A stretch of 64,000 nucleotides of DNA from Alloalcanivorax gelatiniphagus. GTDB lineage: Bacteria > Pseudomonadota > Gammaproteobacteria > Pseudomonadales > Alcanivoracaceae. The position numbers and the translations under genes are program-made. Within the stretch, counting starts at the first letter, position 1. The number at the start of each line of letters is the position of its first letter. The notes under the pieces are model-generated. The model saw only the letters and a program-made list of their open reading frames with translations, was not told the DNA's origin and searched no databases. Shown here in pieces: positions 1 through 64,000 of the stretch. The stretch covers positions 62,001 to 126,000 of the forward strand of contig NZ_VCQT01000001.1 in the NCBI RefSeq assembly GCF_005938655.1. Reading direction: 5' to 3'.

Positions 1-809
1 TTGGCCAGGTCCTTCATGTCCTGATTCATGGAGCCGGACACATCCATGATGCAGAACATCACCGCCCGGCTCACCGGCGTGGGCACCTTGACGTGGTGGT
101 TGTAGCGCAGGTCCACCTCGTCCAGAAACGGAATGCGTTCCAGCCGCCGCCGCAGCCGGGCGATCTGTTCCTCCAGTTCCGCCAGCCGCTGGTGGCGCTC
201 CGGCGACTGGTCCTGATTCAGCAGTTCGTCCCGTTCCGCCTGGAGCGTGCGCAGCCGTTTGCGGCTGGCCGCCGACAGCGCCCGGCGGCGCATGGACGCC
301 TGGCGCATGGAACGCACGATATTGATCTTGGCGGGCAGGCCATGGCTGACGATGCCGCCATGGCGGCGCTGAAAGCTGCGGGTGCCCTGCAGGTGGCGTT
401 TCACCAGATTGGGCAGGGCCAGGTCCTCGAACAGAAAGTTGAGGAATTCGCGCTGATCGATTTCGAAGGCGAACTCGTCCTCGCCTTCGCCGGAGTCGCC
501 GGCCTGCTGGCCGCCGGCACCGCCCTGGCCACCGGCCGGCTTCTTGATGCGGTCGCCCTGCTGGAATTCCTTGTTGCCCGGATGCACCACATTGCGCCGC
601 CCGCCACCGCCGTGATGGAAACTGGGTTCGGACATGTCCTTGCGCGGAATGGAAATGCGCTCGCCCTGTTCCATATCGGTGATCGAGCGCCGGCCCACGG
701 CGTCGTTCACCGCTTCGCGGATATGCCGGCGATAGCGCTCCAGAAACCGCTGCCGGTTCACCGTGCTCTTGTGCTTGCCGTTAAGACGCCGGTCGATGAT
801 GTAGCTCAT
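1..809 (-). CDS. yeaH: YeaH/UPF0229 family protein (3' part outside window)
   Basis: About 269 N-terminal residues are present; the C-terminus lies beyond base 1. The ATG is at 807-809 in minus orientation. The protein begins MSYIIDRRLNGKHKSTVNRQ, has a Gly-rich stretch near residues 80-105, and near the window edge carries FCIMDVSGSM, a von Willebrand A-type metal-adhesion motif (DVSGS). The family has no established enzymatic activity but is nearly always encoded with the serine kinase PrkA (YeaG), which lies directly upstream here on the same strand. Family assignment is by recognition of the sequence and neighbour, and is firm. Confidence 0.9.
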   Translation of the reverse strand, partial: MSYIIDRRLNGKHKSTVNRQRFLERYRRHIREAVNDAVGRRSITDMEQGERISIPRKDMSEPSFHHGGGGRRNVVHPGNKEFQQGDRIKKPAGGQGGAGGQQAGDSGEGEDEFAFEIDQREFLNFLFEDLALPNLVKRHLQGTRSFQRRHGGIVSHGLPAKINIVRSMRQASMRRRALSAASRKRLRTLQAERDELLNQDQSPERHQRLAELEEQIARLRRRLERIPFLDEVDLRYNHHVKVPTPVSRAVMFCIMDVSGSMNQDMKDLA

Positions 810-828
810 GGGCTTCCTCCGGAAGCAG

Positions 829-855
829 TTGCAAGTTGAAAGTTTCAAGTTGCAA
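829..855. repeat. 27-bp near-palindrome between yeaH and prkA
   Basis: TTGCAA, GTTGAAA, G, TTTCAA, GTTGCAA reads as its own reverse complement except at three G/C positions. A related run (GTTGTAACTTGTAACTTG with TTTCAAC) lies at about 949-976 near the prkA stop. The 810-981 gap otherwise shows nothing coding. It may be an mRNA processing or stabilising element, or a small interspersed repeat. Confidence 0.45.
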
Positions 856-981
856 CGCGCTATAGGTTTGTCAGCGGCTTTTCCGCGCGGGCCGCGAATC
901 CGGGTTGTGCGCGGGCACGGCCGTTAAGATCCCCGGCACCCGCCCTCGTTGTAACTTGTAACTTGTCCCTTTCAACTGAAT

Positions 982-2904
982 CTATTGGGCCTTGCGTACG
1001 CGCAGGTACCATTCGGAAAGCAGGCGAACCTGTTTCTCCGTGTAGCCCCGGTCCATCATCCGCTTGACGAAGTTGTCGTGCTTGCGGCGGTCGTCGTCGC
1101 TGCCTTTCGGGTTGAAGGAAATCACTGGCAGCAGGTCCTCGGTGTTGGAGAACATTTTCTTCTCGATCACGTCGCGCAGCTTCTGATAGCTCATCCAGCT
1201 GGGGTTGCGGCCGGCGTTGTTGGCGCGGGCGCGCAGCACGAAGTTGACCACCTCGTTGCGGAAGTCCTTGGGATTGGAAATGCCCGCCGGCTTCTCGATT
1301 TTCTCCAGCTCCTCGTTGAGGGCCTGGCGGTCAAAGATCTCGCCGGTGTCCGGGTCCCGGAATTCCTGATCCTGAATCCAGAAATCCGCGTACATCACGT
1401 AGCGGTCGAAGATGTTCTGGCCGTATTCGGAGTAGGACTCCAGATAGGCGGTCTGGATCTCCTTGCCGATGAACTCCACATAGTGGGGAACCAGATATTC
1501 CTTGATAAAGCGGCGGTACTGGTCCTGGCGTTCCTGGGCATATTGCTCCTGCTCGATGCGCTGTTCGAGCACGTGCATCAGGTGCACCGGGTTGGCGGCC
1601 ACCTCGGTGTGGTCGAAGTTGAACACCTTGGAAAGAATCTTGAAGGCGAAGCGGGTGGAGAGCCCGTCCATGCCTTCGTCCACCCCGGCCATGTCCCGGT
1701 ATTCCTGGATCGACTTGGCGCGCGGGTCGATGTCCTTCAGGTTCTCGCCGTCGTAGATGCGCATCTTCGAGTAGATGCTGGAGTTTTCCGGCTCCTTGAG
1801 CCGGGTCAGCACCGAGAACTGGGCCAGCATGCGCAGGGTGTCCGGCGCGCAATGGGCGTTACGCAGGCTGGAGTTGCGCAGCAGCTTGTCGTAGATCTGC
1901 TGTTCCTCGGTGACACGCAGGCAATAGGGCACCTTGACGATATAGACCCGGTCGATAAAGGCTTCGTTGTTCTTGTTGTTTCTGAAGGTTTGCCACTCCG
2001 CTTCGTTGGAGTGCGCCAGTACGATGCCGTCGAAGGGAATCGCGCCCATGTGCTCGGTGCCGTTGTAGTTGCCCTCCTGGGTCGCAGTGAGCAACGGGTG
2101 CAGCACCTTGATCGGCGCCTTGAACATTTCCACGAATTCCAGTAGCCCCTGGTTGGCCCGGCACAGGCCACCGGAGAAGGCGTAGGCGTCCGGGTCTTCC
2201 TGGGCGAAGTCCTCCAGTTTGCGGATGTCCACCTTGCCCACCAGGGAGGAAATATCCTGGTTGTTCTCGTCGCCGGGCTCGGTCTTGGCCACCGCCACCT
2301 GGTCGAGAATCGAGGGGTAGCGTTTAACCACGCGGAACTGACCGAGATCGCCGCCGAATTCCTTGAGCCGTTTCACTGCCCAGGGCGACATGATGGTGTT
2401 CACGTAGCGGCGGGGAATGCCGTATTCCTCTTCCAGGATCGGGCCGTCTTCTTCCGGATCAAAAAGACCCAGCGGCGATTCATTCACCGGCGAGTCCTTG
2501 ATCGCGTAGAAAGGAATTTTCTGCATCAGTGCTTTCAGTTTTTCCGCCAGCGACGATTTACCGCCGCCCACCGGGCCCAGCAGGTAGAGAATCTGTTTGC
2601 GTTCTTCCAGCCCCTGGGCGGCGTGGCGGTAGTAGCTGACGATGTTCTCGATCACATCCTCCAGCCCGTAGAACTCGCTGAATGCCGGATACCGCCGAAT
2701 CATCTTGTTGGAGAAAATCCGCGACAGGCGCGGGTCCTTGGCGGTATCCACCAGCTCCGGTTCACCGATCGCCATCAGCATGCGCTCGGCGGCCGAGGCG
2801 TATACACCGGGGTCGGTCTTGCACAGGGCGAGGTAATCCTCCAGGGACATTTCATCTTCCTGGGCGGCATCGAACCGGGCCTGATAGTGGCGGAGAATAC
2901 TCAT
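982..2904 (-). CDS. prkA: PrkA-type serine protein kinase (YeaG)
   Basis: 640 residues, the usual full length for PrkA. An AAA-type N-terminal domain carries the Walker A motif GPVGGGKSS at residues 110-118; the C-terminal part is the PrkA-specific kinase domain. In enterobacteria YeaG with YeaH is induced in nitrogen starvation and stationary phase (established for E. coli). The start ATG at 2902-2904 has an AGGAGGGAG Shine-Dalgarno just upstream. yeaH follows after 172 bp on the same strand, so they are probably co-transcribed. Confidence 0.95.
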   Translation of the reverse strand: MSILRHYQARFDAAQEDEMSLEDYLALCKTDPGVYASAAERMLMAIGEPELVDTAKDPRLSRIFSNKMIRRYPAFSEFYGLEDVIENIVSYYRHAAQGLEERKQILYLLGPVGGGKSSLAEKLKALMQKIPFYAIKDSPVNESPLGLFDPEEDGPILEEEYGIPRRYVNTIMSPWAVKRLKEFGGDLGQFRVVKRYPSILDQVAVAKTEPGDENNQDISSLVGKVDIRKLEDFAQEDPDAYAFSGGLCRANQGLLEFVEMFKAPIKVLHPLLTATQEGNYNGTEHMGAIPFDGIVLAHSNEAEWQTFRNNKNNEAFIDRVYIVKVPYCLRVTEEQQIYDKLLRNSSLRNAHCAPDTLRMLAQFSVLTRLKEPENSSIYSKMRIYDGENLKDIDPRAKSIQEYRDMAGVDEGMDGLSTRFAFKILSKVFNFDHTEVAANPVHLMHVLEQRIEQEQYAQERQDQYRRFIKEYLVPHYVEFIGKEIQTAYLESYSEYGQNIFDRYVMYADFWIQDQEFRDPDTGEIFDRQALNEELEKIEKPAGISNPKDFRNEVVNFVLRARANNAGRNPSWMSYQKLRDVIEKKMFSNTEDLLPVISFNPKGSDDDRRKHDNFVKRMMDRGYTEKQVRLLSEWYLRVRKAQ

Positions 2905-3080
2905 GCCTTACTCCCTCCTGACGATGGGGAATCGGTGGAATCAAACGGATGCCATGCCAGTTCCGTTCCAACTTTACGGCGGGTGTCGAGAAAAAACGGG
3001 ACGGCGGAAAGAATTAAAGCGGGGCCCCACCACCGGGCGGTGGCCATTAACAGGGCGATCAGAGTCCGCGCATAATTCAT
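2901..3080 (-). CDS. possible small single-pass membrane protein upstream of prkA
   Basis: A 59-codon frame starting ATG at 3078-3080 with GGGAG six bases upstream. It encodes MNYARTLIALLMATARWWGP followed by further hydrophobic residues, a plausible membrane segment, then a polar tail. It ends with a TGA overlapping the prkA ATG (ATGA), a typical translational coupling. Against it: the prkA Shine-Dalgarno lies inside the frame, and I recognise no family. It may be only the prkA leader. Confidence 0.3.
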   Translation of the reverse strand: MNYARTLIALLMATARWWGPALILSAVPFFLDTRRKVGTELAWHPFDSTDSPSSGGSKA

Positions 3081-3278
3081 CGGATGCTCCCGGCAGCCGT
3101 CCGCGGACGGCGGCGTGGTGACGGGGTCGAGCAATGCGGGTGGATTCAAAACCCGAGACTGTTTTGAATCACTCTGGTTCTAGCATGGCGCTAAAACGAA
3201 GGCCAAGTCAAAAGCAAAAAAAGAACGGAGGCGTGAAGAAAAAGTGTGTGGGGATAGGATCGGATAAGCGGTGCGAAA

Positions 3279-3298
3279 CGGCGGCCGAACGACCGCCG
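3279..3298 (-). terminator. hairpin after apaH
   Basis: Arms CGGCGG/CCGCCG with an 8-nt loop directly after the apaH stop on the minus strand, followed by TTTCGC. It is GC-rich with a weak U-tract, so this is a possible intrinsic terminator of the lptD-apaH operon. Confidence 0.4.
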
Positions 3299-3301
3299 CG
3301 A

Positions 3302-4111
3302 TCAGCAATCGCAGCGGAAGCGGGCGTCGTCGTCCAGGCGCAGGGCGGTCAGGCAGCCGCCCCAGACGCAGCCGGTGTCCAGGGCCTCCACGCCGGCCAC
3401 GCCGCTGCGGCCCTCGAGCGCCGCCCAGTGGCCGAACAGCACGCGGCAGCCGGTGTCCAGGCGGTCCGGGTGTTCGAACCAGGGCACGAAACCGGCCGGG
3501 GGCTGGTCGGCCTCGCCCTTGGTGGTCAGATCCAGGTCGCCCTGGCGGTCGACGAAGCGCATGCGCGTGAAATAATTAGTGATCACCCGCCAGCGGGTGG
3601 GGCCGGTCAGGTCGTCGCGCCAGCCCGCCGGATCGTTGCCGTACATCTGACTGAAAAAAATGTCGGCGCTTTGCGGATCGGCCAGTACCCCGGCGATTTC
3701 GGCGGCCCGTTGACGGGCCTGCTCCAGGGTCCATAGCGGCGGCAGGCCGGCGTGGGCCATCACCGCGTCGAATTCAGGTACTTCCACCAGCAGGGGCTGG
3801 CCGCGCAGCCAGCCAAGCAGGGTGTCCCGGTCCGCGGCGTCCAGGATCGGCGCCAGGGTGTCCTTGCTTTTCGGCCGGGCATGGCCATGGGCCAACGCCA
3901 GCAAATGCAGATCGTGATTGCCCAGCACCACCCGCACGTTGTCGCGCAGTTCATACACCCGGCGCAGGGTGCCCAGGGAGTCCGGGCCCCGGTTCACCAG
4001 GTCGCCGGCCAGCAGCAGCTGGTCCCGGTCCGGGTTGAAGCCGATGGTGTCGAGCAGTGCCTCGAAGGGGCTCAGGCAACCCTGCAGGTCGCCGATGGCG
4101 AAGGTACTCAT
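3302..4111 (-). CDS. apaH: bis(5'-nucleosyl)-tetraphosphatase, symmetrical
   Basis: 269 residues. Hydrolyses Ap4A to two ADP in the cytoplasm. The calcineurin-like phosphoesterase metal motifs are visible: GDLQG (residues 7-11), GDLVNRGPDS (36-45), GNHDLHLLA (64-72) and a later HAGLP. It is the last gene of the lptD-surA-pdxA-rsmA-apaG-apaH run, the conserved gammaproteobacterial order, with 15 bp after apaG. Confidence 0.97.
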   Translation of the reverse strand: MSTFAIGDLQGCLSPFEALLDTIGFNPDRDQLLLAGDLVNRGPDSLGTLRRVYELRDNVRVVLGNHDLHLLALAHGHARPKSKDTLAPILDAADRDTLLGWLRGQPLLVEVPEFDAVMAHAGLPPLWTLEQARQRAAEIAGVLADPQSADIFFSQMYGNDPAGWRDDLTGPTRWRVITNYFTRMRFVDRQGDLDLTTKGEADQPPAGFVPWFEHPDRLDTGCRVLFGHWAALEGRSGVAGVEALDTGCVWGGCLTALRLDDDARFRCDC

Positions 4112-4126
4112 GGCGGCTCCCGTCGC

Positions 4127-4516
4127 TCAGTGCAGGGCCCGGGGCACCGCCAGGGTGAAGGCGGGGACCTCGGCGTCGAAGCAGGTGCCGTCCTCGGCCA
4201 GCATCTGGTAGCTGCCGTGCATGGTGCCCACCTCGGTCTCCAGCACCGCGCCGCTGGAGTACTGGTAGAACTGGCCGGGCGCGATGCTGGGCTGCTCGCC
4301 CACCACGCCCTCGCCGTGCACTTCCCTGGTGCGCTCCTCGCCGTCGGTGATCACCCAGTGGCGGGTCAGCAGCCGGGCGGTTTGCTGGCCCCGGTTGTGC
4401 ATGGTGATGTGGTAGGCGAACACCCAGCGCTGGTTGTCCGCGTCGCTCTGGTCGGGCAGGTATTCCACTTGTACGGACACCTGAATCCGATGGCGGTTAT
4501 CTTGCGCGGCCGTCAT
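4127..4516 (-). CDS. apaG: ApaG protein (Co2+/Mg2+ efflux protein family)
   Basis: 129 residues, standard for ApaG, a single immunoglobulin-like domain (VEYLPDQSDADNQRWVFAYH, then GEGVVGEQP and YSSGAVLETEVGTMHGSYQM). Precise biochemical role is unclear in the family. I chose the ATG at 4514-4516 because its ATGA overlap with the rsmA stop and the N-terminus match the family; longer in-frame starts upstream would run inside rsmA. Confidence 0.95.
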   Translation of the reverse strand: MTAAQDNRHRIQVSVQVEYLPDQSDADNQRWVFAYHITMHNRGQQTARLLTRHWVITDGEERTREVHGEGVVGEQPSIAPGQFYQYSSGAVLETEVGTMHGSYQMLAEDGTCFDAEVPAFTLAVPRALH

Positions 4517-5322
4517 GGGCGGGCTCCTTTTGATTCCGGTACGTTGCCGGCGGCGCTGGCATTGGCCAGGGCCACGTAATCGGCCACCGTCAGGTGGTCC
4601 GGGCGCAGGCCCGCATCGATGCCGGTGGTGGCGAACACGCTTACATCGATCAGGCTTTTCAGGCTGTTGCGGATCGCCTTGCGGCGCTGACTGAACGCCT
4701 GAGCCACCAGCCGCGCCAGCCAGGCCGGGTCGTCGGCGGGCCAGGGCGGGGCGCGGTAGGGTGTCAGGCGTACCACCGCGGAGTCCACCTTCGGCGGTGG
4801 CCGGAAGGCCCCCGGTGGCACGAAGAACAGGTAATCCGCCTGGCAATGATACTGCACCATCACCGAAAGACGCCCGTAATCCTTGCCGCCGGGGGCGGCG
4901 GTGAGCCGGTCCACCACTTCCTTTTGCAGCATGAAGGTCATGTCGGCGATGGCGCCGGCCTGGTCCAGCAGATGGAAAATCAGCGGCGTGGAGATGTTGT
5001 AGGGCAGGTTGCCCACCACCCGCAGCGGGCGGCCGTCGGCCAGGGCGGCGAAGTCGAAGCGCAGGGCGTCGCTTTCGTGGATGGTGATCCGTTCCGGGGC
5101 GATGCGCTCGTGCAGCAGGGCAATCAGGTCCCGGTCCAGTTCCACCACCTGCAGATGGTCCACCTCGTCCAGCAGCGGGTAGGTGAGGGCGCCCTGGCCG
5201 GGGCCGATTTCCACCAGGGACTGGCCGTCGGCGGGGGCCACGCTGCGCACCAGCCGCTCGATGATGGCCGGGTCATGCAGAAAGTGCTGACCGAAGCGTT
5301 TGCGGGCGCGATGGGTACTCAT
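4513..5322 (-). CDS. rsmA: 16S rRNA (adenine1518/1519-N6)-dimethyltransferase
   Basis: 269 residues (KsgA). SAM-dependent dimethylation of two adjacent adenosines in the 3' terminal helix of 16S rRNA. Motif I (EIGPGQGALTYPL) is at residues 38-50 and the catalytic NLPYNI at 105-110. ATGA overlap with pdxA upstream and apaG downstream indicates translational coupling. Confidence 0.97.
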   Translation of the reverse strand: MSTHRARKRFGQHFLHDPAIIERLVRSVAPADGQSLVEIGPGQGALTYPLLDEVDHLQVVELDRDLIALLHERIAPERITIHESDALRFDFAALADGRPLRVVGNLPYNISTPLIFHLLDQAGAIADMTFMLQKEVVDRLTAAPGGKDYGRLSVMVQYHCQADYLFFVPPGAFRPPPKVDSAVVRLTPYRAPPWPADDPAWLARLVAQAFSQRRKAIRNSLKSLIDVSVFATTGIDAGLRPDHLTVADYVALANASAAGNVPESKGARP

Positions 5323-6311
5323 GAAACGGACTCCGACGGGGCGGCCCGGCGCGCCAGTTGCGCCGCCAGGCGGGTGGCGGCCAGCAGGCTGCCGGCCCGG
5401 GCGCGGCCGGTGCCGGCCAGATCGAAGGCGGTGCCATGGTCCACCGAAGTGCGGATGAACGGCAGGCCCAGGGTCAGGTTCACCGCTTCGCCGAAGCCGG
5501 CGTATTTGAGCACCGGCAGGCCCTGGTCGTGGTACATGGCGAGCACCGCGTCGTGCTGCTCCAGCAGGGCCGGCTGGAAGGCGGTGTCCGCCGGCACCGG
5601 GCCGGTCAAGTCGAAGCCTTGGCCGCGCAGGCGCTCCAGGGTGGGGATGATGATGTCCAGCTCCTCGCGGCCCAGGTGGCCGCCCTCACCGGCGTGGGGG
5701 TTGAGCCCCAGCACCAGGATGCGTGGCCGTGGCAGGGCGAATTTGCCGCGCAGGTCGTCGCGCAGAATGGTCAGCACCCGGGTCAGGCCGGCCTCGGTGA
5801 TCGCCGCCGGTACCTTGGCCAGGGGCAGGTGGGTGGTGGCCAGGGCGACGCGCAGGTCACCGGCGGCCAGCATCATCACCACCCGGTCCACGCCGGCCCG
5901 CTCGGCCAGAAATTCGGTGTGTCCGGTGAAGGCCGGGTCGGCGCCGTCACAGATCACGTTCTTGGCCACCGGGGCGGTGACCATGGCGGAGAAGGTGCCG
6001 TCCAGGCAGCCGTCGGCGGCCAGCCTGAGCATGGCCAGGGTGCCGGCGCCGGTGGCCGGGTCCGGCCGGCCGGCTTGCACCCGGGCACCGGCCGGGCAGT
6101 GCCAGAGAGCGGCGCCGTCGCCAAGGGGATGCTCCGGGGACCAGTCCGGCAGGTCCACGGCGAGGCCCAGGGCGCCGGCCCGGGCGCTGAGCACGTCCCG
6201 GTCGCCGAGGATCACCAGCGGCGCCGGCAGGGGGCCGGCGGCCAGACTCAGGGCCAGGTCCGGGCCGATGCCCGCCGGGTCGCCGCTGGTCAGGGCCAGG
6301 GGGCGGATCAT
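5319..6311 (-). CDS. pdxA: 4-hydroxythreonine-4-phosphate dehydrogenase
   Basis: 330 residues. NAD-dependent step of the DXP-dependent pyridoxal phosphate pathway. Visible signatures are TSGDPAGIGPD at the N-terminus, TGHTEFLAER mid-protein, and YHDQGLPVLKY near the C-terminus, all typical of PdxA metal and substrate binding. Overlaps surA and rsmA by ATGA. Confidence 0.97.
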   Translation of the reverse strand: MIRPLALTSGDPAGIGPDLALSLAAGPLPAPLVILGDRDVLSARAGALGLAVDLPDWSPEHPLGDGAALWHCPAGARVQAGRPDPATGAGTLAMLRLAADGCLDGTFSAMVTAPVAKNVICDGADPAFTGHTEFLAERAGVDRVVMMLAAGDLRVALATTHLPLAKVPAAITEAGLTRVLTILRDDLRGKFALPRPRILVLGLNPHAGEGGHLGREELDIIIPTLERLRGQGFDLTGPVPADTAFQPALLEQHDAVLAMYHDQGLPVLKYAGFGEAVNLTLGLPFIRTSVDHGTAFDLAGTGRARAGSLLAATRLAAQLARRAAPSESVS

Positions 6312-7612
6312 GATTCCGGGTTCAGGCGGATGTCCACATAGGCCTCCGCGCGCTGCTCCTGCAGCCAGGTTTGCAGCTCTTCGTCGAAGCGCCGTTTCTG
6401 CAGCGCCTGGCGGGCCTGCAGATCCCGGTAGCGGTCGCTCATGTCGGTCTCGCGGATGTCTTCCACCTGCAGGAAGTGCCAGCCGAACTGGGTCTGGAAG
6501 GTGGGCGACAGCTGCCCCTTGGGGGTTTCCTGCATCATCTGCTCGAACTCCGGCACCATTTCACCCGGTGCCACCCAGCCCAGCTCGCCGCCCTGGCGGG
6601 CGCTGCCCGGGTCGTCCGAGTCGCGCTCGGCGGCCTCGGCGAAGGTCAGGGCGCCGGAGGCCACCTGGGCGCGCAGCCGGTCGATTTCCTGGCGGGCCTG
6701 GGCCTCGGTGGTCAGGGTGTCCGGGCGCACCAGCACATGGCGCACCTTGTACTGGGTGACCAGGCGCTCACCGGCGCCGCCCCGGCGGTCGATCATCTTG
6801 AGAATATGGAAGCCGGCGCCGGAGCGCAGCGGCTCACTGATATCGCCTTTTTGCATGTCGATGGCGGCGTCGGCGAACAGGCTCGGCCATTGGGCCGCCT
6901 CGCGCCAGCCCAGGTCGCCGCCTTCCAGGGCTTCCGGGCCGTCGGATTCGGCCACCGCGGTTTCCGCGAAGTCGGCGCCGCCGCGCAGGCGGCGCACCAG
7001 GTCGTCGGCCTTCTGCTTGGCCGCGCGCACCTGGTCCGGGCTGGCGCCGCCGGGCACCTTGACCAGGATATGGCCCAGGTGGAAGTCGGCCTGGAACATG
7101 CGCTTGCCGGTTTCCGATTGCAGGAAACGCTCCACTTCCCGGTCGGTGACGCGGATCCGCGATGCCACGCTGCGCTGCTGAAGCCGGGAGATCACCATTT
7201 CGTTGCGAATCTGTTCGCGGAACTGGGGCCAGTCGTAGCCTTCACCGCGCAGCCGCTCGGAGAACTGCTGCAGGGACATGTTGTTCTGGCGGGCGATGCC
7301 TTCCAGGGCCTGGTTGAGCGTGGCGTCGTCCACGCGGATGCCGGCGCGCTCGGCCATTTGCAGCTGCACCCGCTCCAGGATCATGCGGTCAAGCACCTGC
7401 TCGCGCATCACCTCTTGCGGCGGCAACGGGCGGTTGTCGGCGCGGAACTGGGCGGCGATGTCGTTGACCCGCGCGTTCAGTTCGCTGTCCATGATCACGC
7501 CGTCGTTGACCACCGCCACGATGCGGTCCAGCGGTTGCATCTGTGCCTGGGCCGCCTGGGTTACCTGGGTCATCAACAGCGCGCCCAGCAACCAAGCTCC
7601 GATCCTACTCAT
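6308..7612 (-). CDS. surA: periplasmic chaperone / peptidyl-prolyl isomerase SurA
   Basis: 434 residues from the ATG at 7612, which has AGGAG five bases upstream; an in-frame GTG at 7618 overlaps that Shine-Dalgarno and is less likely. Signal peptide (about 1-23) ending near AQA. The N-terminal chaperone domain includes RIVAVVNDGVIMDSELNARV. Two parvulin PPIC domains follow (roughly residues 170-270 and 280-380). Escorts beta-barrel proteins, including LptD encoded just upstream, to the outer membrane. Overlaps lptD by 8 bp. Confidence 0.97.
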   Translation of the reverse strand: MSRIGAWLLGALLMTQVTQAAQAQMQPLDRIVAVVNDGVIMDSELNARVNDIAAQFRADNRPLPPQEVMREQVLDRMILERVQLQMAERAGIRVDDATLNQALEGIARQNNMSLQQFSERLRGEGYDWPQFREQIRNEMVISRLQQRSVASRIRVTDREVERFLQSETGKRMFQADFHLGHILVKVPGGASPDQVRAAKQKADDLVRRLRGGADFAETAVAESDGPEALEGGDLGWREAAQWPSLFADAAIDMQKGDISEPLRSGAGFHILKMIDRRGGAGERLVTQYKVRHVLVRPDTLTTEAQARQEIDRLRAQVASGALTFAEAAERDSDDPGSARQGGELGWVAPGEMVPEFEQMMQETPKGQLSPTFQTQFGWHFLQVEDIRETDMSDRYRDLQARQALQKRRFDEELQTWLQEQRAEAYVDIRLNPES

Positions 7613-9875
7613 ACTCACTCCTGTATCCGGGAATACTGCGTTCCAGCAGGCTGTCCACGCGCCCGCCGAACCCGCCGAGCCCGGTCATTTGAATCTGCAT
7701 TAATACCGTGGAGTCGCCTTCCAGGGTGCCGTTGCCGTCGTCGTCGACCAGCTCCCGCTGGCTGACCAGCCGGATCTTCCAACAGCAGTTACGCCATTCG
7801 GCGCCCGCCAGGGTCTCCAGGGTGCGCTGATTTTCCAGGTCGTACAGCCACCGGCCAATCAGGCGCCAGTTGCGGTGGATCGGCCAGATCGCGGCGACCT
7901 CCGATTGCTGAATGTCCTGTTCCGCCAGGTCATGGAAGCCCAGGTTGAGTACCCGGCGCTCCCGGTCGGTGTAGCCCAGCCGCAGGGAAGAGCGCTGGCG
8001 CTGGTTGGCGTGGGTATCCCACTGGCCTTCGGAATAGAGGTACCAATCGTGCCCAAAGTTCCAGCGCGCGTCGGCGACCATGGGGGTCTGGTCGGCATCG
8101 TCGGGCTGCTGGCCGCGCAATTGCACCTTGCGTTCGCCGGTGTAATAGCCCTGGCCGACCCGCAGGCGCACCTGTTCGCGGCCATCGTCGTTGCGCAGGA
8201 AGCGGCTGGTCACGCCCACCGACATCTTTTCCTCGTCGCCGATGCGATCGTAGCCGATGAAGCGATTTTCCCGGAACAGGGTGTTATAGGAAAAGGTCAG
8301 TTCGCCAGCGTCGAAGTTGGGCAGGTCGTCCTGATACTGGTAGGCCACCTTGTTGATGAACACCCGCGGTTCCAGCGTCTGGGTGTAGCCCCGGCCGAAC
8401 AGGCTGGTGTCGCGCTGCAGGAACAGCCCGGAATCCAGGCTGGCGCCCCAGGTGGTCAGGGTCGGGTCGGTGCTCTCGTCGGCGCCGTCCAGCTGATAGC
8501 GGGTGTGGTAGACCCGGGCCCGGGGCTCCAGGTAGCCCCAGGGTTGCTTGAGCCGCACCGTCAGCCCCGGAGCCAGGTGCACCCGGGCGCCGGTGGGGTT
8601 GCTGCTGGTGTCGTTGTCGGCGCGGTCAAAGGCGGTCACGTCGCTGAGCCACAGGCCGTGCAGGGGACCGTACAGCTTGGGGTCGCCGGACAGCTGCAGC
8701 TGCGGCAGACGCCGATAGGGTTCCAGGTTGTCCGGCAGGGTCGGGTCGATGGTCTGCCAGGACTGGATACGCGCCAAGGCCTGCCAGCGGCGGCCGAAAT
8801 AGCGGGCCTCGCCGAGCCGCGGCAGGTGAGTCTGGGAGCTGACCTCCAGGCCGGTGTCCAGGTCCTTGAAGTAGAAGTCGTCGGACACGTAATTGACGTC
8901 GGCGGTGAGCTGCCAGCGGTGCACCGAGCCGTTGTGCCGCCAGGACGCCACTTCCCGGTTCTGGTTGTCGAACTGGCGGTCGCTGAACAGCACGCCATAG
9001 CTGACCTGACCCAGGCCCAGGCGGTTCAGGTAGCGGAATTCGGTTTCCAGCCCGCTGCCCCGGCCATCGATATAACGGGGCGCCACGGTGGCGTCCATCT
9101 GCGGGTGCAGGTTGATATAGATGGGCTGGGTCACGTCCAGGCCGCCGTTGTCGCTGGTGGCGATGGTGGGGAACAGCAGCCCGCTTTTGCGGCGGTCGTC
9201 GATCGGGAAGGTGATCCACGGCAGCCACAGCACCGGCATGCCCTTGACCCGCAGGGTCACGTCGCGGGCCTCGCCCCAGCCCTGGCTGCGGTCCAGGCGG
9301 ATCTGCCGGCCGTTCAGCTGCCAGCCGTTGGAGCCCGGCGCGCAGGTGGTGTAGCTGCCCTGCTCGATGGTGACGAAATTGTCGACCACGTCGATGTAGT
9401 CGGCGGTGCCCCGGGCGCCGGGGCCGAACAGGGAATAGCGCACCTGATCCAGGCTCACCTCGCGGCGGTCGGTCTGGCCGCTCATGCCGTCGGCGAGGAA
9501 GGTGAACTGGTCAGTCTCCAGGCGCAGGCCGTTGTTCACCTGGAACTTGCCGCTGGACTGGTCGAGCAGGGCGGACTGGGTGGTGAGCCGGCGGCCCGGT
9601 TCCTCGATCAGCACGTCGCCGCCCATTTCAATCAGACCGTCGCGGGTCAGACTGGTGCGGTCGGCGGTGATCACCGTGTCGCTGCGTTCGGCGGGCACGC
9701 CCACCCGGGGGTTGTAATAGATGCCGCTGCACCACACCGGAATCGGCCGTTGCAGCACCAGGGGCATGGCGTCCATGGACTCCCGGTCGACCCAGTTAAG
9801 GTCGTCATCGGCGCCGGCGAAGCCGGCCAGGATCAGTGCCAGGCCGGGTAAAAACGATGGTTTGGGCAGTGGCAT
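7605..9875 (-). CDS. lptD: LPS-assembly outer-membrane protein LptD
   Basis: 756 residues. Signal peptide, an OstA-like periplasmic domain (LTRDGLIEMGGDVLIEEPGR region) and a large C-terminal beta-barrel that inserts LPS into the outer leaflet. The cysteines that form the LptD disulfides are all present: one in PVWCSGIYY, one in YTTCAPGSNGW and the CC pair in WRNCCWKIRL near the C-terminus. First gene of the operon; divergent from amgK with 144 bp between. Confidence 0.97.
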   Translation of the reverse strand: MPLPKPSFLPGLALILAGFAGADDDLNWVDRESMDAMPLVLQRPIPVWCSGIYYNPRVGVPAERSDTVITADRTSLTRDGLIEMGGDVLIEEPGRRLTTQSALLDQSSGKFQVNNGLRLETDQFTFLADGMSGQTDRREVSLDQVRYSLFGPGARGTADYIDVVDNFVTIEQGSYTTCAPGSNGWQLNGRQIRLDRSQGWGEARDVTLRVKGMPVLWLPWITFPIDDRRKSGLLFPTIATSDNGGLDVTQPIYINLHPQMDATVAPRYIDGRGSGLETEFRYLNRLGLGQVSYGVLFSDRQFDNQNREVASWRHNGSVHRWQLTADVNYVSDDFYFKDLDTGLEVSSQTHLPRLGEARYFGRRWQALARIQSWQTIDPTLPDNLEPYRRLPQLQLSGDPKLYGPLHGLWLSDVTAFDRADNDTSSNPTGARVHLAPGLTVRLKQPWGYLEPRARVYHTRYQLDGADESTDPTLTTWGASLDSGLFLQRDTSLFGRGYTQTLEPRVFINKVAYQYQDDLPNFDAGELTFSYNTLFRENRFIGYDRIGDEEKMSVGVTSRFLRNDDGREQVRLRVGQGYYTGERKVQLRGQQPDDADQTPMVADARWNFGHDWYLYSEGQWDTHANQRQRSSLRLGYTDRERRVLNLGFHDLAEQDIQQSEVAAIWPIHRNWRLIGRWLYDLENQRTLETLAGAEWRNCCWKIRLVSQRELVDDDGNGTLEGDSTVLMQIQMTGLGGFGGRVDSLLERSIPGYRSEYE

Positions 9876-10019
9876 CGGCTGCTCGGAACAGGTAAAAAGG
9901 CCGTTTCGGAATCCCCGACCGCGTCCTTGATGACGCGTACCCTGCCGGTGGGGCCGGCGTTGTCGTGGCGGTACGGAGTTTCAGTCGAATCGCGGCAGTG
10001 TAATGGATTGAAGGTGGCA

Positions 10020-11009
10020 ATGCAGCCTGAGAACGGTAATCAGGATCACCGGCGCGCGGCGCTGGATCAATGGGTGGGCGCCTGGCTGGGTGCTCCGGTG
10101 GCCGGCGAGCCGGCCTCGGCGGACGCCAGCTTTCGTCGCTATTTCCGGTACCGGCACGGCGGGCGCACCCTGGTGGCCATGGACGCGCCGCCGCCGCAGG
10201 AGGACTGCCGGCCCTTTATCGACGTGGCCGGCCGGCTCGCCCGCGCCGGTGTGAACGTGCCCGAGGTGCTGCACCAGGACCTGGAGCGGGGCTTTCTGCT
10301 GCTCACCGACATGGGCACCGAAACCTGGCTCACGGCGCTGGACGACGGCAACGCGGACGCCTGGTTCGGCGCCGCCCTGGACGCCCTGATCGCCCAGCAG
10401 TGCCACGCCGACAGCAGCGGGCTGCCGGTGTACGACCGGGCCCTGCTGCGCCGTGAGCTGGGGCTGTTCAGCGAATGGTACCTGGAGCGCCATCGTGGTC
10501 TGGCCCTGGAACAGGCCGACACGGCGCGCCTGGAGGCGCTGTTCGACACCCTGATCGAGTCCGCCCTGGCCCAGCCCCGGGTGTTCGTGCACCGGGACTT
10601 CATGCCCCGCAACCTGATGGTCAGCGACCCCAATCCCGGGGTGATCGATTTCCAGGACGCGGTGGGTGGCCCGCTCAGCTACGACCCGATCTGCCTGTTC
10701 AAGGACGCCTTCCTGAGCTGGCCGGAGGACCGGGTGCTGGTCTGGCTGCGCCTTTACCATGAGCGGGCCGGCGCCGCCGGCCTGCCGGTGCCGGCGGCCT
10801 TTGACGACTGGCTGCGCTGGTGTGACCTGATGGGCGCCCAGCGCCACCTGAAGGTGATCGGCATCTTCGCCCGCATCCGCCACCGGGACGGCAAGCCCAA
10901 ATACCTGGAGGACGCGCCGCGCTTCTTCGCCTATCTGCGCACCGTTATCACCCGGCGCCCGGAACTGGCCGACCTGGGCCGGCTGCTGGACCAGTGGGGC
11001 TGCCCGTGA
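10020..11009 (+). CDS. amgK: N-acetylmuramate/N-acetylglucosamine kinase AmgK
   Basis: 329 residues. Aminoglycoside-phosphotransferase fold; phosphorylates the anomeric position of MurNAc/GlcNAc in the peptidoglycan salvage route described in Pseudomonas. The catalytic loop [11 protein letters not shown] and the metal motif GVIDFQDA are present. The start at 10020 has AAGGTGG upstream and follows an in-frame stretch (from 9927) without family similarity. Position divergent from lptD and followed by murU is the arrangement known in pseudomonads. Confidence 0.93.
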
Positions 11010-11692
11010 GCGGCGACCCCACCGCCATGATCCTGGCCGCCGGCTATGGCAAACGGATGCGGCCGCTCACCGACACCACCCCCAAGCCGTTGCTGGAAGC
11101 CGGCGGCAAGCCGTTGATCCAGTATCACATCGAGGCCCTGCGCGACGCCGGGGTGGGGCAGATCGTGATCAATACCGGCTGGCTGGGCGAGCAACTGCCG
11201 GCGCGGTTCGGCGACGGCGACGCTCTGGGCGTGCGCCTGCACTGGTCCCATGAAGGCACGCCTCTGGAAACCGCCGGCGGCATTCGCCGGGCCCTGCCGC
11301 TGCTGGGCGAGGCGCCCTTTATCCTGGTCAATGGGGATATCTGGAGCGACTTCGATTTCCACCGTCTCGGCGCCCTGGACGGGGACGACCTGGCCCATCT
11401 GGTGCTGGTGGACAACCCGGCCCACCATCCGCACGGGGATTTCCATTTAACAGCCGGGGGCCGGGTGAGTGATAATGCCGCCCCCCGACTCACCTATCCC
11501 GGCATCGCGCGGCTGCATCCGGCGCTGTTTCGAGATCTGGACGACGGCGAACGGCCGCTGGCGCCGCTGTTGCGCGCGGCCATGGCCGCCGGCCGGGTCT
11601 CCGGCCAGTACCATGGCGGGCACTGGTGGGACATCGGCACGCCCGAGCGCCTGACCGAGCTGGATCGTTTTCTGGCCGGCCGCCGCCGCTGA
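11006..11692 (+). CDS. murU: N-acetylmuramate alpha-1-phosphate uridylyltransferase MurU
   Basis: 228 residues from a GTG at 11006 that overlaps the amgK stop (GTGA); an internal ATG at 11027 is the alternative. Nucleotidyltransferase signature [20 protein letters not shown], then a NGDIW metal-site motif. Makes UDP-MurNAc from AmgK product, bypassing de novo synthesis. Confidence 0.93.
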
Positions 11693-11713
11693 GCCACGCA
11701 CCGAGGACATTTC

Positions 11714-12382
11714 ATGGCCAAGCAAACCCCCTGGATCGCCCCTTCCATTCTCGCCGCCGATTTCGCGCGGCTGGGCGAGGAGTGCGAGGCGGTGCTTGCC
11801 GCCGGCGCCGACGTGATCCATTTCGACGTGATGGACAACCATTACGTGCCCAACCTGACCATCGGCCCGATGGTGTGCAAGGCCCTGCGCCAGCACGGCA
11901 TCACCGCGCCCATCGACGTGCATCTGATGGTCAGCCCGGTGGACGACCTGATCGGCATGTTCGCCGACGCCGGTGCCTCCATGATCACCTTTCACCCGGA
12001 AGCCTCCCGGCACGTGGACCGTTCCCTGCAACTGATCCGCGACGCCGGCTGCCAGGCCGGCCTGGTGCTCAACCCGGCCACCGGCCCGGAGTGCCTGGAG
12101 TACGTCATGGACAAGCTGGACATGATCCTGCTGATGAGCGTGAACCCGGGCTTCGGCGGCCAGAAGTTCATCCCCGGCACCCTGCAAAAGATCGAGCGGG
12201 TGCGCCGGCTGATCGACGACAGCGGCCGTGATATCCGCCTGGAAGTGGACGGCGGTGTGTCCGAGAACAATATCGGAGAAGTGGCCGCCGCCGGCGCCGA
12301 TACCTTCGTGGCCGGCTCCGCCATCTTCGGCAAGGACGATTACCGGGCGGTGATCGAGGCGATGCGCGCGCGGCTGGTCTGA
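11714..12382 (+). CDS. rpe: ribulose-phosphate 3-epimerase
   Basis: 222 residues, TIM barrel. Metal and catalytic motifs [24 protein letters not shown] and LEVDGGV are intact. Interconverts ribulose-5-P and xylulose-5-P in the pentose phosphate pathway. Lies 21 bp after murU, so may share its transcript. Confidence 0.97.
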
Positions 12383-12465
12383 CCCCGACCCGCCGGGGGC
12401 TGGTGGGCGGCCGCGTCACGGCGGTATAGTCGGTGAAATTCTATTCCGGAAACCAGGGAGACGCC

Positions 12466-13056
12466 GTGTCCGGTGTGTCGTATCCCCGCTCCTGGCGAGC
12501 CATTCTGATGGTGTTGGTGCTGGCGGCCCTGCTGGGCGGCTGCGCCACCCGTTCCATGGACCACGGGCCCCGGGTGGAAGAACGCGGCGCCGGTGGCGAG
12601 CCGCCCCCGCTGCTGCGCGACGATGTGCCCGCCGGCGACGCCTCGCCGGTGCTGCCGTTGCTGCGCGCCCAGGCGGAGCAGTGGCGCGGCGTGCCCTACC
12701 GGCTGGGCGGCAACGACCGCCGGGGCGTGGACTGTTCCGCCTTCGTGCAAATCACCTTCCAGTCACAGCTGGGCGTCAACGTGCCTCGCACCACCGATGA
12801 ACTGGCCCGCGAGGGGCAGCGGGTGGGCCGGGATGAGCTGCAAGCCGGCGACCTGGTGTTCTTCAAGACCGGCTTCCGGCAGCGCCATGTGGGCATCTAC
12901 ATGGGCGGTGACCGCTTCCTGCACGCCTCCACCAGCCGGGGCGTGATGACCTCTTCCCTGAACAACGTCTATTGGCGGCGCCATTACTGGAAGGCGCGCC
13001 GCCTGGATCTGGACGAGCTCCCTACGGCGGTGTCGCTTTCGGACGAATCACGGTAG
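12466..13056 (+). CDS. NlpC/P60 family lipoprotein (peptidoglycan endopeptidase)
   Basis: 196 residues from a GTG at 12466 with GGGAG five bases upstream. A signal peptide ends in the lipobox LLGGC, so the mature protein is a lipoprotein. The C-terminal NlpC/P60 domain shows catalytic Cys in GVDCSAFV, His in RHVGIYMG, and a polar third residue in FLHAST. Predicted cell-wall hydrolase of the Spr/MepS type. An upstream in-frame GTG at 12433 is possible but lacks a good ribosome site. Confidence 0.88.
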   Translation: MSGVSYPRSWRAILMVLVLAALLGGCATRSMDHGPRVEERGAGGEPPPLLRDDVPAGDASPVLPLLRAQAEQWRGVPYRLGGNDRRGVDCSAFVQITFQSQLGVNVPRTTDELAREGQRVGRDELQAGDLVFFKTGFRQRHVGIYMGGDRFLHASTSRGVMTSSLNNVYWRRHYWKARRLDLDELPTAVSLSDESR

Positions 13057-13111
13057 ATTACGTCACTGTTTTTTTTCAGTCATCACCGTTTGATTGACCG
13101 GGAGAGTACCC

Positions 13112-14224
13112 ATGAGCGCTGATCTCGCGCCCCTGTTTCGTCCTTTTGAATGCAAGTCCCTGAAGCTGCGCAACCGCGTGGCCATGGCCCCCATGACCCG
13201 CAGCTTCTCGCCCGGCCAGGTGCCCGGCGAGAACGTGGCCGGCTATTATCGCCGCCGCGCGGAAGGCCAGGTGGGGCTGCTGATCACCGAGGGCACCACC
13301 GTCAACCATCCCGGCGCGCCCGGCCATGACGCGGTGCCCGCCTTCCACGGCGAGGCCGCCCTGGCCGGCTGGAAGCGCGTGGTGGAAGCGGTGCACGGCG
13401 CCGGCGGCGCCATCATTCCGCAGCTCTGGCACGTGGGCAGCACCCGCCGGCCCGGCGTCGGCGCCGACAAGGACGCCCCCGCCTATTCGCCCTCCGGCCT
13501 GTTCAAGACCGGCAAGCCCAACGGCAAGGCCATGGACCAGCAGGACATCGACGACGTGATCCGGGCCTTCGCCGACGGCGCCCGGGACGCCAAGGCGCTG
13601 GGCTTCGACGGGGTGGAGCTCCACGGCGCCCACGGTTACCTGCTGGACCAGTTCTTCTGGGAAGGCACCAACCAGCGGGACGACCAGTACGGCGGCTCCC
13701 TGGAAAAGCGCGCCCGGTTCGGCGTGGAAGTGGTGCGCGCGGTGCGTGAGGCGGTGGGCGAGGACTTCGCCATCGTGCTGCGCTACTCGCAGTGGAAACA
13801 GCAGGATTACGAAGCGCGTCTGGCGCACACCCCGGAGGAGCTGGAGCGTTTTCTGGCGCTGTTCGTGGACGCCGGCGTGGACATCTTCCATGCCTCCACC
13901 CGTCGCTTCTGGGTACCGGAATTCGAGGGCTCGGATCTGAATCTGGCGGGCTGGACCAAAAAGCTCACCGGCAAACCGGCCATTTCCGTGGGCAGCGTGG
14001 GCCTGGATGACGACTTTATCGGCGCCAATAACCAGGGCATCGGCGGCACCGCCAATCCGAAAGGCATCGAGGAACTGGTGAAGCGCATGGCGGCGGACGA
14101 GTTCGACCTGATCGCGGTGGGCCGGGCCCTGCTGCAGGACCCGAACTGGCTGGTGAAAATGCGGGAAGGCCAGACCGACGAAATCGAACCCTTCACCAAG
14201 GCGGCGCTGGGCTCCCTGAGCTAG
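13112..14224 (+). CDS. NADH:flavin oxidoreductase, Old Yellow Enzyme family
   Basis: 370 residues; FMN-dependent TIM barrel ene-reductase. N-terminal LKLRNRVAMAPMTRS and the FMN/substrate signature ELHGAHGYLLDQFFWEGTNQ followed by DDQYGGSLEKRARF are diagnostic. The ATG at 13112 has GGGAG seven bases upstream. Physiological substrate cannot be told from sequence. Confidence 0.92.
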   Translation: MSADLAPLFRPFECKSLKLRNRVAMAPMTRSFSPGQVPGENVAGYYRRRAEGQVGLLITEGTTVNHPGAPGHDAVPAFHGEAALAGWKRVVEAVHGAGGAIIPQLWHVGSTRRPGVGADKDAPAYSPSGLFKTGKPNGKAMDQQDIDDVIRAFADGARDAKALGFDGVELHGAHGYLLDQFFWEGTNQRDDQYGGSLEKRARFGVEVVRAVREAVGEDFAIVLRYSQWKQQDYEARLAHTPEELERFLALFVDAGVDIFHASTRRFWVPEFEGSDLNLAGWTKKLTGKPAISVGSVGLDDDFIGANNQGIGGTANPKGIEELVKRMAADEFDLIAVGRALLQDPNWLVKMREGQTDEIEPFTKAALGSLS

Positions 14225-14232
14225 CGCCGTTG

Positions 14233-14286
14233 CGCGGTCGAACGAGCGCCCCCACGGCCTGAGCCAGCAGCGCTCGTTCGACCGCG
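14233..14286. repeat. perfect 16-bp inverted repeat between convergent genes
   Basis: Arms CGCGGTCGAACGAGCG (14233-14248) and its exact reverse complement (14271-14286) around a 22-nt loop, between the oxidoreductase and the amidotransferase that face each other. No U-tract follows; it may be a bidirectional transcript end or an interspersed repeat. Confidence 0.6.
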
Positions 14287-14306
14287 ATCAATACCGGGCC
14301 AGCCCC

Positions 14307-15005
14307 CTAGGCAACCGACAGAAACGCATCCAACAGCCGGTTCAAGCGCCGGCGGGCGTCGTCGAACAGGGGCAGGTGCGCCAGCATTTCCTCTTCACTT
14401 TGCACCCAGGGGCCGCCATCGCGCAGTTCGTCCGCGCATTCGTGGCACAGGGCGCGCACATGGCCCGGCGCCAGCTCCAGATGGAATTGCAGGGCCAGCA
14501 CCCGGTCGCCATAGCGGAACGCCTGGTTCTCGCAGCCCCAGCTGCGCGCCAGATGCACGGCGCCGTCCGGAATCGAGAAGGTGTCACCGTGCCAGTGCAG
14601 CACCGGCGCGCCGTCGTTGAACACCGCGCCGATCGGGTCGGCGCGGCCGGCGTCGGTGCTTTGCACCGGGAACCAGCCGATTTCCCGTTGCGGGTTGCGG
14701 GTCACCGGCGCGCCCAGCACCCGGGCGATGATCTGGGCGCCCAGGCACACCCCCAGCACCTTGCGCTGCTGGTCCAGGCAGGCGGCGATCAGCCGTTTCT
14801 CATCGGCCAGCCAGGGGAACCGTTGTTCATCGTCGGCGCCCATGGGGCCGCCCATCACGATCAGGGCGTCGAACTGGTCCGGGGCGGGCAACGGGTCGCC
14901 GTGGTACAGCCGCGAGCCGCTGACGGTATGGCCCTGGCGTTCCAGCCAGCCGGCAATGGTGCCCAGCTTCTCGAACGGCACATGGGACAGATAGTGGACG
15001 CGCAT
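14307..15005 (-). CDS. class I glutamine amidotransferase-like protein (GMP synthase-like)
   Basis: 232 residues. Nucleophile elbow VLGVCLGAQIIARVLG and a later QFHLEL give the Cys/His(/Glu) triad. The fold is that of stand-alone GATase1 proteins annotated as GMP synthase-like; no synthetase domain is present. Begins 23 bp after the upstream lipoprotein gene on the same strand. Confidence 0.85.
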   Translation of the reverse strand: MRVHYLSHVPFEKLGTIAGWLERQGHTVSGSRLYHGDPLPAPDQFDALIVMGGPMGADDEQRFPWLADEKRLIAACLDQQRKVLGVCLGAQIIARVLGAPVTRNPQREIGWFPVQSTDAGRADPIGAVFNDGAPVLHWHGDTFSIPDGAVHLARSWGCENQAFRYGDRVLALQFHLELAPGHVRALCHECADELRDGGPWVQSEEEMLAHLPLFDDARRRLNRLLDAFLSVA

Positions 15006-15028
15006 CGGGGGTCAGTTCCTCCCTTCGC

Positions 15029-16105
15029 CTAATACAGGTATTCCGCTCGCAGCACCGCCAGCAAGGTGCCCTCGCCGTCATAGAGATTGAGGCGCTGGCC
15101 TTCCACCTGGAAGCTTGCCACGCGGCTCAGCACCGCCATGAAGTCGTCGGCCACGTTGTCGCCGGTGCAGGCCATTTCCGTGCTGGCCAGGTTCTCAAGA
15201 GTAAGCCGCCGGTCCTCGCTTTGATAGCGTCCGCTCAGGCTGTTGCAGCCGGTGTTGCCCTTCACTTCGCCCTGCTGGGCATGGAACACCAGATGGGCCT
15301 GGCGGTTCTGGCCCTGCGGCGCCGGCACCGCCCGGCCTTCCACCTGGAGCAGCTTCCAATAGGTGTTGGCCAGGTCGGCGTTGGCGCTGGCCGAACTCAG
15401 CGGCAGGGTCACCGGCTCCTGGTCGCCGTCCAGCACGCGCAGCGGCGCCGGCATGGCGAACAGGGTGGCGCCGTCGGCCAGCACCCGGGCGTCCAGGCCG
15501 TAGCGGCGGTCGGCGGCCACCCGGGTCTGGTCGAAATAGAGCCGGAACGGCTGGGCCAGATCACCCTCCAGGGCCAGCCGGGTGAGCCGCTGGGTGAGCG
15601 GCGCGCCGTCGCCGCCGGACAGGTCGCGCAGGGTCAGCACCAGCACGCCGCTTTCCGGAATGGCCGCGTCCTCCGGCAGGGTGATGCGCCCCTCCACGGT
15701 GCCGATATTGGTGGCGTCGCGGCGGTAGTCGCCGGCGAACGGCGAGTCCCCTTCCAGGGTCAGTGACGGGTTGTCCAGGGTGGCGGTCAGGGTCTGGTCG
15801 ACGATCAGGCCGCCGTTATCCAGGTAGTGCAGCGCCAGGTCGCCCTGGTCGGTTTTTTCCCAGCGCAGGCCACGGCGCGGGCCGCCATTGACCAGATACA
15901 GCTGGCCGTCGTCTTCCAGTACCAGGGCGTTCAGGTCGCTGTCGCCGGTCGGCCGCCAGATGCCCGCCAGACCGTCACGGACCTGGGCGGCCGGGGTTTC
16001 GGCGGGCAGCTCGGCGGATTCCCCGGGGCCGGCGGCCGGCGGTGCCGGGTCATCGCAGGCGGCGAGCAGAAAGACAAAAGGAACGAGCAACCAGAACGGT
16101 CTCAT
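15029..16105 (-). CDS. META-domain lipoprotein
   Basis: 358 residues from ATG 16105. Signal peptide MRPFWLLVPFVFLLAACDD with lipobox LLAAC. The middle region (IPESGVLVLTLRDLSGGDG) resembles the YbaY/YscW lipoprotein domain, and the C-terminal part (NTYWKLLQVEGR, NTGCNSLSGRYQ, TEMACTG) is a HslJ-like META domain. Envelope protein of unknown exact role. The longer frame upstream has no family similarity. Confidence 0.85.
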   Translation of the reverse strand: MRPFWLLVPFVFLLAACDDPAPPAAGPGESAELPAETPAAQVRDGLAGIWRPTGDSDLNALVLEDDGQLYLVNGGPRRGLRWEKTDQGDLALHYLDNGGLIVDQTLTATLDNPSLTLEGDSPFAGDYRRDATNIGTVEGRITLPEDAAIPESGVLVLTLRDLSGGDGAPLTQRLTRLALEGDLAQPFRLYFDQTRVAADRRYGLDARVLADGATLFAMPAPLRVLDGDQEPVTLPLSSASANADLANTYWKLLQVEGRAVPAPQGQNRQAHLVFHAQQGEVKGNTGCNSLSGRYQSEDRRLTLENLASTEMACTGDNVADDFMAVLSRVASFQVEGQRLNLYDGEGTLLAVLRAEYLY

Positions 16106-16166
16106 ACAGCGGGTCTCCAGAATTCCATAGGGCCACGGAACACAGAGTCCCGCCGGCCCGACAAGT

Positions 16167-16838
16167 TCAAGGCGAGGGGATACGCACCAGCGGCAGCTGC
16201 TCCTGAATCCAGAGCGTGCGTTGCTGCACATAGTCGGTGGTGCCGCGCACATCGTAGTAGCTGGGCCGGGGCAGCAGCACCGCCATCTGCGCGGCCTGGG
16301 CCGGCGATAGCTGGTCGGCGTCAACGCCGAAGTAGTGGCGGGCGGCGGCCTGGGCGCCGAACACCCGGTTGCCCCATTGGGCGGTGTTCAGATACAGCTC
16401 CAGGATGCGCTGCTTGGACAGGGACAGCTCCAGCATCACCGCGATCAGCGCTTCCTGAATCTTGCGGGTATAGGTTTTTTCCGAACTCAGGAACAGGTTC
16501 TTGGCCAGTTGCTGGGTGATGGTGGAACCGCCGGCCACCGGGCGGCCGGCTTCCTCGTTGCGCGCCATGGCATGGCGGATGCCGCGCCAATCGAAGCCGG
16601 AGTGCTCCACGAAACGGGCGTCCTCGGAGATCAGCACCGCGCGCTTCAGATCGTCGGCGATCAGATCGTAGTCGCGCCACTGATAGCTCACCTGGCCATG
16701 GGCGCGGGCACGCTCCATGAAGGCGGTGTCCTTCGGGTTCTGGCCGCGCAACTGCAGCACCAGCCCCAGGTACCAGAGCTGGGAGGCCAGGGCGGCGATC
16801 ACCAGCAGACCCAGGACGGAAAGGAAAAAACGCTTCAT
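16167..16838 (-). CDS. mtgA: monofunctional biosynthetic peptidoglycan transglycosylase
   Basis: 223 residues from ATG 16838. N-terminal membrane anchor (KRFFLSVLGLLVIAALAS). GT51 motifs: catalytic Glu in SEDARFVEHSGFDW and RPVAGGSTITQQLAKNLFLS (split across the active site), then RKIQEALIAVMLE. Polymerises lipid II glycan strands at the inner membrane. Lies 58 bp after the SulP gene. Confidence 0.96.
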   Translation of the reverse strand: MKRFFLSVLGLLVIAALASQLWYLGLVLQLRGQNPKDTAFMERARAHGQVSYQWRDYDLIADDLKRAVLISEDARFVEHSGFDWRGIRHAMARNEEAGRPVAGGSTITQQLAKNLFLSSEKTYTRKIQEALIAVMLELSLSKQRILELYLNTAQWGNRVFGAQAAARHYFGVDADQLSPAQAAQMAVLLPRPSYYDVRGTTDYVQQRTLWIQEQLPLVRIPSP

Positions 16839-16896
16839 TGGCCGGATCGTATCCTGCTTCTCGGAGTCCCGATTCTCTCCAAAACCGGCGGCCTTG

Positions 16897-18588
16897 TCAG
16901 GTGGCCGTGTGTATCGGTTTGCCCAGAGCTTCGATGGCGTCACGGTTGTTGACGAACAAATTGGCCTCGCCGAACCGTTCCAGCAGTCCGGTGTGGGCCA
17001 TCACGTCGCGCACCTGTTTCTTGACGCCGGAGAACGCCAGCCGCACGCCCCGCCCATGCAGGTCGATTTGCAACCGTTCCAGGGTGTCGGCGCCGGTGGC
17101 GTCCATGGCGTTCATGGCCGAGGCGCAGATCAGCACCACCCGCAGGTCCGGCTCGTCGCGCAGGCGTTCGCGGATAAAGCGGTCCAGCAGCGGCGCGGTG
17201 AGATAGGTAAGCGAGGCGTCCAGCCGCAGCGCCAGCACCCCCGGGGCGATTGGCGGCAGGTCGTGCAGGCGCCGGTCGCGCAGGGTGCCGGCGGCGTGCA
17301 CCCCCAGTTCGATCAGGCGCGGGTGGGCGCGCCGGTACAGGAAGAACAGCATCGCCAGCACGAAGCCGGTGAACACGCCCCAATGCAGATAGGGCACCGA
17401 CACCAGGGTCACCACGAAGGTGGCGATGCCGACCACGCCGTCGTCCACCGAGGCCCGCCACAGCCGCACGAAGGCGGAAGGGGTGATCAGGTTGAACACC
17501 GGCACCATGATGATGGCGGCCAGAATGGCGCGGGGCAGGTGCTGCAGGTAGCCGGTCAGGAACAGCAGACACAGCAGGGTGCACAGGGCGGCGAACAGCG
17601 CCGACCAGCCGCTGGTGGCGCCCACGTAGCGGTTCAGGGCGGTGCGCGAGAACGAGCCGCTCACCGGGAAGGCGCCGCTCAGGCCGCTGGCCAGCTTGGC
17701 CAGGCCCTGGCCCACCAGTTCCTGGTTCTGATCCCACAGGCGGCCGTCCGGGGAAGGCAGGGAACGGGCGCTGGACATGGCCTCGGTAAAGCTGATCAGG
17801 GCGATGATCAGCGCCGCCGGCAGCAGCGCCCGGTGTTGTTCCAGGCTCAGGGCATCCGGCCAATGCAGCAGCGGCAGCCCGGCGGGGACCTGGCCGGCCA
17901 CGGCGCCACCCAGGCTGGCGTAGCCCAGCGAGGCGCTGACCGCGATGCCCAGCACGCACACCACCAGCACCCCGGGCAGGCGCGGCCAGCGCCGCCGTTG
18001 CAGAAACAGCAGCAGCATGGCGCCGGGGCCGAACGCCAGGGTCCACAGCCAGGTGATGTCCGGTGCGCTCAGATGGTGCTTCAGCGAATCCAGCGCGGCG
18101 CCGGCGCCGCCGCCGTCCAGGCCCAGCAGTGCCGGCACCTGGGACACCAGGATGATCAGCGCCGCCGCATTGAGAAAGCCGGTGATCACCGCGTTGGAGA
18201 CGAAGTTGGCGATCACTCCCAGCCGCAGGGCGCCGAGCAGGAACTGAATCAGGCCGGCGTAGATCGCCAACCAGATCGCCAGGGTCACCCATTCGCCGCT
18301 TTCCGGCGTGGCCATGGGGCTCAGAGCGGCGAAGGTGAGCAGGCTGGTCAGCGCCACCGGCCCCACCGCCAGCAGCGGTGACGAGCCCCACAGAATCCCC
18401 ACCACGCTGGGCAGCAGGGCGGCATACAGCCCGGTCACCGGCGGCATGCCGGCCAGGGTGGCGTAGGCCAGCGCCTGGGGAATCAGTACCAGCCCCACGG
18501 TAACGCCGGCGAACAGGTCCTGGCGCAGGGCGCGGCGGGTGGGACGGGGCCAGCTCAGGAACGGCAGCAGGCGCGTCCAGAGGGTCAT
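16897..18588 (-). CDS. SulP family anion transporter with STAS domain
   Basis: 563 residues. Begins with the SulP signature region (DLFAGVTVGLVLIPQALAYA), has about a dozen hydrophobic segments and ends in a cytoplasmic STAS domain (VVLICASAMNAMDATGADTL). Family members carry sulfate, bicarbonate or dicarboxylates; substrate not determinable here. Confidence 0.93.
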   Translation of the reverse strand: MTLWTRLLPFLSWPRPTRRALRQDLFAGVTVGLVLIPQALAYATLAGMPPVTGLYAALLPSVVGILWGSSPLLAVGPVALTSLLTFAALSPMATPESGEWVTLAIWLAIYAGLIQFLLGALRLGVIANFVSNAVITGFLNAAALIILVSQVPALLGLDGGGAGAALDSLKHHLSAPDITWLWTLAFGPGAMLLLFLQRRRWPRLPGVLVVCVLGIAVSASLGYASLGGAVAGQVPAGLPLLHWPDALSLEQHRALLPAALIIALISFTEAMSSARSLPSPDGRLWDQNQELVGQGLAKLASGLSGAFPVSGSFSRTALNRYVGATSGWSALFAALCTLLCLLFLTGYLQHLPRAILAAIIMVPVFNLITPSAFVRLWRASVDDGVVGIATFVVTLVSVPYLHWGVFTGFVLAMLFFLYRRAHPRLIELGVHAAGTLRDRRLHDLPPIAPGVLALRLDASLTYLTAPLLDRFIRERLRDEPDLRVVLICASAMNAMDATGADTLERLQIDLHGRGVRLAFSGVKKQVRDVMAHTGLLERFGEANLFVNNRDAIEALGKPIHTAT

Positions 18589-18759
18589 CGGCTACTCCGG
18601 CGGATCAACCACGAAGCGTCCTTTTTCAGCGCAAGGATTTTCCAGCGGAAAGGAAAGGACGCGAGAAGGGTAAAGAAAGTGGTTATATGTTAATGCCAAA
18701 GCGTTATCGTCGCCAGGGGCGGGACGGGCCCCGTCCCGGCCGGTCGGACCCGAATGCCC

Positions 18760-19257
18760 CTAGGCGTTGGCCCAGAAGCGCTGGTGCAGCGCCGCCGCCT
18801 GGTCCTCCAGCAGCGGGCCGATCACCTCCACCGGCCGCTGGCCGGCCTCGAACACCCGCCGGCAGGGCAGGTCCAGGGTGGGGTTTTCCGGATGGTCGCC
18901 GGTGAGCGCCTTGAGGCGTTTCTCGGACAGACCATAGACCACCCGGCCGACGCCGGCCCAGTAGGCGGCCCCGGCGCACATGGCGCAGGGCTCCGCCGAG
19001 CTGTACAGGGTGCAGCCGGCGAGAAACTCCGGCGACCAGGTGGTGCCGGCGCGGGTCATCAGCACCCGTTCGGCGTGGCCGGTCATGTCGTGGTCGGGCA
19101 GAAAGGCGTTTTTCTGTTCCATCAGCACCTCGCCGTCCGGGCCGGCCAGCAGGGCGCCGAACGGGTGGCCGCCGTCCTCCATGGCCTGGCTGGCGATGCG
19201 GAAGGTCAGCTGCAGATAGTGTTCATGGTCCAGCGGGCCGGGTGCGCTCGCGGGCAT
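18760..19257 (-). CDS. CDA-fold nucleoside/guanine-type deaminase
   Basis: 165 residues, cytidine-deaminase superfamily. Zinc site HAERVLM (His and catalytic Glu) and EPCAMCAGAAYWAG, the latter close to the bacterial CDA-type guanine deaminase pattern. Last gene of an operon with an ABC importer (starts 2 bp from the permease stop), suggesting that the imported compound or a product is deaminated. Exact base specificity is uncertain. Confidence 0.85.
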   Translation of the reverse strand: MPASAPGPLDHEHYLQLTFRIASQAMEDGGHPFGALLAGPDGEVLMEQKNAFLPDHDMTGHAERVLMTRAGTTWSPEFLAGCTLYSSAEPCAMCAGAAYWAGVGRVVYGLSEKRLKALTGDHPENPTLDLPCRRVFEAGQRPVEVIGPLLEDQAAALHQRFWANA

Positions 19258-19258
19258 A

Positions 19259-20092
19259 TTATTTCTCCGTTTTGGGCAGGCTCCAGGGGAACACCAGCCG
19301 TTGCGTCAGTGACACCAGTTGAAACAGGGCCAGGCTCAGGCTGACCAGCACCACCAGGGCGGCGAACGCCTGGGGCACCTTGAAGAAGGAGGTGGAAAAG
19401 GCGATGAAGAAACCCAGGCCGTTTTCCGCCGCCACGAATTCCGCCACCACCGCGCCGATGATCGCCAGCGTCACCGAGATCCGCAGTGCCGAGAAAATAT
19501 AGGGCACCGCGAACGGCAGCTGGATGTCGCGCACCGCGCGCAGGCGGCTGGCGCCCAGCGAGCGGGACAGCTCCAGCATCGCCGGCGGCGTCGCCTGCAG
19601 GCCAGTGACGGTGGACACCACGATGGGGAAGAAGGTGATCAGAAAGGTGATCACCACCCGGGGCGCGTCGCCGGCGCCCAGCACCACCACGATGATCGGC
19701 GCCACCGCCACGATGGGGGTGGACTGGATGATCACCAGTTGCGGATACAGGGTGCGCGACAACAGCCGGCTGTTGGCCAGGGCCACCGCCAGGGGAATGC
19801 CGATCAGTACCGCCAGGGCATAGCCCTGCAGGCTCACCCGCAGGGTGGCCCAGGTGTGAGTGAGCCAGCTGTCCAGCGGCACCTGTACCGCGCTGAGGGC
19901 GATGGCGCTGGGGGTGGGCAGCAAATAGGAAGGCACCGCCAGCAGCCGGCAGGCCAGTTCCCAGATCAGCAGCAGTGCCAGGGCGGCCAGCAGCGGCGCG
20001 CCCCGGTCCAGGGCGCCGTACAACCGCCGGTGCCGTTCAGGCCAGGGCGCCGGGGCGGAAGACCTGGGCGCGGATGTGGTTGGCGATGTCAT
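19259..20092 (-). CDS. ABC transporter permease (SsuC/TauC/ThiX type)
   Basis: 277 residues with about six membrane segments and the BPD inner-membrane signature region (LGASRLRAVRDIQLPFAVPY). It overlaps the ATPase gene by 56 bp if the ATG at 20092 is used; a later TTG (RR-LYGALDRG) would shorten the overlap. Partner of the ATPase and binding protein encoded upstream; inferred import of a purine-like or other N-compound. Confidence 0.9.
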   Translation of the reverse strand: MTSPTTSAPRSSAPAPWPERHRRLYGALDRGAPLLAALALLLIWELACRLLAVPSYLLPTPSAIALSAVQVPLDSWLTHTWATLRVSLQGYALAVLIGIPLAVALANSRLLSRTLYPQLVIIQSTPIVAVAPIIVVVLGAGDAPRVVITFLITFFPIVVSTVTGLQATPPAMLELSRSLGASRLRAVRDIQLPFAVPYIFSALRISVTLAIIGAVVAEFVAAENGLGFFIAFSTSFFKVPQAFAALVVLVSLSLALFQLVSLTQRLVFPWSLPKTEK

Positions 20093-20840
20093 GGAAGCGG
20101 GGCTCCGACAGGGTTTGCATCGACCGGGGCCGGGCCAGGCCCACGTCGATGATTTCGCGCACCCGGCCGGGGCGTGCGGACATGACCAGAATACGGTCCG
20201 CCAGCAGCAGCGCTTCGGGAATCGAGTGGGTGATGAACAGTACCGTCTTGGGGCGTTCGGTCCAGATGCGCAGCAGTTCGAAACTCATCTCGTCCCGGGT
20301 CAGGGCGTCCAGGGCCGAGAACGGCTCGTCCATCAGCAGAATGTCCGGGTCGTGCAGCAGCGCCCGGGCGATGCCCACCCGCTGCTGCATGCCGCCGGAC
20401 AGTTCGTCCGGGCGTTTGTGGGCGAAGTCGCCCAGGCCGACCATTTCCAGCAGTTGGTCCGCGCGTTCCTTCTCGGCGGCGGTCACCCGTCCGTGTTTGT
20501 GCTTCATGGGAAAGGTGATGTTGTCGCGGACCTTGAGCCAGGGCAGCAGGGTGGGCTGCTGGAACACGATGCCCACTTCCTCCCGGGGCCCGGTCACCGG
20601 CAGGCCGTAGATTTCCGCCTGGCCGTCGGTGGGCCGGACCAGCCCGGCGATGATCCGCAGCAGGGTGGACTTGCCGCAGCCGGACGGGCCGATCACCGCC
20701 ACGAACTCGTGGCGGCGAAGGGTGAAGCTCACGTCTTCCAGGGCGGTGACGCGGCTGCCGTCGGAGGAGGTGAACACCTGGCCGACCCGGTCGAAGCGGA
20801 TCGCCGGGCGTTCGCCGCCGGGCTCCATGCGGGTGGTCAT
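20037..20840 (-). CDS. ABC transporter ATP-binding protein
   Basis: 267 residues, nitrate/taurine/pyrimidine-precursor type. Walker A GPSGCGKST, signature LSGGMQQRVGIARALL and Walker B ILLMDEPFSALD are intact. Follows the substrate-binding protein gene with a 4-bp gap. Confidence 0.95.
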   Translation of the reverse strand: MTTRMEPGGERPAIRFDRVGQVFTSSDGSRVTALEDVSFTLRRHEFVAVIGPSGCGKSTLLRIIAGLVRPTDGQAEIYGLPVTGPREEVGIVFQQPTLLPWLKVRDNITFPMKHKHGRVTAAEKERADQLLEMVGLGDFAHKRPDELSGGMQQRVGIARALLHDPDILLMDEPFSALDALTRDEMSFELLRIWTERPKTVLFITHSIPEALLLADRILVMSARPGRVREIIDVGLARPRSMQTLSEPRFHDIANHIRAQVFRPGALA

Positions 20841-20844
20841 CGGT

Positions 20845-21837
20845 TCACTCCGGCAGGAAGTCGCGGGTGACCACGTCTTCCGGGTCCAGGGCGTCCTCCG
20901 GCAGGTCCTGGGCCTTGGCCACCCAGGTCCAGGTTTCCTTGAGCAGGGCCGGCTCGAAGGCTCCCAGGCCGTCCTTGTCGGCGATCTCGGTGTCGATCAG
21001 GCCGGCGGACACTTCGAACTCCTCGGCGGCGATGTCCGCGTCGATGTCCGGCACCATCGCCTTGAGGGCGGCGCCGGCCCGGGCCGGGTCTTCGATGGCC
21101 ATTTGCAGGGCCTGTTTGTAGACCGCCAGGAACTTCTTCACCAGCGCCGGGTTGTCCTTGATCAGGCGGTCGGAGGCGAAGATCGACAGGCCGTAGCCGT
21201 TGAAGCCGTACTCGGACCAGGGCAGCACCTTGACCTTCTTGCCGGCCTCCGAGGCCAGGGCTTCAAAGGCGGGCAGCTTGGTGATCCAGTTGATGGTGCC
21301 GTCCACCCGGCCGGTGGCGAACATGGGGCCCATGGCGCCCGGGTCCACCTTCAGCACCTTGACCGCGTCCGGGGCCATGCCATTGGCTTCCAGCACCAGC
21401 GGCCAGGTCACGTTGGAGGCCGAGAAGGTGGCGGTGGCCAGGGTCTTGCCGGTCAGGTCCTTGAGGTTCTCGATGCCGGAGCCTTCGGCCACGAACACCG
21501 CGTCCGGCTGTTTGGTGTAGATCGACATCACCGCCGTTACCGGAACCCGTGCGCCGGCCTTGGCCTGCATCAGCGCGGACAGGCCGCCGGAGCCCATGTC
21601 GCCGGCGCCGGTACCGAGCTTGGAGACCACGTCGCTGGAGCCCCGGCCGGTCATGATTTCCACTTCGATGCCGGCGTCTTCGAACAGACCTTCCTGCACG
21701 CCCAGATAGATCACCGCTTTGTCGCCGGCGGGCAGCCAGTCGTTGAGCCAGCGGATTTTTTCGGCGGCCTGGGCACCGGCCGCCAGCGCGCTTACCCCCA
21801 AGGCAAACAGAATGGATCGCAGGGCACGAACCTTCAT
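20845..21837 (-). CDS. ABC transporter substrate-binding protein (NMT1/THI5-like)
   Basis: 330 residues. Signal peptide ending near AAGAQA; NMT1-like domain starting IRWLNDWLPAGDKAVIYLGV. First gene of the binding protein-ATPase-permease-deaminase operon. Upstream it has a sigma-54 type promoter and two copies of the TGTATAC motif (21886-21917), so it belongs to the shared regulon. Confidence 0.92.
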   Translation of the reverse strand: MKVRALRSILFALGVSALAAGAQAAEKIRWLNDWLPAGDKAVIYLGVQEGLFEDAGIEVEIMTGRGSSDVVSKLGTGAGDMGSGGLSALMQAKAGARVPVTAVMSIYTKQPDAVFVAEGSGIENLKDLTGKTLATATFSASNVTWPLVLEANGMAPDAVKVLKVDPGAMGPMFATGRVDGTINWITKLPAFEALASEAGKKVKVLPWSEYGFNGYGLSIFASDRLIKDNPALVKKFLAVYKQALQMAIEDPARAGAALKAMVPDIDADIAAEEFEVSAGLIDTEIADKDGLGAFEPALLKETWTWVAKAQDLPEDALDPEDVVTRDFLPE

Positions 21838-21885
21838 GGCGTCACTCCTCGATAGTGATGTTGTTCAGAAATCGTGGGCTGAATC

Positions 21886-21905
21886 TGTATACGGAAATGT
21901 ATGCA
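21886..21905. promoter_or_regulatory. paired TGTATAC-type operators
   Basis: TGTATACG at 21886-21893 and TGTATGCA at 21898-21905, 12 bp apart, about 49-68 bp upstream of the binding protein start. The second copy overlaps the -12 element of the minus-strand sigma-54 promoter, a position that would block transcription. Confidence 0.65.
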
Positions 21906-21917
21906 ATGGCCGTGCCC
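21903..21917 (-). promoter_or_regulatory. sigma-54 type promoter of the ABC/deaminase operon
   Basis: On the minus strand GGGCAC-GGCCA-TTGC, with exactly 10 bases between the invariant GG and GC, matching the -24/-12 consensus TGGCAC-N5-TTGC in all but the first base. It points at the substrate-binding protein gene. Confidence 0.7.
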
Positions 21918-21919
21918 GT

Positions 21920-22690
21920 TCAGGCGGAGGCCGGTTCCCGGAAGAAAGCGCCCAGCAGCTCCGCCAGCGCCGCCGGTGCCGACACCTGGGGCGCGTGGCC
22001 GGTATCCAGCGACACCACCCGGGCACCGGGCACCAGCGCCTGCATGCGGCGCTGGGCGGCGGGCACCACCGAGCGGTCGCGCAGGGCCTCCACGTACAGG
22101 CGCGGCACCCGGCCGAACCGTTCGGCGCTCCATACCGGCACCGCCGCGCGGGCCTTCTCCGGCTGCGGGGTAAGCCGCGCGGCGGCCCGCCGTGCCCGTG
22201 GCTCGGGCAGGTCCTGGAAGAAGATGCGCCGGGCCGCTTCCGGCGGCACCCGGCTGGCGCTGCCCGCCGGGTTCCAGAGCAGGTGCGGCACGATGCCGGC
22301 GGCGGACGGTTCGTCCGCCTTGACGGCGGCGGTGAGCTCCGCGAAGCCGACCCCGGAGGGCAGCATCATGCCGGCCACGAAGGCCACCCCGGCGATGCGC
22401 TCCGGCACCCGCTCCGCCACCCGGGTGGCGGTGACGCCGCCGCCGGAGTGGGCCACCAGGCCCACCGGGCCGGGCAGGGTGTGGAGCAGCGCCAGCACCG
22501 TCTGCTCGTAATCCTCCAGGCCCGCGTCCAGGTCGCCGTGGGGGCCGTGGCCGTTGCCCGGCAACTCCACCGGGTGGGGGCGGAAGCCGGCCTGGCGCAG
22601 CGGCGCCAGCAGGTCGTCCCAGACCCAGGCGCCGGCCCAGGCACCGTGGATCAGAATCAGGTCGCGGATGGCTTGCTCAGGCGGGTGCAT
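21920..22690 (-). CDS. alpha/beta hydrolase
   Basis: 256 residues. Starts LILIHGAWAGAWVWDDLLAP (oxyanion HGAWAG); nucleophile elbow VAHSGGG; late GHAPQ gives the His. Resembles EstC/methyl-ester type hydrolases. Overlaps the stop of the upstream dioxygenase gene by 14 bp, so the two are probably one transcript. Substrate unknown; may hydrolyse an amide or ester formed by the oxygenase. Confidence 0.85.
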   Translation of the reverse strand: MHPPEQAIRDLILIHGAWAGAWVWDDLLAPLRQAGFRPHPVELPGNGHGPHGDLDAGLEDYEQTVLALLHTLPGPVGLVAHSGGGVTATRVAERVPERIAGVAFVAGMMLPSGVGFAELTAAVKADEPSAAGIVPHLLWNPAGSASRVPPEAARRIFFQDLPEPRARRAAARLTPQPEKARAAVPVWSAERFGRVPRLYVEALRDRSVVPAAQRRMQALVPGARVVSLDTGHAPQVSAPAALAELLGAFFREPASA

Positions 22691-23663
22691 AGGTGCGCCG
22701 GTACATTTCCATGATGTGTTGTTCCACCGTCACCGGCGGGTACTTGGGTTGCTCGCCGTCGGCCAGGCAGCCGGGCAGGCAGCGCACTTCGTGGTCCGGG
22801 TTGCCGGAGTAGAAGAACGGGATCGAGTAGCGTTCCTTGCCGGAAATGTTCACCACCCGGTGCAGGGTCGAGCGGTACCGGTCGTTGGTCCAGCGGGCGA
22901 TCATGTCGCCCAGGTTGACCACGTAGGCGCCGGGCACCGGGTCGGCGTGCATCCAGGCGCCACGGGCCTGGTTCCACACCTGCAGCCCGGGATTCTCGTC
23001 CTGCAGCAACAGGGTGATGCCGCCGAAATCGGTATGCGCGCCGCAGCCCTTTTCATTGGGCGCCGGGTTGGCGGGCTGGGGCGGGTAGTGCAGCAGCCGC
23101 ACGATGGCCTGGGGCTGCTGGCAGAAGTCGTCGAAGTAGTGTTCGTCCAGTTCCAGCGACAGCGCCAGGCCGGCCATGATCAACTGGCTGAGCGCGGTCA
23201 TCTCGCGGTAGTAGGCTTCGATGGCCGGGCGGAAATCTTCCACGCCGTCGGGCCACTGGTTGGGGCCATGGTTAAACTTGCCGGCTTTCACCTTGGGGTC
23301 GTCCGGGCCCCGTTCCTCGCCCACGTAGTAGCTTTCCTTGAGGTCCGGCGGAGCGCCGGTTTCCAGGGTCTGACCGCGCAGCGGCTCATAGCCCCGGTTG
23401 GCCGGCGACAGCGCCATGTCCACGCGCTTCTTCTGTTCCTGGGGTTGGTGAAAGAAGCGCTGGGCGGCGTCGAACACCCGTGCCTGCAGGGCCGGGTCCA
23501 CGCCATGATTGCGAATATAGAAAAAACCCTTGTCGGTGCAGGCGGCGCGCAGCGCCAGGCCCACCGCCCGGCGTTCCTCCGGGTCCGGGGAGCGCAGGCC
23601 GGATACGTCGATAATGGGCAGGGCACCCTGGGAAACTCGCATCGCTTCGAAATTGGCGTTCAT
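22677..23663 (-). CDS. isopenicillin N synthase-like 2OG/Fe(II) dioxygenase (1 of 3)
   Basis: 328 residues. Fe(II) facial triad H210, D212 (GAHTDFGG) and H268 (TLHRV), with the R278/S280 pair (RYS) that binds the 2-oxoglutarate carboxylate in the family. N-terminal DIOX_N region with IPIIDVSG-like start (LPIIDVSG). Paralogues lie at 36019 and 39526. Substrate unknown; context suggests a purine or related heterocycle. Start 23663 chosen because the upstream in-frame ATG adds a non-homologous PGG tail. Confidence 0.9.
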   Translation of the reverse strand: MNANFEAMRVSQGALPIIDVSGLRSPDPEERRAVGLALRAACTDKGFFYIRNHGVDPALQARVFDAAQRFFHQPQEQKKRVDMALSPANRGYEPLRGQTLETGAPPDLKESYYVGEERGPDDPKVKAGKFNHGPNQWPDGVEDFRPAIEAYYREMTALSQLIMAGLALSLELDEHYFDDFCQQPQAIVRLLHYPPQPANPAPNEKGCGAHTDFGGITLLLQDENPGLQVWNQARGAWMHADPVPGAYVVNLGDMIARWTNDRYRSTLHRVVNISGKERYSIPFFYSGNPDHEVRCLPGCLADGEQPKYPPVTVEQHIMEMYRRTYAPA

Positions 23664-23760
23664 GGTGATTTGCCCTCCGGGCAAGGCTGGCGGTGGTTGA
23701 TCCGGAGTTCAGTGTGCGCCGCGCCCGCTGTGCGCCAAAGCATCGAATATCGACCACGGT

Positions 23761-23777
23761 GATGCCGAATCGGCATC
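23761..23777. promoter_or_regulatory. 17-bp palindrome, possible regulator site
   Basis: GATGCCGA-A-TCGGCATC, perfect 8-bp arms, between the LysR gene end and the dioxygenase start. It is directly followed by a further CGGCAT. It could be the operator of the adjacent LysR-type regulator or a short hairpin; there is no U-tract. Confidence 0.4.
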
Positions 23778-23795
23778 GGCATCTGGCCGCTTGAG

Positions 23796-24743
23796 TCAGG
23801 TAGGAGTGGGCAGCAGGGCGGCCTCGGCGACCTCGCGGCGGGCCATTTCGTCGCCCAGCAGGCGGGCGAAGGCGTCCACCGCCACCGGCAGGGCACGGCC
23901 GGCGCGGGTATAGATACCCAGGTCGCTGTACACCGGGCCGGCATCGTTGAGCGGCAGGTGCACCAGGCTGGCCTGGTCCAGATCCGCCTCCAGGCCGATG
24001 CGGGTCTGGAAGGCGATGCCGATGCCACGGCGGGCCAGCTCCTTGCTCAGTTCCACCGAGCCGGAGCGCACCACGCCCCGGTTTTCGGCGCCGGCCCGGT
24101 CCATGGCCGGGCGCATCAGGTGGTGCACGGAAAGGTCCTGCTTGGCCAGCACCAGGGGGTAGGCCATGCAGGTGGCGAGGCTGACTTCGGCGCGCCGGGC
24201 CAGGGGATGGTCCGGTGCCACCACGGCGCCGAGCCGGAAGCGCGCCAGGTAGAGCTGGCGCAGCTCGGCGGTGCGCGGCAGAGCGAAGGCCAGGCCGAGG
24301 TCGGCGGCGCCGCTGGTGACCGTCTCCGGAATCGCCTGGGAGCCCAGGGTGGCGATGCCGATGGTGATGTTGGGGTAATCCTGGCGCAGGCGGCCGATCA
24401 CCGTGGGCAGCAGATCGGAGGTGACGCCCTCCACGGTGGCCACTTCCACGTGGCCGGTGCGCAGGCCCTTGAGGGCGTCCAGCTCGGAGCGGGCGCGCTC
24501 CGCGTCCTGCAGCACCACGATGGCGTGGCGGGCGAACACCTCTCCGGCGGCGGTGAGCTTGAGGCCGCCGGGCAGGCGCTCGAACAGGGGCACGCCGATT
24601 TCGTCCTCCAGCTTGAGGATCTGCCGGTTCACCGCCGACGACGCCACGTGCAGGCGGCGCGCCGCCTCCCGGATCGAGCCGGCGCGCCGCACCGCGTCGA
24701 AGTACAACACCGCCGGCGAATGAACGCGCAGCCGGGTGGCCAT
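23796..24743 (-). CDS. LysR family transcriptional regulator
   Basis: 315 residues from ATG 24743. N-terminal winged helix-turn-helix (FDAVRRAGSIREAARRLHVA, then SSAVNRQILKLEDEIGVPLF) and C-terminal substrate-binding domain. Begins one base after the stop of the 8-oxoguanine deaminase gene, so it is co-transcribed with it; probably controls the neighbouring dioxygenase-hydrolase pair or its own operon in response to a pathway metabolite. Confidence 0.93.
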   Translation of the reverse strand: MATRLRVHSPAVLYFDAVRRAGSIREAARRLHVASSAVNRQILKLEDEIGVPLFERLPGGLKLTAAGEVFARHAIVVLQDAERARSELDALKGLRTGHVEVATVEGVTSDLLPTVIGRLRQDYPNITIGIATLGSQAIPETVTSGAADLGLAFALPRTAELRQLYLARFRLGAVVAPDHPLARRAEVSLATCMAYPLVLAKQDLSVHHLMRPAMDRAGAENRGVVRSGSVELSKELARRGIGIAFQTRIGLEADLDQASLVHLPLNDAGPVYSDLGIYTRAGRALPVAVDAFARLLGDEMARREVAEAALLPTPT

Positions 24744-24744
24744 G

Positions 24745-26109
24745 TCAGCCGCCGACCAGTTGTCGGGCCAGGCGGTTGTGCTGTTCCACCAGCGTGGGCA
24801 GCTCGATGGGGGTGAGCCGGCCCTGGTCCACCACGGTGCGGCCATTGATGATGCTGTAGGCGACCCGGCGCGGCGCCGAGAACAGCAACGAGGCGAGCGG
24901 GTCGATCTGGCCGCCGGCGTAGGCGATATCGCTCAGGTCAAAGGCGATCAGGTCGGCGCAGTAGCCCGGCGCCAGCCGGCCGATATTGTCGTCGCGGCCG
25001 AGCACCCGGGCGCCGCCCCGGGTGGCCAGCCACAGGGCTTCCCGGGCGCTCATGGCGGTGGGGTCCTGGTGGCGTACCCGTGCCACCAGCATCGCCTGGC
25101 GAGCCTCGCCGAGCAGGTCGTTGCCGTCGTTGGAGGCGGTGCCGTCCACGCCCAGGCCCACCTTGACGTCGTGGTCGAGCATCTTGCGGATCGGCGCGAT
25201 GCCCGAGGCCAGGCGCATGTTGGAGCAGGGGCAGTGGGCCACGCCGGTGCCGGTGCGGCCGAACAGCTTGATGCCGTGGTCGTCCAGGTGCACGCAGTGG
25301 GCGTGCCAGACGTCCTCGCCGACCCAGCCGGTTTCCTCGGCGAACTGGGCCGGGGTCATGCCGTAGCGTTCCTGGCTGAACGCCAGGTCCTTGTTGTTCT
25401 CGGCGGTGTGGGTGTGCATCAGCACGCCCAGATCCCGGGCCAGCACGGCGCTCTGGCGCATCAGATCCGGGCTTACCGTGAATGGCGAGGACGGCCCCAG
25501 GGCAACGCGGATCATGGCGTCGTCGGCGCGGTCGTGGTGGGCTTCCACCACGCGCTGCATTTCCTTGAGCACCGCGTCCTCGTCCTGCTCCACCACGTGA
25601 TCCGGCGGCAGGCCGCCCTGGCTCTGGCCCAGGGTGATGGCGCCGCGCACGCCGTGGTAGCGCATGCCCAGCCGGTGGGCCGCTTCCAGGTTGTCTTCCA
25701 GGCGTGAGCCGTTGACGTAGAAATAGGCGTGGTCCGCCGCCGTGGTGCAGCCGGACAGCATCAATTCCGCCATGGAGGTCTGGGCGGACACCGTCATCAT
25801 CTCCGGGGTGATGTTGCCCCACACCGGGAACAGGGCGCTGAGCCAGTCGAACAGCTCCGCGTTCTGGGCCGCCGGCAGGGCCCGGGTCAGCGACTGGAAC
25901 ATGTGATGGTGGGTGTTCACCAACCCGGGCATCAGCACATGGCCGCTCAGGTCGATGACCTGGTCGGCGTCAGCGGGCAGCTCGGCGGTGGGGCCCACGG
26001 CGGTGATGCGGTTGTCGGTGATCAGCACGGCGCCGTCGGCGATCTCGCGCTGTTCATCGTCCATGGTGGCCACCACGGTGGCGTTCTTCAGCAGCAGGGT
26101 ACGGGGCAT
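24745..26109 (-). CDS. 8-oxoguanine deaminase-like amidohydrolase
   Basis: 454 residues from ATG 26109 with GAGGAG upstream. Metal-dependent amidohydrolase: HxH at H67/H69 (VNTHHHMFQS), His in HTHTAENNK and HCVHLDDHG, Asp in GVDGTASNDG. The stretch SLTRALPAAQNAELFDWLSA with LFPVWGNITPEM is characteristic of 8-oxoguanine deaminases (8-oxoguanine to urate plus ammonia). That product feeds PuuD encoded nearby. Preceded by a sigma-54 promoter and a TGTATACA site. Confidence 0.83.
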   Translation of the reverse strand: MPRTLLLKNATVVATMDDEQREIADGAVLITDNRITAVGPTAELPADADQVIDLSGHVLMPGLVNTHHHMFQSLTRALPAAQNAELFDWLSALFPVWGNITPEMMTVSAQTSMAELMLSGCTTAADHAYFYVNGSRLEDNLEAAHRLGMRYHGVRGAITLGQSQGGLPPDHVVEQDEDAVLKEMQRVVEAHHDRADDAMIRVALGPSSPFTVSPDLMRQSAVLARDLGVLMHTHTAENNKDLAFSQERYGMTPAQFAEETGWVGEDVWHAHCVHLDDHGIKLFGRTGTGVAHCPCSNMRLASGIAPIRKMLDHDVKVGLGVDGTASNDGNDLLGEARQAMLVARVRHQDPTAMSAREALWLATRGGARVLGRDDNIGRLAPGYCADLIAFDLSDIAYAGGQIDPLASLLFSAPRRVAYSIINGRTVVDQGRLTPIELPTLVEQHNRLARQLVGG

Positions 26110-26132
26110 GCGGCGGCTCTCCTCTTGGATTT

Positions 26133-26140
26133 TGTATACA
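26133..26140. promoter_or_regulatory. TGTATACA operator
   Basis: Perfect TGTATACA palindrome 24 bp upstream of the 8-oxoguanine deaminase start and downstream of the sigma-54 elements at 26165-26179. Confidence 0.7.
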
Positions 26141-26164
26141 GTCGGCGGTATGCGGTGCATCCAA

Positions 26165-26179
26165 GCAGGAGCCGTGCCG
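26165..26179 (-). promoter_or_regulatory. sigma-54 type promoter of the 8-oxoguanine deaminase-lysR operon
   Basis: Minus strand CGGCAC-GGCTC-CTGC with 10 bases between GG and GC. It lies in the short gap between the gntR stop and the deaminase gene. Confidence 0.6.
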
Positions 26180-26190
26180 GAATCCGCCCT

Positions 26191-26928
26191 TCAGGCTTCC
26201 GGGCGCAGAATGCGCGCCAGGTCGATGGCCGGGTCCGCTTCGTTCAGGTCGAGCAATTCCTCCAGGGCGCACAGATGGCGGTGGGCCAGGGCCGCCGCCT
26301 GATCCCCCTTGCCCTGGGAGATCAGCTCCGCCAGCCGGGCATGGTCGTCGCCCAGGAAGCAGGCGCTCATGCCCGGTGATTTGTACAGGGCGATGACGAT
26401 GGAGGTGCGCAGCACCAGCTCCCGCATCATTTGCCCGAGCACCTGATTGGGGCAGTGCCGGGCCAGAAAACGGTGCACTTCCATGGAGCAGTGCACCCGG
26501 TCCTGGTCGCGGCCGCTCTGGTGGGCGCTCTTTTCTTCCTTCACCAGCCGCTTGAGTTCCTGCAGGCGGGTCTTGTTCAGGGTGCCGGCGGTGAGCCGCA
26601 TCACCTCGCCCTCCACCAGCCGGCGGGCGGCGAAGATCTGGCGGGTTTCGTCCACGCCGGGACGCGCCACCATGGCCATCTGGTTGGGGCGCTGTTCGAT
26701 AACGTGGTCCGAGGCCAGCCGTGTCAGTGCCTTGCGGATGATGGACCGGCTTACTCCGAACAGCTCGCTGAGCGCCACTTCCGGTAACCGCGAGCCCGGC
26801 GGCAGCCGTTGCGTCAGCACCGCCTCGTAGATCGCCTCATAGATGCTCTGGTCGCTGGCCTTGCGGTGGCTGTCCGGCGCGAGGGCCCGGGCGGCGTTGG
26901 TGTTGCCGGAATCGGAGTCCGTTGCCAT
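26191..26928 (-). CDS. GntR family regulator, FCD/FadR type
   Basis: 245 residues from ATG 26928. N-terminal winged HTH (LPEVALSELFGVSRSIIRKA, LTRLASDHVIEQRP) and an all-helical FCD effector domain with metal-site histidines (EVHRFLARH, DDHARLAEL). Its own promoter region carries TGTATACA (26958-26965), the motif found before the island's other operons, so it is the best candidate repressor. Compare HpxS, the GntR regulator of Klebsiella purine catabolism; orthology is not shown. Confidence 0.92.
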   Translation of the reverse strand: MATDSDSGNTNAARALAPDSHRKASDQSIYEAIYEAVLTQRLPPGSRLPEVALSELFGVSRSIIRKALTRLASDHVIEQRPNQMAMVARPGVDETRQIFAARRLVEGEVMRLTAGTLNKTRLQELKRLVKEEKSAHQSGRDQDRVHCSMEVHRFLARHCPNQVLGQMMRELVLRTSIVIALYKSPGMSACFLGDDHARLAELISQGKGDQAAALAHRHLCALEELLDLNEADPAIDLARILRPEA

Positions 26929-26957
26929 AGATTCAATCTCCCTGGTCGAGCCCGAAA

Positions 26958-26965
26958 TGTATACA
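26958..26965. promoter_or_regulatory. TGTATACA operator before gntR
   Basis: ATGTATACACC 29 bp upstream of the gntR start; consistent with autoregulation. Confidence 0.65.
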
Positions 26966-27003
26966 CCGTATGGCGACGGGGCAACCGACACCGCCGCCGG
27001 GGC

Positions 27004-28197
27004 TCAGGGCCGGTCGGCGGGCTGGTTCAGCCAGCGTTCCAGCAGGGCGCGCTCGTCGTCGGTCATGCCGGTCAGGTTGCCCGGCGGCATGATGTGGGTG
27101 CGCACCGCCACCTGGCCGATCTGGTCCCGGTGCTGGCGGACCGCCGCCTCGCTGTCCAGGAGGATGCCCTTGGGCGGCGCGGTGAAGCCGGCGAAGGACG
27201 GGGTGGCGGCGTGGCAGGCGGCGCAGCGCTGGCCGACCACGGCGGTGACCGCTTCCATGGGCACCGGCGGCGTGTCGGCGGTGTTGTCGCGCTGTTTGGG
27301 CCAGGGTGCGGTGGCCAGGATGATCGCCACCAGACCGGCCAGGCCCAGGGCCAGCAGTCCCCAGTGCCGGCCCGGCAGATGGCGGCGGTTGAAGTAGTGG
27401 CGGATCACGATGCCGGCCAGGGCCAGGGCGGTGAGAATCAGCCAGTTCCAGCCGCTGCCGTAGGTGCTCGGGAAGTGGTTGCTGATCATGATGAACAGCA
27501 CCGGCAGGGTCAGGTAGTTGTTGTGCCGGGAGCGCAGCGCGCCGGCCCGGCCTCTGGCACCGTCCGGTTCGCGGCCGGCTTTCATGGCTTCCACCATGGC
27601 GCGCTGGCCGGGAATGATCACGAAGAACACATTGGCCACCATGCAGGTGCCGATGGCCGCGCCCACGTGGATATAGGCACCACGGCCGCTGAACAGCTGG
27701 CTCAGCCCCCAGGCCAGCAGCACCAGCAGGCCGAACAGCACCGCCGCCAGCGCCACCGGCCGGCGCCCCAGGGGCGAACGGCACAGGCCGTCGTAGACCA
27801 GCCAGCTCAGCGCCAGGGTGGCCAGGCCGATCAGGCTGGCGGTGAGCGGCGATAGGTCCGCCACCGACGGGTCGATCAGGTTGGTGCGCGCGTTCAGGTA
27901 ATAGACCACCGCCAGCAAAAGAATGCCGCTGATCCAGGTGTAGTAGGCCTCCCACTTGAACCAGTGCAGCCGTTCCGGCAGCCGCGCCGGCGCCACCTGG
28001 AATTTCCGCAGGTGGTAGAAGCCACCGCCGTGGATCGCCCACAGGGTGCCCTCCACGCCGTCCGGCTTGTCGCCGTCCCGTTCCAGGTGGTTTTCCAGCC
28101 AGTTGAAGTAGAAGGAGGCGCCGATCCAGGCGATGCCCACGGTGATGTGCAGCCAGCGAATCAGCAGATTCGCCCATTCATACAGATGCGCTTCCAT
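27004..28197 (-). CDS. puuD: urate hydroxylase PuuD
   Basis: 397 residues. Eight or nine membrane segments (start WANLLIRWLHITVGIAWIGA) and a C-terminal cytochrome c domain with CAACH. This is the membrane-bound, cytochrome-linked urate oxidase that converts urate to 5-hydroxyisourate. Translated directly after uraH, whose product acts next; the uraH stop and puuD ATG share one base. Confidence 0.95.
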   Translation of the reverse strand: MEAHLYEWANLLIRWLHITVGIAWIGASFYFNWLENHLERDGDKPDGVEGTLWAIHGGGFYHLRKFQVAPARLPERLHWFKWEAYYTWISGILLLAVVYYLNARTNLIDPSVADLSPLTASLIGLATLALSWLVYDGLCRSPLGRRPVALAAVLFGLLVLLAWGLSQLFSGRGAYIHVGAAIGTCMVANVFFVIIPGQRAMVEAMKAGREPDGARGRAGALRSRHNNYLTLPVLFIMISNHFPSTYGSGWNWLILTALALAGIVIRHYFNRRHLPGRHWGLLALGLAGLVAIILATAPWPKQRDNTADTPPVPMEAVTAVVGQRCAACHAATPSFAGFTAPPKGILLDSEAAVRQHRDQIGQVAVRTHIMPPGNLTGMTDDERALLERWLNQPADRP

Positions 28198-28553
28198 CAG
28201 CTTCCCCGGTAGGTGCTGTAGCCGTAGGGGGAGAGCAGCAGCGGCACATGGTAGTGGCGGTCCGCGTCGGCGACGCCGAAACGCACCACCACTTCGTCCA
28301 GGAAGGCCGGCTCCGGCAGGGTGATGCCCTGGCGGCGGAAGTGCTCGCCGGCCTCGAACACCAGTTGATAGCGGCCCGGGCGCAGGGCCTCGCCCTCCAG
28401 CAGCGGCGCCGGGCTGCGGCCGTCGGCATCAGTATTGCATTGGCAAATCAGTGCCGGCGATTCGCCGTCATTCAGCCGCCACAGCTGCAGCGCAAGACCG
28501 GCGGCGGGCTGGCCCGAGGCGGTGTCGAGAACATGCGTGGTAAGACGTCCCAT
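28197..28553 (-). CDS. uraH: 5-hydroxyisourate hydrolase
   Basis: 118 residues, transthyretin-like. N-terminal LTTHVLDTASGQPA, internal RPGRYQLVFEAGE and the obligatory C-terminal YRGS. Hydrolyses 5-hydroxyisourate to OHCU. ATG 28553 fits the family N-terminus. Confidence 0.96.
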   Translation of the reverse strand: MGRLTTHVLDTASGQPAAGLALQLWRLNDGESPALICQCNTDADGRSPAPLLEGEALRPGRYQLVFEAGEHFRRQGITLPEPAFLDEVVVRFGVADADRHYHVPLLLSPYGYSTYRGS

Positions 28554-28571
28554 TGGCCTTTCCTCGAATTT

Positions 28572-28614
28572 TGTATATTTCGATGTCGACAATAAAATCA
28601 CATAAATGTATACA
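28572..28614. promoter_or_regulatory. divergent uraH/puuE promoter region with TGTATACA
   Basis: AT-rich island in GC-rich DNA. Perfect TGTATACA at 28607-28614 and a degenerate TGTATATT at 28572-28579. On the minus strand TTGCAC, 18 bases (containing the operator), TTTTAT forms a plausible sigma-70 type promoter toward uraH-puuD. No sigma-54 pattern was found here. Confidence 0.5.
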
Positions 28615-28661
28615 TGTGCAATGCAGGCTCACCGATTACCCAGTAGCAAGGAGACAACGCC

Positions 28662-29579
28662 ATGGCCGTGGAGCAACCCGGTAAGGACTATCCCCGGGAT
28701 TTGATCGGCTACGGGCCGAACCCGCCGGACCCGCGGTGGCCCGGCGGCGCCCGGCTGGCGGTGCAGTTCGTGCTCAACTACGAAGAGGGCGGCGAGAACT
28801 GCGTGCTGCATGGCGATGCCGCGTCGGAGTCGTTTCTGTCGGAGATGGTGGGCACGGACGCGCGGCCCGGCGTGCGTCATATGAGCATGGAGTCGCTTTA
28901 TGAATACGGCAGCCGCGCCGGCGTCTGGCGGTTGTTGCGGTTGTTTCGGCGTTATCGCCTGCCGCTGACCATTTTCGCCGTGGGCATGGCCGCCGAGCGC
29001 CACCCGGAGGTGATCCGCGCCATGGTCGGTGAGGGCCATGAAATCTGCAGCCACGGCTATCGCTGGATCGACTATCAGTACGTGCCGGAGGCAGTGGAGG
29101 CGGAGCATATTGGCCGGGCCGTGGAGGCCCTGACCCGGGCCGCCGGCACCGCGCCGCTGGGCTGGTACACCGGTCGCACCAGCCCCAACACCCGGCGGCT
29201 GGTGGTGGAGCACGGCGGCTTTCTCTACGACGCGGACGATTACAACGACGACCTGCCGTTCTGGACCCCGGTGGGGGAGCAGCGTCATCTGGTGGTGCCC
29301 TACACGCTGGACGCCAACGATATGCGCTTCTCATCGCCGGCCGGCTTCAACCATGGTGAACAGTTCTTCCGCTACCTGCGTGACAGCTTTGATTATCTCT
29401 ACCAGGAAGGCGCCGAGACGCCGCGTATGATGTCCGTGGGGCTGCACTGCCGGTTGGCCGGGCGCCCGGGCCGCGCCGCCGCCCTGGAAAAATTCCTCAA
29501 GCATGTGCGCGCCCACCAGGATGTCTGGGTGACGCGCCGCATCGACATCGCGCGCCACTGGATGGAGCACCATGGCTGA
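28662..29579 (+). CDS. puuE: allantoinase PuuE (polysaccharide-deacetylase fold)
   Basis: 305 residues. N-terminal DYPRDLIGYGPNPPDPRWPG and VLNYEEGGENCVLHGD are typical of the PuuE type of metal-light allantoinase; HGYRWIDYQYV is the catalytic region. Opens allantoin to allantoate. AAGGAG lies nine bases before the ATG. Overlaps uraD by 8 bp. Confidence 0.95.
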   Translation: MAVEQPGKDYPRDLIGYGPNPPDPRWPGGARLAVQFVLNYEEGGENCVLHGDAASESFLSEMVGTDARPGVRHMSMESLYEYGSRAGVWRLLRLFRRYRLPLTIFAVGMAAERHPEVIRAMVGEGHEICSHGYRWIDYQYVPEAVEAEHIGRAVEALTRAAGTAPLGWYTGRTSPNTRRLVVEHGGFLYDADDYNDDLPFWTPVGEQRHLVVPYTLDANDMRFSSPAGFNHGEQFFRYLRDSFDYLYQEGAETPRMMSVGLHCRLAGRPGRAAALEKFLKHVRAHQDVWVTRRIDIARHWMEHHG

Positions 29580-30105
29580 TACCCGGTTATTGTCGCCGCG
29601 CCCCAGCACCCTGGACGAAGACGCCTTCGTGGCCTGCTATGGCGACGTTTATGAACACTCCCCCTGGATTGCCCGGCAGACCCACCGCCAGGGGTTGGGC
29701 GAGGAGGACGACAGGCCGGCGGCCCTGGCGGCGCGGCTGGCGGCGGTGTTCGATGCCGCCGACGAGGAAGCGCAATTGAAAGTGCTGCGCGCGCACCCGG
29801 ACCTGGCCGGCAAGCTGGCGGTGGGCGAGGCGCTCACCGCCGACTCCAGCGCCGAACAGGCCGGCGCCGGTCTGGATCAGTGCACGCCGGAGGAGTTCGA
29901 GCGCTTCCAGGCCCTCAATGAGAAATACAAGGCGCGCTTCCGGTTCCCGTTCATTCTGGCGGTGCGCGGCCTGCATCGCCGCGACATCCTGGCGGCCTTC
30001 GAGGCGCGGGTGAGCAACGATCCGGAAACGGAACGGGCCACGGCGGTGGCCCAGGTCAATCGCATCGCCGCCCTGCGACTGGCGGCCCGTGTCGGGGTGA
30101 ATTAG
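29572..30105 (+). CDS. uraD: OHCU decarboxylase
   Basis: 177 residues. Motifs RAHPDLAGKLA (catalytic His), then FQALNEKYKARFRFPFILAV and LHRRDILAAFEAR. Makes S-allantoin from 2-oxo-4-hydroxy-4-carboxy-5-ureidoimidazoline, between the UraH and PuuE steps. Its TAG overlaps the convergent guaD TAA. Confidence 0.95.
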   Translation: MADTRLLSPRPSTLDEDAFVACYGDVYEHSPWIARQTHRQGLGEEDDRPAALAARLAAVFDAADEEAQLKVLRAHPDLAGKLAVGEALTADSSAEQAGAGLDQCTPEEFERFQALNEKYKARFRFPFILAVRGLHRRDILAAFEARVSNDPETERATAVAQVNRIAALRLAARVGVN

Positions 30106-31370
30106 CCCAGCGGCGGCCAGTCGTCGCCGTCTTCTTCCTGCCCCAGGTCCACCGGGCTGCCGCCGATCCAGGTGCGCAGCGGCCGCTCTTCCAGGTCGCG
30201 GGCCTCCCCGGCCAGCAATGACTCAAACCAGTGATCGGGTCCGCCCCGGCGGTCCGGCAGCGGCAGCTCCACGAAGTCCGCCCGTTTGCCCGGCGCGAAA
30301 CTGCCCGCCCGGTCGTCGCGGCCCAGGCATTCGGCGCCGGCCAGGGTGGCGTGGTAGAGCGCTTCGCGGGCGTTGACGTCGACACCGGCGTCGCGGTGCT
30401 GGGCAAGAAATCGCTGCATCACATGCAACATGCTGTGGCTGGGGCCGGCACCCACGTCCGAGGCCAGCGCATAGCGGATGCCGTGCCGGCGCACCGCCTG
30501 CAGATCCATGCGGCCGCTGTCCAGCGCCTCATTGCTGGACGGGCAATGGGCGATCCAGGCGCCGCGCCGGGCCAGGGTCTCATGCTCCCGGGGGCTGAGA
30601 TGAATGCAGTGGCCGAGCACCGAGCGCGGCCCGAGCAGGCCGGCCCGGTCGTACACGTCGGTGTAGTCCTGGGCTTCCGGAAACGCTTCGCGGATCTCGC
30701 GTACCTCGTTCAGCGATTCCGACAGGTGGGTCTGGATCAGGGCGTTCTCCCGGCGCGCCAGGTCGCCCAGCTCGCGCATCAGTTCGGCGCTGCAATTGAG
30801 GGCGAAGCGCGGCGTCACCGCGTAGTGCTCGTGGCCCAGTTTTTTGAGCAGGGGCGCCACCTGGTCGGCGTTGTCCGGGCTGGCCCGGCACAGTGGTTCC
30901 GGCGCCGCCTTTTCCATGATCGAGTTGCCGAGCACCCAGTCGCCGATGGCTTCACTGGCGGCGATCTCCAGGGCCCGCACATGGGGGCTGGAGTAGGCCA
31001 TGCCCAGGGTGGTGCCGGCGCGGGTGGTGTCGTGGAAGAAGGTCTGGGCGTGGCGGCGGGCGAACAGTTCGTTGTCGAACTCTATTTCCTCCGGCCAGAT
31101 ATGGTTGCGCAGCCATTCCATCAGGTCGCTCTGGAAGCGGCCGCGCACATGGTGCTGCACCCAGTGGATGTGCACGTCGACGAAGCCCGGCACCAGCAGA
31201 CTGTCCAGTTCCAGCATCGCCGAGACTTTCTGCTGGCGAAATTCGCTCATGGGGCCCATGCACAGGATGCGGCCTTCGTGCACCAGCAGGCCGCCGTCAC
31301 GGTAAAACACCCAATGGTCGGCGCCCACCGGGTTAAGCAGGCTGGCTCGGATCAGCAGGGGCTCGCCCAT
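30102..31370 (-). CDS. guaD: guanine deaminase
   Basis: 422 residues. Amidohydrolase-fold guanine deaminase (guanine to xanthine plus ammonia). Metal ligands in VDVHIHWVQH, HLSESLNEV and LGHCIHLSPRE, Asp in SDVGAGPSHSML, all GuaD-like. Divergent from the WrbA-like gene; TGTATACA at 31391-31398 is 21 bp before the start. Confidence 0.94.
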   Translation of the reverse strand: MGEPLLIRASLLNPVGADHWVFYRDGGLLVHEGRILCMGPMSEFRQQKVSAMLELDSLLVPGFVDVHIHWVQHHVRGRFQSDLMEWLRNHIWPEEIEFDNELFARRHAQTFFHDTTRAGTTLGMAYSSPHVRALEIAASEAIGDWVLGNSIMEKAAPEPLCRASPDNADQVAPLLKKLGHEHYAVTPRFALNCSAELMRELGDLARRENALIQTHLSESLNEVREIREAFPEAQDYTDVYDRAGLLGPRSVLGHCIHLSPREHETLARRGAWIAHCPSSNEALDSGRMDLQAVRRHGIRYALASDVGAGPSHSMLHVMQRFLAQHRDAGVDVNAREALYHATLAGAECLGRDDRAGSFAPGKRADFVELPLPDRRGGPDHWFESLLAGEARDLEERPLRTWIGGSPVDLGQEEDGDDWPPLG

Positions 31371-31390
31371 GTCGACCTCTTCGCGGGGAA

Positions 31391-31398
31391 TGTATACA
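31391..31398. promoter_or_regulatory. TGTATACA operator before guaD
   Basis: Perfect palindrome within ATGTATACACC, the same 11-mer as before gntR. Confidence 0.65.
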
Positions 31399-31473
31399 CC
31401 TTTTTAGTCTGTCTCCCGTCGGCGGGCAAGTCCCGGTTGCGGCGGGCCGCTGTGGTGCGAAACCGCGCTTCAA

Positions 31474-31490
31474 TGCGCCTTGGCGGTGCG
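31474..31490. promoter_or_regulatory. NtrC-like enhancer site
   Basis: TGCGCC-TTGGC-GGTGCG matches the NtrC consensus TGCACC-N5-GGTGCA at 10 of 12 positions, 55 bp upstream of the -24 element of the sigma-54 promoter at 31545. Confidence 0.5.
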
Positions 31491-31544
31491 CCCGCCGTTG
31501 GCGTGGCAATGGTGGGCGGGGCGGCGGTTGTCGGCCCGGAAGCG

Positions 31545-31559
31545 TGGCATGGGGCTTGC
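31545..31559 (+). promoter_or_regulatory. sigma-54 type promoter of the WrbA-like gene
   Basis: TGGCAT-GGGGC-TTGC, with the GG-N10-GC spacing kept. An operator follows two bases later. Confidence 0.65.
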
Positions 31560-31560
31560 C

Positions 31561-31568
31561 TGTATACA
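31561..31568. promoter_or_regulatory. TGTATACA operator at the transcription start
   Basis: CCTGTATACAGG is a 12-bp perfect palindrome, immediately after the -12 element, so it covers the expected +1 of the plus-strand promoter. Confidence 0.7.
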
Positions 31569-31614
31569 GGTTCAGGCTCCAGTTCGGGGCATCGCTGAAT
31601 GACAGGAGAACCTC

Positions 31615-32271
31615 ATGTCCGAACCGAAACGTGTTTGTGTGATTTGTGATTCCCGCTATGGCACCACTTTGGAGCTGGCCCGCGCGGTGGTTCGCGGCGC
31701 CGAGGAGGAGGGGGCGGAGGTGCGTTTGTGCCGGGTGGACATCGAGGAGCCGGAGTACAGCGTCGATCCGGAGCGGGCGGATTTTCAGGCTACTTTGGCG
31801 GAGTACCGGGCGTTGCCTCGGGCCAGGGAGGCGGATATGGAGTGGGCGGGGGGGATCGTTTGGGGTTCGCCCACCCGTTATGGGTTGATGAGTACGCCGT
31901 TGCGGGCGTTCATGGATGAGGTGGCGCCGTTGTGGCGGCGGGGGGCGTTGATCGGGAAGGTGGGGGCGGCGTTTACGTCCACCGGGGGGATGCATTCGGG
32001 GCATGAGATTTGTTTGCTCAATCTTTTGATGCCGTTTTTGCAGCATGGGATGGTGGTGGTGGGGGTGCCGCATAGTGTTCCGGAGTTGGTGCATACGGTT
32101 AAGGGTGGGTCGCCGTATGGGGCGTCGGCGGTGACGGGTTTTGATGGGACTCGGGGGGTGGATGATAACGAGCGGGCGATTGCTCGGGCGTTGGGGGCTC
32201 GGGTGGCGCGGTTGACGGGGCAGGTTGTGCCGGAGCCAGCGTCCGTGGAGTTGGCGGCCTATGGGGAGTGA
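31615..32271 (+). CDS. NAD(P)H/FMN flavodoxin-like oxidoreductase (WrbA-like)
   Basis: 218 residues. Flavodoxin fold: phosphate loop SRYGTTLELARAV (residues ~13-25), GSPTRYGLMSTPLRAFMDE and TSTGGMHSGHE. Could recycle quinones or supply reduced flavin to the oxygenases of the island; that is inference. From about base 31715 onward its codons favour G- and T-ending forms (ggg, ttg, gtg, gat) unlike the C-ending usage of neighbours. Confidence 0.85.
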   Translation: MSEPKRVCVICDSRYGTTLELARAVVRGAEEEGAEVRLCRVDIEEPEYSVDPERADFQATLAEYRALPRAREADMEWAGGIVWGSPTRYGLMSTPLRAFMDEVAPLWRRGALIGKVGAAFTSTGGMHSGHEICLLNLLMPFLQHGMVVVGVPHSVPELVHTVKGGSPYGASAVTGFDGTRGVDDNERAIARALGARVARLTGQVVPEPASVELAAYGE

Positions 32272-32273
32272 GG

Positions 32274-33658
32274 TGGTGCTCTCCATCCGGTCTCGCGGCT
32301 CCGTGGGCACCCCAACGCGCGGTGGCCGTTTTTTGTAGGAGCGGCTTCAGCCGCGATAAGCCCTTCTGGTGCGAGAGCGTTGGTTGCCCGCGCATTGGTT
32401 CTCCATCCCGGCCGCCCCGAGACCAGCACCACCCTCCCCGGACACGCCGTGAATACATCCCTGTAGGCTCGCGTTGGCCATCCCTGGCCAACGACGGTCC
32501 GGGGAGGGCGGCACCGGCCTCGCGGCTCCGTGGGCACCCCGACGCGCGGGGGAGGTTTTTTGTAGGAGCGGCTTCAGCCGCGATAAGCGCTTCTGATACG
32601 AGAGCGTTGGTCGTCCGCGCATTGGTTCTCCATCCAGGCCGCCGCGAGACCAGCACCACCCTCCCCGGACACGCCGTGAATACGTCCCTGTAGGCTCGCG
32701 TTGGCCATCCATGGCCAACGACGGCCCGGGGAGGGTGGCACCGGCCTCGCGGCTCCGCGCCTACCCCAACGCGAGGTGCCCGGTTTTGTAGGAGCGGCTT
32801 CAGCCGCGATAAGCGTTTCTGGTGCGATTGCGCTTGGCCGGCCCGCGCGTTTGATCCTCCATCCAGACCGCCACGAGACCGGCACCACCCTCCTCGGACA
32901 CGCCGTGAATACATCCCTGTAGGCTCGCGTTGGCCATCCCTGGCCAACGACGGTCCGGGGAGGGCGGCCCCGGCCTCGCGGCTCCGCGCGTACCCCAACG
33001 CGAGGTGGCCGGTTTTTGTAGGAGCGGCTTCAGCCGCGATAAGCCCTTCTGATACGAGGGCGTTGGTTGCCCGCGCATTGGTTCTCCATCCAGGCCGCCA
33101 CGAGACCAGCACCGCCCTCCCCGGACACGCCGTGAATACGTCCCTGTAGGCTCGCGTTGGCCATCCCTGGCCAACGACGGTCCGGGAAGGGCGGTACCGG
33201 CCTCGCGGCTCCGTGGGCACCCCGGCGCGCGGGGGAGGTTTTTTGTAGGAGCGGCTTCAGCCGCGATAAGCGCTTCTGATACGAGAGCGTTGGTCGTCCG
33301 CGCATTGGTTCTCCATCCAGGCCGCCACGAGACCGGCACCGCCCTCCCCGGACACGCCGTGAATACGTCCCTGTAGGCTCGCGTTGGCCATCCCTGGCCA
33401 ACGACGGTCCGGGGAGGGCGGCCCCGGCCTCGCGGCTCCGCGCGTACCCCAACGCGAGGTGGCCGGTTTTGTAGGAGCGGCTTCAGCCGCGATAAGCGCT
33501 TCTGATACGAGGGCGTTGGTTGCCCGCGCATTGGTTCTCCATCCAGGCCGCCGCGAGGCCGCCACCGCCCTTCCCGGACACGCCGTGAACCCTTCCCTGG
33601 GGGCTCGCGTTGGCCATCCCTGGCCAACGACGGTCCGGGAAGGGCGCCACCCTCGTCG
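32274..33658. repeat. tandem array of six ~227-bp REP-containing units
   Basis: The REP start (TGTAGGAGCGGCTTCAGC) recurs at 32334, 32561, 32787, 33017, 33244 and 33470, i.e. periods of 227, 226, 230, 227 and 226 bp; a truncated unit precedes the first. Each unit carries the REP palindrome, a CCCTCCCCGGAC ... GTCCGGGGAGGG stem pair about 65 bp apart, and an inner GTTGGCC-N6-GGCCAAC hairpin. Long open frames on the minus strand in this array are consequences of the repeat and are not genes. This fills the 1.5-kb gap between the WrbA-like gene and the next binding protein gene. Confidence 0.95.
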
Positions 33659-33709
33659 TGGCTTCTGGGGTGGTTGCACTGTTTTGGGGATGAGGTGGTG
33701 TCGGTGGGT

Positions 33710-33724
33710 GGGCACGAAGGTTGC
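33710..33724 (+). promoter_or_regulatory. sigma-54 type promoter
   Basis: GGGCAC-GAAGG-TTGC, GG-N10-GC, just after the repeat array and upstream of the binding protein gene at 33795. TGCACT-GTTTT-GGGGAT at 33675-33691 is a weak NtrC half-site. Confidence 0.6.
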
Positions 33725-33725
33725 T

Positions 33726-33733
33726 TGTATACG
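33726..33733. promoter_or_regulatory. TGTATACG operator
   Basis: One-base variant of TGTATACA, two bases after the -12 element, the same geometry as at 31561. Confidence 0.6.
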
Positions 33734-33794
33734 AAAGGAGAGTACCTAGCGAACGCAAGCAATCTGATGGCAAGCAATTTGATGGAGAGCACCG

Positions 33795-34793
33795 ATGCGC
33801 GTGATATCGAAGAGTGGTTTTTCCCGGCGCCTGGGGGCGGCGGTTCTGGCGGTTGTGGGTTTGGCCGGGAGTGGGGGCGCTTGGGCGCTGGATAAGGTGA
33901 CGTTGGGGACCAGTTGGTATGCCCAGGCGGAGCATGGTGGGTTTTATCAGGCTCAGGCCACCGGGATTTATGAGAAGCATGGGTTGGATGTGACGATCAA
34001 GATGGGCGGGCCGCAGGTGAATGGTCTGCAGTTGCTGTTGGCGGGTCAGTACGATTTCACCATGGGTTATCCGTTGCGGAACATCAATGCGGTGGGTGAG
34101 GGGTTGCCGGTGGTGAGTGTGGCGGCGTCTTTTCAGAAGGATCCGCAGGGTTTGATCGCCCATCCGCAGGTGAAGGATCTGCAGTCGGTGGGGGATCGCA
34201 CGGTGCTGATTTCCACGTCGGCCCGTTCTACTTATTGGCCGTGGTTGCAGGCGGAGTATGGGTTCAAGGACAGCCAGGCGAAGCCGTATACGTTCAGTCT
34301 GGGGCCGTTCCTGGCGGATAAGGAGCTGGTGCAGCAGGCCTATGTGAGTTCCGAGCCGTTCGCCGCCGAGAAGGGTGGTGTGAAGCCGAATTTCTTCCTG
34401 TTCGCGGATTACGGTTACCCGCCCTATGGGGCGACGCTGGAGACCCGCCGGGCGTTGGTGGAGGAGAAGCCGGAGATGGTGCGTCGATTCGTGCAGGCGA
34501 CCATGGAGGGTTGGAAGAGCTATCTGGAAGATCCGGCGCCGGGGAATGCGTTGATCCAGAAGGACAATCCGGAGATGACCGATGAGCAGCTGGCCTATGG
34601 TCTGGCCAAGCTCAAGGAGTACGGGATCATCGCCGGCGGTGATGCCGCTGAGAAGGGTCTGGGTTATATGAGCGATGCCCGTTGGGAGAAGACCTTCGAT
34701 TTCATGGTGAAGGCCGGTCTGGTGTCCGACGACGTGGACTATAAAGAGGCCTATACCCTGGAATTCCTGCCCGAGGAGCCGGTGCTGCCGTGA
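33795..34793 (+). CDS. ABC transporter substrate-binding protein (tandem copy 1)
   Basis: 332 residues. Signal peptide of about 31 residues. NMT1-like domain beginning LGTSWYAQAEHGGFYQAQAT, then MGGPQVNGLQLLLAGQ. Ends YTLEFLPEEPVLP, identical to its tandem paralogue at 35006. No permease or ATPase follows, so it must use another importer in the cell (sets at 19259 or 47418) or an unlinked one. Codon use over most of the gene is G/T-ending and differs from the paralogue. Confidence 0.92.
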   Translation: MRVISKSGFSRRLGAAVLAVVGLAGSGGAWALDKVTLGTSWYAQAEHGGFYQAQATGIYEKHGLDVTIKMGGPQVNGLQLLLAGQYDFTMGYPLRNINAVGEGLPVVSVAASFQKDPQGLIAHPQVKDLQSVGDRTVLISTSARSTYWPWLQAEYGFKDSQAKPYTFSLGPFLADKELVQQAYVSSEPFAAEKGGVKPNFFLFADYGYPPYGATLETRRALVEEKPEMVRRFVQATMEGWKSYLEDPAPGNALIQKDNPEMTDEQLAYGLAKLKEYGIIAGGDAAEKGLGYMSDARWEKTFDFMVKAGLVSDDVDYKEAYTLEFLPEEPVLP

Positions 34794-34803
34794 CCCCAGG
34801 GGG

Positions 34804-34831
34804 CTTTGTGCACGGGATGTTGTGCACAAAG
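34804..34831. promoter_or_regulatory. perfect dyad upstream of sigma-54 promoter
   Basis: CTTTGTGCAC-N8-GTGCACAAAG, 10-bp perfect arms, starting 10 bp after the stop of the preceding gene and about 100 bp upstream of the promoter at 34933. Resembles an NtrC enhancer (TGCAC-N7-GTGCA) with one extra base in the spacer; could alternatively be a hairpin at the end of the preceding transcript. Confidence 0.45.
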
Positions 34832-34932
34832 ACGGTTCCGGCGCGCCACCTCGGTGCGTCGGTAACCCCGGCGGGGCCGGGGCGAAACCGGCCAGGCCGC
34901 ATGCCGCAAGGTTTTCGGCGGTTTTGCAAAGC

Positions 34933-34947
34933 TGGCACAGCCCTTGC
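34933..34947 (+). promoter_or_regulatory. sigma-54 consensus promoter
   Basis: TGGCAC-AGCCC-TTGC, a full match to the -24/-12 consensus, 59 bp upstream of the binding protein ATG at 35006. Confidence 0.8.
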
Positions 34948-34980
34948 CTCGTTTTTCCCATCTGAGTCTGGATACCAAAC

Positions 34981-34988
34981 TGTATACA
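34981..34988. promoter_or_regulatory. TGTATACA operator
   Basis: Perfect copy between the sigma-54 promoter and the ATG at 35006, about 22 bp downstream of the predicted +1. Confidence 0.7.
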
Positions 34989-35005
34989 CTTGTGCGGAGC
35001 GAACC

Positions 35006-36022
35006 ATGACAAAGGCAGGGGAACAGCGGTTTAAGAAGGTGTGGACGGGGGTTCGTCGGGGGCTGGCCGGGTTGGCCCTGGGGGCTGGCTTGTGGTCGGC
35101 GGCGGGCGCCGCGGAGCCGGAGAAGGTGGTGTTCGGCACCAACTGGTTCGCCCAGGCGGAGCATGGCGGTTTCTATCAGGCCAAGGCCACCGGCATCTAT
35201 GAGAAGTATGGCCTGGACGTGTCCATCGAGATGGGCGGGCCGCAGGTCAACAACGTGCAGTTGCTGCTGGCCGGCAAGCAGAACATCACCATGGGCTACC
35301 CGATCCGCAACATTAAGTCCCTGGTGCAGGACCTGCCGGTGGTGACCATCGCCGCACCGTTCCAGAGCGATCCCCAGGCGCTGCTGGCGCATCCGCAGGT
35401 GAAATCCCTGGAAGAGATCAAGGGCAAGCCGGTGTATGTGTTCTCCGGCGCCAAGCAGACCTTCTGGCCGTGGCTGGAAGCCAATTACGGCTTCACCGAC
35501 GACATGATCCGGCCCTACACCTTCAGTGTGCAGCCGTTCCTGGCCGACAAGTCCGTGGTGCAGCAGGGCTATGTGACTTCCGAGCCCTTCGCCATGGAGA
35601 AGGGCGGCGTGACGCCGTCGATTTTCCTGTTCGCGGAATACGGTTACCCCCCCTATGCGCAGACCCTGGAAACCACCCGCAAGTGGGTGAAGGAAAAACC
35701 GGAGGTGTTGCGTAAGTTCGTTCAGGCGTCCATGGAAGGCTGGAAGAGCTACTTTGAAAATCCGGCGCCGGGCAATGCCCTGATCAAGAAAGACAACCCG
35801 GAGATGACCGACGAGCAGATCGCGTTCGGCATCGAGAAAATGAAGGAATACGGTCTGGTCGCCGGCGGCGATGCCAAGACCAAAGGCCTCGGCGTGATGA
35901 CCGATGCGCGTTGGAAGGCCACCTTCGACTTCATGGCCCAGGCGGGCATGGTGCCCAAGGACCTGGACTACAAGAAAGCCTACACCTTGGAATTCCTGCC
36001 CGAGGAGCCGGTACTGCCATGA
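35006..36022 (+). CDS. ABC transporter substrate-binding protein (tandem copy 2)
   Basis: 338 residues from ATG 35006 with GGAG seven bases upstream. Signal peptide cleaved near AAGAAE. Closely similar to tandem copy 1 throughout (FAQAEHGGFYQAKATGIYEK, MGGPQVNNVQLLLAGKQ, C-terminal YTLEFLPEEPVLP). Stop overlaps the ATG of the dioxygenase gene (ATGA), tying import to oxidation. Codon use is the ordinary C/G-ending pattern. Confidence 0.93.
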   Translation: MTKAGEQRFKKVWTGVRRGLAGLALGAGLWSAAGAAEPEKVVFGTNWFAQAEHGGFYQAKATGIYEKYGLDVSIEMGGPQVNNVQLLLAGKQNITMGYPIRNIKSLVQDLPVVTIAAPFQSDPQALLAHPQVKSLEEIKGKPVYVFSGAKQTFWPWLEANYGFTDDMIRPYTFSVQPFLADKSVVQQGYVTSEPFAMEKGGVTPSIFLFAEYGYPPYAQTLETTRKWVKEKPEVLRKFVQASMEGWKSYFENPAPGNALIKKDNPEMTDEQIAFGIEKMKEYGLVAGGDAKTKGLGVMTDARWKATFDFMAQAGMVPKDLDYKKAYTLEFLPEEPVLP

Positions 36023-36954
36023 GTGCCAGCCAGGTTCCGGTGATTGATTTCGCGCCCTTCGTGAATGGCGAGGGGCGTCAGCGGGAGGCGGTGGTCGAGG
36101 CCATCGACCGCGCCGCCCGGGAGGTGGGCTTTATGTGCCTGGTGGGTCACGGCCTGCCGGAGCCGCAGTTGCAGGCGCTGTTTCGCGCGCAGCGGGATTT
36201 TTTCGCGCTGCCGGAAGCGGTCAAGGCGGAGGCCGCCTTCGCCTACCAAGACACCGATGCCAACACCGGCTATGTGGCGGTGGGCAAGGAGCGGCTGGAT
36301 GTGAAACGGGCGCCGGATTTGAAGGAAAGTTTTCAGATTCGGGAGCCCGGCCGCTACGGCCAGGTGAACCGTTGGCCGTCCGGCCAGGACGGATTCCGGG
36401 CCACGGCGGAGGATTTTTTCGCGGCGGTCTCGGACCTGTCCATGAAAGTGCTGGAGGCGTTCGAGCTGGGGCTGGGCACCGAGCCCGGTTACTTCCGGGA
36501 GCGCCACCGCACCCACAGCCAGATTCTGCGGCTGCTGCATTACCCGCCGTTGCCGCCGGAGTTTCAGGCGCAACGCGGCCAGGCCCGGGCCGGCGGCCAC
36601 ACCGACTACGGCAGCGTGACGCTGCTGTTCCAGGACGATGTCGGCGGTCTGGAAGTGCGTGACGCCGACGGTAAGTGGGTGCCGGTGGACCCGGTGCCCG
36701 GCGGGGTGGTGATCAACACCGGCGACATCATGGCCCGCTGGACCAACGATGTGTACCGCTCGACCTTGCACCGGGTGCGCCTGCCCGAGCACGCCGGCGG
36801 CCGCGCCCGCTATTCAGTGGCGTTTTTCAACGATCCGGACAACGACGCGGAGATCCGTGTGCTGGAGCAGTGTGTCAGCGACGACAACGCCTGTCGCTAC
36901 CCGCCGATCCTCACCGGCGACTATCTGGTGAACCGGCGCGCCGCGTCCTATTGA
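36019..36954 (+). CDS. isopenicillin N synthase-like 2OG/Fe(II) dioxygenase (2 of 3)
   Basis: 311 residues. Fe ligands H194, D196 (GGHTDYGS), H251 (TLHRV); 2OG-binding R264/S266 (RYS). Starts VPVIDFAPFVNGEG. Co-translated with the binding protein upstream. Paralogous to the enzymes at 22677 and 39526; substrate unknown. Confidence 0.9.
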   Translation: MSASQVPVIDFAPFVNGEGRQREAVVEAIDRAAREVGFMCLVGHGLPEPQLQALFRAQRDFFALPEAVKAEAAFAYQDTDANTGYVAVGKERLDVKRAPDLKESFQIREPGRYGQVNRWPSGQDGFRATAEDFFAAVSDLSMKVLEAFELGLGTEPGYFRERHRTHSQILRLLHYPPLPPEFQAQRGQARAGGHTDYGSVTLLFQDDVGGLEVRDADGKWVPVDPVPGGVVINTGDIMARWTNDVYRSTLHRVRLPEHAGGRARYSVAFFNDPDNDAEIRVLEQCVSDDNACRYPPILTGDYLVNRRAASY

Positions 36955-36959
36955 TTTCC

Positions 36960-36990
36960 GGCGCGGGTCCGAATGGCGGAGGCCCGCGCC
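36960..36990. repeat. intra-operon hairpin
   Basis: GGCGCGGG (36960-36967) and CCCGCGCC (36983-36990), 15-nt loop, just after the dioxygenase stop, with no U-run. It sits in the 131-bp gap before the Rieske gene and may protect or attenuate the mRNA. Confidence 0.4.
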
Positions 36991-37085
36991 CTGTTCAACC
37001 TTCCGCCAGCAAGAGAGGAAAAGCCGGCCTTAAAGAGCGCGAACAGGCTCTCGGCGGGGGCTGCCTCGTCCATAGGAGATGAGCC

Positions 37086-38135
37086 ATGCTAGTAACCCAA
37101 CAACCCGTCCTGCGCCGCTTTTGGTACCCCGTGATTCCCATGGCGCGACTGAACGACGGCCCGAAACCCTTCCGTTTGCTCAATCAGGATCTGGTGCTGT
37201 GGCTGGACAGCCAGGGCAAGCCCCAGGTGGCCGAGGACCGCTGTGCCCACCGCAGCGCCAAGCTGTCCCTGGGCTGGGTGGACGGCGACAACATCGTCTG
37301 CCCGTACCACGGCTGGAATTACGACGGCACCGGTGCCTGCAAGAAAATACCGCAAACCCCGGATCGTCCCGCCAGCCGCGTCAAGGTGCCGGCGTTCCAC
37401 GCCGATGAGCGCTACGGTTATGTGTGGGTGTGCCTGGGCGACCCGGTCACCGGTATTCCCGAAATGCCGGAAGCCAAGGAGCCGGGCTACCGCATGTTCC
37501 ATCAGTTCCATGAGGTGTGGCGCACCGCCGGCCTGCGGCTGATGGAGAACTCCTTCGACAACGCCCATTTCAGCTTCGTGCACCGGGAGAGCTTCGGCCA
37601 GTACGACAAGCCGATTCCCGCCGACCTGAACATCGAGGAGGGCGAATACGGTTTCCGCTTTGAAACCAAGGCCCCGGTGAACAATCCGGAATCCCAGAAA
37701 AAACTGCTGAAGATGGACAGCGACACCACCGTGCGCCACATGACCAGCAACTGGTACATGCCGTTCGGCCGCCGCCTCAACATCAGCTACCCCAATGGCC
37801 TGGTGCATTCCATCGTCACCTACGCCACCCCCATCGACGACGAGCATTCGATGATCTGCCAGTGGGCGTTCCGCAGCGATAGCGAAGAAGACGCCCCGGA
37901 AGCGGAAATCATCGCCTTCGATCGCCAGGTCACCGAGGAGGACAAGCGGGTTCTGGAAAGCACCGATTACGACGTGCCCCTGGACACCGCCAGCGGTGAA
38001 GAGAAGCACATGCCGTCGGACCAGCCCGGCATGGTGATGCGCAAGATGATGAAGGCGCTGCTGGAACGCTTCGGTGAGAGCGAGGCACGCAGCGACCACG
38101 CGCGCATTCCGGTGAAACAGGAGAAGGCCTCGTGA
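37086..38135 (+). CDS. Rieske-type oxygenase component (1 of 2)
   Basis: 349 residues. Rieske cluster ligands C53, H55, C72, H75 (DRCAHR, VCPYHGW). Mononuclear iron region LMENSFDNAHFSFVH with D158, H161, H166. Size and layout match the VanA/HpxD/NdmA group of short, single-component-alpha oxygenases, two of which (HpxD, NdmA) act on purines. No reductase gene is in the window. GTGA overlap with the amidohydrolase downstream suggests the product passes to it. Confidence 0.9.
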   Translation: MLVTQQPVLRRFWYPVIPMARLNDGPKPFRLLNQDLVLWLDSQGKPQVAEDRCAHRSAKLSLGWVDGDNIVCPYHGWNYDGTGACKKIPQTPDRPASRVKVPAFHADERYGYVWVCLGDPVTGIPEMPEAKEPGYRMFHQFHEVWRTAGLRLMENSFDNAHFSFVHRESFGQYDKPIPADLNIEEGEYGFRFETKAPVNNPESQKKLLKMDSDTTVRHMTSNWYMPFGRRLNISYPNGLVHSIVTYATPIDDEHSMICQWAFRSDSEEDAPEAEIIAFDRQVTEEDKRVLESTDYDVPLDTASGEEKHMPSDQPGMVMRKMMKALLERFGESEARSDHARIPVKQEKAS

Positions 38136-39493
38136 GCGACCTGCTGATCCAGGGCGCGGACGCGGTGATGACCGGCGCGGCGGGCGATGCCGCCCGCGCC
38201 GGCGCCGTGGACATCCGTGTCCGTGACGGCGTGATCAAGGAAATGGCCGCCGGGTTGACCCCGGTGGCCGGCGAGGAGGTGCTGGATGCCCGCGGCTGCG
38301 TGGTCTATCCGGGCTGGGTGAATACCCACCACCATCTGTTCCAGAGCGTGCTCAAGGCGGTGCCGGAAGGCATCAACGAGCCGCTGTTCGGCTGGCTGGG
38401 CGCGGTGCCCTATCCGCGCCTCACCCGCATCCGCGACCGCCACCTGGAGGTGGCGGCGGAAGTGGGGCTGGCGGAACTGCTGCTGTCCGGCACCAGCACC
38501 TGCGCCGATCACCATTACATCTATTACGGCGGCCTCGACAGCGAAATGGGCGACGTGCTGTTCGAGGTGGCGGAGCGGCTTGGCATGCGCTTTACCCTTT
38601 GCCGGGGCGGCGCCACCGAACAGGGCCGCCATCCGGGTTATCCCAATGACCTGAAGTCGGAAACCCTGGACGCCTACGTGGCCGATGTGGAGCGCCTGGC
38701 CGCCCGTTACCACCAGAGCGGCCCGCGTGCCATGCGCCAGGTGGTGATGGCGCCCACCACGCCCACCTTCTCGGTGGACCCGGCGACCCTGCGCGAGCTG
38801 GCCCGGGCCGGTCGCGCCCAGGGGCTGCGTCTGCACAGCCATTTGTCGGAGACCTTCAACTACGTGGAGTACTGCCGCGACGTGCACAACATGACGCCGG
38901 TGGAATTCTGCGGCGAGAACGAATGGTTGGGCGACGACGTCTGGTTCGCGCACATGGTGCACGTGGCCGACTCCGAACTGCCGATCCTGGCGGAAACCGG
39001 CACCGGCATCGCCCATTGTCCGCAAAGCAATTGCCGGCTGGGCAGCGGCATTGCCCGGGTGCCGGAAATGGCCGCCCGGGGCATTCCCATTTCCCTGGCG
39101 GTGGATGGCGCCGCCTCCAACGAGGCCGCCGACATGATCCAGGAGGCCCACACCACCTGGATGATCCACCGTGCCCTGGGGGGCGCCGACGCGGTCACCG
39201 TGGAAGACGTGATCCACTGGGGCACCTCCGGTGGCGCCCGCATTCTCGGCCTGGACCAGGTCGGCGAACTGGCCCCGGGGCGGGCCGCCGATCTGGCGGT
39301 CTACGATCTCAACCAGCCGCGCTATTTCGGCATGCACGACCCGGCTATCGCGCCGGTGGCCGGTGGTGGCAGCGCCACGGTGCGCCATCTGCTGGTGGAT
39401 GGCCAGGCGCGGGTGCGCGATGGCGCCATCCCGGGTCTGGACCTGGCCGACCTGCGTGCCCGCGCCGCCGAGGTGGTGGCGGAACTTCATTGA
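38132..39493 (+). CDS. amidohydrolase, 8-oxoguanine deaminase/AtzB-like
   Basis: 453 residues, GTG start overlapping the Rieske stop. HxH in VNTHHHLFQS, His in HSHLSETFN and HMVHVADSE, Asp in AVDGAASNEAADM. Related to, but clearly diverged from, the 8-oxoguanine deaminase at 24745 (the ELFDWL...PVW stretch is replaced by LFGWLGAVPYPRLT). Predicted deaminase or chlorohydrolase-type enzyme on an N-heterocycle. Confidence 0.85.
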   Translation: MSDLLIQGADAVMTGAAGDAARAGAVDIRVRDGVIKEMAAGLTPVAGEEVLDARGCVVYPGWVNTHHHLFQSVLKAVPEGINEPLFGWLGAVPYPRLTRIRDRHLEVAAEVGLAELLLSGTSTCADHHYIYYGGLDSEMGDVLFEVAERLGMRFTLCRGGATEQGRHPGYPNDLKSETLDAYVADVERLAARYHQSGPRAMRQVVMAPTTPTFSVDPATLRELARAGRAQGLRLHSHLSETFNYVEYCRDVHNMTPVEFCGENEWLGDDVWFAHMVHVADSELPILAETGTGIAHCPQSNCRLGSGIARVPEMAARGIPISLAVDGAASNEAADMIQEAHTTWMIHRALGGADAVTVEDVIHWGTSGGARILGLDQVGELAPGRAADLAVYDLNQPRYFGMHDPAIAPVAGGGSATVRHLLVDGQARVRDGAIPGLDLADLRARAAEVVAELH

Positions 39494-39525
39494 AGGACGG
39501 GGCCAGCGCCCCGGGGGAATACCCG

Positions 39526-40509
39526 ATGGAAACATTTCAACAATCCAAGGCGCGGCTCACCGACGCCGGTGCCATTCCGGTGATTGACTTCGGACCTTTT
39601 CTGCACGGCGATGCGGCGGACCGCAAGGCGGTGGCCCGCGCCATGCGCCAGGCCAGCGCCGACTGGGGTTTTTTCTACCTTTCCAGCCACGGCGTGCCGG
39701 CGTCGTTGCTGGACCGTTCCTTCCAGACTTCCGAACGGTTCTTCGCCCGTCCCTACGAAGAGAAAATGGGCGTGGCCTGGCAAAACGCCAGCAGCAACCG
39801 GGGCTATGTGGCGGTGCGCCGGGAGCGGCTTGATGCCAGCAAACCCGGCGACCTGAAAGAAGCTTTCAACGCCGGGCCGGAACCCGGGGCGCTCAGCGAG
39901 GCGGAACGGCCCTACCGGGAAAATCGCTGGCCGGACCAGCCGGCGGATTTCCGCGCCACCGTGATGGCATTGATGGACGGCTGCGTGGCCGCGTCCAACC
40001 GGGTGCTGGAAGCCTTCGCGCTGGCCCTGGATCTGCCCGACGGTTTCTTCGTCGATGCCCATGACCAACTGCACCACACCCTGCGCCTGCTGCACTACCC
40101 GCCGCTGCCCCGGGACTACACCCCCCAGGCCGGCGAAAAGCGGGCCGGCGCGCACACCGATTACGGCAGCATCACGCTGCTGTTCCAGCATGGCGTGGCC
40201 GGGCTGGAAGTGCGCACCCGCGACGGTGAGTGGATCACCGCGCCGCCGATTCCCGGCACCGTGGTGGTCAACACCGGTGACCTGATGCAGCGCTGGACCA
40301 ACGACGTGTTCTGCTCCACGCCGCACCGGGTGTCGCCGTTCGTCAGCGGCGATTCGCCGGGCCGTTATTCCATTGCTTTCTTTTGTCATCCGAACCCGGA
40401 CGCGGAGATCCGCTGCATCGAAAGTTGCGCGGACGAAAACAACCCGCCGCGCTATCCGTCGATCCTGGCCGGTGAGCATCTGATGGCCAAACTGAACGCG
40501 ACCTACTGA
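39526..40509 (+). CDS. isopenicillin N synthase-like 2OG/Fe(II) dioxygenase (3 of 3)
   Basis: 327 residues from ATG 39526 with GGGGGA upstream; a much longer open frame upstream is a shadow of the amidohydrolase. Fe ligands H210, D212 (GAHTDYGS), H267 (TPHRV); R280/S282. Starts IPVIDFGPFLHGD. Stop and the MFS start share one base. Confidence 0.9.
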   Translation: METFQQSKARLTDAGAIPVIDFGPFLHGDAADRKAVARAMRQASADWGFFYLSSHGVPASLLDRSFQTSERFFARPYEEKMGVAWQNASSNRGYVAVRRERLDASKPGDLKEAFNAGPEPGALSEAERPYRENRWPDQPADFRATVMALMDGCVAASNRVLEAFALALDLPDGFFVDAHDQLHHTLRLLHYPPLPRDYTPQAGEKRAGAHTDYGSITLLFQHGVAGLEVRTRDGEWITAPPIPGTVVVNTGDLMQRWTNDVFCSTPHRVSPFVSGDSPGRYSIAFFCHPNPDAEIRCIESCADENNPPRYPSILAGEHLMAKLNATY

Positions 40510-41729
40510 TGGCCGCCAGTGACCTGTCGGCGGCGCCGGCGGTGGAGGTGGCGGCGCCACCGCCGGTGACCGTGGGGTTGGGCTGGATCGCGGTGATGAT
40601 CGCCCTGGCCGGCCTCAACCTGCGGCCGCTGCTCACTTCCTTGGGGGTGAGTCTGGAAGCGGTGCGCATGGACCTGGGGCTGAGCAGCACCGCCGCCGGC
40701 CTGCTCGCCGCCGTGCCCACTTTCTGCATGGGCGCGGTGGCGTTGGTGGGCGGCTGGTTGATCGGCCGCCTTGGCAGCGGCCAGGGGCTGCGCGTGGCCT
40801 TGCTGCTGGTGGCGGCGGGCTGCCTGGGCCGCTGGGTGGGTTTCAGCCCCACGGTAATGTTCGCCGCCACCCTGGTGGGCGGGCTCGGCATCGCCTGCGG
40901 TCAGGTGCTGATCCCGGTGGTGATCAAACAGTATTTCCCGGCCCGGGCGGCCTTGATGATGGGCCTGTTCACCACCGCCATGAACCTGGGCGCGGCCTTG
41001 GGCGCCGCCGCCACGCCGGCGCTGATGGACGCCGCCGGCGGCCACTGGCAGCTGGCCCTGGGCATCTGGGCGTTGCCGGCGCTGGTGGCGGCGCTGCTGT
41101 GGCCGGTGAACCTGGCGCGGCCCCGGGGCGACAACGCCCGGGCTTTGCCCTGGGCGGATGCCCGCGCCTGGCGCATGGCGCTGTTTCTGGGCACCGGCTC
41201 GATTGCCTATATGTCGTTGCTGGCCTGGCTGGTGCCGTTCTATGTGGCCCAGGGCCACAGCCAGGCCCAGGGCGCGGCGCTGCTTACCGTATTCACTGGC
41301 GCGCAAATCGCCGCCGCTTTGCTGGTACCGCCGCTGGCCGGCGTCTGGCGGGACCGCCGCCCGGCCATGGCGATCTGCCTGCTGCTGTTGATGGTGGGCA
41401 TCGCCGGGCTGTGGTGGGCGCCGGCCTCCGGCGGCGTGCCCTGGGCGGTGATCGCGGGCATCGGCCTGGGCGGTTCCTTTCCGCTGGCGCTGACCCTGCC
41501 GCTGGATTACGCCGCCACGCCCACCGAGGCCGGCCGTCTGTCGGCGCTGGTGCAGGGCCTGGCCATGCTGATGGGCGCGCTGGGGCCGCTGCTGTTCGGT
41601 GCCTTGCGCGACGGCTTCGGGTTTGCCGCGGCCATGCTGTTTCTGTTGTCGGCGGTGGGGGTGTCGTTCCTGCTGGGACTGACCTTCCGGCCGCCACCGC
41701 TTCACCCCGCCGAGGAGGACTCTCCATGA
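40509..41729 (+). CDS. MFS transporter, cyanate/nitroimidazole permease (CynX/NimT) type
   Basis: 406 residues, 12 hydrophobic segments. Start region with LAGLNLRPLLTSLGVSLEAV typical of the CynX group. Located between two oxygenase genes, so it probably moves the substrate or an intermediate. Overlaps the next gene by ATGA. Confidence 0.88.
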   Translation: MAASDLSAAPAVEVAAPPPVTVGLGWIAVMIALAGLNLRPLLTSLGVSLEAVRMDLGLSSTAAGLLAAVPTFCMGAVALVGGWLIGRLGSGQGLRVALLLVAAGCLGRWVGFSPTVMFAATLVGGLGIACGQVLIPVVIKQYFPARAALMMGLFTTAMNLGAALGAAATPALMDAAGGHWQLALGIWALPALVAALLWPVNLARPRGDNARALPWADARAWRMALFLGTGSIAYMSLLAWLVPFYVAQGHSQAQGAALLTVFTGAQIAAALLVPPLAGVWRDRRPAMAICLLLLMVGIAGLWWAPASGGVPWAVIAGIGLGGSFPLALTLPLDYAATPTEAGRLSALVQGLAMLMGALGPLLFGALRDGFGFAAAMLFLLSAVGVSFLLGLTFRPPPLHPAEEDSP

Positions 41730-42709
41730 ACGTCATGGACCATCCCGTGTTTCGCCGCTTCTGGTATCCGGTGATGCCGCTTGATCTGTTGCGCGAAGGC
41801 CCGCGCGGTTTCGTGCTGCTGGGCCAGCCGCTGGTGCTGTTTATCGATGACCAGGGCGTGCCGGCGGCGCTGGAGGATCGCTGCTGCCATCGCACCGCGC
41901 AGCTGTCCCTGGGCGAGGTGTGCCAGGGGCGGGTGGCCTGTCCGTATCACGGCTGGCAGTACGACCGCAGCGGCCAGTGCGTGCATGTGCCGCAGATGCC
42001 GGACCGCGACCCGGGGCCCAAGCGGCGGGTGCGCGCTTTCCATTGTGACGTCCGTTATGGCTATGCCTGGGTGGCGTTGGAAGACCCGATCTTCGAGATT
42101 CCCGCCATTCCGGAGGCCGCCGAGCCGGACTTCGAGCTGATCCAGGAATTCTACGAAGAATGGAAGGTGGCCGGGCTGCGGGTGATGGAGAACGAACTGG
42201 ACATGGCCCACCCCAGCTATGTGCACCTGGGCACCTTCGGCAGCCCGGAGCATCTGGTGGCCAAGGACGCGGAAATCCGCGAGTTCGACGGCGGCTTCCA
42301 TTACACCGGCCGGCTCGGCGTGACCCAGGCCCACCACGCCCAGCAGGACGGTAACGAGCGTTTTCTGGATTGCTCCTGGTTCGCGCCCTTCGTGTGCCGG
42401 CTGCGTATCGACTATGCGGACGGTGGGCCCGCCCATGTGATCGTCAACTGCCAGGTGCCCATCGACCACGGACGCTCCCAGGTGGTGCAGTTCTGTCTGC
42501 AGCAGGACCATGGTGAGGGCTTCGACCGGGAGGCGCTGTTGGCCTTCGATCGCAAGGTCACCCTGGAGGACAAGCGGGTGCTGGAAAGCACCGACCCGGA
42601 TATGCCCCTGGACCCCCGTGGCGAGAAGCACATGGAATCGGATAAGCCGGGCCTGGTGATCCGCCGCATGATGGATCGGTTGATCGCCGACCACGAAGGG
42701 GTGGCCTGA
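41726..42709 (+). CDS. Rieske-type oxygenase component (2 of 2)
   Basis: 327 residues, ATG 41726 with AGGAGG upstream. Rieske ligands C53, H55, C72, H75 (DRCCHR, ACPYHGW); mononuclear iron region VMENELDMAHPSYVH with D159, H162, H167. Paralogue of the enzyme at 37086 but divergent in the C-terminal catalytic domain. Last gene of the 35.0-42.7 kb operon. Confidence 0.9.
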   Translation: MNVMDHPVFRRFWYPVMPLDLLREGPRGFVLLGQPLVLFIDDQGVPAALEDRCCHRTAQLSLGEVCQGRVACPYHGWQYDRSGQCVHVPQMPDRDPGPKRRVRAFHCDVRYGYAWVALEDPIFEIPAIPEAAEPDFELIQEFYEEWKVAGLRVMENELDMAHPSYVHLGTFGSPEHLVAKDAEIREFDGGFHYTGRLGVTQAHHAQQDGNERFLDCSWFAPFVCRLRIDYADGGPAHVIVNCQVPIDHGRSQVVQFCLQQDHGEGFDREALLAFDRKVTLEDKRVLESTDPDMPLDPRGEKHMESDKPGLVIRRMMDRLIADHEGVA

Positions 42710-42754
42710 GTCCTGCTCCACCCCGAGACGCTTCCCGGCCGGCGAATGGCACCC

Positions 42755-42822
42755 GTAGGAGCGACTTCAGTCGCGATCACCGACTCGCTTTCCATCGTCA
42801 TCGCGACTGAAGTCGCTCCTAC
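42755..42822. repeat. inverted REP pair (REPIN-like)
   Basis: GTAGGAGCGACTTCAGTC...GAT at 42755-42777 and its exact reverse complement at 42800-42822, 23-bp arms, 22-nt loop. The GCGACTTCAGTCGC core is a variant of the GCGGCTTCAGCCGC core in the array at 32.3 kb. Confidence 0.9.
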
Positions 42823-42854
42823 CCGTGGACTAAGGGTCAACCTCCTGGCTGCTT

Positions 42855-42862
42855 TGTATACA
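42855..42862. promoter_or_regulatory. TGTATACA operator without adjacent gene
   Basis: TTTGTATACAAA, a 12-bp perfect palindrome, after the Rieske gene and 54 bp before an intrinsic terminator. No gene starts nearby on either strand. Confidence 0.55.
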
Positions 42863-42908
42863 AAAAACCGCCATCGCGCTTGAATTTTCACCGTCTTCAT
42901 TCCTGTTC

Positions 42909-42957
42909 GCCGGGTTGGACGGGGCCTTACGGCCCCGTGCTTCCCGGCTTTTTTTAT
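42909..42957 (+). terminator. intrinsic terminator
   Basis: Outer stem GCCGGG/CCCGGC enclosing a perfect 8-bp inner stem ACGGGGCC-TTAC-GGCCCCGT, followed by seven T. Ends the Rieske operon on the plus strand. Confidence 0.85.
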
Positions 42958-43111
42958 TTTCGCCGTTGTATTTTTCTCGCGCCTCCTTAGGGCGGGATTT
43001 CCTGAATCGCCCCAAAAAAGAGCAGTAGGGGCCTCTAAGGGGGGCTCCTTGCCCTGGTTTTTACGCCTTCTTCACCCACTGGCCGCGCCTTTTCGTGCGT
43101 GTCCGCGCGAC

Positions 43112-43126
43112 TGGCACGCATCTTGA
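43112..43126 (+). promoter_or_regulatory. sigma-54-like promoter of the porin operon
   Basis: TGGCAC-GCATC-TTGA: full -24 match, -12 with GA in place of GC. About 265 bp before the porin start, leaving a long leader. The rest of the 42710-43392 gap holds the REP pair, operators and terminator listed separately. Confidence 0.5.
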
Positions 43127-43142
43127 AAGTCACTCAGTACCG

Positions 43143-43150
43143 TGTATGCA
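43143..43150. promoter_or_regulatory. TGTATGCA operator variant
   Basis: One-base variant of the island motif, 17 bp after the -12 element of the porin promoter. Confidence 0.5.
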
Positions 43151-43392
43151 AGGCTGGCATTTGCCGGCTCGGTGCACAGGACTGCGGGTGTGGCGTTGCC
43201 TGATCGCCACTTCCGGGAGCCGCCGTCGCGGGATGTGTCGGCGTCGCATTTTAAGAGGGTTTCGTGACCGCTCGGGAGGACGGCGCGAATCCGGGGGACA
43301 CCGGCTGTACCGGTGGCACGAGCACAGGAACGGCGGACGCGATAAAGCGCGTCGCCGACCGACTGCTCCCCACTTTTCAGAGAGGAAAACCT

Positions 43393-44475
43393 GTGAAACT
43401 GAACAGAAAGGTTGCGAAGACTTTGGGGGCCGCCACGCTGTTGGGCGCGAGCGGTATGGCCAGTGCGGACGTCAATGTGGACTTCTACGGTCTGTTCGAC
43501 GTGTTCGCCGGCAGCCGGGAAACGCCCGGTGCCGCCGACGATTCCAAGGTACTGGACGCCGGTGGTATGACCACGTCCTTCGTGGGTTTCAGCGCCACCG
43601 CCGATATCAACGAAAGCACCAGCGCCTTCGTCAAGGCGGAAATGTTCCTGCGCCCGGACACCGGTGACGACGGTCGCTACAACGGTGACGAGTTCTTCGC
43701 CCGTGCCGCCCAGGTGGGTTTCAAGGGTGATCTGGGCCAGATCGCTTTCGGCCGGGTTGGCGCGCCCATGTTCCTGCCGGTGATTTTCTCCAACCCGTTC
43801 GGTGGTTCCTTCGTGTTCTCGCCGGCGATCCTGCACTCCTACCAGGGCGGCAACTACGGCGCCACCGTGGGTGACTCCGGCTGGAGCAACGGCATCTCCT
43901 ACGTGTCGCCGAAGATGGGCGGCCTGACCGCCAACCTGGTGTACGCGTTCGGTGAAGAGTCCGGCGAGGATTCCGAAAACAAATTCGGCGGTAACCTGGT
44001 GTACCGCGCCGGCGGTCTGATGCTGACCGCGGCGGCCCATACCGTGAAGCAGGGCGCGCTCAACAGCGGCGACAGCCCGGGCTTCGGTGAGCGCGGTGGT
44101 CTGGCGGCCATCGGCGGCGGCGTGTTCTCCGTCACCGACCAGGACGCTTACCTGGTGGGCGCCAGCTACGACTTCACAGTGGTCAAGGTGTACGGCATGT
44201 ACCACAGCCTGGATACCGACACCACCACCGGTGACGTGGACGTGGACACCTACCAGGGTGGCGTCAGCGTGCCCGCCGGCCCGGGCTCCGTGCTGGCCTC
44301 CTACGCCAAGTCCGAGTTCGACGGCGAAGTCGACGCCGAGCGCAAGACCTGGACCGTGGGCTACGACTGGGTGATCAACGACCAGCTCGACATCTACGCC
44401 AACTACATGCACGACGACATCGATACCCTCGGTGACGGCGACAGCTACGGCGTGGGCACCCGCTTGAAGTTCTGA
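43393..44475 (+). CDS. outer-membrane porin, general diffusion type
   Basis: 360 residues from a GTG at 43393 with GAGG seven bases upstream. Signal peptide (KTLGAATLLGASGMASA), then a beta-barrel starting DVNVDFYGLFDVFAGS and ending in an aromatic residue (RLKF), as porins recognised by the BAM machinery do. First gene of the nine-gene operon to 52285; likely lets the substrate into the periplasm. Confidence 0.9.
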   Translation: MKLNRKVAKTLGAATLLGASGMASADVNVDFYGLFDVFAGSRETPGAADDSKVLDAGGMTTSFVGFSATADINESTSAFVKAEMFLRPDTGDDGRYNGDEFFARAAQVGFKGDLGQIAFGRVGAPMFLPVIFSNPFGGSFVFSPAILHSYQGGNYGATVGDSGWSNGISYVSPKMGGLTANLVYAFGEESGEDSENKFGGNLVYRAGGLMLTAAAHTVKQGALNSGDSPGFGERGGLAAIGGGVFSVTDQDAYLVGASYDFTVVKVYGMYHSLDTDTTTGDVDVDTYQGGVSVPAGPGSVLASYAKSEFDGEVDAERKTWTVGYDWVINDQLDIYANYMHDDIDTLGDGDSYGVGTRLKF

Positions 44476-44558
44476 TCGACCGACCGGCCCCGGCGGCGGC
44501 GCCCCTCTGCGTCGCCGCCCGGTGGCCGCCCTGATTCCGGAAGAGGCCGAGCCGAACC

Positions 44559-45356
44559 ATGACGGACCGTTTCTCCGACCCCGATTCCGCCCTGCATTCG
44601 CTGGGCACCCGCCCCGGCAGCCAGTGGGGCGTCAATGGCGAACTCGCCGATCTCAGCCGTCCGGCGCCCGCGCCCCGGCTGGTGACCCTGTCGGCGCAGC
44701 CGAAAACGTTACGCCTGGATCTCAATCGTCTGGCGGTGATCGTGGTGGATATGCAGAACGACTTCTGCACCCCCGGTGGCTGGCTGGACCATATCGGCGT
44801 GGACACCACGCCGGCGCGACGCCCGGTGGCGCCGCTGCAAACACTGTTGCCCGCGCTGCGCGCCGCCGCCGTGCCGGTGGTGTGGGTGAACTGGGGCAAC
44901 CGCAAGGATTTGATGAACATCTCGCCGGCCCTGCGCCATGTCTACAACGGCAGCGGCCAGGACGTGGGCCTGGGCGACCCGGTGCCCGCCTCCGGCGCGC
45001 CGGTGCTGGAGAAGGACAGCTGGGGCGCCGCCATCGTCGACGAGCTGACCGTGGCCGACGGCGATGTGCGCGTGGACAAGTTCCGCATGAGCGGCTTCTG
45101 GGACACGCCCCTGGATTCCATCCTTCGCAATCTCGGTGTCAGCACCTGCCTGTTCGCCGGCGTCAACGCCGACCAGTGCGTGCTGCACACCCTGGCGGAC
45201 GCCAACTTCCTCGGCTACGACACAGTGCTGCTGGAAGACTGCACCGCCACCACTTCCCCGGCGTTCTGCTGGGACGCCACGCTCTACAACGCGCGGCAGA
45301 TCTTCGGGTTTACCGCCTGTTCCCCGGATCTGATCTCCGCCATGGAGGCTCTTTGA
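44559..45356 (+). CDS. isochorismatase-fold cysteine amidohydrolase
   Basis: 265 residues. Catalytic triad D64 (VVDMQNDF), K174 (VDKFRMSGF), C207 (NADQCVL). Family members hydrolyse small amides such as biuret, N-carbamoylsarcosine and ureidoacrylate. Which one applies is not decidable here, but an ammonia- or urea-releasing role fits the cluster. Confidence 0.87.
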   Translation: MTDRFSDPDSALHSLGTRPGSQWGVNGELADLSRPAPAPRLVTLSAQPKTLRLDLNRLAVIVVDMQNDFCTPGGWLDHIGVDTTPARRPVAPLQTLLPALRAAAVPVVWVNWGNRKDLMNISPALRHVYNGSGQDVGLGDPVPASGAPVLEKDSWGAAIVDELTVADGDVRVDKFRMSGFWDTPLDSILRNLGVSTCLFAGVNADQCVLHTLADANFLGYDTVLLEDCTATTSPAFCWDATLYNARQIFGFTACSPDLISAMEAL

Positions 45357-45781
45357 TGTTGCCGTTCTTTAAACGTCCCGACCAGTTCGAGGCCTTCCGC
45401 ATCAAGGCGGGGGAAAGCAACCGCCTGGTGGTGATGTTCGATTCCATCAAGGAAAAACTGGATTTCATCGCCTGCGTGGAAATTTTCGACGAGGGCGGCC
45501 TGACGCCACCCAACACCCACAAGGCCGCCGACGAATTGTTCTTCGTGCTGGAAGGCGAGGGCCGCGCCCGCTGTGACGACAACTGGGTGGAGCTGCGCAA
45601 GGGCGACGCCATGGTGGTGCCCGCCGGCGCCGAGCACGTGGTGGAAAACACCGGCCCGGGCCGCCTCTACACCCTGACCGTGATGGTGCCCGACGAGCAC
45701 TTCGCCGAACTGATCCGCAACGGCGTACCCGACCAGCTGGATCAGGAAGACCTGCGGGTATTGCAGGGAGTAGGGGCATGA
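45356..45781 (+). CDS. cupin-domain protein
   Basis: 141 residues, single cupin: motif 1 PPNTHKAADELFFVLEGEG, motif 2 GDAMVVPAGAEHVVENTG. ATG shares one base with the upstream stop and the stop overlaps the next ATG. Metal-dependent enzyme or binding protein; specific role unknown. Confidence 0.87.
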   Translation: MLPFFKRPDQFEAFRIKAGESNRLVVMFDSIKEKLDFIACVEIFDEGGLTPPNTHKAADELFFVLEGEGRARCDDNWVELRKGDAMVVPAGAEHVVENTGPGRLYTLTVMVPDEHFAELIRNGVPDQLDQEDLRVLQGVGA

Positions 45782-47421
45782 CGTCACGGGTCCCGATGCC
45801 GGAAACGGTTTCCATGCACACCCGCGACGGGGTGCGGCTGGACGCCGATCTCTATGTGCCGGAGGGCGAGGGCCCGTTCCCGGCCCTGCTGATGCGTCAG
45901 CCCTACGGCCGCCGCATCGCTTCCACGGTGACCTACGCCCACCCCTCCTGGTACGCCGAACAGGGCTACCTGGTGGTGATTCAGGATGTGCGCGGGCGGG
46001 GCACCTCCGAGGGAAGCTTCGAACCCTTTATCAACGAACAGCAGGACGGCGAGGACACCCTGACCTGGCTGGCGGACCTGCCGCTGTGCAACGGCCGCAT
46101 CGGCATGTACGGCTTTTCCTATCAGGGCGTCACCCAGCTGTTCGCCGCCGCCAGCGGCCACCCGGCGCTGCAAGCCATCGCGCCGGCCATGACCGGGTTC
46201 CGCCTGGAGCGGGACTGGGCCTACGAGGGCGGCGCCTTCCGCCTGCAGAACAGCCTGTCCTGGGCGGCGCAGCTGGGCGCCGAAAGCGACCGCCGCGACG
46301 GCAACCATGACCGCTTCGCGCAACGCTACCGGCTGGGCCACGGGCCCGGCGCCGATGAACTGATCGACCCGGCGTCGCCGGCGGTCCGTGAGCGTCTGGA
46401 GGGCACCTTCTACGGCGACTGGTTGGATCAGCCCCTGGACAGCGACTACTGGCGGCAACATTCGGTGGCCGGTTGTCTGCCGGTGGTGGACCTGCCGGCG
46501 CTGCACGTGGGCGGCTGGTTCGACAGCTTTCTCACCGGCACCCTGGCCACCTTCGATTACCTGCGCGCCGGCGCCGGCCATCAGCGGCTGGTGATCGGCC
46601 CCTGGACCCATCTGCCCTGGACTCCGGCGGTGGGCCAGGCATGGCTGGGCGAGGCCGCCCAGTCCCACATCGATGCCCTGCAACTGCGCTGGTTCGATCA
46701 TTACCTCAAGGGCCAGGACACCGGCGTGGAAGACGACCCGCTGGTGGAGCTCTATGACCTGCGCGCCAACCGCTGGCGCGCCTACGCGGATTACCCGGCG
46801 GCTCCCGGCAGCCGGCTGTCGCTGGCCAGCGACGGCAGCGCCGGCTTCAACATCCAAGGCGGCCGTCTCGGCGCCGCCCCGGATGTCGAAGCCACCGTGG
46901 ACACCCTGATCCACGACCCCTGGCGGCCGGTGCCGGCGGTGGGTGGCCACCTGGCGCCGTCCCCCGGCATGCATGATCGCACCGTGGTGGACGCGCGTCC
47001 GGACGTGCTCACCTACACCGGCGCGCCGCTGGCCGCCGATCATCAACTGGCCGGCCCGGTGCGGGTCACTCTGAACGCCGCTGCCGACGCGGACAGCTTC
47101 GATCTGTGCGCGGTGCTGTCGGTGGTGGACGCCGATGGCCGCGCCCGCAACCTCACCCAGGGCTATGCCCGCGCCCGGGGCAACGGTCCGGTGGCGGTGG
47201 ATCTGCGCGGCACCTGCGCCTTGCTGCGTGCCGGCGAACGGCTGCGCCTGAGCGTCAGCGGCGCCTGCTATCCGGCCTACGCCCTTAACGACGGCAGCGG
47301 TCGCGCCCCCGGCGCGATCCGCGCCGGCGACCTTCGCATTATCACCCTCAGCGTGAACACCCAGGGGTCCTGGATTGAGCTGCCCGCTCAATCCCTGGCC
47401 GTAAAGGAGGAAAACTCGTGA
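45778..47421 (+). CDS. CocE/NonD family hydrolase (X-Pro dipeptidyl-peptidase S15 type)
   Basis: 547 residues. Alpha/beta-hydrolase with nucleophile in GMYGFSYQG, acid in GGWFDSF and His in GPWTHLPW, followed by a jelly-roll C-terminal domain. Family acts on esters and amides (cocaine esterase, acyl-amino esters). Embedded in the porin-ABC operon. Confidence 0.9.
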   Translation: MTSRVPMPETVSMHTRDGVRLDADLYVPEGEGPFPALLMRQPYGRRIASTVTYAHPSWYAEQGYLVVIQDVRGRGTSEGSFEPFINEQQDGEDTLTWLADLPLCNGRIGMYGFSYQGVTQLFAAASGHPALQAIAPAMTGFRLERDWAYEGGAFRLQNSLSWAAQLGAESDRRDGNHDRFAQRYRLGHGPGADELIDPASPAVRERLEGTFYGDWLDQPLDSDYWRQHSVAGCLPVVDLPALHVGGWFDSFLTGTLATFDYLRAGAGHQRLVIGPWTHLPWTPAVGQAWLGEAAQSHIDALQLRWFDHYLKGQDTGVEDDPLVELYDLRANRWRAYADYPAAPGSRLSLASDGSAGFNIQGGRLGAAPDVEATVDTLIHDPWRPVPAVGGHLAPSPGMHDRTVVDARPDVLTYTGAPLAADHQLAGPVRVTLNAAADADSFDLCAVLSVVDADGRARNLTQGYARARGNGPVAVDLRGTCALLRAGERLRLSVSGACYPAYALNDGSGRAPGAIRAGDLRIITLSVNTQGSWIELPAQSLAVKEENS

Positions 47422-48293
47422 CACAGGTGAAAGCAATCCGCCCCGAAGTGGTCGCCGCCGGGCAGGACCCGGACACCACCGGCCCGTCGCCTGGCAACAG
47501 CCGCGCCGGCCGCCCCATCGTCGATGTACATGGCGTGGACAAGGTCTACAACAACGGCACCGTGGCCCTCAAGGACGTGGAACTGACCGTCAAGGAAGGG
47601 GAGTTCGTCAGCCTGCTAGGCCCCAGTGGCTGCGGCAAATCCACCCTGCTGCGGCTGATGGCCGGCCTCGGCGATGTCACCCGCGGTGAAGTGAAATGGT
47701 GGGAGCAGGGCTACGACGTGGTCGGCCAGAAAGGCCGCAAGCTGGCCTTCGTGTTCCAGAACGCCACCCTGATGCCCTGGGCACGGGTGCGCAAGAACGT
47801 GCGCCTGCCCCTGGACCTGAACAAGGAAAAGGGCCCGGAAACCGAACAGCGCATCGACCAGGCCTTGGAGATGGTGGGCCTGAACAAGTTCGGCGATGCC
47901 TACCCCCGGGAGCTGTCCGGCGGTATGCAGATGCGCGTGTCCATTGCCCGGGCCATGGTCACCGAACCCAACCTGCTGTTGATGGACGAGCCGTTCGGCG
48001 CCCTCGACGAAATGACCCGCAACAAACTCAACGACGATCTGCTGCGGCTGTGGAAAGCCAACGGCTGGACCGTGGTGTTCGTGACCCACTCGGTGTACGA
48101 GGCGGTGTATCTGTCCAACCGGGTGGTGGTGATGGCGGCGCGGCCGGGCCGGGTGATCGAGGAGGTGCCCATCGAGGCGCCGTACCCGCGTGGCCAGGAT
48201 TTCCGTGTGTCCACTGAGTTCGCCGGTTACTGCCGGCGTGTGTCCGAAGCGCTGGAAGTCGCCAGCCGCCAGGGTGAGGAGGCCAGCTCATGA
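47418..48293 (+). CDS. ABC transporter ATP-binding protein
   Basis: 291 residues, GTG start in a GTGA overlap with AAGGAGG upstream. Walker A GPSGCGKST, signature ELSGGMQMRVSIARAM, Walker B LLLMDEPFGALDE. An N-terminal extension of about 30 residues precedes the domain. Confidence 0.94.
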   Translation: MTQVKAIRPEVVAAGQDPDTTGPSPGNSRAGRPIVDVHGVDKVYNNGTVALKDVELTVKEGEFVSLLGPSGCGKSTLLRLMAGLGDVTRGEVKWWEQGYDVVGQKGRKLAFVFQNATLMPWARVRKNVRLPLDLNKEKGPETEQRIDQALEMVGLNKFGDAYPRELSGGMQMRVSIARAMVTEPNLLLMDEPFGALDEMTRNKLNDDLLRLWKANGWTVVFVTHSVYEAVYLSNRVVVMAARPGRVIEEVPIEAPYPRGQDFRVSTEFAGYCRRVSEALEVASRQGEEASS

Positions 48294-49093
48294 AATCGCC
48301 GTTACTGGAAAATGAACGCTTCGTGCAGATTGCCGCGCCGGTGTTTGTCGGCGTGGTGTTCCTGTTGCTCTGGGAAGCGGTGGTGCGCGCCACCGACACG
48401 CCGGTGTACATCCTGCCCGGCCCGGTGGAAATCGGTAAGGCCTTCGTGGAGGACTGGGGCGTGCTGTTCCACAGTCTTCTGATGACGCTCAAGGTGACGT
48501 TGATGGCGTTCATCATCTCGGTGGTGCTGGGCACCGCCGCGTCGCTGCTGTTCGTGCAGAGCCGCTGGATTGAGGTGAGCCTGTTCCCCTACGCGGTATT
48601 GATGCAGGTGACGCCGATCGTGGCGATCGCGCCGCTGATCATTATCTGGGTGGACGACACCACCTGGGCGCTCACCGTGTGCGCGGTGATCATCGCCATC
48701 TTCCCGATTATTTCCAACACCACCCTGGGCCTGCGCAGCGTCGATCCGAACCTGCTCAGCATGTTCCGCATGTACCGCACCGGTCGGATGCAGCAACTGA
48801 TCCGGCTGCGCATTCCCAGTGCCCTGCCGTATTTCTTCGGCGGCATGCGCATCAGCACCGGGCTGGCGCTGATCGGCGCGGTGGTGGCCGAGTTCGTGGC
48901 CGGCACCGGCGGCACCCAGGCGGGGCTGGCCTATCTGATTCTGCAATCCGGTTACAACCTGAATATTCCCCGCATGTTCGCGGCGCTGGGTCTGATCACC
49001 CTCACCGGGATCACCCTGTTCGCCATGATGGTTTGGCTTTCCGACCGGGTGCTGCGCAATTGGCACGAAAGCGCGCTCAAGGTCGAGCATTGA
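48290..49093 (+). CDS. ABC transporter permease
   Basis: 267 residues, six or so membrane segments, BPD signature region (IRLRIPSALPYFFGGMRIST). Pairs with the ATPase before it and the binding protein at 51299 (and perhaps those at 33795 and 35006). Confidence 0.92.
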   Translation: MKSPLLENERFVQIAAPVFVGVVFLLLWEAVVRATDTPVYILPGPVEIGKAFVEDWGVLFHSLLMTLKVTLMAFIISVVLGTAASLLFVQSRWIEVSLFPYAVLMQVTPIVAIAPLIIIWVDDTTWALTVCAVIIAIFPIISNTTLGLRSVDPNLLSMFRMYRTGRMQQLIRLRIPSALPYFFGGMRISTGLALIGAVVAEFVAGTGGTQAGLAYLILQSGYNLNIPRMFAALGLITLTGITLFAMMVWLSDRVLRNWHESALKVEH

Positions 49094-49108
49094 GTGGAGA
49101 GTAAAACA

Positions 49109-50473
49109 ATGGAGAGCACGATGACCGACAACGACACCTTGCAACAGCTTTGCGCCGATCTGGACGGCCTGGAAATCAGCACCGAGGACCGTGCCCTGCA
49201 GCGTTACTCCAAGGACTTCGCCTGGTTCAGCCCGGTGCTGGTGGAGCAGCTGCGCGGCAAGCAGGCGGAGCTGGTGGTTAAGCCCTCCAGCGAGGAAGAA
49301 GTGAAGCGGGTGGCGGCGGCCTGCTCGAAACACGGTATCCCGCTCACCCTGCGCGGCAGCGGCACCGGCAACTACGGCCAGAGCACGCCCCTGCACGGCG
49401 GCGTGCTGATGGACATGAGCGGCCTCAACCAGATTCTCTGGATCAAGGACGGGGTGGCCCGGGTCCAGGCCGGCGCCCGCCTGGTGGACATCGACAAGGC
49501 CGCCCGCGAACAGGGCTGGGAACTGCGCCTGATGCCCTCCACCTACCGGCTGGCCACCGCCGGCGGCTTTTTCTGCGGCGGCTTCGGCGGCATCGGCTCG
49601 ATCACCTACGGTTCCATCGGTGACCCGGGCAATGTGCTGGGCGTGCGCGCCCTGAGCATGGCGGAGGAGCCGAAGGCCGAGGAACTGCGCGGTGCCGAGG
49701 CCCGCGACCTGTACCACGCCTACGGCGTCAACGGCCTGATCACCGAGCTGGAGTTCGCCCTGGCCCCGGCCCTGGACTGGCAGGAAAATCTGCTCAGCTT
49801 TCCGGACTTCATGCAGGCGGTGAAATTCTGCCAGGCCCTGGGCAGCACCTGCGGCACCATGAAAAAACTGCTGACGCTGCTGGCGGACCCGCTGCCGCAA
49901 ATGTGCGGCCTGGAAGAGCAAATCGCCCCCGGCCATACCGCGGTGGTGGCCATCGTCAACCGGCAGGGCATGGACGCGCTTCATGAACTGCGCGAGAAGT
50001 TCGGCGGCGAACTGGTGGAGGAGCAGTCCCACGCGGAAGTGTTCGGCACCACCAAGAGCATGATCGAGCACAGCTGGAACCACACCACCCTGCACATCTT
50101 CCGCAAGCACAAGGACATCACCTATCTGCAAAGCGGCTTCCGGCCCTGGGAGAACGTGGAGAAGGTGGAAGAGATGCACCGCCACTTCGGTGACGAGGTG
50201 ATGCTGCATCTGGAATTCCTGCGTGCGGACGGCGCCGTCACTTGCAGCGGGCTGCAGGTGATCCGCTATTCCAACGAGGAGCGGCTCAACGAGATCATTC
50301 AGTTCCATCGGGACAACGGTGTCTTCGTCAGCAACCCGCACACCTACATTCTCGAAGACGGCGGCAAGCTCACCGTGGACCCGGGGCAACTGGCCATGAA
50401 ACGCCGCCTGGACCCCCAGGGGCTGCTCAACCCCGGCAAGATGCGCACCTGGGACGAGGAGGCCGCGGCATGA
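49109..50473 (+). CDS. FAD-linked oxidase (GlcD/FAD_binding_4 type)
   Basis: 454 residues from ATG 49109 (GGAGAG seven bases upstream; ATG 49121 is also possible). PCMH-type FAD domain: VVKPSSEEEVKRVAAACSKH, LRGSGTGNYGQSTPLHGG, FFCGGFGGIGSITYG; C-terminal LLNPGKM. Flavin oxidase/dehydrogenase of a hydroxy-acid or similar product; substrate unknown. Confidence 0.9.
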   Translation: MESTMTDNDTLQQLCADLDGLEISTEDRALQRYSKDFAWFSPVLVEQLRGKQAELVVKPSSEEEVKRVAAACSKHGIPLTLRGSGTGNYGQSTPLHGGVLMDMSGLNQILWIKDGVARVQAGARLVDIDKAAREQGWELRLMPSTYRLATAGGFFCGGFGGIGSITYGSIGDPGNVLGVRALSMAEEPKAEELRGAEARDLYHAYGVNGLITELEFALAPALDWQENLLSFPDFMQAVKFCQALGSTCGTMKKLLTLLADPLPQMCGLEEQIAPGHTAVVAIVNRQGMDALHELREKFGGELVEEQSHAEVFGTTKSMIEHSWNHTTLHIFRKHKDITYLQSGFRPWENVEKVEEMHRHFGDEVMLHLEFLRADGAVTCSGLQVIRYSNEERLNEIIQFHRDNGVFVSNPHTYILEDGGKLTVDPGQLAMKRRLDPQGLLNPGKMRTWDEEAAA

Positions 50474-51276
50474 CCCAGCTCCACGGCGCGGTACCGCCTT
50501 CCCGCTTTCTGCCTTACTTCACCGCCCCGGCCATCGAGGCGCTGCCGGACAAGGAAAACACGGTGATCGTGCTGCCCATCGGCGCCATCGAGCAGCACGG
50601 CCCGCACTTGCCGGTGTGCACCGACACCGCCATCGCCACGGAACTCACCGGCCGCGCCCTGGCGGCCCTGCCCGCGTCGGTGCCGGCGTTCGCGCTGCCG
50701 CCGGTGTGGTGCGGCAAGTCCAATGAGCACATCAATTTTTCCGGCACCGTGATTCTCAAGGCGGAAACGCTGATGCGGATTCTCTGGGACATCGGCGAAA
50801 GCGTTTACCGCATGGGCTTTCGCAAGCTGGTGTTGCTCAACGGCCACGGCGGCCAGCCCCAGGTGGTGGAAATCATCGCCCGGGATCTGCGCGCCGAGTA
50901 CCAGGACTTCTGCCTGTTCCCGGTGTTTTCCTGGGGCGTGCCCCACTGCGCCAGCGAATTTCTTTCCACCAAGGAACTGGAAGAAGGCATCCATGCCGGC
51001 CGCTCCGAGACCAGCCTGATGATGGCCCTGGCCGGAGATCATGTGCACCCGGACAAGGCGGTGGGCGAATACCCGCCGCCCCACCAGGGCCTGCTCACCC
51101 CGGAAGGCCGTTTCCGTTACGCCTGGCTGACCCATGACCTGAGCAAAAGCGGCGTGGTCGGCGACCCGGCGGGCTCCTGCCCGGAGGAAGGGCGCAAGAT
51201 GCTCGATTCCCTGATCGAAGGCTGGGTACAAGCCTTCACCGAGATTCACCATTTCCGGATGCCCGGCAACCCCTGA
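50470..51276 (+). CDS. creatininase family amidohydrolase
   Basis: 268 residues, ATGA overlap with the oxidase. Metal ligands in GAIEQHGPHLPVCTDT (Glu, His, Asp), LNGHGGQ and GIHAGRSETSL, as in creatininase. The family opens cyclic amides or cleaves formamides; the natural substrate here is likely a ring or ureide intermediate. Confidence 0.9.
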   Translation: MTQLHGAVPPSRFLPYFTAPAIEALPDKENTVIVLPIGAIEQHGPHLPVCTDTAIATELTGRALAALPASVPAFALPPVWCGKSNEHINFSGTVILKAETLMRILWDIGESVYRMGFRKLVLLNGHGGQPQVVEIIARDLRAEYQDFCLFPVFSWGVPHCASEFLSTKELEEGIHAGRSETSLMMALAGDHVHPDKAVGEYPPPHQGLLTPEGRFRYAWLTHDLSKSGVVGDPAGSCPEEGRKMLDSLIEGWVQAFTEIHHFRMPGNP

Positions 51277-51298
51277 CCCTGCAATCGCGGAGGTAGCG

Positions 51299-52285
51299 AT
51301 GAAACTCTGGACCCTGACGCGCGCGGCCCTGGCCGGCGCGCTGCTCGGTGGCGCCCTGTCGGCCCAGGCCGAAGCGCTGACGCCGGTGACGGTAAGCACC
51401 ACCTGGTACGCCCAGGCGGAACACGGTGGGCTCTACGCCGCCAAGGCCATGGGTATTTATGAGCAACACGGCCTGGATGTGACCATCAAGATGGGCGGCC
51501 CCCAGGTCAACAACATGCAGCTGCTGCTCGGCGGCGCCACGGATTTCAGCATGAGCTACAGCCTGCAGGCCCTGAACGCGGTCAAGCAGGGCTTGCCGCT
51601 GGTGACCGTGGCGGCTTTCTTTCAGAAAGACCCGCAGTCGCTGATGGTCCACGAAGGGCAGGGCTATGACCAGATAGCCGACCTCAAGGGCGCCGGCATC
51701 CGCGTGCCCACCGCCGGCCGGGTGGCCTACTGGCCCTGGCTGAAGGCGGAGTACGGTTTCAGCGACGATCAGCTGCGCCCCTACGACTACACCATCGGCC
51801 CGTTCATCGCCGACCCCACCATCGCCCAGCAGGGCTACATCACCAACGACGGTTATTTCCTGGCCAAGGAAAACGTGGCCGCCAAGAGCCTGCTGCTGGC
51901 GGACGCCGGTTGGGGGGCCTATTCCGCCACCCTGGTGACCACCCGGGAGATGATCGATGACCACCCGGAGGTGGTGCAGGCCATGGTGGACGCCACCGCC
52001 GAAGGTTGGGCCGCTTACTTCGAGAATCCGGCGCCGGCCAATGAACTGATCAAGAAGGACAACCCGGAAATGCAGGACGAGCTGATCGCCTATTCAATCG
52101 GGGAGATGAAGGAGCAGGGCATTCTGTTGTCGGATGCCGCCAAGGACGGAGCCTACGGCATGATGACCGATCAGCGCTGGCAGTCGTTTTACCAGGACAT
52201 GGTCGAGGCCGGCACCCTGCCCGAAGGGCTGGATTACCGGAAGGCCTACGACCTGAGCTTTATTCAGGAAACCTGGGAGGACTGA
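51299..52285 (+). CDS. ABC transporter substrate-binding protein
   Basis: 328 residues, GGAGG before ATG 51299. Signal peptide ends at AQA. Shares WYAQAEHGGLYAAKAMGIYE and MGGPQVNNMQLLLGGA with the tandem pair at 33795/35006, so all three probably bind related ligands. The 3' end overlaps the convergent gntR gene by 22 bp. Confidence 0.93.
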   Translation: MKLWTLTRAALAGALLGGALSAQAEALTPVTVSTTWYAQAEHGGLYAAKAMGIYEQHGLDVTIKMGGPQVNNMQLLLGGATDFSMSYSLQALNAVKQGLPLVTVAAFFQKDPQSLMVHEGQGYDQIADLKGAGIRVPTAGRVAYWPWLKAEYGFSDDQLRPYDYTIGPFIADPTIAQQGYITNDGYFLAKENVAAKSLLLADAGWGAYSATLVTTREMIDDHPEVVQAMVDATAEGWAAYFENPAPANELIKKDNPEMQDELIAYSIGEMKEQGILLSDAAKDGAYGMMTDQRWQSFYQDMVEAGTLPEGLDYRKAYDLSFIQETWED

Positions 52286-52983
52286 TCGTCCTCTTCCCGG
52301 GGCGCCCGGCGCTCCAGGTAGTTCTGTGAGGTGCGGTGGGCGCTGAGCACGTGATCGCGGATCTGTTCCGCGGCGTGCTCGCTCTCGCCGCGCACGATGG
52401 CCATGACGATGCCGCTGTGCTCGGCGAAGGACGTGGACAGCCGGTCGCCCACGGTGAACTGCACGCGGCGGTAGGCCAGTACCCGGGAGCGGGCGGCCAT
52501 GGCGGCCTCGAACAGATAACTGTTGTGGCAGCCGCGGAACAGCCGCTCGTGGAAGCGCAGGTTGGCGGCGTCGTAGGCGTCCACGTCCTCGTTGACCACG
52601 TGCACATGGCTGTCCAGATGCACCGCCAGCAACTCCTCGCGCTCCGCCCGGCTCATCTTGGTGGCCGCCATGCGCGCGCACACCGCTTCCATCTCCGCCG
52701 CGTACTCGAACATTTCGGTCAGCCGCTGGTCGGGGATTTCGATCACGAACACGCCACGCCGGTGCTGGTGCTCCACCAGGCCGGCGGAGGCCATCTCCCG
52801 CAGGGCTTCACGCACCGGGGTGCGCGATACGTCGAAACGACGGGCCAGGGCAATCTCGTCAAGGCGGGTGCCCGGTGGCAGGGCGCCACCGAGAATTTCG
52901 TCGGACAGTGCCCGGCGGATCTGTTCCGCCAGGGGGCGGTCGGTGTCCACCGCCATCTGCACGGGAGACGACTGTTCGTTCAT
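52264..52983 (-). CDS. GntR family regulator, FCD/FadR type (second)
   Basis: 239 residues. HTH LDEIALARRFDVSRTPVREA, LREMASAGLVEHQH; FCD domain with VHLDSHVHVV and LRFHERLFRGCHN. Last gene of the TRAP-amidase-hpxZ operon, 5 bp after hpxZ, with no operator of its own. Alternative candidate for binding TGTATACA. Confidence 0.92.
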   Translation of the reverse strand: MNEQSSPVQMAVDTDRPLAEQIRRALSDEILGGALPPGTRLDEIALARRFDVSRTPVREALREMASAGLVEHQHRRGVFVIEIPDQRLTEMFEYAAEMEAVCARMAATKMSRAEREELLAVHLDSHVHVVNEDVDAYDAANLRFHERLFRGCHNSYLFEAAMAARSRVLAYRRVQFTVGDRLSTSFAEHSGIVMAIVRGESEHAAEQIRDHVLSAHRTSQNYLERRAPREEDDQSSQVS

Positions 52984-52988
52984 TATTT

Positions 52989-53375
52989 TTAGCCCTCATC
53001 CATGAACGATACATGGGCGGCCACGACGCGCCAGCCTTCGGGCCGTCGCGCCCACACCTGGCTCTGGCGCCCGGTGCGGGGGTTCCCCGGCCGGGTGAAT
53101 TCCGTCCAGACCGTGGCCAGATCACGACCGTGGGTCGTGATACAAGTGTTATGCAGGGTACGGGCCAGATTGTTGCCCGGCCGGGCCGCGCGGAACGCCT
53201 GTATCTGATCGTAGCCGTACAGGTTTTCGCCGGCGCCGTAGCGCACCACCCTGGAATCCTCCCAGAATAACCGATCCAGCACCGCCACGTCGTTATTGAC
53301 CAGCGCGTTTTCGTATTCCTCGAAGGCGGCGCGCACTTCCGCCACCACCTCCGGCAAATCCAGTTCCCGGGTCAT
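52989..53375 (-). CDS. AtzH/HpxZ-like NTF2-fold protein
   Basis: 128 residues. DUF3225/SnoaL-like; core ENALVNNDVAVLDRLFWEDS, RYGAGENLYGYDQIQAFRAA and GRQSQVWARRPEGWRVVAAH. In Klebsiella HpxZ acts in oxalurate catabolism beside an AtzE-type amidase, exactly the neighbour here (ATGA overlap with its stop). Confidence 0.85.
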   Translation of the reverse strand: MTRELDLPEVVAEVRAAFEEYENALVNNDVAVLDRLFWEDSRVVRYGAGENLYGYDQIQAFRAARPGNNLARTLHNTCITTHGRDLATVWTEFTRPGNPRTGRQSQVWARRPEGWRVVAAHVSFMDEG

Positions 53376-54547
53376 TGTGATTGCTCCCATTTGACCGCCA
53401 GTTCAAGCAACGCCTGATCACTGCCCGGCGGGCCGATCAGCGACAGCCCCACCGGGCCCCGGGCATCGTGCAGCAGCGGCAGGCTCAACTGCGGCAGGCC
53501 TGAGGTGCCGGCCACGGCGGTCATGCACAGGGTGCGCAGGCGCACCTGGTCCACCTCCTGGTCGCTGGCGTTGAGGGGAATCGCCGAGGTGGGCGTGGTG
53601 GGCAGGCACAGCACGGTGTGTTCCCCAACCAGCTCCCGGACCCGCTGGCGCAGCGCGTCGCAGGCGGCGCGGGCCTCGGCGGCGCGGGCCGGGGTGATGG
53701 CGGCGGCGGCGGCGAAGCGCTCACGGACGCCGGGTCCGAATTGCGGATTATGGGTGGTGATCCAGTCGCCGAAATACTGCCAGGCTTCGAACGCCTGGGC
53801 CGGGCGGAACGCCTCGAAAAAAGCGTCCAGCGGGCCCACCGAGGCCTCCTGTTCCAAGGTCAGCCCGGCGAAGCCGTCCCCGGTCAGGGCACGCAGCTGC
53901 TCCGCCGGCTCGGCGCCGGCCATGTCCAGGGCTTCGCTCAACCAGCGTATCCCGGTGAGCGCCGGGGCGCTGGCCGCTGGCAGCAGCAGGCGGCCCACCG
54001 CCGCCATGGTGGCGGCGTCGCGGGCGAACCAGCCCAGCGTGTCGAAGCTCTTGGCCAGGTGGGCGGTGTGGCGGTCGTCCACCAGGCCGTGGGTGGGGCG
54101 CAGGCCGTAGATGCCGCAGTAGCTGGCCGGCACCCGCACCGAGCCGCCGGTGTCGCTGCCCAGGGCGAAGTCCACCAGACCGGCGGCCACCACCGAGGCG
54201 GAGCCGCTGGAGGAACCGCCGGGAATGCCGTCCGGCACCGCCGGGTTGGGCGGCGTGCCGTAGTGGGCGTTCTGCCCGGCCAGGCTGTAGGTGAGTTCGT
54301 CGGTGTGGGTCTTGCCCACCAGCTCGGCGCCGGCGGCCAGCAGGGTGTCCACCAGCGGCGAGGTATGTTCGGCGGGGGAGTGGGTTTGCCGATAAAGAGG
54401 ATGACCGATGCCGGTGACGGTGCCGGCGATGTCGTACACGTCCTTGACCGCGAAGCGCAGGCCGTCCAACGGCCCCCGGCCGGTGGGCGCAAGCTGTACG
54501 GGGTCGAAATCCAGAAAGCCGTTTTCCAGTGTCACGGGAGTCTCCAT
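53372..54547 (-). CDS. amidase (amidase-signature family)
   Basis: 391 residues. Ser-Ser-Lys triad visible: FAVKDVYDIAG (Lys), GGSSSGSAS, SDTGGSVRVPASYCG. Short compared with typical AtzE/HpxY-type proteins (about 460). Placed before the hpxZ-like gene and after the TRAP importer, so probably hydrolyses an imported amide or ureide such as oxalurate; this is inference. Confidence 0.9.
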   Translation of the reverse strand: METPVTLENGFLDFDPVQLAPTGRGPLDGLRFAVKDVYDIAGTVTGIGHPLYRQTHSPAEHTSPLVDTLLAAGAELVGKTHTDELTYSLAGQNAHYGTPPNPAVPDGIPGGSSSGSASVVAAGLVDFALGSDTGGSVRVPASYCGIYGLRPTHGLVDDRHTAHLAKSFDTLGWFARDAATMAAVGRLLLPAASAPALTGIRWLSEALDMAGAEPAEQLRALTGDGFAGLTLEQEASVGPLDAFFEAFRPAQAFEAWQYFGDWITTHNPQFGPGVRERFAAAAAITPARAAEARAACDALRQRVRELVGEHTVLCLPTTPTSAIPLNASDQEVDQVRLRTLCMTAVAGTSGLPQLSLPLLHDARGPVGLSLIGPPGSDQALLELAVKWEQSQ

Positions 54548-54553
54548 TGTCGA

Positions 54554-55837
54554 TTACATGCCCGACACCACGGTGCGGGGCAACCACAGGCTGATTTCCG
54601 GGAACAGATTCACGATCAGCAGCGCGATCAGCGCCAGCCATACCAGCGGCAGCGCGCCGCGCACCGCTTCCGAGTAGCGCACCTCGCCCAGGCCGCTGGC
54701 CACGAACAGGTTCATGCCGAACGGTGGGGTGAACATGCCGATGGCGCAGTTCACGCACAGGATCACGCCCAGATGCACCAGATCGATGCCCACCGTGCGG
54801 GCGACGGTGACGATCAGGGGTACCAGGATAATCACGATCGAGTTGGGGTCCAGGAACATGCCGGCGATCAGCACCACCAGGTTGATCAGCAGCAGCAGGG
54901 TCCAGGGGTTGTCGCTGAGCGCCAGCAGACCGCTGGCGATGGTTTCGGTGATGCCGCTGGTGGTCAGGTACCAGGAGAACGCCGCCGCCGCCGAAATGAT
55001 GATCATCACCTGGGCGGTGACCACGGCGCTGTCCACGCATACCTTCCACAGCGACGACAGGTCCAGCTCCCGGTACACGAACAGGCCGACGAAGGCGGCG
55101 TAGGCCACCGCCACCGCCGCCGCCTCGGTGGGCGTGAACACGCCGCCGTAGATGCCGCCCAGGATCAGCACCGGAATCGCCAGCCCCCAGGAAGCTTCGC
55201 CCAGGGCGGAAAGAAGTTCTTCCAGGCCCGGCCAGGGCTGCGGCTCCAGGCCATCGCGGCGGGCCCGGTAGAAGCAGTAGCCGAAGAACACCGCGCCATA
55301 GACCAGGCCGGCGCCCACCCCGGCCATGAACAGGGCGCCGATGGACACCCCGGCCACGGCGCCGTAGACGATCATGAAGATGCTCGGCGGAATAATGATG
55401 CCCAGGGCGCCGGTGGCCATCAGCAGCCCGAGGGTGAATTTCTTATCGTAGCCCTGCGCGGTCATGGTCGGCAGCATCATGCGGCCGATGGACACCACGG
55501 TGGCCGGGCTGGAGCCGGAAATGGCGCCGAAGAACATGGAGCCGGTAACGGTGGTCATCGCCAGCCCGCCGCGCATGGGACCCACCAGCAGCATGGCCAC
55601 GCGCAGAATGCGCTGGGACAGGCCGCCGGTGCTCATCAGGTTGCCGGCCAGAATAAACAGGGGAATGGCCATCAGCGGAAAGCTGTCCAGGCCGGAGAAC
55701 ATGCGCTGGATGATCAGCATCAACGGCGTGCCGTTTTCCAGGTGCAGGCCGATGAACACCGCCAGCAGCAGCGCCACGAAGATCGGCAGGCCCACGGTGA
55801 GCAGGCCGGATACCATGAAAAAGAAGCTCGCGCCCAT
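54554..55837 (-). CDS. dctM: TRAP transporter large permease DctM
   Basis: 427 residues, 12 or so membrane segments; GLPIFVALLLAVFIGLHLEN start, AISGSSPATVVSIGRMMLP and PPFGMNLFVASGL are DctM signatures. Co-transcribed with dctQ (4-bp gap) and the amidase (6-bp gap). Confidence 0.94.
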   Translation of the reverse strand: MGASFFFMVSGLLTVGLPIFVALLLAVFIGLHLENGTPLMLIIQRMFSGLDSFPLMAIPLFILAGNLMSTGGLSQRILRVAMLLVGPMRGGLAMTTVTGSMFFGAISGSSPATVVSIGRMMLPTMTAQGYDKKFTLGLLMATGALGIIIPPSIFMIVYGAVAGVSIGALFMAGVGAGLVYGAVFFGYCFYRARRDGLEPQPWPGLEELLSALGEASWGLAIPVLILGGIYGGVFTPTEAAAVAVAYAAFVGLFVYRELDLSSLWKVCVDSAVVTAQVMIIISAAAAFSWYLTTSGITETIASGLLALSDNPWTLLLLINLVVLIAGMFLDPNSIVIILVPLIVTVARTVGIDLVHLGVILCVNCAIGMFTPPFGMNLFVASGLGEVRYSEAVRGALPLVWLALIALLIVNLFPEISLWLPRTVVSGM

Positions 55838-55841
55838 ATCG

Positions 55842-56348
55842 TTACCCCGCCAGCACCGGCGCCGGTTCCCGGACCGGCCGCCGGCGCAGTATGCGCACCA
55901 GGGATTCCGCCAGGCGGATCAGCATCAGCACGCCGCTAACCGGAATCGCCAGGTAGAACCAGTACATCGGCGCCTCCATGGCCGGTGACACCTGCCCGAA
56001 GCGGTACAGGGTCTGGACCATGGCGGTGCCGTACCACACCAGCAACCCGGCCAGCACCGCGCACACCAGGGTGATCAGCAGTTCCAGGACGGTGCGGGCG
56101 CGGCCGGGCAGAATCTGGCGCAGCACATCAATGCTGATATGGGCGTCCTTGCGGAACGCCAGCCCGCAGGACAGGAACACCATCCAGATGATGGCATAGC
56201 GCACGCTTTCCTCCGCCCAGCTGAAGGAGGTGTTGAACAGGGCGCGGGCGGTGATCTGCACGCACAGCATACCGGCGGCGAACAGGATCAGACTGCCCAC
56301 CGCCGCCGCCTCCACCTTGGCCAGCCCGCGGCTGAATCGTTGCCACAT
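55842..56348 (-). CDS. dctQ: TRAP transporter small permease DctQ
   Basis: 168 residues, four membrane helices; SWAEESVRYAIIWMVFLSCG is the typical DctQ core. Between dctP and dctM. Confidence 0.93.
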   Translation of the reverse strand: MWQRFSRGLAKVEAAAVGSLILFAAGMLCVQITARALFNTSFSWAEESVRYAIIWMVFLSCGLAFRKDAHISIDVLRQILPGRARTVLELLITLVCAVLAGLLVWYGTAMVQTLYRFGQVSPAMEAPMYWFYLAIPVSGVLMLIRLAESLVRILRRRPVREPAPVLAG

Positions 56349-56369
56349 GATGATGCTCCCCGGCCGCCG

Positions 56370-57368
56370 TTACTGGCCGGCGCTCAGACGGTCCAGTTCC
56401 TGGCGGGTGGCCTGCATCAGGTCCTCGCCGAGAACGCCGCCGAACTCTTCATAGACCGGCTCCATGGCGTCGCGGAAGTCCTGCTTCTGCGCGTCGCTAA
56501 GCTCGATCACCTCGGTGCCGCCGGCGGCCTTGATGCCGTCCAGGTAGCCCTGCTCACGGGCAGCGGAACGCTGGCGCTGGTACTGGCCGGCCTCGCGGGC
56601 GGCTTTGGTCAGGATCTGCTGCTGCTCCTTGGGCAGGCCGTCGAACCACACCTTGCTGAAGATAAAGGCGGTGCCCAGGTAGCCGTGGTTGGAGAGCATC
56701 AGGTAGTCCTGCACCTCGTAGAACTTCATCTGCGAGATCGACACCAGCGGGTTCTCCTGGCAGTCCACCACGCCCTGCTGCAGGGCGGTGTAGGTTTCGG
56801 AGAAGGCGATCGGTACCGGGTTGGCGCCCACCGCCTTGTACTGGGCGATCAGCAGCGGGCTCTCCATGACCCGGAACTTGGTGCCTTTCAGGTCGGCGGG
56901 CTCGTGCACCGGCTTGTCGCAGGTCATCTGCTTGAAGCCGCTCTCCCAGAAACCGGCGGGCTCGAAGCCGGCGGCGCGCAGGCCGGCCAGCACCTGTTCG
57001 CCCACAGGGCCGTCCAGGAATTCATAGGCCACCTCCCGGGAGGGGAACAGGAACGGCAGGTCGATCAGCTGAAGCTGCTTGTTGAAGCCGCTCAGTTTGG
57101 CGGTGGGGATGGGTGCCGCCTGCACCGCGCCGAACTGCATTTGCTGGGCCACCTGCACGTCGTCGCCGAGGGCGTTGTTGGCGTAGATCTTGACCTGGAT
57201 GGCGCCGCCGCTGCGCTCCTCCACCAGTTCCTTGAAGCGCTCGGCCCCTTCCTGCTGGGCACTGTCCTCGGGGAGGTCATGGTGCAATTTGACGACGGTG
57301 GCGGCCTGGGCGCCCAGGCCGAGCAGGCACAGGGCCAGCACGGCGAGCGAACGGGTAACACGGATCAT
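56370..57368 (-). CDS. dctP: TRAP transporter substrate-binding protein DctP
   Basis: 332 residues from ATG 57368. Signal peptide ends GAQA; DctP domain with the ligand-carboxylate Arg in TKFRVMES and QQGVVDCQENP. Ligand probably an organic anion, perhaps oxalurate, oxamate or a ureide. First gene of dctPQM-amidase-hpxZ-gntR, driven by the sigma-54 promoter at 57412. Confidence 0.93.
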   Translation of the reverse strand: MIRVTRSLAVLALCLLGLGAQAATVVKLHHDLPEDSAQQEGAERFKELVEERSGGAIQVKIYANNALGDDVQVAQQMQFGAVQAAPIPTAKLSGFNKQLQLIDLPFLFPSREVAYEFLDGPVGEQVLAGLRAAGFEPAGFWESGFKQMTCDKPVHEPADLKGTKFRVMESPLLIAQYKAVGANPVPIAFSETYTALQQGVVDCQENPLVSISQMKFYEVQDYLMLSNHGYLGTAFIFSKVWFDGLPKEQQQILTKAAREAGQYQRQRSAAREQGYLDGIKAAGGTEVIELSDAQKQDFRDAMEPVYEEFGGVLGEDLMQATRQELDRLSAGQ

Positions 57369-57411
57369 GGAGCGTCTCCTGCCAGAGTGGGATAAGGACA
57401 GGAAGGACAGA

Positions 57412-57426
57412 GCAGGCTTTGTGCCA
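57412..57426 (-). promoter_or_regulatory. sigma-54 type promoter of the TRAP operon
   Basis: Minus strand TGGCAC-AAAGC-CTGC: full -24 match, GG-N10-GC spacing, 44 bp before dctP. GGTGCA at 57491-57496 is an NtrC-like half-site upstream. Confidence 0.7.
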
Positions 57427-57508
57427 AAATCGTTTTTTCTTATGCAACAATGGGTTAGGTATTTATTGAAGACAATAAAAGTCCCCAAACGGTGCACGGT
57501 GCCCCGAA

Positions 57509-57516
57509 TGTATACA
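57509..57516. promoter_or_regulatory. TGTATACA operator
   Basis: ATGTATACACA, 83 bp upstream of the sigma-54 elements and 141 bp before dctP. Position fits interference with an enhancer loop rather than direct promoter blocking. Confidence 0.6.
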
Positions 57517-57538
57517 CAGCAGTCGGGTGGGGGGTGTT

Positions 57539-57618
57539 GTAGGAGCGGCTGGGCGGCACTCCGCTTTAGCCGCGATTTCCTCGGGAGCCACCTTCATCGC
57601 GACTGAAGTCGCTCCTAC
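57539..57618. repeat. degenerate inverted REP pair
   Basis: GTAGGAGCGG at 57539 with an interrupted core (insertion before TTTAGCCGCGAT), facing an intact complement ATCGCGACTGAAGTCGCTCC at 57596-57618. Same family as 42755 and 61652. Confidence 0.8.
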
Positions 57619-57693
57619 ATCCAAGGCACGGAAGGCACCCACGCAGAGCTGCGCCCCGGCTGGAGCGAGATTTCCCGCCGAAGCGCGATGGAC

Positions 57694-57730
57694 CAAAAAA
57701 AGGCGACGACCGGGGGGCCGGGCCGTCGCC
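57694..57730 (-). terminator. intrinsic terminator after the hpxW-like gene
   Basis: On the minus strand GGCGACG ... CGTCGCC stem with an inner CGG/CCG stem followed by a run of T (A-run at 57694-57701). Ends the tsup-hpxW transcript. Confidence 0.8.
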
Positions 57731-57763
57731 GAGGGGGTTGCTCTTTAAGGCGGGGCGGGGGCG

Positions 57764-59356
57764 TCAGAGTGTCGCTACCACCCCGTCGCTGCGCGGATCA
57801 CTGGCGCCCTCGATCACGCCATCCGGGTGCCGCACCACGGCGCCGGCATGGCCCATGGTGTCGCTGAAGTCCTGGTCCAGCACTTCCACCTGGTGGCCGG
57901 CGTCGCGCAGTTGCTGAACCAGCCGCGCCTCGAAGCGGGCTTCCAGTTTCAGGCTGGTGCTCTCATCGCCCCAGGTGCGGCCCAGCAGCCAGCGCGGCGC
58001 GGTGACCGCCTGCTGCAGGGGTTGATCGAACAGGCCATAGCGGCTGAACACCGCCGCCTGGGTTTGCGGCTGGCCTTCGCCACCCATGGTGCCGTAGACC
58101 ATGGTGCGGCCATCGTCGAAGCGGGCCATGGCCGGGTTCAGGGTGTGGAACGGCTTGCGACCCGGTTTCAGGGCCTGGGGCGCGTCCGGGTCCAGGGAGA
58201 AGCTGATGCCCCGGTTCTGCCACAGCACCCCGGATGAGGGCAGCACCACGCCGGAGCCGAACTCCCAGTAGATGCTCTGGATAAAGCTGGCGCTGCGGCC
58301 CTCGCGGTCGATGCAGCCCATCCAGATGGTGTCGCCGGGCAGCGCCGGCTGCGGCCAGGGCAGGGCGGTGGCCGGGTCGATGCGGGCGGCCCGTTCGGCC
58401 AGGTCGGCGTCGGTGAGGAAATCCGCCGGGTCCACATCCATGTAGGCCGGGTCGGTGCAGTGCCGGTCGCGGATCAGGAACGCCTGCTTGGTGGCTTCCA
58501 CCAGACCGTGCAGATGGTCGAAGCCCTCGCCCTTGGTAACGCCCAGGCGGTCGAACAGGCCCAGGATCATCAGCGACGCCATGCCCTGGGTGGGCGGCGG
58601 CTGGTTGTAGAGGGTGGCGTTGCGCAGCCGGGTGGAGAGCGGTTCCACCACCCGGGCGTGATAGGCGGCCAGGTCCTCGCGGCTCACCGGGCTGCCCACC
58701 CGGGCCAGGTCCTCGGCCATGGCCGAGGCCAGTTCGCCGCGATAGAAATCGTCCAGCCCGGCCTTGCCGAGCCGGGCCAGGGTGTCGGCCAGGGCGGCCT
58801 GGCGCAGGATGCGACCCTCGGCGGGGGCCTGGCCGTCCACCAGGTAGCTGTCGGCGAAGCCGGGCACGTTCCCCAGCTCCGGCAGCTTGGCGGCGGTGAG
58901 GGCGGCCTGGCTCGGGGTCACGGCGATGCCGTCCCGGGCATGGCGGTGGGCGTCTTCCAGCAGCCGGGTCAGCGGCAGGCGGCCGCCCCACTGGCTGGCG
59001 ATTTCCCCGGCCCGCTGCCAGCCGCTGATGGTGCCGGCCACGGTGAGGGCGGCCAGCGGGCCCCGGGAGGGGATCACGTCGTGGCCGCGGCTGCGGTAGA
59101 AGTCCACGTCGGCGGCGGCGGCCGCCGGGCCGCAGGCCTCGATGGCGCGGGGCGCCTGGCCGGGCTCCGCCAGCAGCCAGAAGCCATCGCCACCGATGGC
59201 GTTCATGTGCGGGTAGACCACGGCGATGGCGGCGGCGGCGGCGATCATCGCCTCGGCGGCGTTACCGCCCTCGCGGAGAACGTCCCGCCCGGCCTGGGCG
59301 GCCAGGTGGTGCGGTGCGACGAAGACGCCGCCCAGGGCGCGTTTGGTGTGCAGCAT
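57764..59356 (-). CDS. gamma-glutamyltransferase-family hydrolase, HpxW-like (oxamate amidohydrolase)
   Basis: 530 residues. Ntn-hydrolase proenzyme; T343 in PGDTIWMGCIDREG aligns with the autocatalytic Thr of gamma-glutamyltransferases, but the TTH motif is replaced by TIW, as expected for the HpxW branch. HpxW in Klebsiella turns oxamate into oxalate and ammonia. Second gene after the TSUP transporter (9-bp gap). Confidence 0.85.
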   Translation of the reverse strand: MLHTKRALGGVFVAPHHLAAQAGRDVLREGGNAAEAMIAAAAAIAVVYPHMNAIGGDGFWLLAEPGQAPRAIEACGPAAAAADVDFYRSRGHDVIPSRGPLAALTVAGTISGWQRAGEIASQWGGRLPLTRLLEDAHRHARDGIAVTPSQAALTAAKLPELGNVPGFADSYLVDGQAPAEGRILRQAALADTLARLGKAGLDDFYRGELASAMAEDLARVGSPVSREDLAAYHARVVEPLSTRLRNATLYNQPPPTQGMASLMILGLFDRLGVTKGEGFDHLHGLVEATKQAFLIRDRHCTDPAYMDVDPADFLTDADLAERAARIDPATALPWPQPALPGDTIWMGCIDREGRSASFIQSIYWEFGSGVVLPSSGVLWQNRGISFSLDPDAPQALKPGRKPFHTLNPAMARFDDGRTMVYGTMGGEGQPQTQAAVFSRYGLFDQPLQQAVTAPRWLLGRTWGDESTSLKLEARFEARLVQQLRDAGHQVEVLDQDFSDTMGHAGAVVRHPDGVIEGASDPRSDGVVATL

Positions 59357-59365
59357 GTCGTTTCC

Positions 59366-60199
59366 TCAGAGCAGCCCGTAGAACATCCGCAGGGATGTGA
59401 TGAACAGGAACAGCGCGAACGCCTGACGCAGGCGGGTGGCGTTGATGGCGTGGGCCAGGCGTGCGCCCACCGGGGCCATCAGCATGGTCATCGGCACGAT
59501 CAGGATAAAGCCGATCAGGTTCACATAGCCCACCGTGAACGGCGGCCGTCCCGGATCGTCCATGCCGTGCAGCAGAAAACCGATGGCGCCGGGCACGCTG
59601 ATAAACAGCCCGATGGCGGCGGCGGTGCCCACCGCCTTGTGAATCGGATAGTTGAACAGGGTCAGAATCGGCACCGTCAGGGTGCCGCCGCCGATGCCCA
59701 TGAGCGTGGAGAAGCCACCGATCACGGTGCCGATCAACTGCTTGAACGGCGTCGGTGGAAGATGATCGGCCAGGGCCACGCCCTTGGTGCGGAACGCCAT
59801 GTTGGCCGCCACCAGCAGGGCCACGGCGGCGAAGATGGCGGTCAGGGCGGTGCCCCCCAGGTAGCCGCTCAGCCAGGTGCCGATCAGCACGCCGACCACC
59901 AGCGCCGGGCCCAGGGTCTTGAGCAGGGAGAAATCCAGGTTGCCCTTGGACGCGTGGGCCCGGGACGACATGATCGAGGTGGGGATGATGGTGGCCAGGG
60001 AGGTGCCCACCGCCACGTGCATTTTCACTGATTCGTCCACGCCCAGCAGAGTGAACAGGTGGTAGAGCACCGGCACGATGACGATGCCGCCGCCGACCCC
60101 CAGCAGACCGGCCATGACACCGGCGATAACACCGGTGGCGAGCAGGGCAACCACCAGGCCCGCCAACCAGGCGGCGCTGTATTGATCCAGGAATTCCAA
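59366..60199 (-). CDS. TauE/SafE (TSUP) family transporter
   Basis: 277 residues from a TTG start with AGGAG seven bases upstream. Eight membrane segments, duplicated motif GLLGVGGGIVIVP and GIGGGTLTVPIL. Family exports sulfite, sulfoacetate and other small anions; here, coupled to the HpxW-like gene, export of oxalate-type anions is an attractive guess. Confidence 0.88.
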   Translation of the reverse strand: MEFLDQYSAAWLAGLVVALLATGVIAGVMAGLLGVGGGIVIVPVLYHLFTLLGVDESVKMHVAVGTSLATIIPTSIMSSRAHASKGNLDFSLLKTLGPALVVGVLIGTWLSGYLGGTALTAIFAAVALLVAANMAFRTKGVALADHLPPTPFKQLIGTVIGGFSTLMGIGGGTLTVPILTLFNYPIHKAVGTAAAIGLFISVPGAIGFLLHGMDDPGRPPFTVGYVNLIGFILIVPMTMLMAPVGARLAHAINATRLRQAFALFLFITSLRMFYGLL

Positions 60200-60293
60200 G
60201 AGGTGACTCCTCTGACTGCGTGTTGTTGTGCCGCCCGGTGGTGCCCGCGAGAGGGCCTTCCCCAGGTTGCGGTGGGCGGTTTTAGGGCTTGGA

Positions 60294-60308
60294 GCAAGTT
60301 ACGTGCCG
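60294..60308 (-). promoter_or_regulatory. sigma-54 type promoter of tsup-hpxW
   Basis: Minus strand CGGCAC-GTAAC-TTGC, GG-N10-GC, 95 bp before the TTG start. Confidence 0.7.
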
Positions 60309-60312
60309 TTCT

Positions 60313-60320
60313 TGTATACA
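60313..60320. promoter_or_regulatory. TGTATACA operator
   Basis: TTGTATACACG, five bases upstream of the -24 element. Confidence 0.65.
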
Positions 60321-60390
60321 CGGGTTTTGGTAGGAAAGTGAAGGGTTTGGGGGTATTCAGGGGGTGAATGTTGGGGCTTCATAAGATTGA

Positions 60391-60407
60391 TGCACTTTTT
60401 TGGTGCG
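60391..60407. promoter_or_regulatory. NtrC-like enhancer site
   Basis: TGCACT-TTTTT-GGTGCG matches TGCACC-N5-GGTGCA at 10 of 12 positions, about 83 bp upstream of the sigma-54 promoter at 60294. The rest of 60200-60663 is G/T-rich on the plus strand with no credible gene. Confidence 0.55.
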
Positions 60408-60663
60408 AGTTTTGGGGTGGGTGGGTGGTTTGGGGGCAGGTTGGGGTGGTGGTTCCATCGCGTCTTTTGGCGTTGGCGTTGGGATCGGGGTCGAGCGAGC
60501 GGTTCTATGGGTGGGAGGTGGCGGGCCGGCGGCGGGAAGGTGGCCGGATCGCTTTTGGCGATTCGGCCATCCCGGCCTTTGGCCGGGACCGTCCCCGCGG
60601 GGCGGGGACGTCCTGCGCGAAGCGGTGCTTCGCTTGTCGAACCCGGACTTGGCTCCTCAGCCA

Positions 60664-60690
60664 GCCGCCTCCACCAAACACAAAAAAGGC
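60664..60690 (+). repeat. inverted duplicate of the tmRNA 3' end and terminator arm
   Basis: The 27 bases here are the exact reverse complement of 60706-60732, which contain the 3' terminal bases of ssrA (GCCGCCTCCACCA) plus its downstream terminator arm. Confidence 0.85.
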
Positions 60691-60720
60691 CAGCCCGTAG
60701 GGCCAGCCTTTTTTGTGTTT
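60676..60720 (-). terminator. bidirectional intrinsic terminator after ssrA
   Basis: AAACACAAAAAAGGC and GCCTTTTTTGTGTTT arms with an inner GCCC/GGGC stem and GTA loop; A- and T-runs on both sides make it functional on either strand. Confidence 0.85.
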
Positions 60721-61077
60721 GGTGGAGGCGGCGGGAATCGAACCCGCGTCCGCCAGCAATCCGCCTGTGGATCTACATGTTTAGTCTAGTCTATTGATTT
60801 AAGTGGCTGCGGCCCGACCGACAGGGCGCAGTCACCGAGTCCCTAAGAGTTTTAACAGCGCCGTCCGGGACGGACTTTGCCGCGAGCCTGTGTAGCGATG
60901 CTCGCCGCACTTCCCCACAGGCTGGGTCGTTTGGCGATAAGCGGGGTTTAAGCCGCTAGTGCGTAAGTATCGTCGTTTGCGATTACTTTAGTATGCCACA
61001 AGGGATTTACGAGCATTGTGACCCTACTCGACATGCACCACAGGTTTCTATACCGGCGTCGAAGCCATGTCGCCCCC
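60720..61077 (-). ncRNA. ssrA: transfer-messenger RNA (tmRNA)
   Basis: 358 nt. The 5' end GGGGGCGACATGGCTTCGAC and 3' end with GGTTCGATTCCCGCC and CCACCA form the tRNA-like domain. The mRNA-like part resumes at GCA (60978-60980) and encodes the tag ANDDTYALAA followed by TAA (60948-60950). A TACAAT -10 candidate lies at 61090-61095. Rescues stalled ribosomes with SmpB, whose gene is 640 bp away. Confidence 0.98.
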
Positions 61078-61347
61078 TGTGATCGGGCTATTGTAGGAGA
61101 TGGGGGCGGTGTGGGGAAAGGCAAGGGGGCGCTCGGGAGGTAAAAAGTTTCAGGAAAAAGAGCGGGTTACCGGCTTTTTGAATCCTTTGTCCTACAATCG
61201 GACCCGTTTGCCATCCAATGGTCATTACTTGTGCGCATTATCAAGCTACAGCGAGCCCCCATTCCGATGACAAAGCCGGCCGCTGATCCCGATCGTTCAA
61301 GGCCCTGTGCAGGCATACCCACGGGCCCTCAAAAGGAGCATGAGACT

Positions 61348-61638
61348 ATGAAAGCGATCTTTCGATCAGTCGTGGAAGTTGTCGAGAAAAGCCTGGCGCC
61401 GGTCACCGCCCATCCGTTGCTGGCCCGTAGCCTGGGGTTGATCCTCACGGTGGCGTTGTACGCCGGCGGTATCGCGGCGGTGCTGGCGGTGAGCGGGGAG
61501 GCGCGGATTCCGGCGTTGCTGTTCGGGGTCTACTTCCTGCCGGCGGTGTTGCGCGCCTGGCTGCAGCTGTACTGGCTGGTGCGGGATGACCTGCGCGGCT
61601 GGCGGCGGCGCCATGGGCGTACCGGTAAGGCGTTTTAA
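61348..61638 (+). CDS. small membrane protein, unknown function
   Basis: 96 residues from ATG 61348 (AAGGAG nine bases upstream). Two hydrophobic segments (SLGLILTVALYAGGIAAVLA and ALLFGVYFLPAVLRAWLQLY) and a basic tail (RGWRRRHGRTGKAF). No family recognised. The 61078-61347 stretch upstream holds the ssrA promoter and nothing else clear. Confidence 0.65.
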   Translation: MKAIFRSVVEVVEKSLAPVTAHPLLARSLGLILTVALYAGGIAAVLAVSGEARIPALLFGVYFLPAVLRAWLQLYWLVRDDLRGWRRRHGRTGKAF

Positions 61639-61651
61639 TTGGCACTGCTGA

Positions 61652-61706
61652 ATCGCGGCTGAAGCCGCTCCTACGACAGCTCTGTAGGAGCGGCTTCAGC
61701 CGCGAT
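61652..61706. repeat. perfect inverted REP pair (REPIN-like)
   Basis: 23-bp arms at 61652-61674 and 61684-61706 around a 9-nt loop, core GCGGCTTCAGCCGC, between the convergent small membrane protein and smpB genes. May also end both transcripts. Confidence 0.9.
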
Positions 61707-61719
61707 CAATGTCCGCGCC

Positions 61720-62196
61720 TCAGTGCTGGCGCAGAATCCGCTGCTTCTGCCGGTTCCAGTCGCGTTCCCGCTCGGTGGCGCGCTTGTCGTGCTTCTGCTT
61801 GCCCTTGGCCAGGGCGATGTCCAGCTTCACCAGACCCCGTTTCCAATGCAGGTTCACCGGCACGCAGGTGAAGCCCTCTTTCTGCACGCCGCTGAAGACC
61901 TTGGCCAGTTCCTTGCGGTGCAGCAGCAGCTTGCGGCTGCGCTGCGGGTCCGGCACGAAGTGGGTGCTGGCGGTGGGCAGGGGCTCGAAGCGGGAGCCGA
62001 ACAGAAACGCCTCGCCGTCCTTGAGCAGGATATAGGACTCCGTCAGGTTGCCTTTGCCGGCACGCAGGGATTTCACTTCCCAGCCTTCCAGCGCCAGACC
62101 TGCTTCGAAGAACTCTTCCAGGTGATAGTCGAAACGCGCCTTGCGGTTCTGTGCGATGGCGCTGTTGGTCGACGTTTGTTTTTTCGCTTTGCCCAT
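61720..62196 (-). CDS. smpB: SsrA-binding protein
   Basis: 158 residues from ATG 62196. SmpB barrel: [36 protein letters not shown], and basic C-terminal tail ([20 protein letters not shown]). Binds tmRNA and the decoding centre. Linked to ssrA as in many gammaproteobacteria. Confidence 0.97.
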
Positions 62197-62359
62197 GGGG
62201 CGGCGATTATAGAGAGAGCCAGGCGTTAAGGCGAGCGTAGCGCCGGCGAAGTTGTTAAACCTGGTCAATGGCGCCAGCGCGGGTGAGTGTTCACCGACCT
62301 CTCTTGAGGGGGCCGGGGAAAATCAAGACAATGGCGGCACTGCGTCGAGGGGTTATCCG

Positions 62360-63760
62360 ATGAACGAAACGAGCAAGCCGGTCCATGGCATGTGGACCAG
62401 CCGGTGGGTCTTTATCCTGGCGGCCACCGGCTCCGCGGTGGGGCTGGGCAATATCTGGCGGTTCCCGTACATCACCGGGGAGTACGGCGGCGGTGCTTTC
62501 GTGCTGCTGTATCTGGCGTGCATCGCCCTGATCGGCGTGCCGATCATGATCGCCGAGGTGACCCTGGGTCGCCGGGGCGGCCTGAGCCCGATCCATTCCA
62601 TGGGGCGGCTGGCGGAACAGAGCAAGGTGAGCCGGCGCTGGAAGGGCATCGGCTATCTGGGGGCGCTGTCCGGCTTTCTGATCCTGTCGTTCTATTCGGT
62701 GGTGGCCAGCTGGGCGCTGATCTATGTGTGGGAAGCGGTCCGTGGCCTGTTCCAGGGCATGACCGCCCTGCAGTCCCAGGGCAATTTCGAGGCCATGCAG
62801 GCCAACCCCTGGCTGATGCTGGGCTCGCACAGCCTGTTCATGGTGCTGACCATGGGCGTGGTGGCGCTGGGCGTGAAGCGCGGCCTGGAGCGGGCGGTGG
62901 AAGTGCTGATGCCGCTGCTGTTCGTGCTGCTGCTGGTGCTGATCGGCTACGCCGCCACCACCCCGGGCTTCGCCCAAGGGGTGGCTTTCCTGTTCGCCTT
63001 TGATTTCTCCAAGCTGTCCGGTGAGGCGGTGGTGATCGCCCTGGGGCAGGCGTTCTTTACCCTGAGCCTGGGCATGGGCGCGATCATGGCCTACGGCGCC
63101 TACATGCCCCGCGAGATCAAGAACAAGAAGACCGGCCGCTCCCGGCCGGTGTCCATCGCCTCCTCGGTGGCCATCATCGCCTTGCTGGACACCCTGGTGG
63201 CGCTGGGCGCGGGCCTGGCCATGTTCCCGCTGCTGTTCACCGGCAACCTGGAGCCGGCCCAGGGGCCGGGCATGATGTTCGTGACCCTGCCGCTGGCGTT
63301 CGGCCAGATGCCCGGTGGCGTGCTGTTCGGTTCCCTGTTTTTCGTGCTGGTGGTGTGCGCCGCCTGGACCTCCTCGATCTCCCTGGGCGAGCCCATGGTG
63401 GCCTGGCTGGTGGAGCGGGGCAAAAGCCGCTGGGCCGCGTCGCTGCTGGTGGGCGGCGCCGCCTGGGTGCTGGGCGTGGGGTCGGTGCTGTCGTTCAACC
63501 TGTGGAAGGAGCACACCTTCCTGATGGGCACCTTCTTCGACAATATCGAATTCCTCTCCACCAGCATCCTGCTGCCCTTGGGCGGCCTGTTGATCGCCCT
63601 GTTCGCCGGCTGGGTCATGAAAGAGACCCAGGTGCGCAAGGAGCTGGCCATGAAGAGCTTCGCGCTGTACATGGTGTGGCGAGCGCTGGTGCGGATCTTC
63701 TCGCCGCTGGCGATGATCGCGGTGATCGCCTATGCCCTGTGGTCCGCCACCCGTGGCTGA
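62360..63760 (+). CDS. sodium-dependent neurotransmitter-symporter family transporter
   Basis: 466 residues from ATG 62360 with GAGGGG upstream. SNF signature WVFILAATGSAVGLGNIWRF and PYITGEYGGGAFVLLYL in the first helices, about 12 membrane segments. Bacterial members carry amino acids with sodium. Confidence 0.93.
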   Translation: MNETSKPVHGMWTSRWVFILAATGSAVGLGNIWRFPYITGEYGGGAFVLLYLACIALIGVPIMIAEVTLGRRGGLSPIHSMGRLAEQSKVSRRWKGIGYLGALSGFLILSFYSVVASWALIYVWEAVRGLFQGMTALQSQGNFEAMQANPWLMLGSHSLFMVLTMGVVALGVKRGLERAVEVLMPLLFVLLLVLIGYAATTPGFAQGVAFLFAFDFSKLSGEAVVIALGQAFFTLSLGMGAIMAYGAYMPREIKNKKTGRSRPVSIASSVAIIALLDTLVALGAGLAMFPLLFTGNLEPAQGPGMMFVTLPLAFGQMPGGVLFGSLFFVLVVCAAWTSSISLGEPMVAWLVERGKSRWAASLLVGGAAWVLGVGSVLSFNLWKEHTFLMGTFFDNIEFLSTSILLPLGGLLIALFAGWVMKETQVRKELAMKSFALYMVWRALVRIFSPLAMIAVIAYALWSATRG

Positions 63761-64000
63761 CACCATCCGCGTGGAAGTGGTCCATGCGCTGCCGGACCGG
63801 CAGCGCCTGATCGCCCTGGACGTGGCGCCGGGCACCACCATGCTGGAGGCGGCCCGTCAGTCCGGTATCGCCGGGCAGGTCGAGGGGCTGGTGCTGGAGA
63901 CGGCGCCGATGGGCATTTTCGGCAAGGCCGAGCCGGAGCCGGCGCGGCGGGTGCTGGAGGACGGGGAGCGGGTGGAGATTTACCGGCCGCTTACCGTGGA
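63753..64000 (+). CDS. rnfH: RnfH family ubiquitin-like protein (3' end outside window)
   Basis: Starts with GTG 63753, overlapping the transporter stop by 8 bp; 82 codons are in the window without a stop. RnfH/UPF0125 features: EVVHALPDRQRLIALDVAPG, MGIFGKAEP, LEDGERVEIYRPLTVD. Usually near smpB and ratA; ratA is not found here between them. Confidence 0.9.
   Translation, partial: MADTIRVEVVHALPDRQRLIALDVAPGTTMLEAARQSGIAGQVEGLVLETAPMGIFGKAEPEPARRVLEDGERVEIYRPLTV

Follow-up and report, generated by a model that had tools for sequence, protein, structure and literature searches.

Xanthine riboswitch genes and the locus analysed

Gene types of the kind considered here have been described in connection with the xanthine riboswitch RF03054 (NMT1 RNA), which binds xanthine (KD about 3.7 µM) and urate (about 25 µM), is unresponsive to the thiamin-related ligands tested, and turns genes off (PMC7373994). 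In those sections of their account that deal with the associated genes, Yu and Breaker (2020) listed the types under riboswitch control with enzyme functions not established, and noted a high similarity between the linked dioxygenases and their hpxD/hpxE counterparts (PMC7373994); a later function assignment for these dioxygenases was not found in the literature searched.

The DNA analysed (the window) is a 64,000-nucleotide stretch of Alloalcanivorax gelatiniphagus, one operon of which had been predicted from sequence to specify an undescribed oxygenase-based pathway acting on an N-heterocycle, plausibly a purine. As regards novelty, that prediction stands for the enzyme functions, which the published account gives as unestablished, and falls for the gene set, which is not new to print, the gene types having been published as the xanthine riboswitch regulon (PMC7373994). 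The reading favoured here, at a probability of about 0.6, is that the operon supplies the core oxygenases of an island for purine-base catabolism, in which molybdenum-free oxidation of guanine-type purines feeds urate breakdown.

Organisation of the operon and its surroundings

All eight genes predicted for positions 33795–42709 of the forward strand were present and correctly placed. SBP1 (33795..34793) codes for a periplasmic NMT1/THI5-type binding protein (Pfam NMT1, 102 bits) with 4nmy, an ABC-type extracellular solute-binding protein, as its nearest solved structure, followed by 3ix1, an N-formyl-4-amino-5-aminomethyl-2-methylpyrimidine binding protein; SBP2 (35006..36022; Pfam NMT1) is a paralogue with 67% identity to it. 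These are followed by DIOX1 (36019..36954), a thymine-7-hydroxylase/IPNS-type 2OG/Fe(II) oxygenase; RO1 (37086..38135), a Rieske oxygenase alpha subunit (Pfam Rieske plus VanA_C); AmH1 (38132..39493), a purine-deaminase-like amidohydrolase, which together with RO1 belongs to the core; DIOX2 (39526..40509), a second thymine-7-hydroxylase-like 2OG/Fe(II) oxygenase (46% to DIOX1); an MFS permease (40509..41729); and RO2 (41726..42709), a second Rieske alpha subunit (46% to RO1). The permease is indeed CynX/NimT-like, although the predicted CynX-type label is a loose one, the TIGR00896 score of 281 bits lying under the cut-off of 406. Start and stop codons overlap at four of the seven junctions (SBP2/DIOX1, RO1/AmH1, DIOX2/CynX and CynX/RO2), the remaining three being gaps of 212, 131 and 32 nt as calculated from the coordinates, and the translational coupling originally proposed for the operon consequently holds only in part. 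The RO1/AmH1 overlap amounts to 4 bp and carries no information on reaction order, contrary to what had been read into it; hydroxylation followed by deamination stays plausible.

The order SBP1-SBP2-RO1-AmH1-CynX-RO2 is collinear in Alloalcanivorax xenomutans at 67–81% identity, and for this reason the arrangement is not due to chance. Neither DIOX1 nor DIOX2 found a match in the 21-kb locus of that otherwise collinear relative, and both are therefore regarded as accessory; with a DIOX homologue near only 6 of 80 related loci (80 of at least 540), the 2OG dioxygenases were rejected as members of the core. The best solved match of both was 5c3p, a thymine dioxygenase (E 1.9e-57 for DIOX1, with the HTD..H..R motif aligned), against which the HxD...H and Arg motifs of each aligned, these being the iron and 2OG motifs.

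The operon is flanked upstream by a urate-degradation cluster and downstream by a transporter/hydrolase operon. On the reverse strand upstream lie a second uptake operon of ABC permease, ATPase and NMT1 binding protein (19259..21837; Pfam BPD_transp_1, ABC_tran and NMT1), a third 2OG/Fe(II) oxygenase, DIOX_a (22677..23663; Pfam DIOX_N and 2OG-FeII_Oxy), the membrane urate oxidase PuuD (27004..28197; Pfam Urate_ox_N, 445 bits) and a transthyretin-family 5-hydroxyisourate hydrolase (28197..28553; Pfam Transthyretin/HIUase, 124 bits), followed on the forward strand by the allantoinase PuuE (28662..29579; TIGR03212, 516 bits, cut-off 425) and OHCU decarboxylase (29572..30105; TIGR03164, 198 bits, cut-off 96). 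The window carries a urate-to-allantoin route plus an 8-oxoguanine deaminase (see below) alongside the operon. An HpxO-like label was assigned from sequence, Pfam giving only FAD_binding_3; the HpxO model, run over 370 genomes, scored above its cut-off in one, a member of the window's own order.

Downstream, and all on the forward strand, are an isochorismatase-like hydrolase with a cupin (44559..45781), the former RutB/biuret-hydrolase-like and under both cut-offs; an ABC ATPase and permease (47418..49093; permease Pfam BPD_transp_1); and a creatininase-family hydrolase with a third binding protein, SBP_c (50461..52285), about 50% identical to SBP1. Homologues of this ABC ATPase and permease occurred near 37 and 39, respectively, of the 80 related loci drawn from at least 540, and since the type adjoins SBP1 homologues elsewhere, it is likely to be the partner of SBP1, SBP2 and SBP_c.

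The Rieske oxygenases

In the RO1 alignment residues C53, H55, C72, H75, D158, H161 and H166 were invariant in 116/116 rows and D286 was kept in 115, the exception being a gap. RO1 accordingly has the two-Cys, two-His set and the two-His, one-Asp set of a Rieske non-haem iron oxygenase, the former being the cluster ligands and the latter the iron site. The alignment comprised 116 of 122 rows, six minus-strand matches having been left out with each genome represented by another row (L021–L023, L154, L155 and L157); the seven rows from the order of genome G405, presumably Xanthomonadales, correspond to six genes, L142 and L156 being the same gene. Two Rieske matches from that order (L156 and L157) lie beside urate or allantoin genes.

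RO1, modelled with a pLDDT of 89.5, had SxtDIOX and NdmA as its closest solved relatives, and in PDB searches NdmA/NdmB (27–30% identity over the model) and SxtT/GxtA, which act on a substrate built around a reduced purine-like core, ranked above the dicamba and guaiacol O-demethylases (19–21%). Identity as an O-demethylase was rejected on these grounds, and the firm grouping with that family which the original prediction had named as a refutation did not occur. The comparison with NdmA and the O-demethylases that it had called for yielded, in a quick tree with long branches flagged, a separate clade joining neither; in the same tree RO2 and its A. xenomutans counterpart nested within a branch of the RO1 family whose other members are cyanobacterial. 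The position of NdmA Asn282 is Asp in 101/101 rows of the Rieske clade and that of Phe286 is Thr in 77, Val in 15, Leu in 5 and Ile in 4, so that the clade has neither the NdmA (Asn282/Phe286) nor the NdmB (Gln/Leu) selectivity residues. A PDR-type reductase from related locus L052 (rather than NdmD), used as the query, found no close reductase gene in the window genome, the best match being 40 bits, and gave a 190-bit match beside a different Rieske gene in an Alloalcanivorax genome.

The amidohydrolases

The prediction had described AmH1 as 8-oxoguanine-deaminase-like. That label was discarded: AmH1 scored 713 bits with the PRK12393 model NF009059 (cut-off 543) and 437 bits with the 8-oxoguanine deaminase model NF006055, under its cut-off of 532. 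Its nearest solved structure was 2paj, and its active-site residues were conserved in 28/28 rows (the window and 27 relatives). Thr209 was likewise invariant in all 28, whereas the 8-oxoguanine deaminases 3hpa and 7ww2 have Cys there; this Cys, following beta-strand 4, is a feature of such deaminases, and the substitution counts against 8-oxoguanine as AmH1's own substrate. The 8-oxoguanine deaminase of the window is AmH_a (24745..26160, reverse strand; NF006055, 662 bits; 3hpa and 7ww2), in which alignment to the same two structures places Ser rather than Cys at that position. A third amidohydrolase, AmH_b (30102..31370, reverse strand), is guanine-deaminase-like at 332 bits with NF006679, just under the cut-off of 351.

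Related loci, riboswitch and xanthine dehydrogenase

Neighbourhoods were counted at 80 related Rieske loci taken from at least 540 confirmed, using stop-to-stop ORFs and fixed identity cut-offs, with distances approximate and loci truncated at contig ends counted as found. SBP1-type genes lay near 40 of the 80 and urate- or allantoin-degradation genes near 12, at least two of the latter occurring in 9, as against 0 of 40 control stretches, which came from ten of these genomes without matching by lineage; 24 of the 80 were without any tested partner. In genome G107 the neighbours of the RO1 orthologue are an NMT1 ABC system, a deaminase with the CDA fold and a member of the xanthine/uracil-permease family.

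RF03054 was above cut-off in 26 of 51 tested genomes, and in 24 of the 26 a same-strand match lay upstream of the RO1 orthologue, with an AmH1 orthologue further downstream in 21 of those. The riboswitch-linked core comprises an NMT1 binding protein, a Rieske oxygenase, often the PRK12393 amidohydrolase, an ABC transporter and a PDR reductase, the last occurring for example in the riboswitch operons of L079 and L093. The window genome, A. xenomutans and Salinisphaera (L025) gave no RF03054 match, and a riboswitch in the window was accordingly rejected.

The window genome has five MoCoBD proteins, none of which reached the cut-off of a model for the xanthine dehydrogenase molybdenum subunit (L015 being scanned as cut at the locus end). 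Among 49 genomes (48 related and the window's own), XdhB exceeded its cut-off in 28, including 19/19 tested riboswitch genomes, with Salinisphaera (744 bits against 849.5) counted as lacking it; A. xenomutans gave no XdhB match at E 1e-40. Replacement of xanthine dehydrogenase everywhere is thereby ruled out, and in those 19 genomes the system is no simple substitute for that enzyme.

Proposed role and alternatives

The sequences establish which genes are present and that their linkage is conserved, together with the intact metal ligands, the riboswitch linkage in relatives, the neighbouring urate pathway and the absence of a recognisable xanthine dehydrogenase; the substrates and reactions of the operon, its transporter pairing and its oligomer state are inferred, as follows. 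A purine base would be imported by the NMT1-type binding proteins with the ABC transporter at 47418–49093, and oxidised by the RO1/RO2 pair, perhaps as a mixed hexamer like NdmA/NdmB, most likely with oxygen entering the ring of a guanine-type oxopurine at C8 or C2; AmH1, AmH_a and AmH_b would strip the exocyclic amino group, and the resultant xanthine and/or urate would be degraded by PuuD, hydroxyisourate hydrolase, OHCU decarboxylase and PuuE from the cluster next to the operon, with DIOX1 and DIOX2 widening the substrate range. Purine breakdown by the island would probably dispense with the molybdenum enzyme usually employed. The predicted purine substrate is strongly supported by the relatives' riboswitch linkage, the urate-gene neighbours and the closest solved relatives. 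Counted for this reading were the position of RF03054, an RNA binding xanthine and urate, upstream of RO1 orthologues in 24/26 genomes; the urate or allantoin genes at 12/80 loci (of at least 540) as against 0/40 controls; the five MoCoBD proteins, none passing a xanthine dehydrogenase model; and the kinship with GxtA/SxtT and with the methylxanthine enzymes NdmA/NdmB, together with the gene company in G107. Counted against it were the lack of an RF03054 match or close reductase gene in the window genome, XdhB in all 19 riboswitch genomes, the 24/80 loci (of at least 540) without tested partners, and the invariant Thr209 of AmH1 and Ser of AmH_a where 8-oxoguanine deaminases have Cys. A narrower and rather unlikely version is a molybdenum-free route in which Rieske enzymes of the Asp279 clade hydroxylate guanine at C8 and the free 8-oxoguanine is converted by 8-oxoguanine deaminase to urate for the adjacent urate genes; 8-oxoguanine would then be a normal catabolic intermediate beyond its standing as a damage product, and the riboswitch-linked PRK12393 enzyme would act as the corresponding deaminase on another oxidised base of related structure.

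A less likely alternative is that the Rieske and 2OG enzymes demethylate methylated guanine, hypoxanthine or adenine from RNA turnover, the deaminases then yielding xanthine. The N-demethylases NdmA/NdmB are among the closest solved relatives of the Rieske pair, the 2OG pair is close to thymine-7-hydroxylase (a methyl oxidation), several paralogous oxygenases suit several methyl positions, and a route ending at xanthine fits the XdhB found in 19/19 tested riboswitch genomes; however, the positions of the NdmA QL mutant are here Asp (101/101) and Thr (77/101), the 2OG genes are absent from the collinear 21-kb locus of A. xenomutans, and a methylated substrate has no direct evidence. Catabolism of a pyrimidine or other N-heterocycle (thymine, hydroxymethylpyrimidine, hydantoin or triazine) is improbable: the NMT1 proteins do resemble pyrimidine-precursor binding proteins, the 2OG enzymes resemble thymine dioxygenase, and the RutB/biuret-hydrolase-like isochorismatase (under both cut-offs) and creatininase-family protein downstream would suit such a role, but the core in relatives is accompanied by xanthine riboswitch and urate genes, and the published account has the riboswitch RNA unresponsive to the thiamin-related ligands tested (PMC7373994). 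Aromatic acid O-demethylation, suggested by the Pfam VanA_C matches (71 and 68 bits), was already disfavoured by the PDB rankings, in which NdmA/NdmB and SxtT/GxtA came ahead of the dicamba and guaiacol demethylases, and with a purine gene context it is very unlikely indeed.

If the favoured reading of molybdenum-free purine oxidation is correct, the island would allow aerobic purine breakdown independent of molybdenum, and 8-oxoguanine deaminases might have a part in normal physiology.

Comparison with described systems

Thymine-7-hydroxylase, a fungal enzyme with a pyrimidine substrate, resembles DIOX1 and DIOX2 in its iron and 2OG motifs, 5c3p being their best solved match by sequence. The 8-oxoguanine deaminases (PRK08203) share the HHHxxQ and Tyr motifs with AmH1 and differ in having Cys where AmH1, under their model's cut-off, has Thr209. 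NdmA/NdmB, among the closest solved relatives of RO1/RO2, similarly comprise paired paralogous Rieske subunits and act on purines, the role proposed for RO1/RO2, but NdmA has Asn282/Phe286 where the RO1 clade has Asp/Thr, and the quick tree sets that clade apart. Hypoxanthine oxidation by HpxD/HpxE of Klebsiella is likewise purine oxidation by a Rieske-type oxygenase; the window operon differs in its two Rieske genes, its amidohydrolase and its want of a reductase, and shares the linkage to urate-pathway genes, with PuuD, hydroxyisourate hydrolase, PuuE and OHCU decarboxylase adjacent. The RF03054 (NMT1 RNA) regulon, as set out in the sections of the published account that describe it, has NMT1/tauA binding proteins, pcbC-type 2OG oxygenases, Rieske-type dioxygenases and the PRK12393 deaminase in common with the window; it includes a PDR reductase, for which the window operon has no gene, and urate degradation genes, not observed there, adjoin the window operon (PMC7373994). 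In the window the core known from the riboswitch operons adjoins genes for urate degradation, and the genome carries no recognisable xanthine dehydrogenase.

The operon and its host genome

Searches of Pfam, NCBIfam and the PDB confirmed all eight genes that the original prediction had placed at 33795-42709, comprising two NMT1-type binding proteins (SBP1 and SBP2), two 2OG/Fe(II) oxygenases (DIOX1 and DIOX2), two Rieske oxygenases (RO1 and RO2), a PRK12393 amidohydrolase (AmH1) and a CynX-like permease. The translational coupling also claimed for them held for the four of the seven junctions that overlap, whereas the remaining three contain gaps of 212, 131 and 32 nt. The host genome measures 4.2 Mb with a completeness rating of 100%. 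The nearest relative among the matches listed was a locus of Alloalcanivorax xenomutans (L024) with an 81% identical Rieske protein; since this locus was collinear with the window yet neither DIOX1 nor DIOX2 was seen within it, the core of the system consists of the binding protein, the Rieske oxygenase and the PRK12393 amidohydrolase.

Six tandem copies of a repeat of ~227 bp (32287-33722) lie immediately 5' of SBP1, part of each unit being a REP-like palindrome with more than 100 partial copies across the genome. The 3' flank of the operon carries a strong inverted repeat (42748-42829) whose core is REP-like; the Rfam match there scored far under the family cut-off. A tmRNA gene occupies 60720-61077 on the minus strand.

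Purine-related genes around the operon

The substrate class originally proposed for the system, purines in general, is well supported, and the gene surroundings point to purine chemistry. Upstream of the operon are encoded the urate oxidase PuuD, a hydroxyisourate hydrolase, an OHCU decarboxylase and the allantoinase PuuE, which together lead from urate via allantoin to allantoate. Of two further amidohydrolases, AmH_a (24745-26160, minus strand) passed the 8-oxoguanine deaminase model (662 bits against a cut-off of 532), while the guanine-deaminase-like AmH_b (30102-31370, minus strand) scored slightly under its model cut-off. The region also encodes a 2OG oxygenase additional to DIOX1 and DIOX2, and a second uptake operon of the NMT1 type. 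The genome as a whole encodes five MoCoBD proteins, all of which were scanned; none reached a xanthine dehydrogenase cut-off and one passed as the aldehyde oxidase PaoC. The urate end of purine breakdown is thus present without a recognisable urate-making molybdenum enzyme. Downstream, an operon at 44559-52285 encodes isochorismatase-like, cupin, CocE-like and ABC proteins, an FAD oxidase, a creatininase and a binding protein. In loci of Alphaproteobacteria and Paenibacillus (L028, L041, L103), parts of this operon accompany the Rieske gene.

AmH1 and 27 relatives retain Gln71 and Tyr129, the counterparts of which in 8-oxoguanine deaminase bind purine O6 and N7. All have Thr209 in place of the Cys of 3hpa and 7ww2 that contacts O8, a position occupied by Ser in AmH_a; judged from these residues, AmH1 may act on guanine or another base lacking that contact. 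In genome G107, the deaminase slot is filled by a weakly TadA-like protein of CDA fold beside a xanthine/uracil-permease family protein.

Characterisation of the Rieske oxygenases

The PDB sequences closest to the Rieske pair were SxtDIOX/SxtT and NdmA/NdmB, which also ranked first, at 27-32% identity, against a structure model of RO1 (22 sequences, pLDDT 89.5). Firm grouping with O-demethylases, named at the outset as part of what would argue against a purine role, was not seen, the dicamba and guaiacol demethylases ranking behind at 19-21% identity. In a quick maximum-likelihood tree with long branches flagged, the window pair and its orthologues (101 rows) stood apart both from NdmA/NdmB and from a Rieske group from the order of genome G405, possibly Xanthomonadales, and RO2 nested within a branch whose other members are cyanobacterial. 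The crystallised QL mutant of NdmA departs from the wild type at two residues; in the window clade the first of these is Asp in all 101 rows and the second is Thr in 77 of 101, and the G405-order rows (seven rows, six genes) have Asn/Phe as in NdmA. The Asp of the window clade could, we infer, receive N1-H and the 2-NH2 of guanine; the G405-order group, with its NdmA-like Asn/Phe, is possibly a second family of purine Rieske oxygenases. Two members of that group adjoin urate/allantoin genes, L156 (5880-13876) having PuuD, OHCU decarboxylase and an allantoicase-like gene, and L157 (2065-8713) an allantoicase-like gene.

As regards the electron donor, no close gene for the reductase PDR was detected in the window genome, and that of the Alloalcanivorax genome adjoins a different Rieske gene.

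Distribution and gene neighbourhoods of relatives

When RO1, RO2 and one relative served as queries for a genome-wide scan, at least 540 confirmed relatives were obtained, and partner genes were counted within the fetched flanks of the best 80. An SBP1-like binding protein lay near 40 of these loci, a permease near 39, an ABC ATPase near 37, AmH1 near 27, a creatininase near 18, a PDR reductase near 11 and a thymine-hydroxylase-like 2OG oxygenase near six; 18 loci held two paralogous Rieske genes, and none of the tested partners lay near 24. Genes of urate or allantoin degradation accompanied 12 of the 80 loci, nine of them with at least two such genes, and identical searches in 40 control stretches (20 kb each, from ten of the same genomes) gave no matches, an enrichment of urate genes with a Fisher p of 0.006 against controls that were not lineage-matched. 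Pfam backed the labels hydroxyisourate hydrolase, allantoicase, ureidoglycolate lyase and xanthine/uracil permease family; HpxO-like is a label of our own. Eight of the 12 loci belonged to genomes without a protein over the cut-off of the xanthine dehydrogenase model XdhB. Cyanobacterial RO1 orthologues at L059, L066, L069, L076 and L090 adjoin OHCU decarboxylase, again in genomes without XdhB over cut-off, with an HpxO-like gene in four of the five and hydroxyisourate hydrolase in three.

Within the window's class, the system was uncommon: matches at E 1e-30 occurred in five of 274 genomes, and matches of at least 47% identity only in the window's own genome and G107. Among the 15 plasmid records listed, out of 673, one was a 48% identical RO1 relative on a 1.24-Mb Variovorax plasmid (NZ_CP070344.1, 964193-965263) and the other 14 were at most 35% identical.

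Association with the xanthine riboswitch

Of 51 genomes tested for the NMT1/xanthine riboswitch RF03054, 26 had it over cut-off, with 33 matches between them. In 24 of the 26, L092 and L094 being the exceptions, a match lay upstream of the RO1 orthologue on the same strand; AmH1 followed in 21 of those 24. Seven oppositely oriented matches occurred in six loci, and the genome of L085 had one further match outside the fetched locus. No match occurred in the window's own genome or in those of Alloalcanivorax (L024) and Salinisphaera (L025).

Nature of the reaction and comparison with described systems

Two reactions on a purine were weighed. Ring hydroxylation is favoured by the lack of a xanthine dehydrogenase with the adjoining urate pathway, and by the island's own 8-oxoguanine deaminase. 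Demethylation of purines is the alternative, to which the closest characterised relatives point; XdhB, moreover, coexists with the system in all 19 of the riboswitch genomes tested, compared with nine of 30 riboswitch-free ones, a contrast confounded by lineage. The system is classed here as a form of oxygenase-based purine oxidation.

The claim that no described pathway has this gene set stands in part. Searches confined to the open-access literature listed no paper that assigns a reaction to this operon, and a term search of a 2025 review of Rieske oxygenases gave no mention of xanthine, guanine or HpxD. The gene types, however, already appear in the riboswitch study PMC7373994, which lists pcbC, NMT1, tauA, hcaE, PDR, PRK12393, tsx and tadA as RF03054-associated genes. 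According to the same study, the RNA binds xanthine and urate with an OFF effect, and the linked dioxygenases are similar to hpxD and hpxE, their precise functions being stated as not established. Two xanthine riboswitches back to back at L092 (17959-18145), which no classified gene follows within the fetched locus, resemble the Hydrogenophaga arrangement described there (PMC7373994). Since PMC7373994 reports having seen no genes for the degradation of oxidised purines among those under riboswitch control, the urate genes that adjoin members of the present family lacking the riboswitch constitute a complementary observation.
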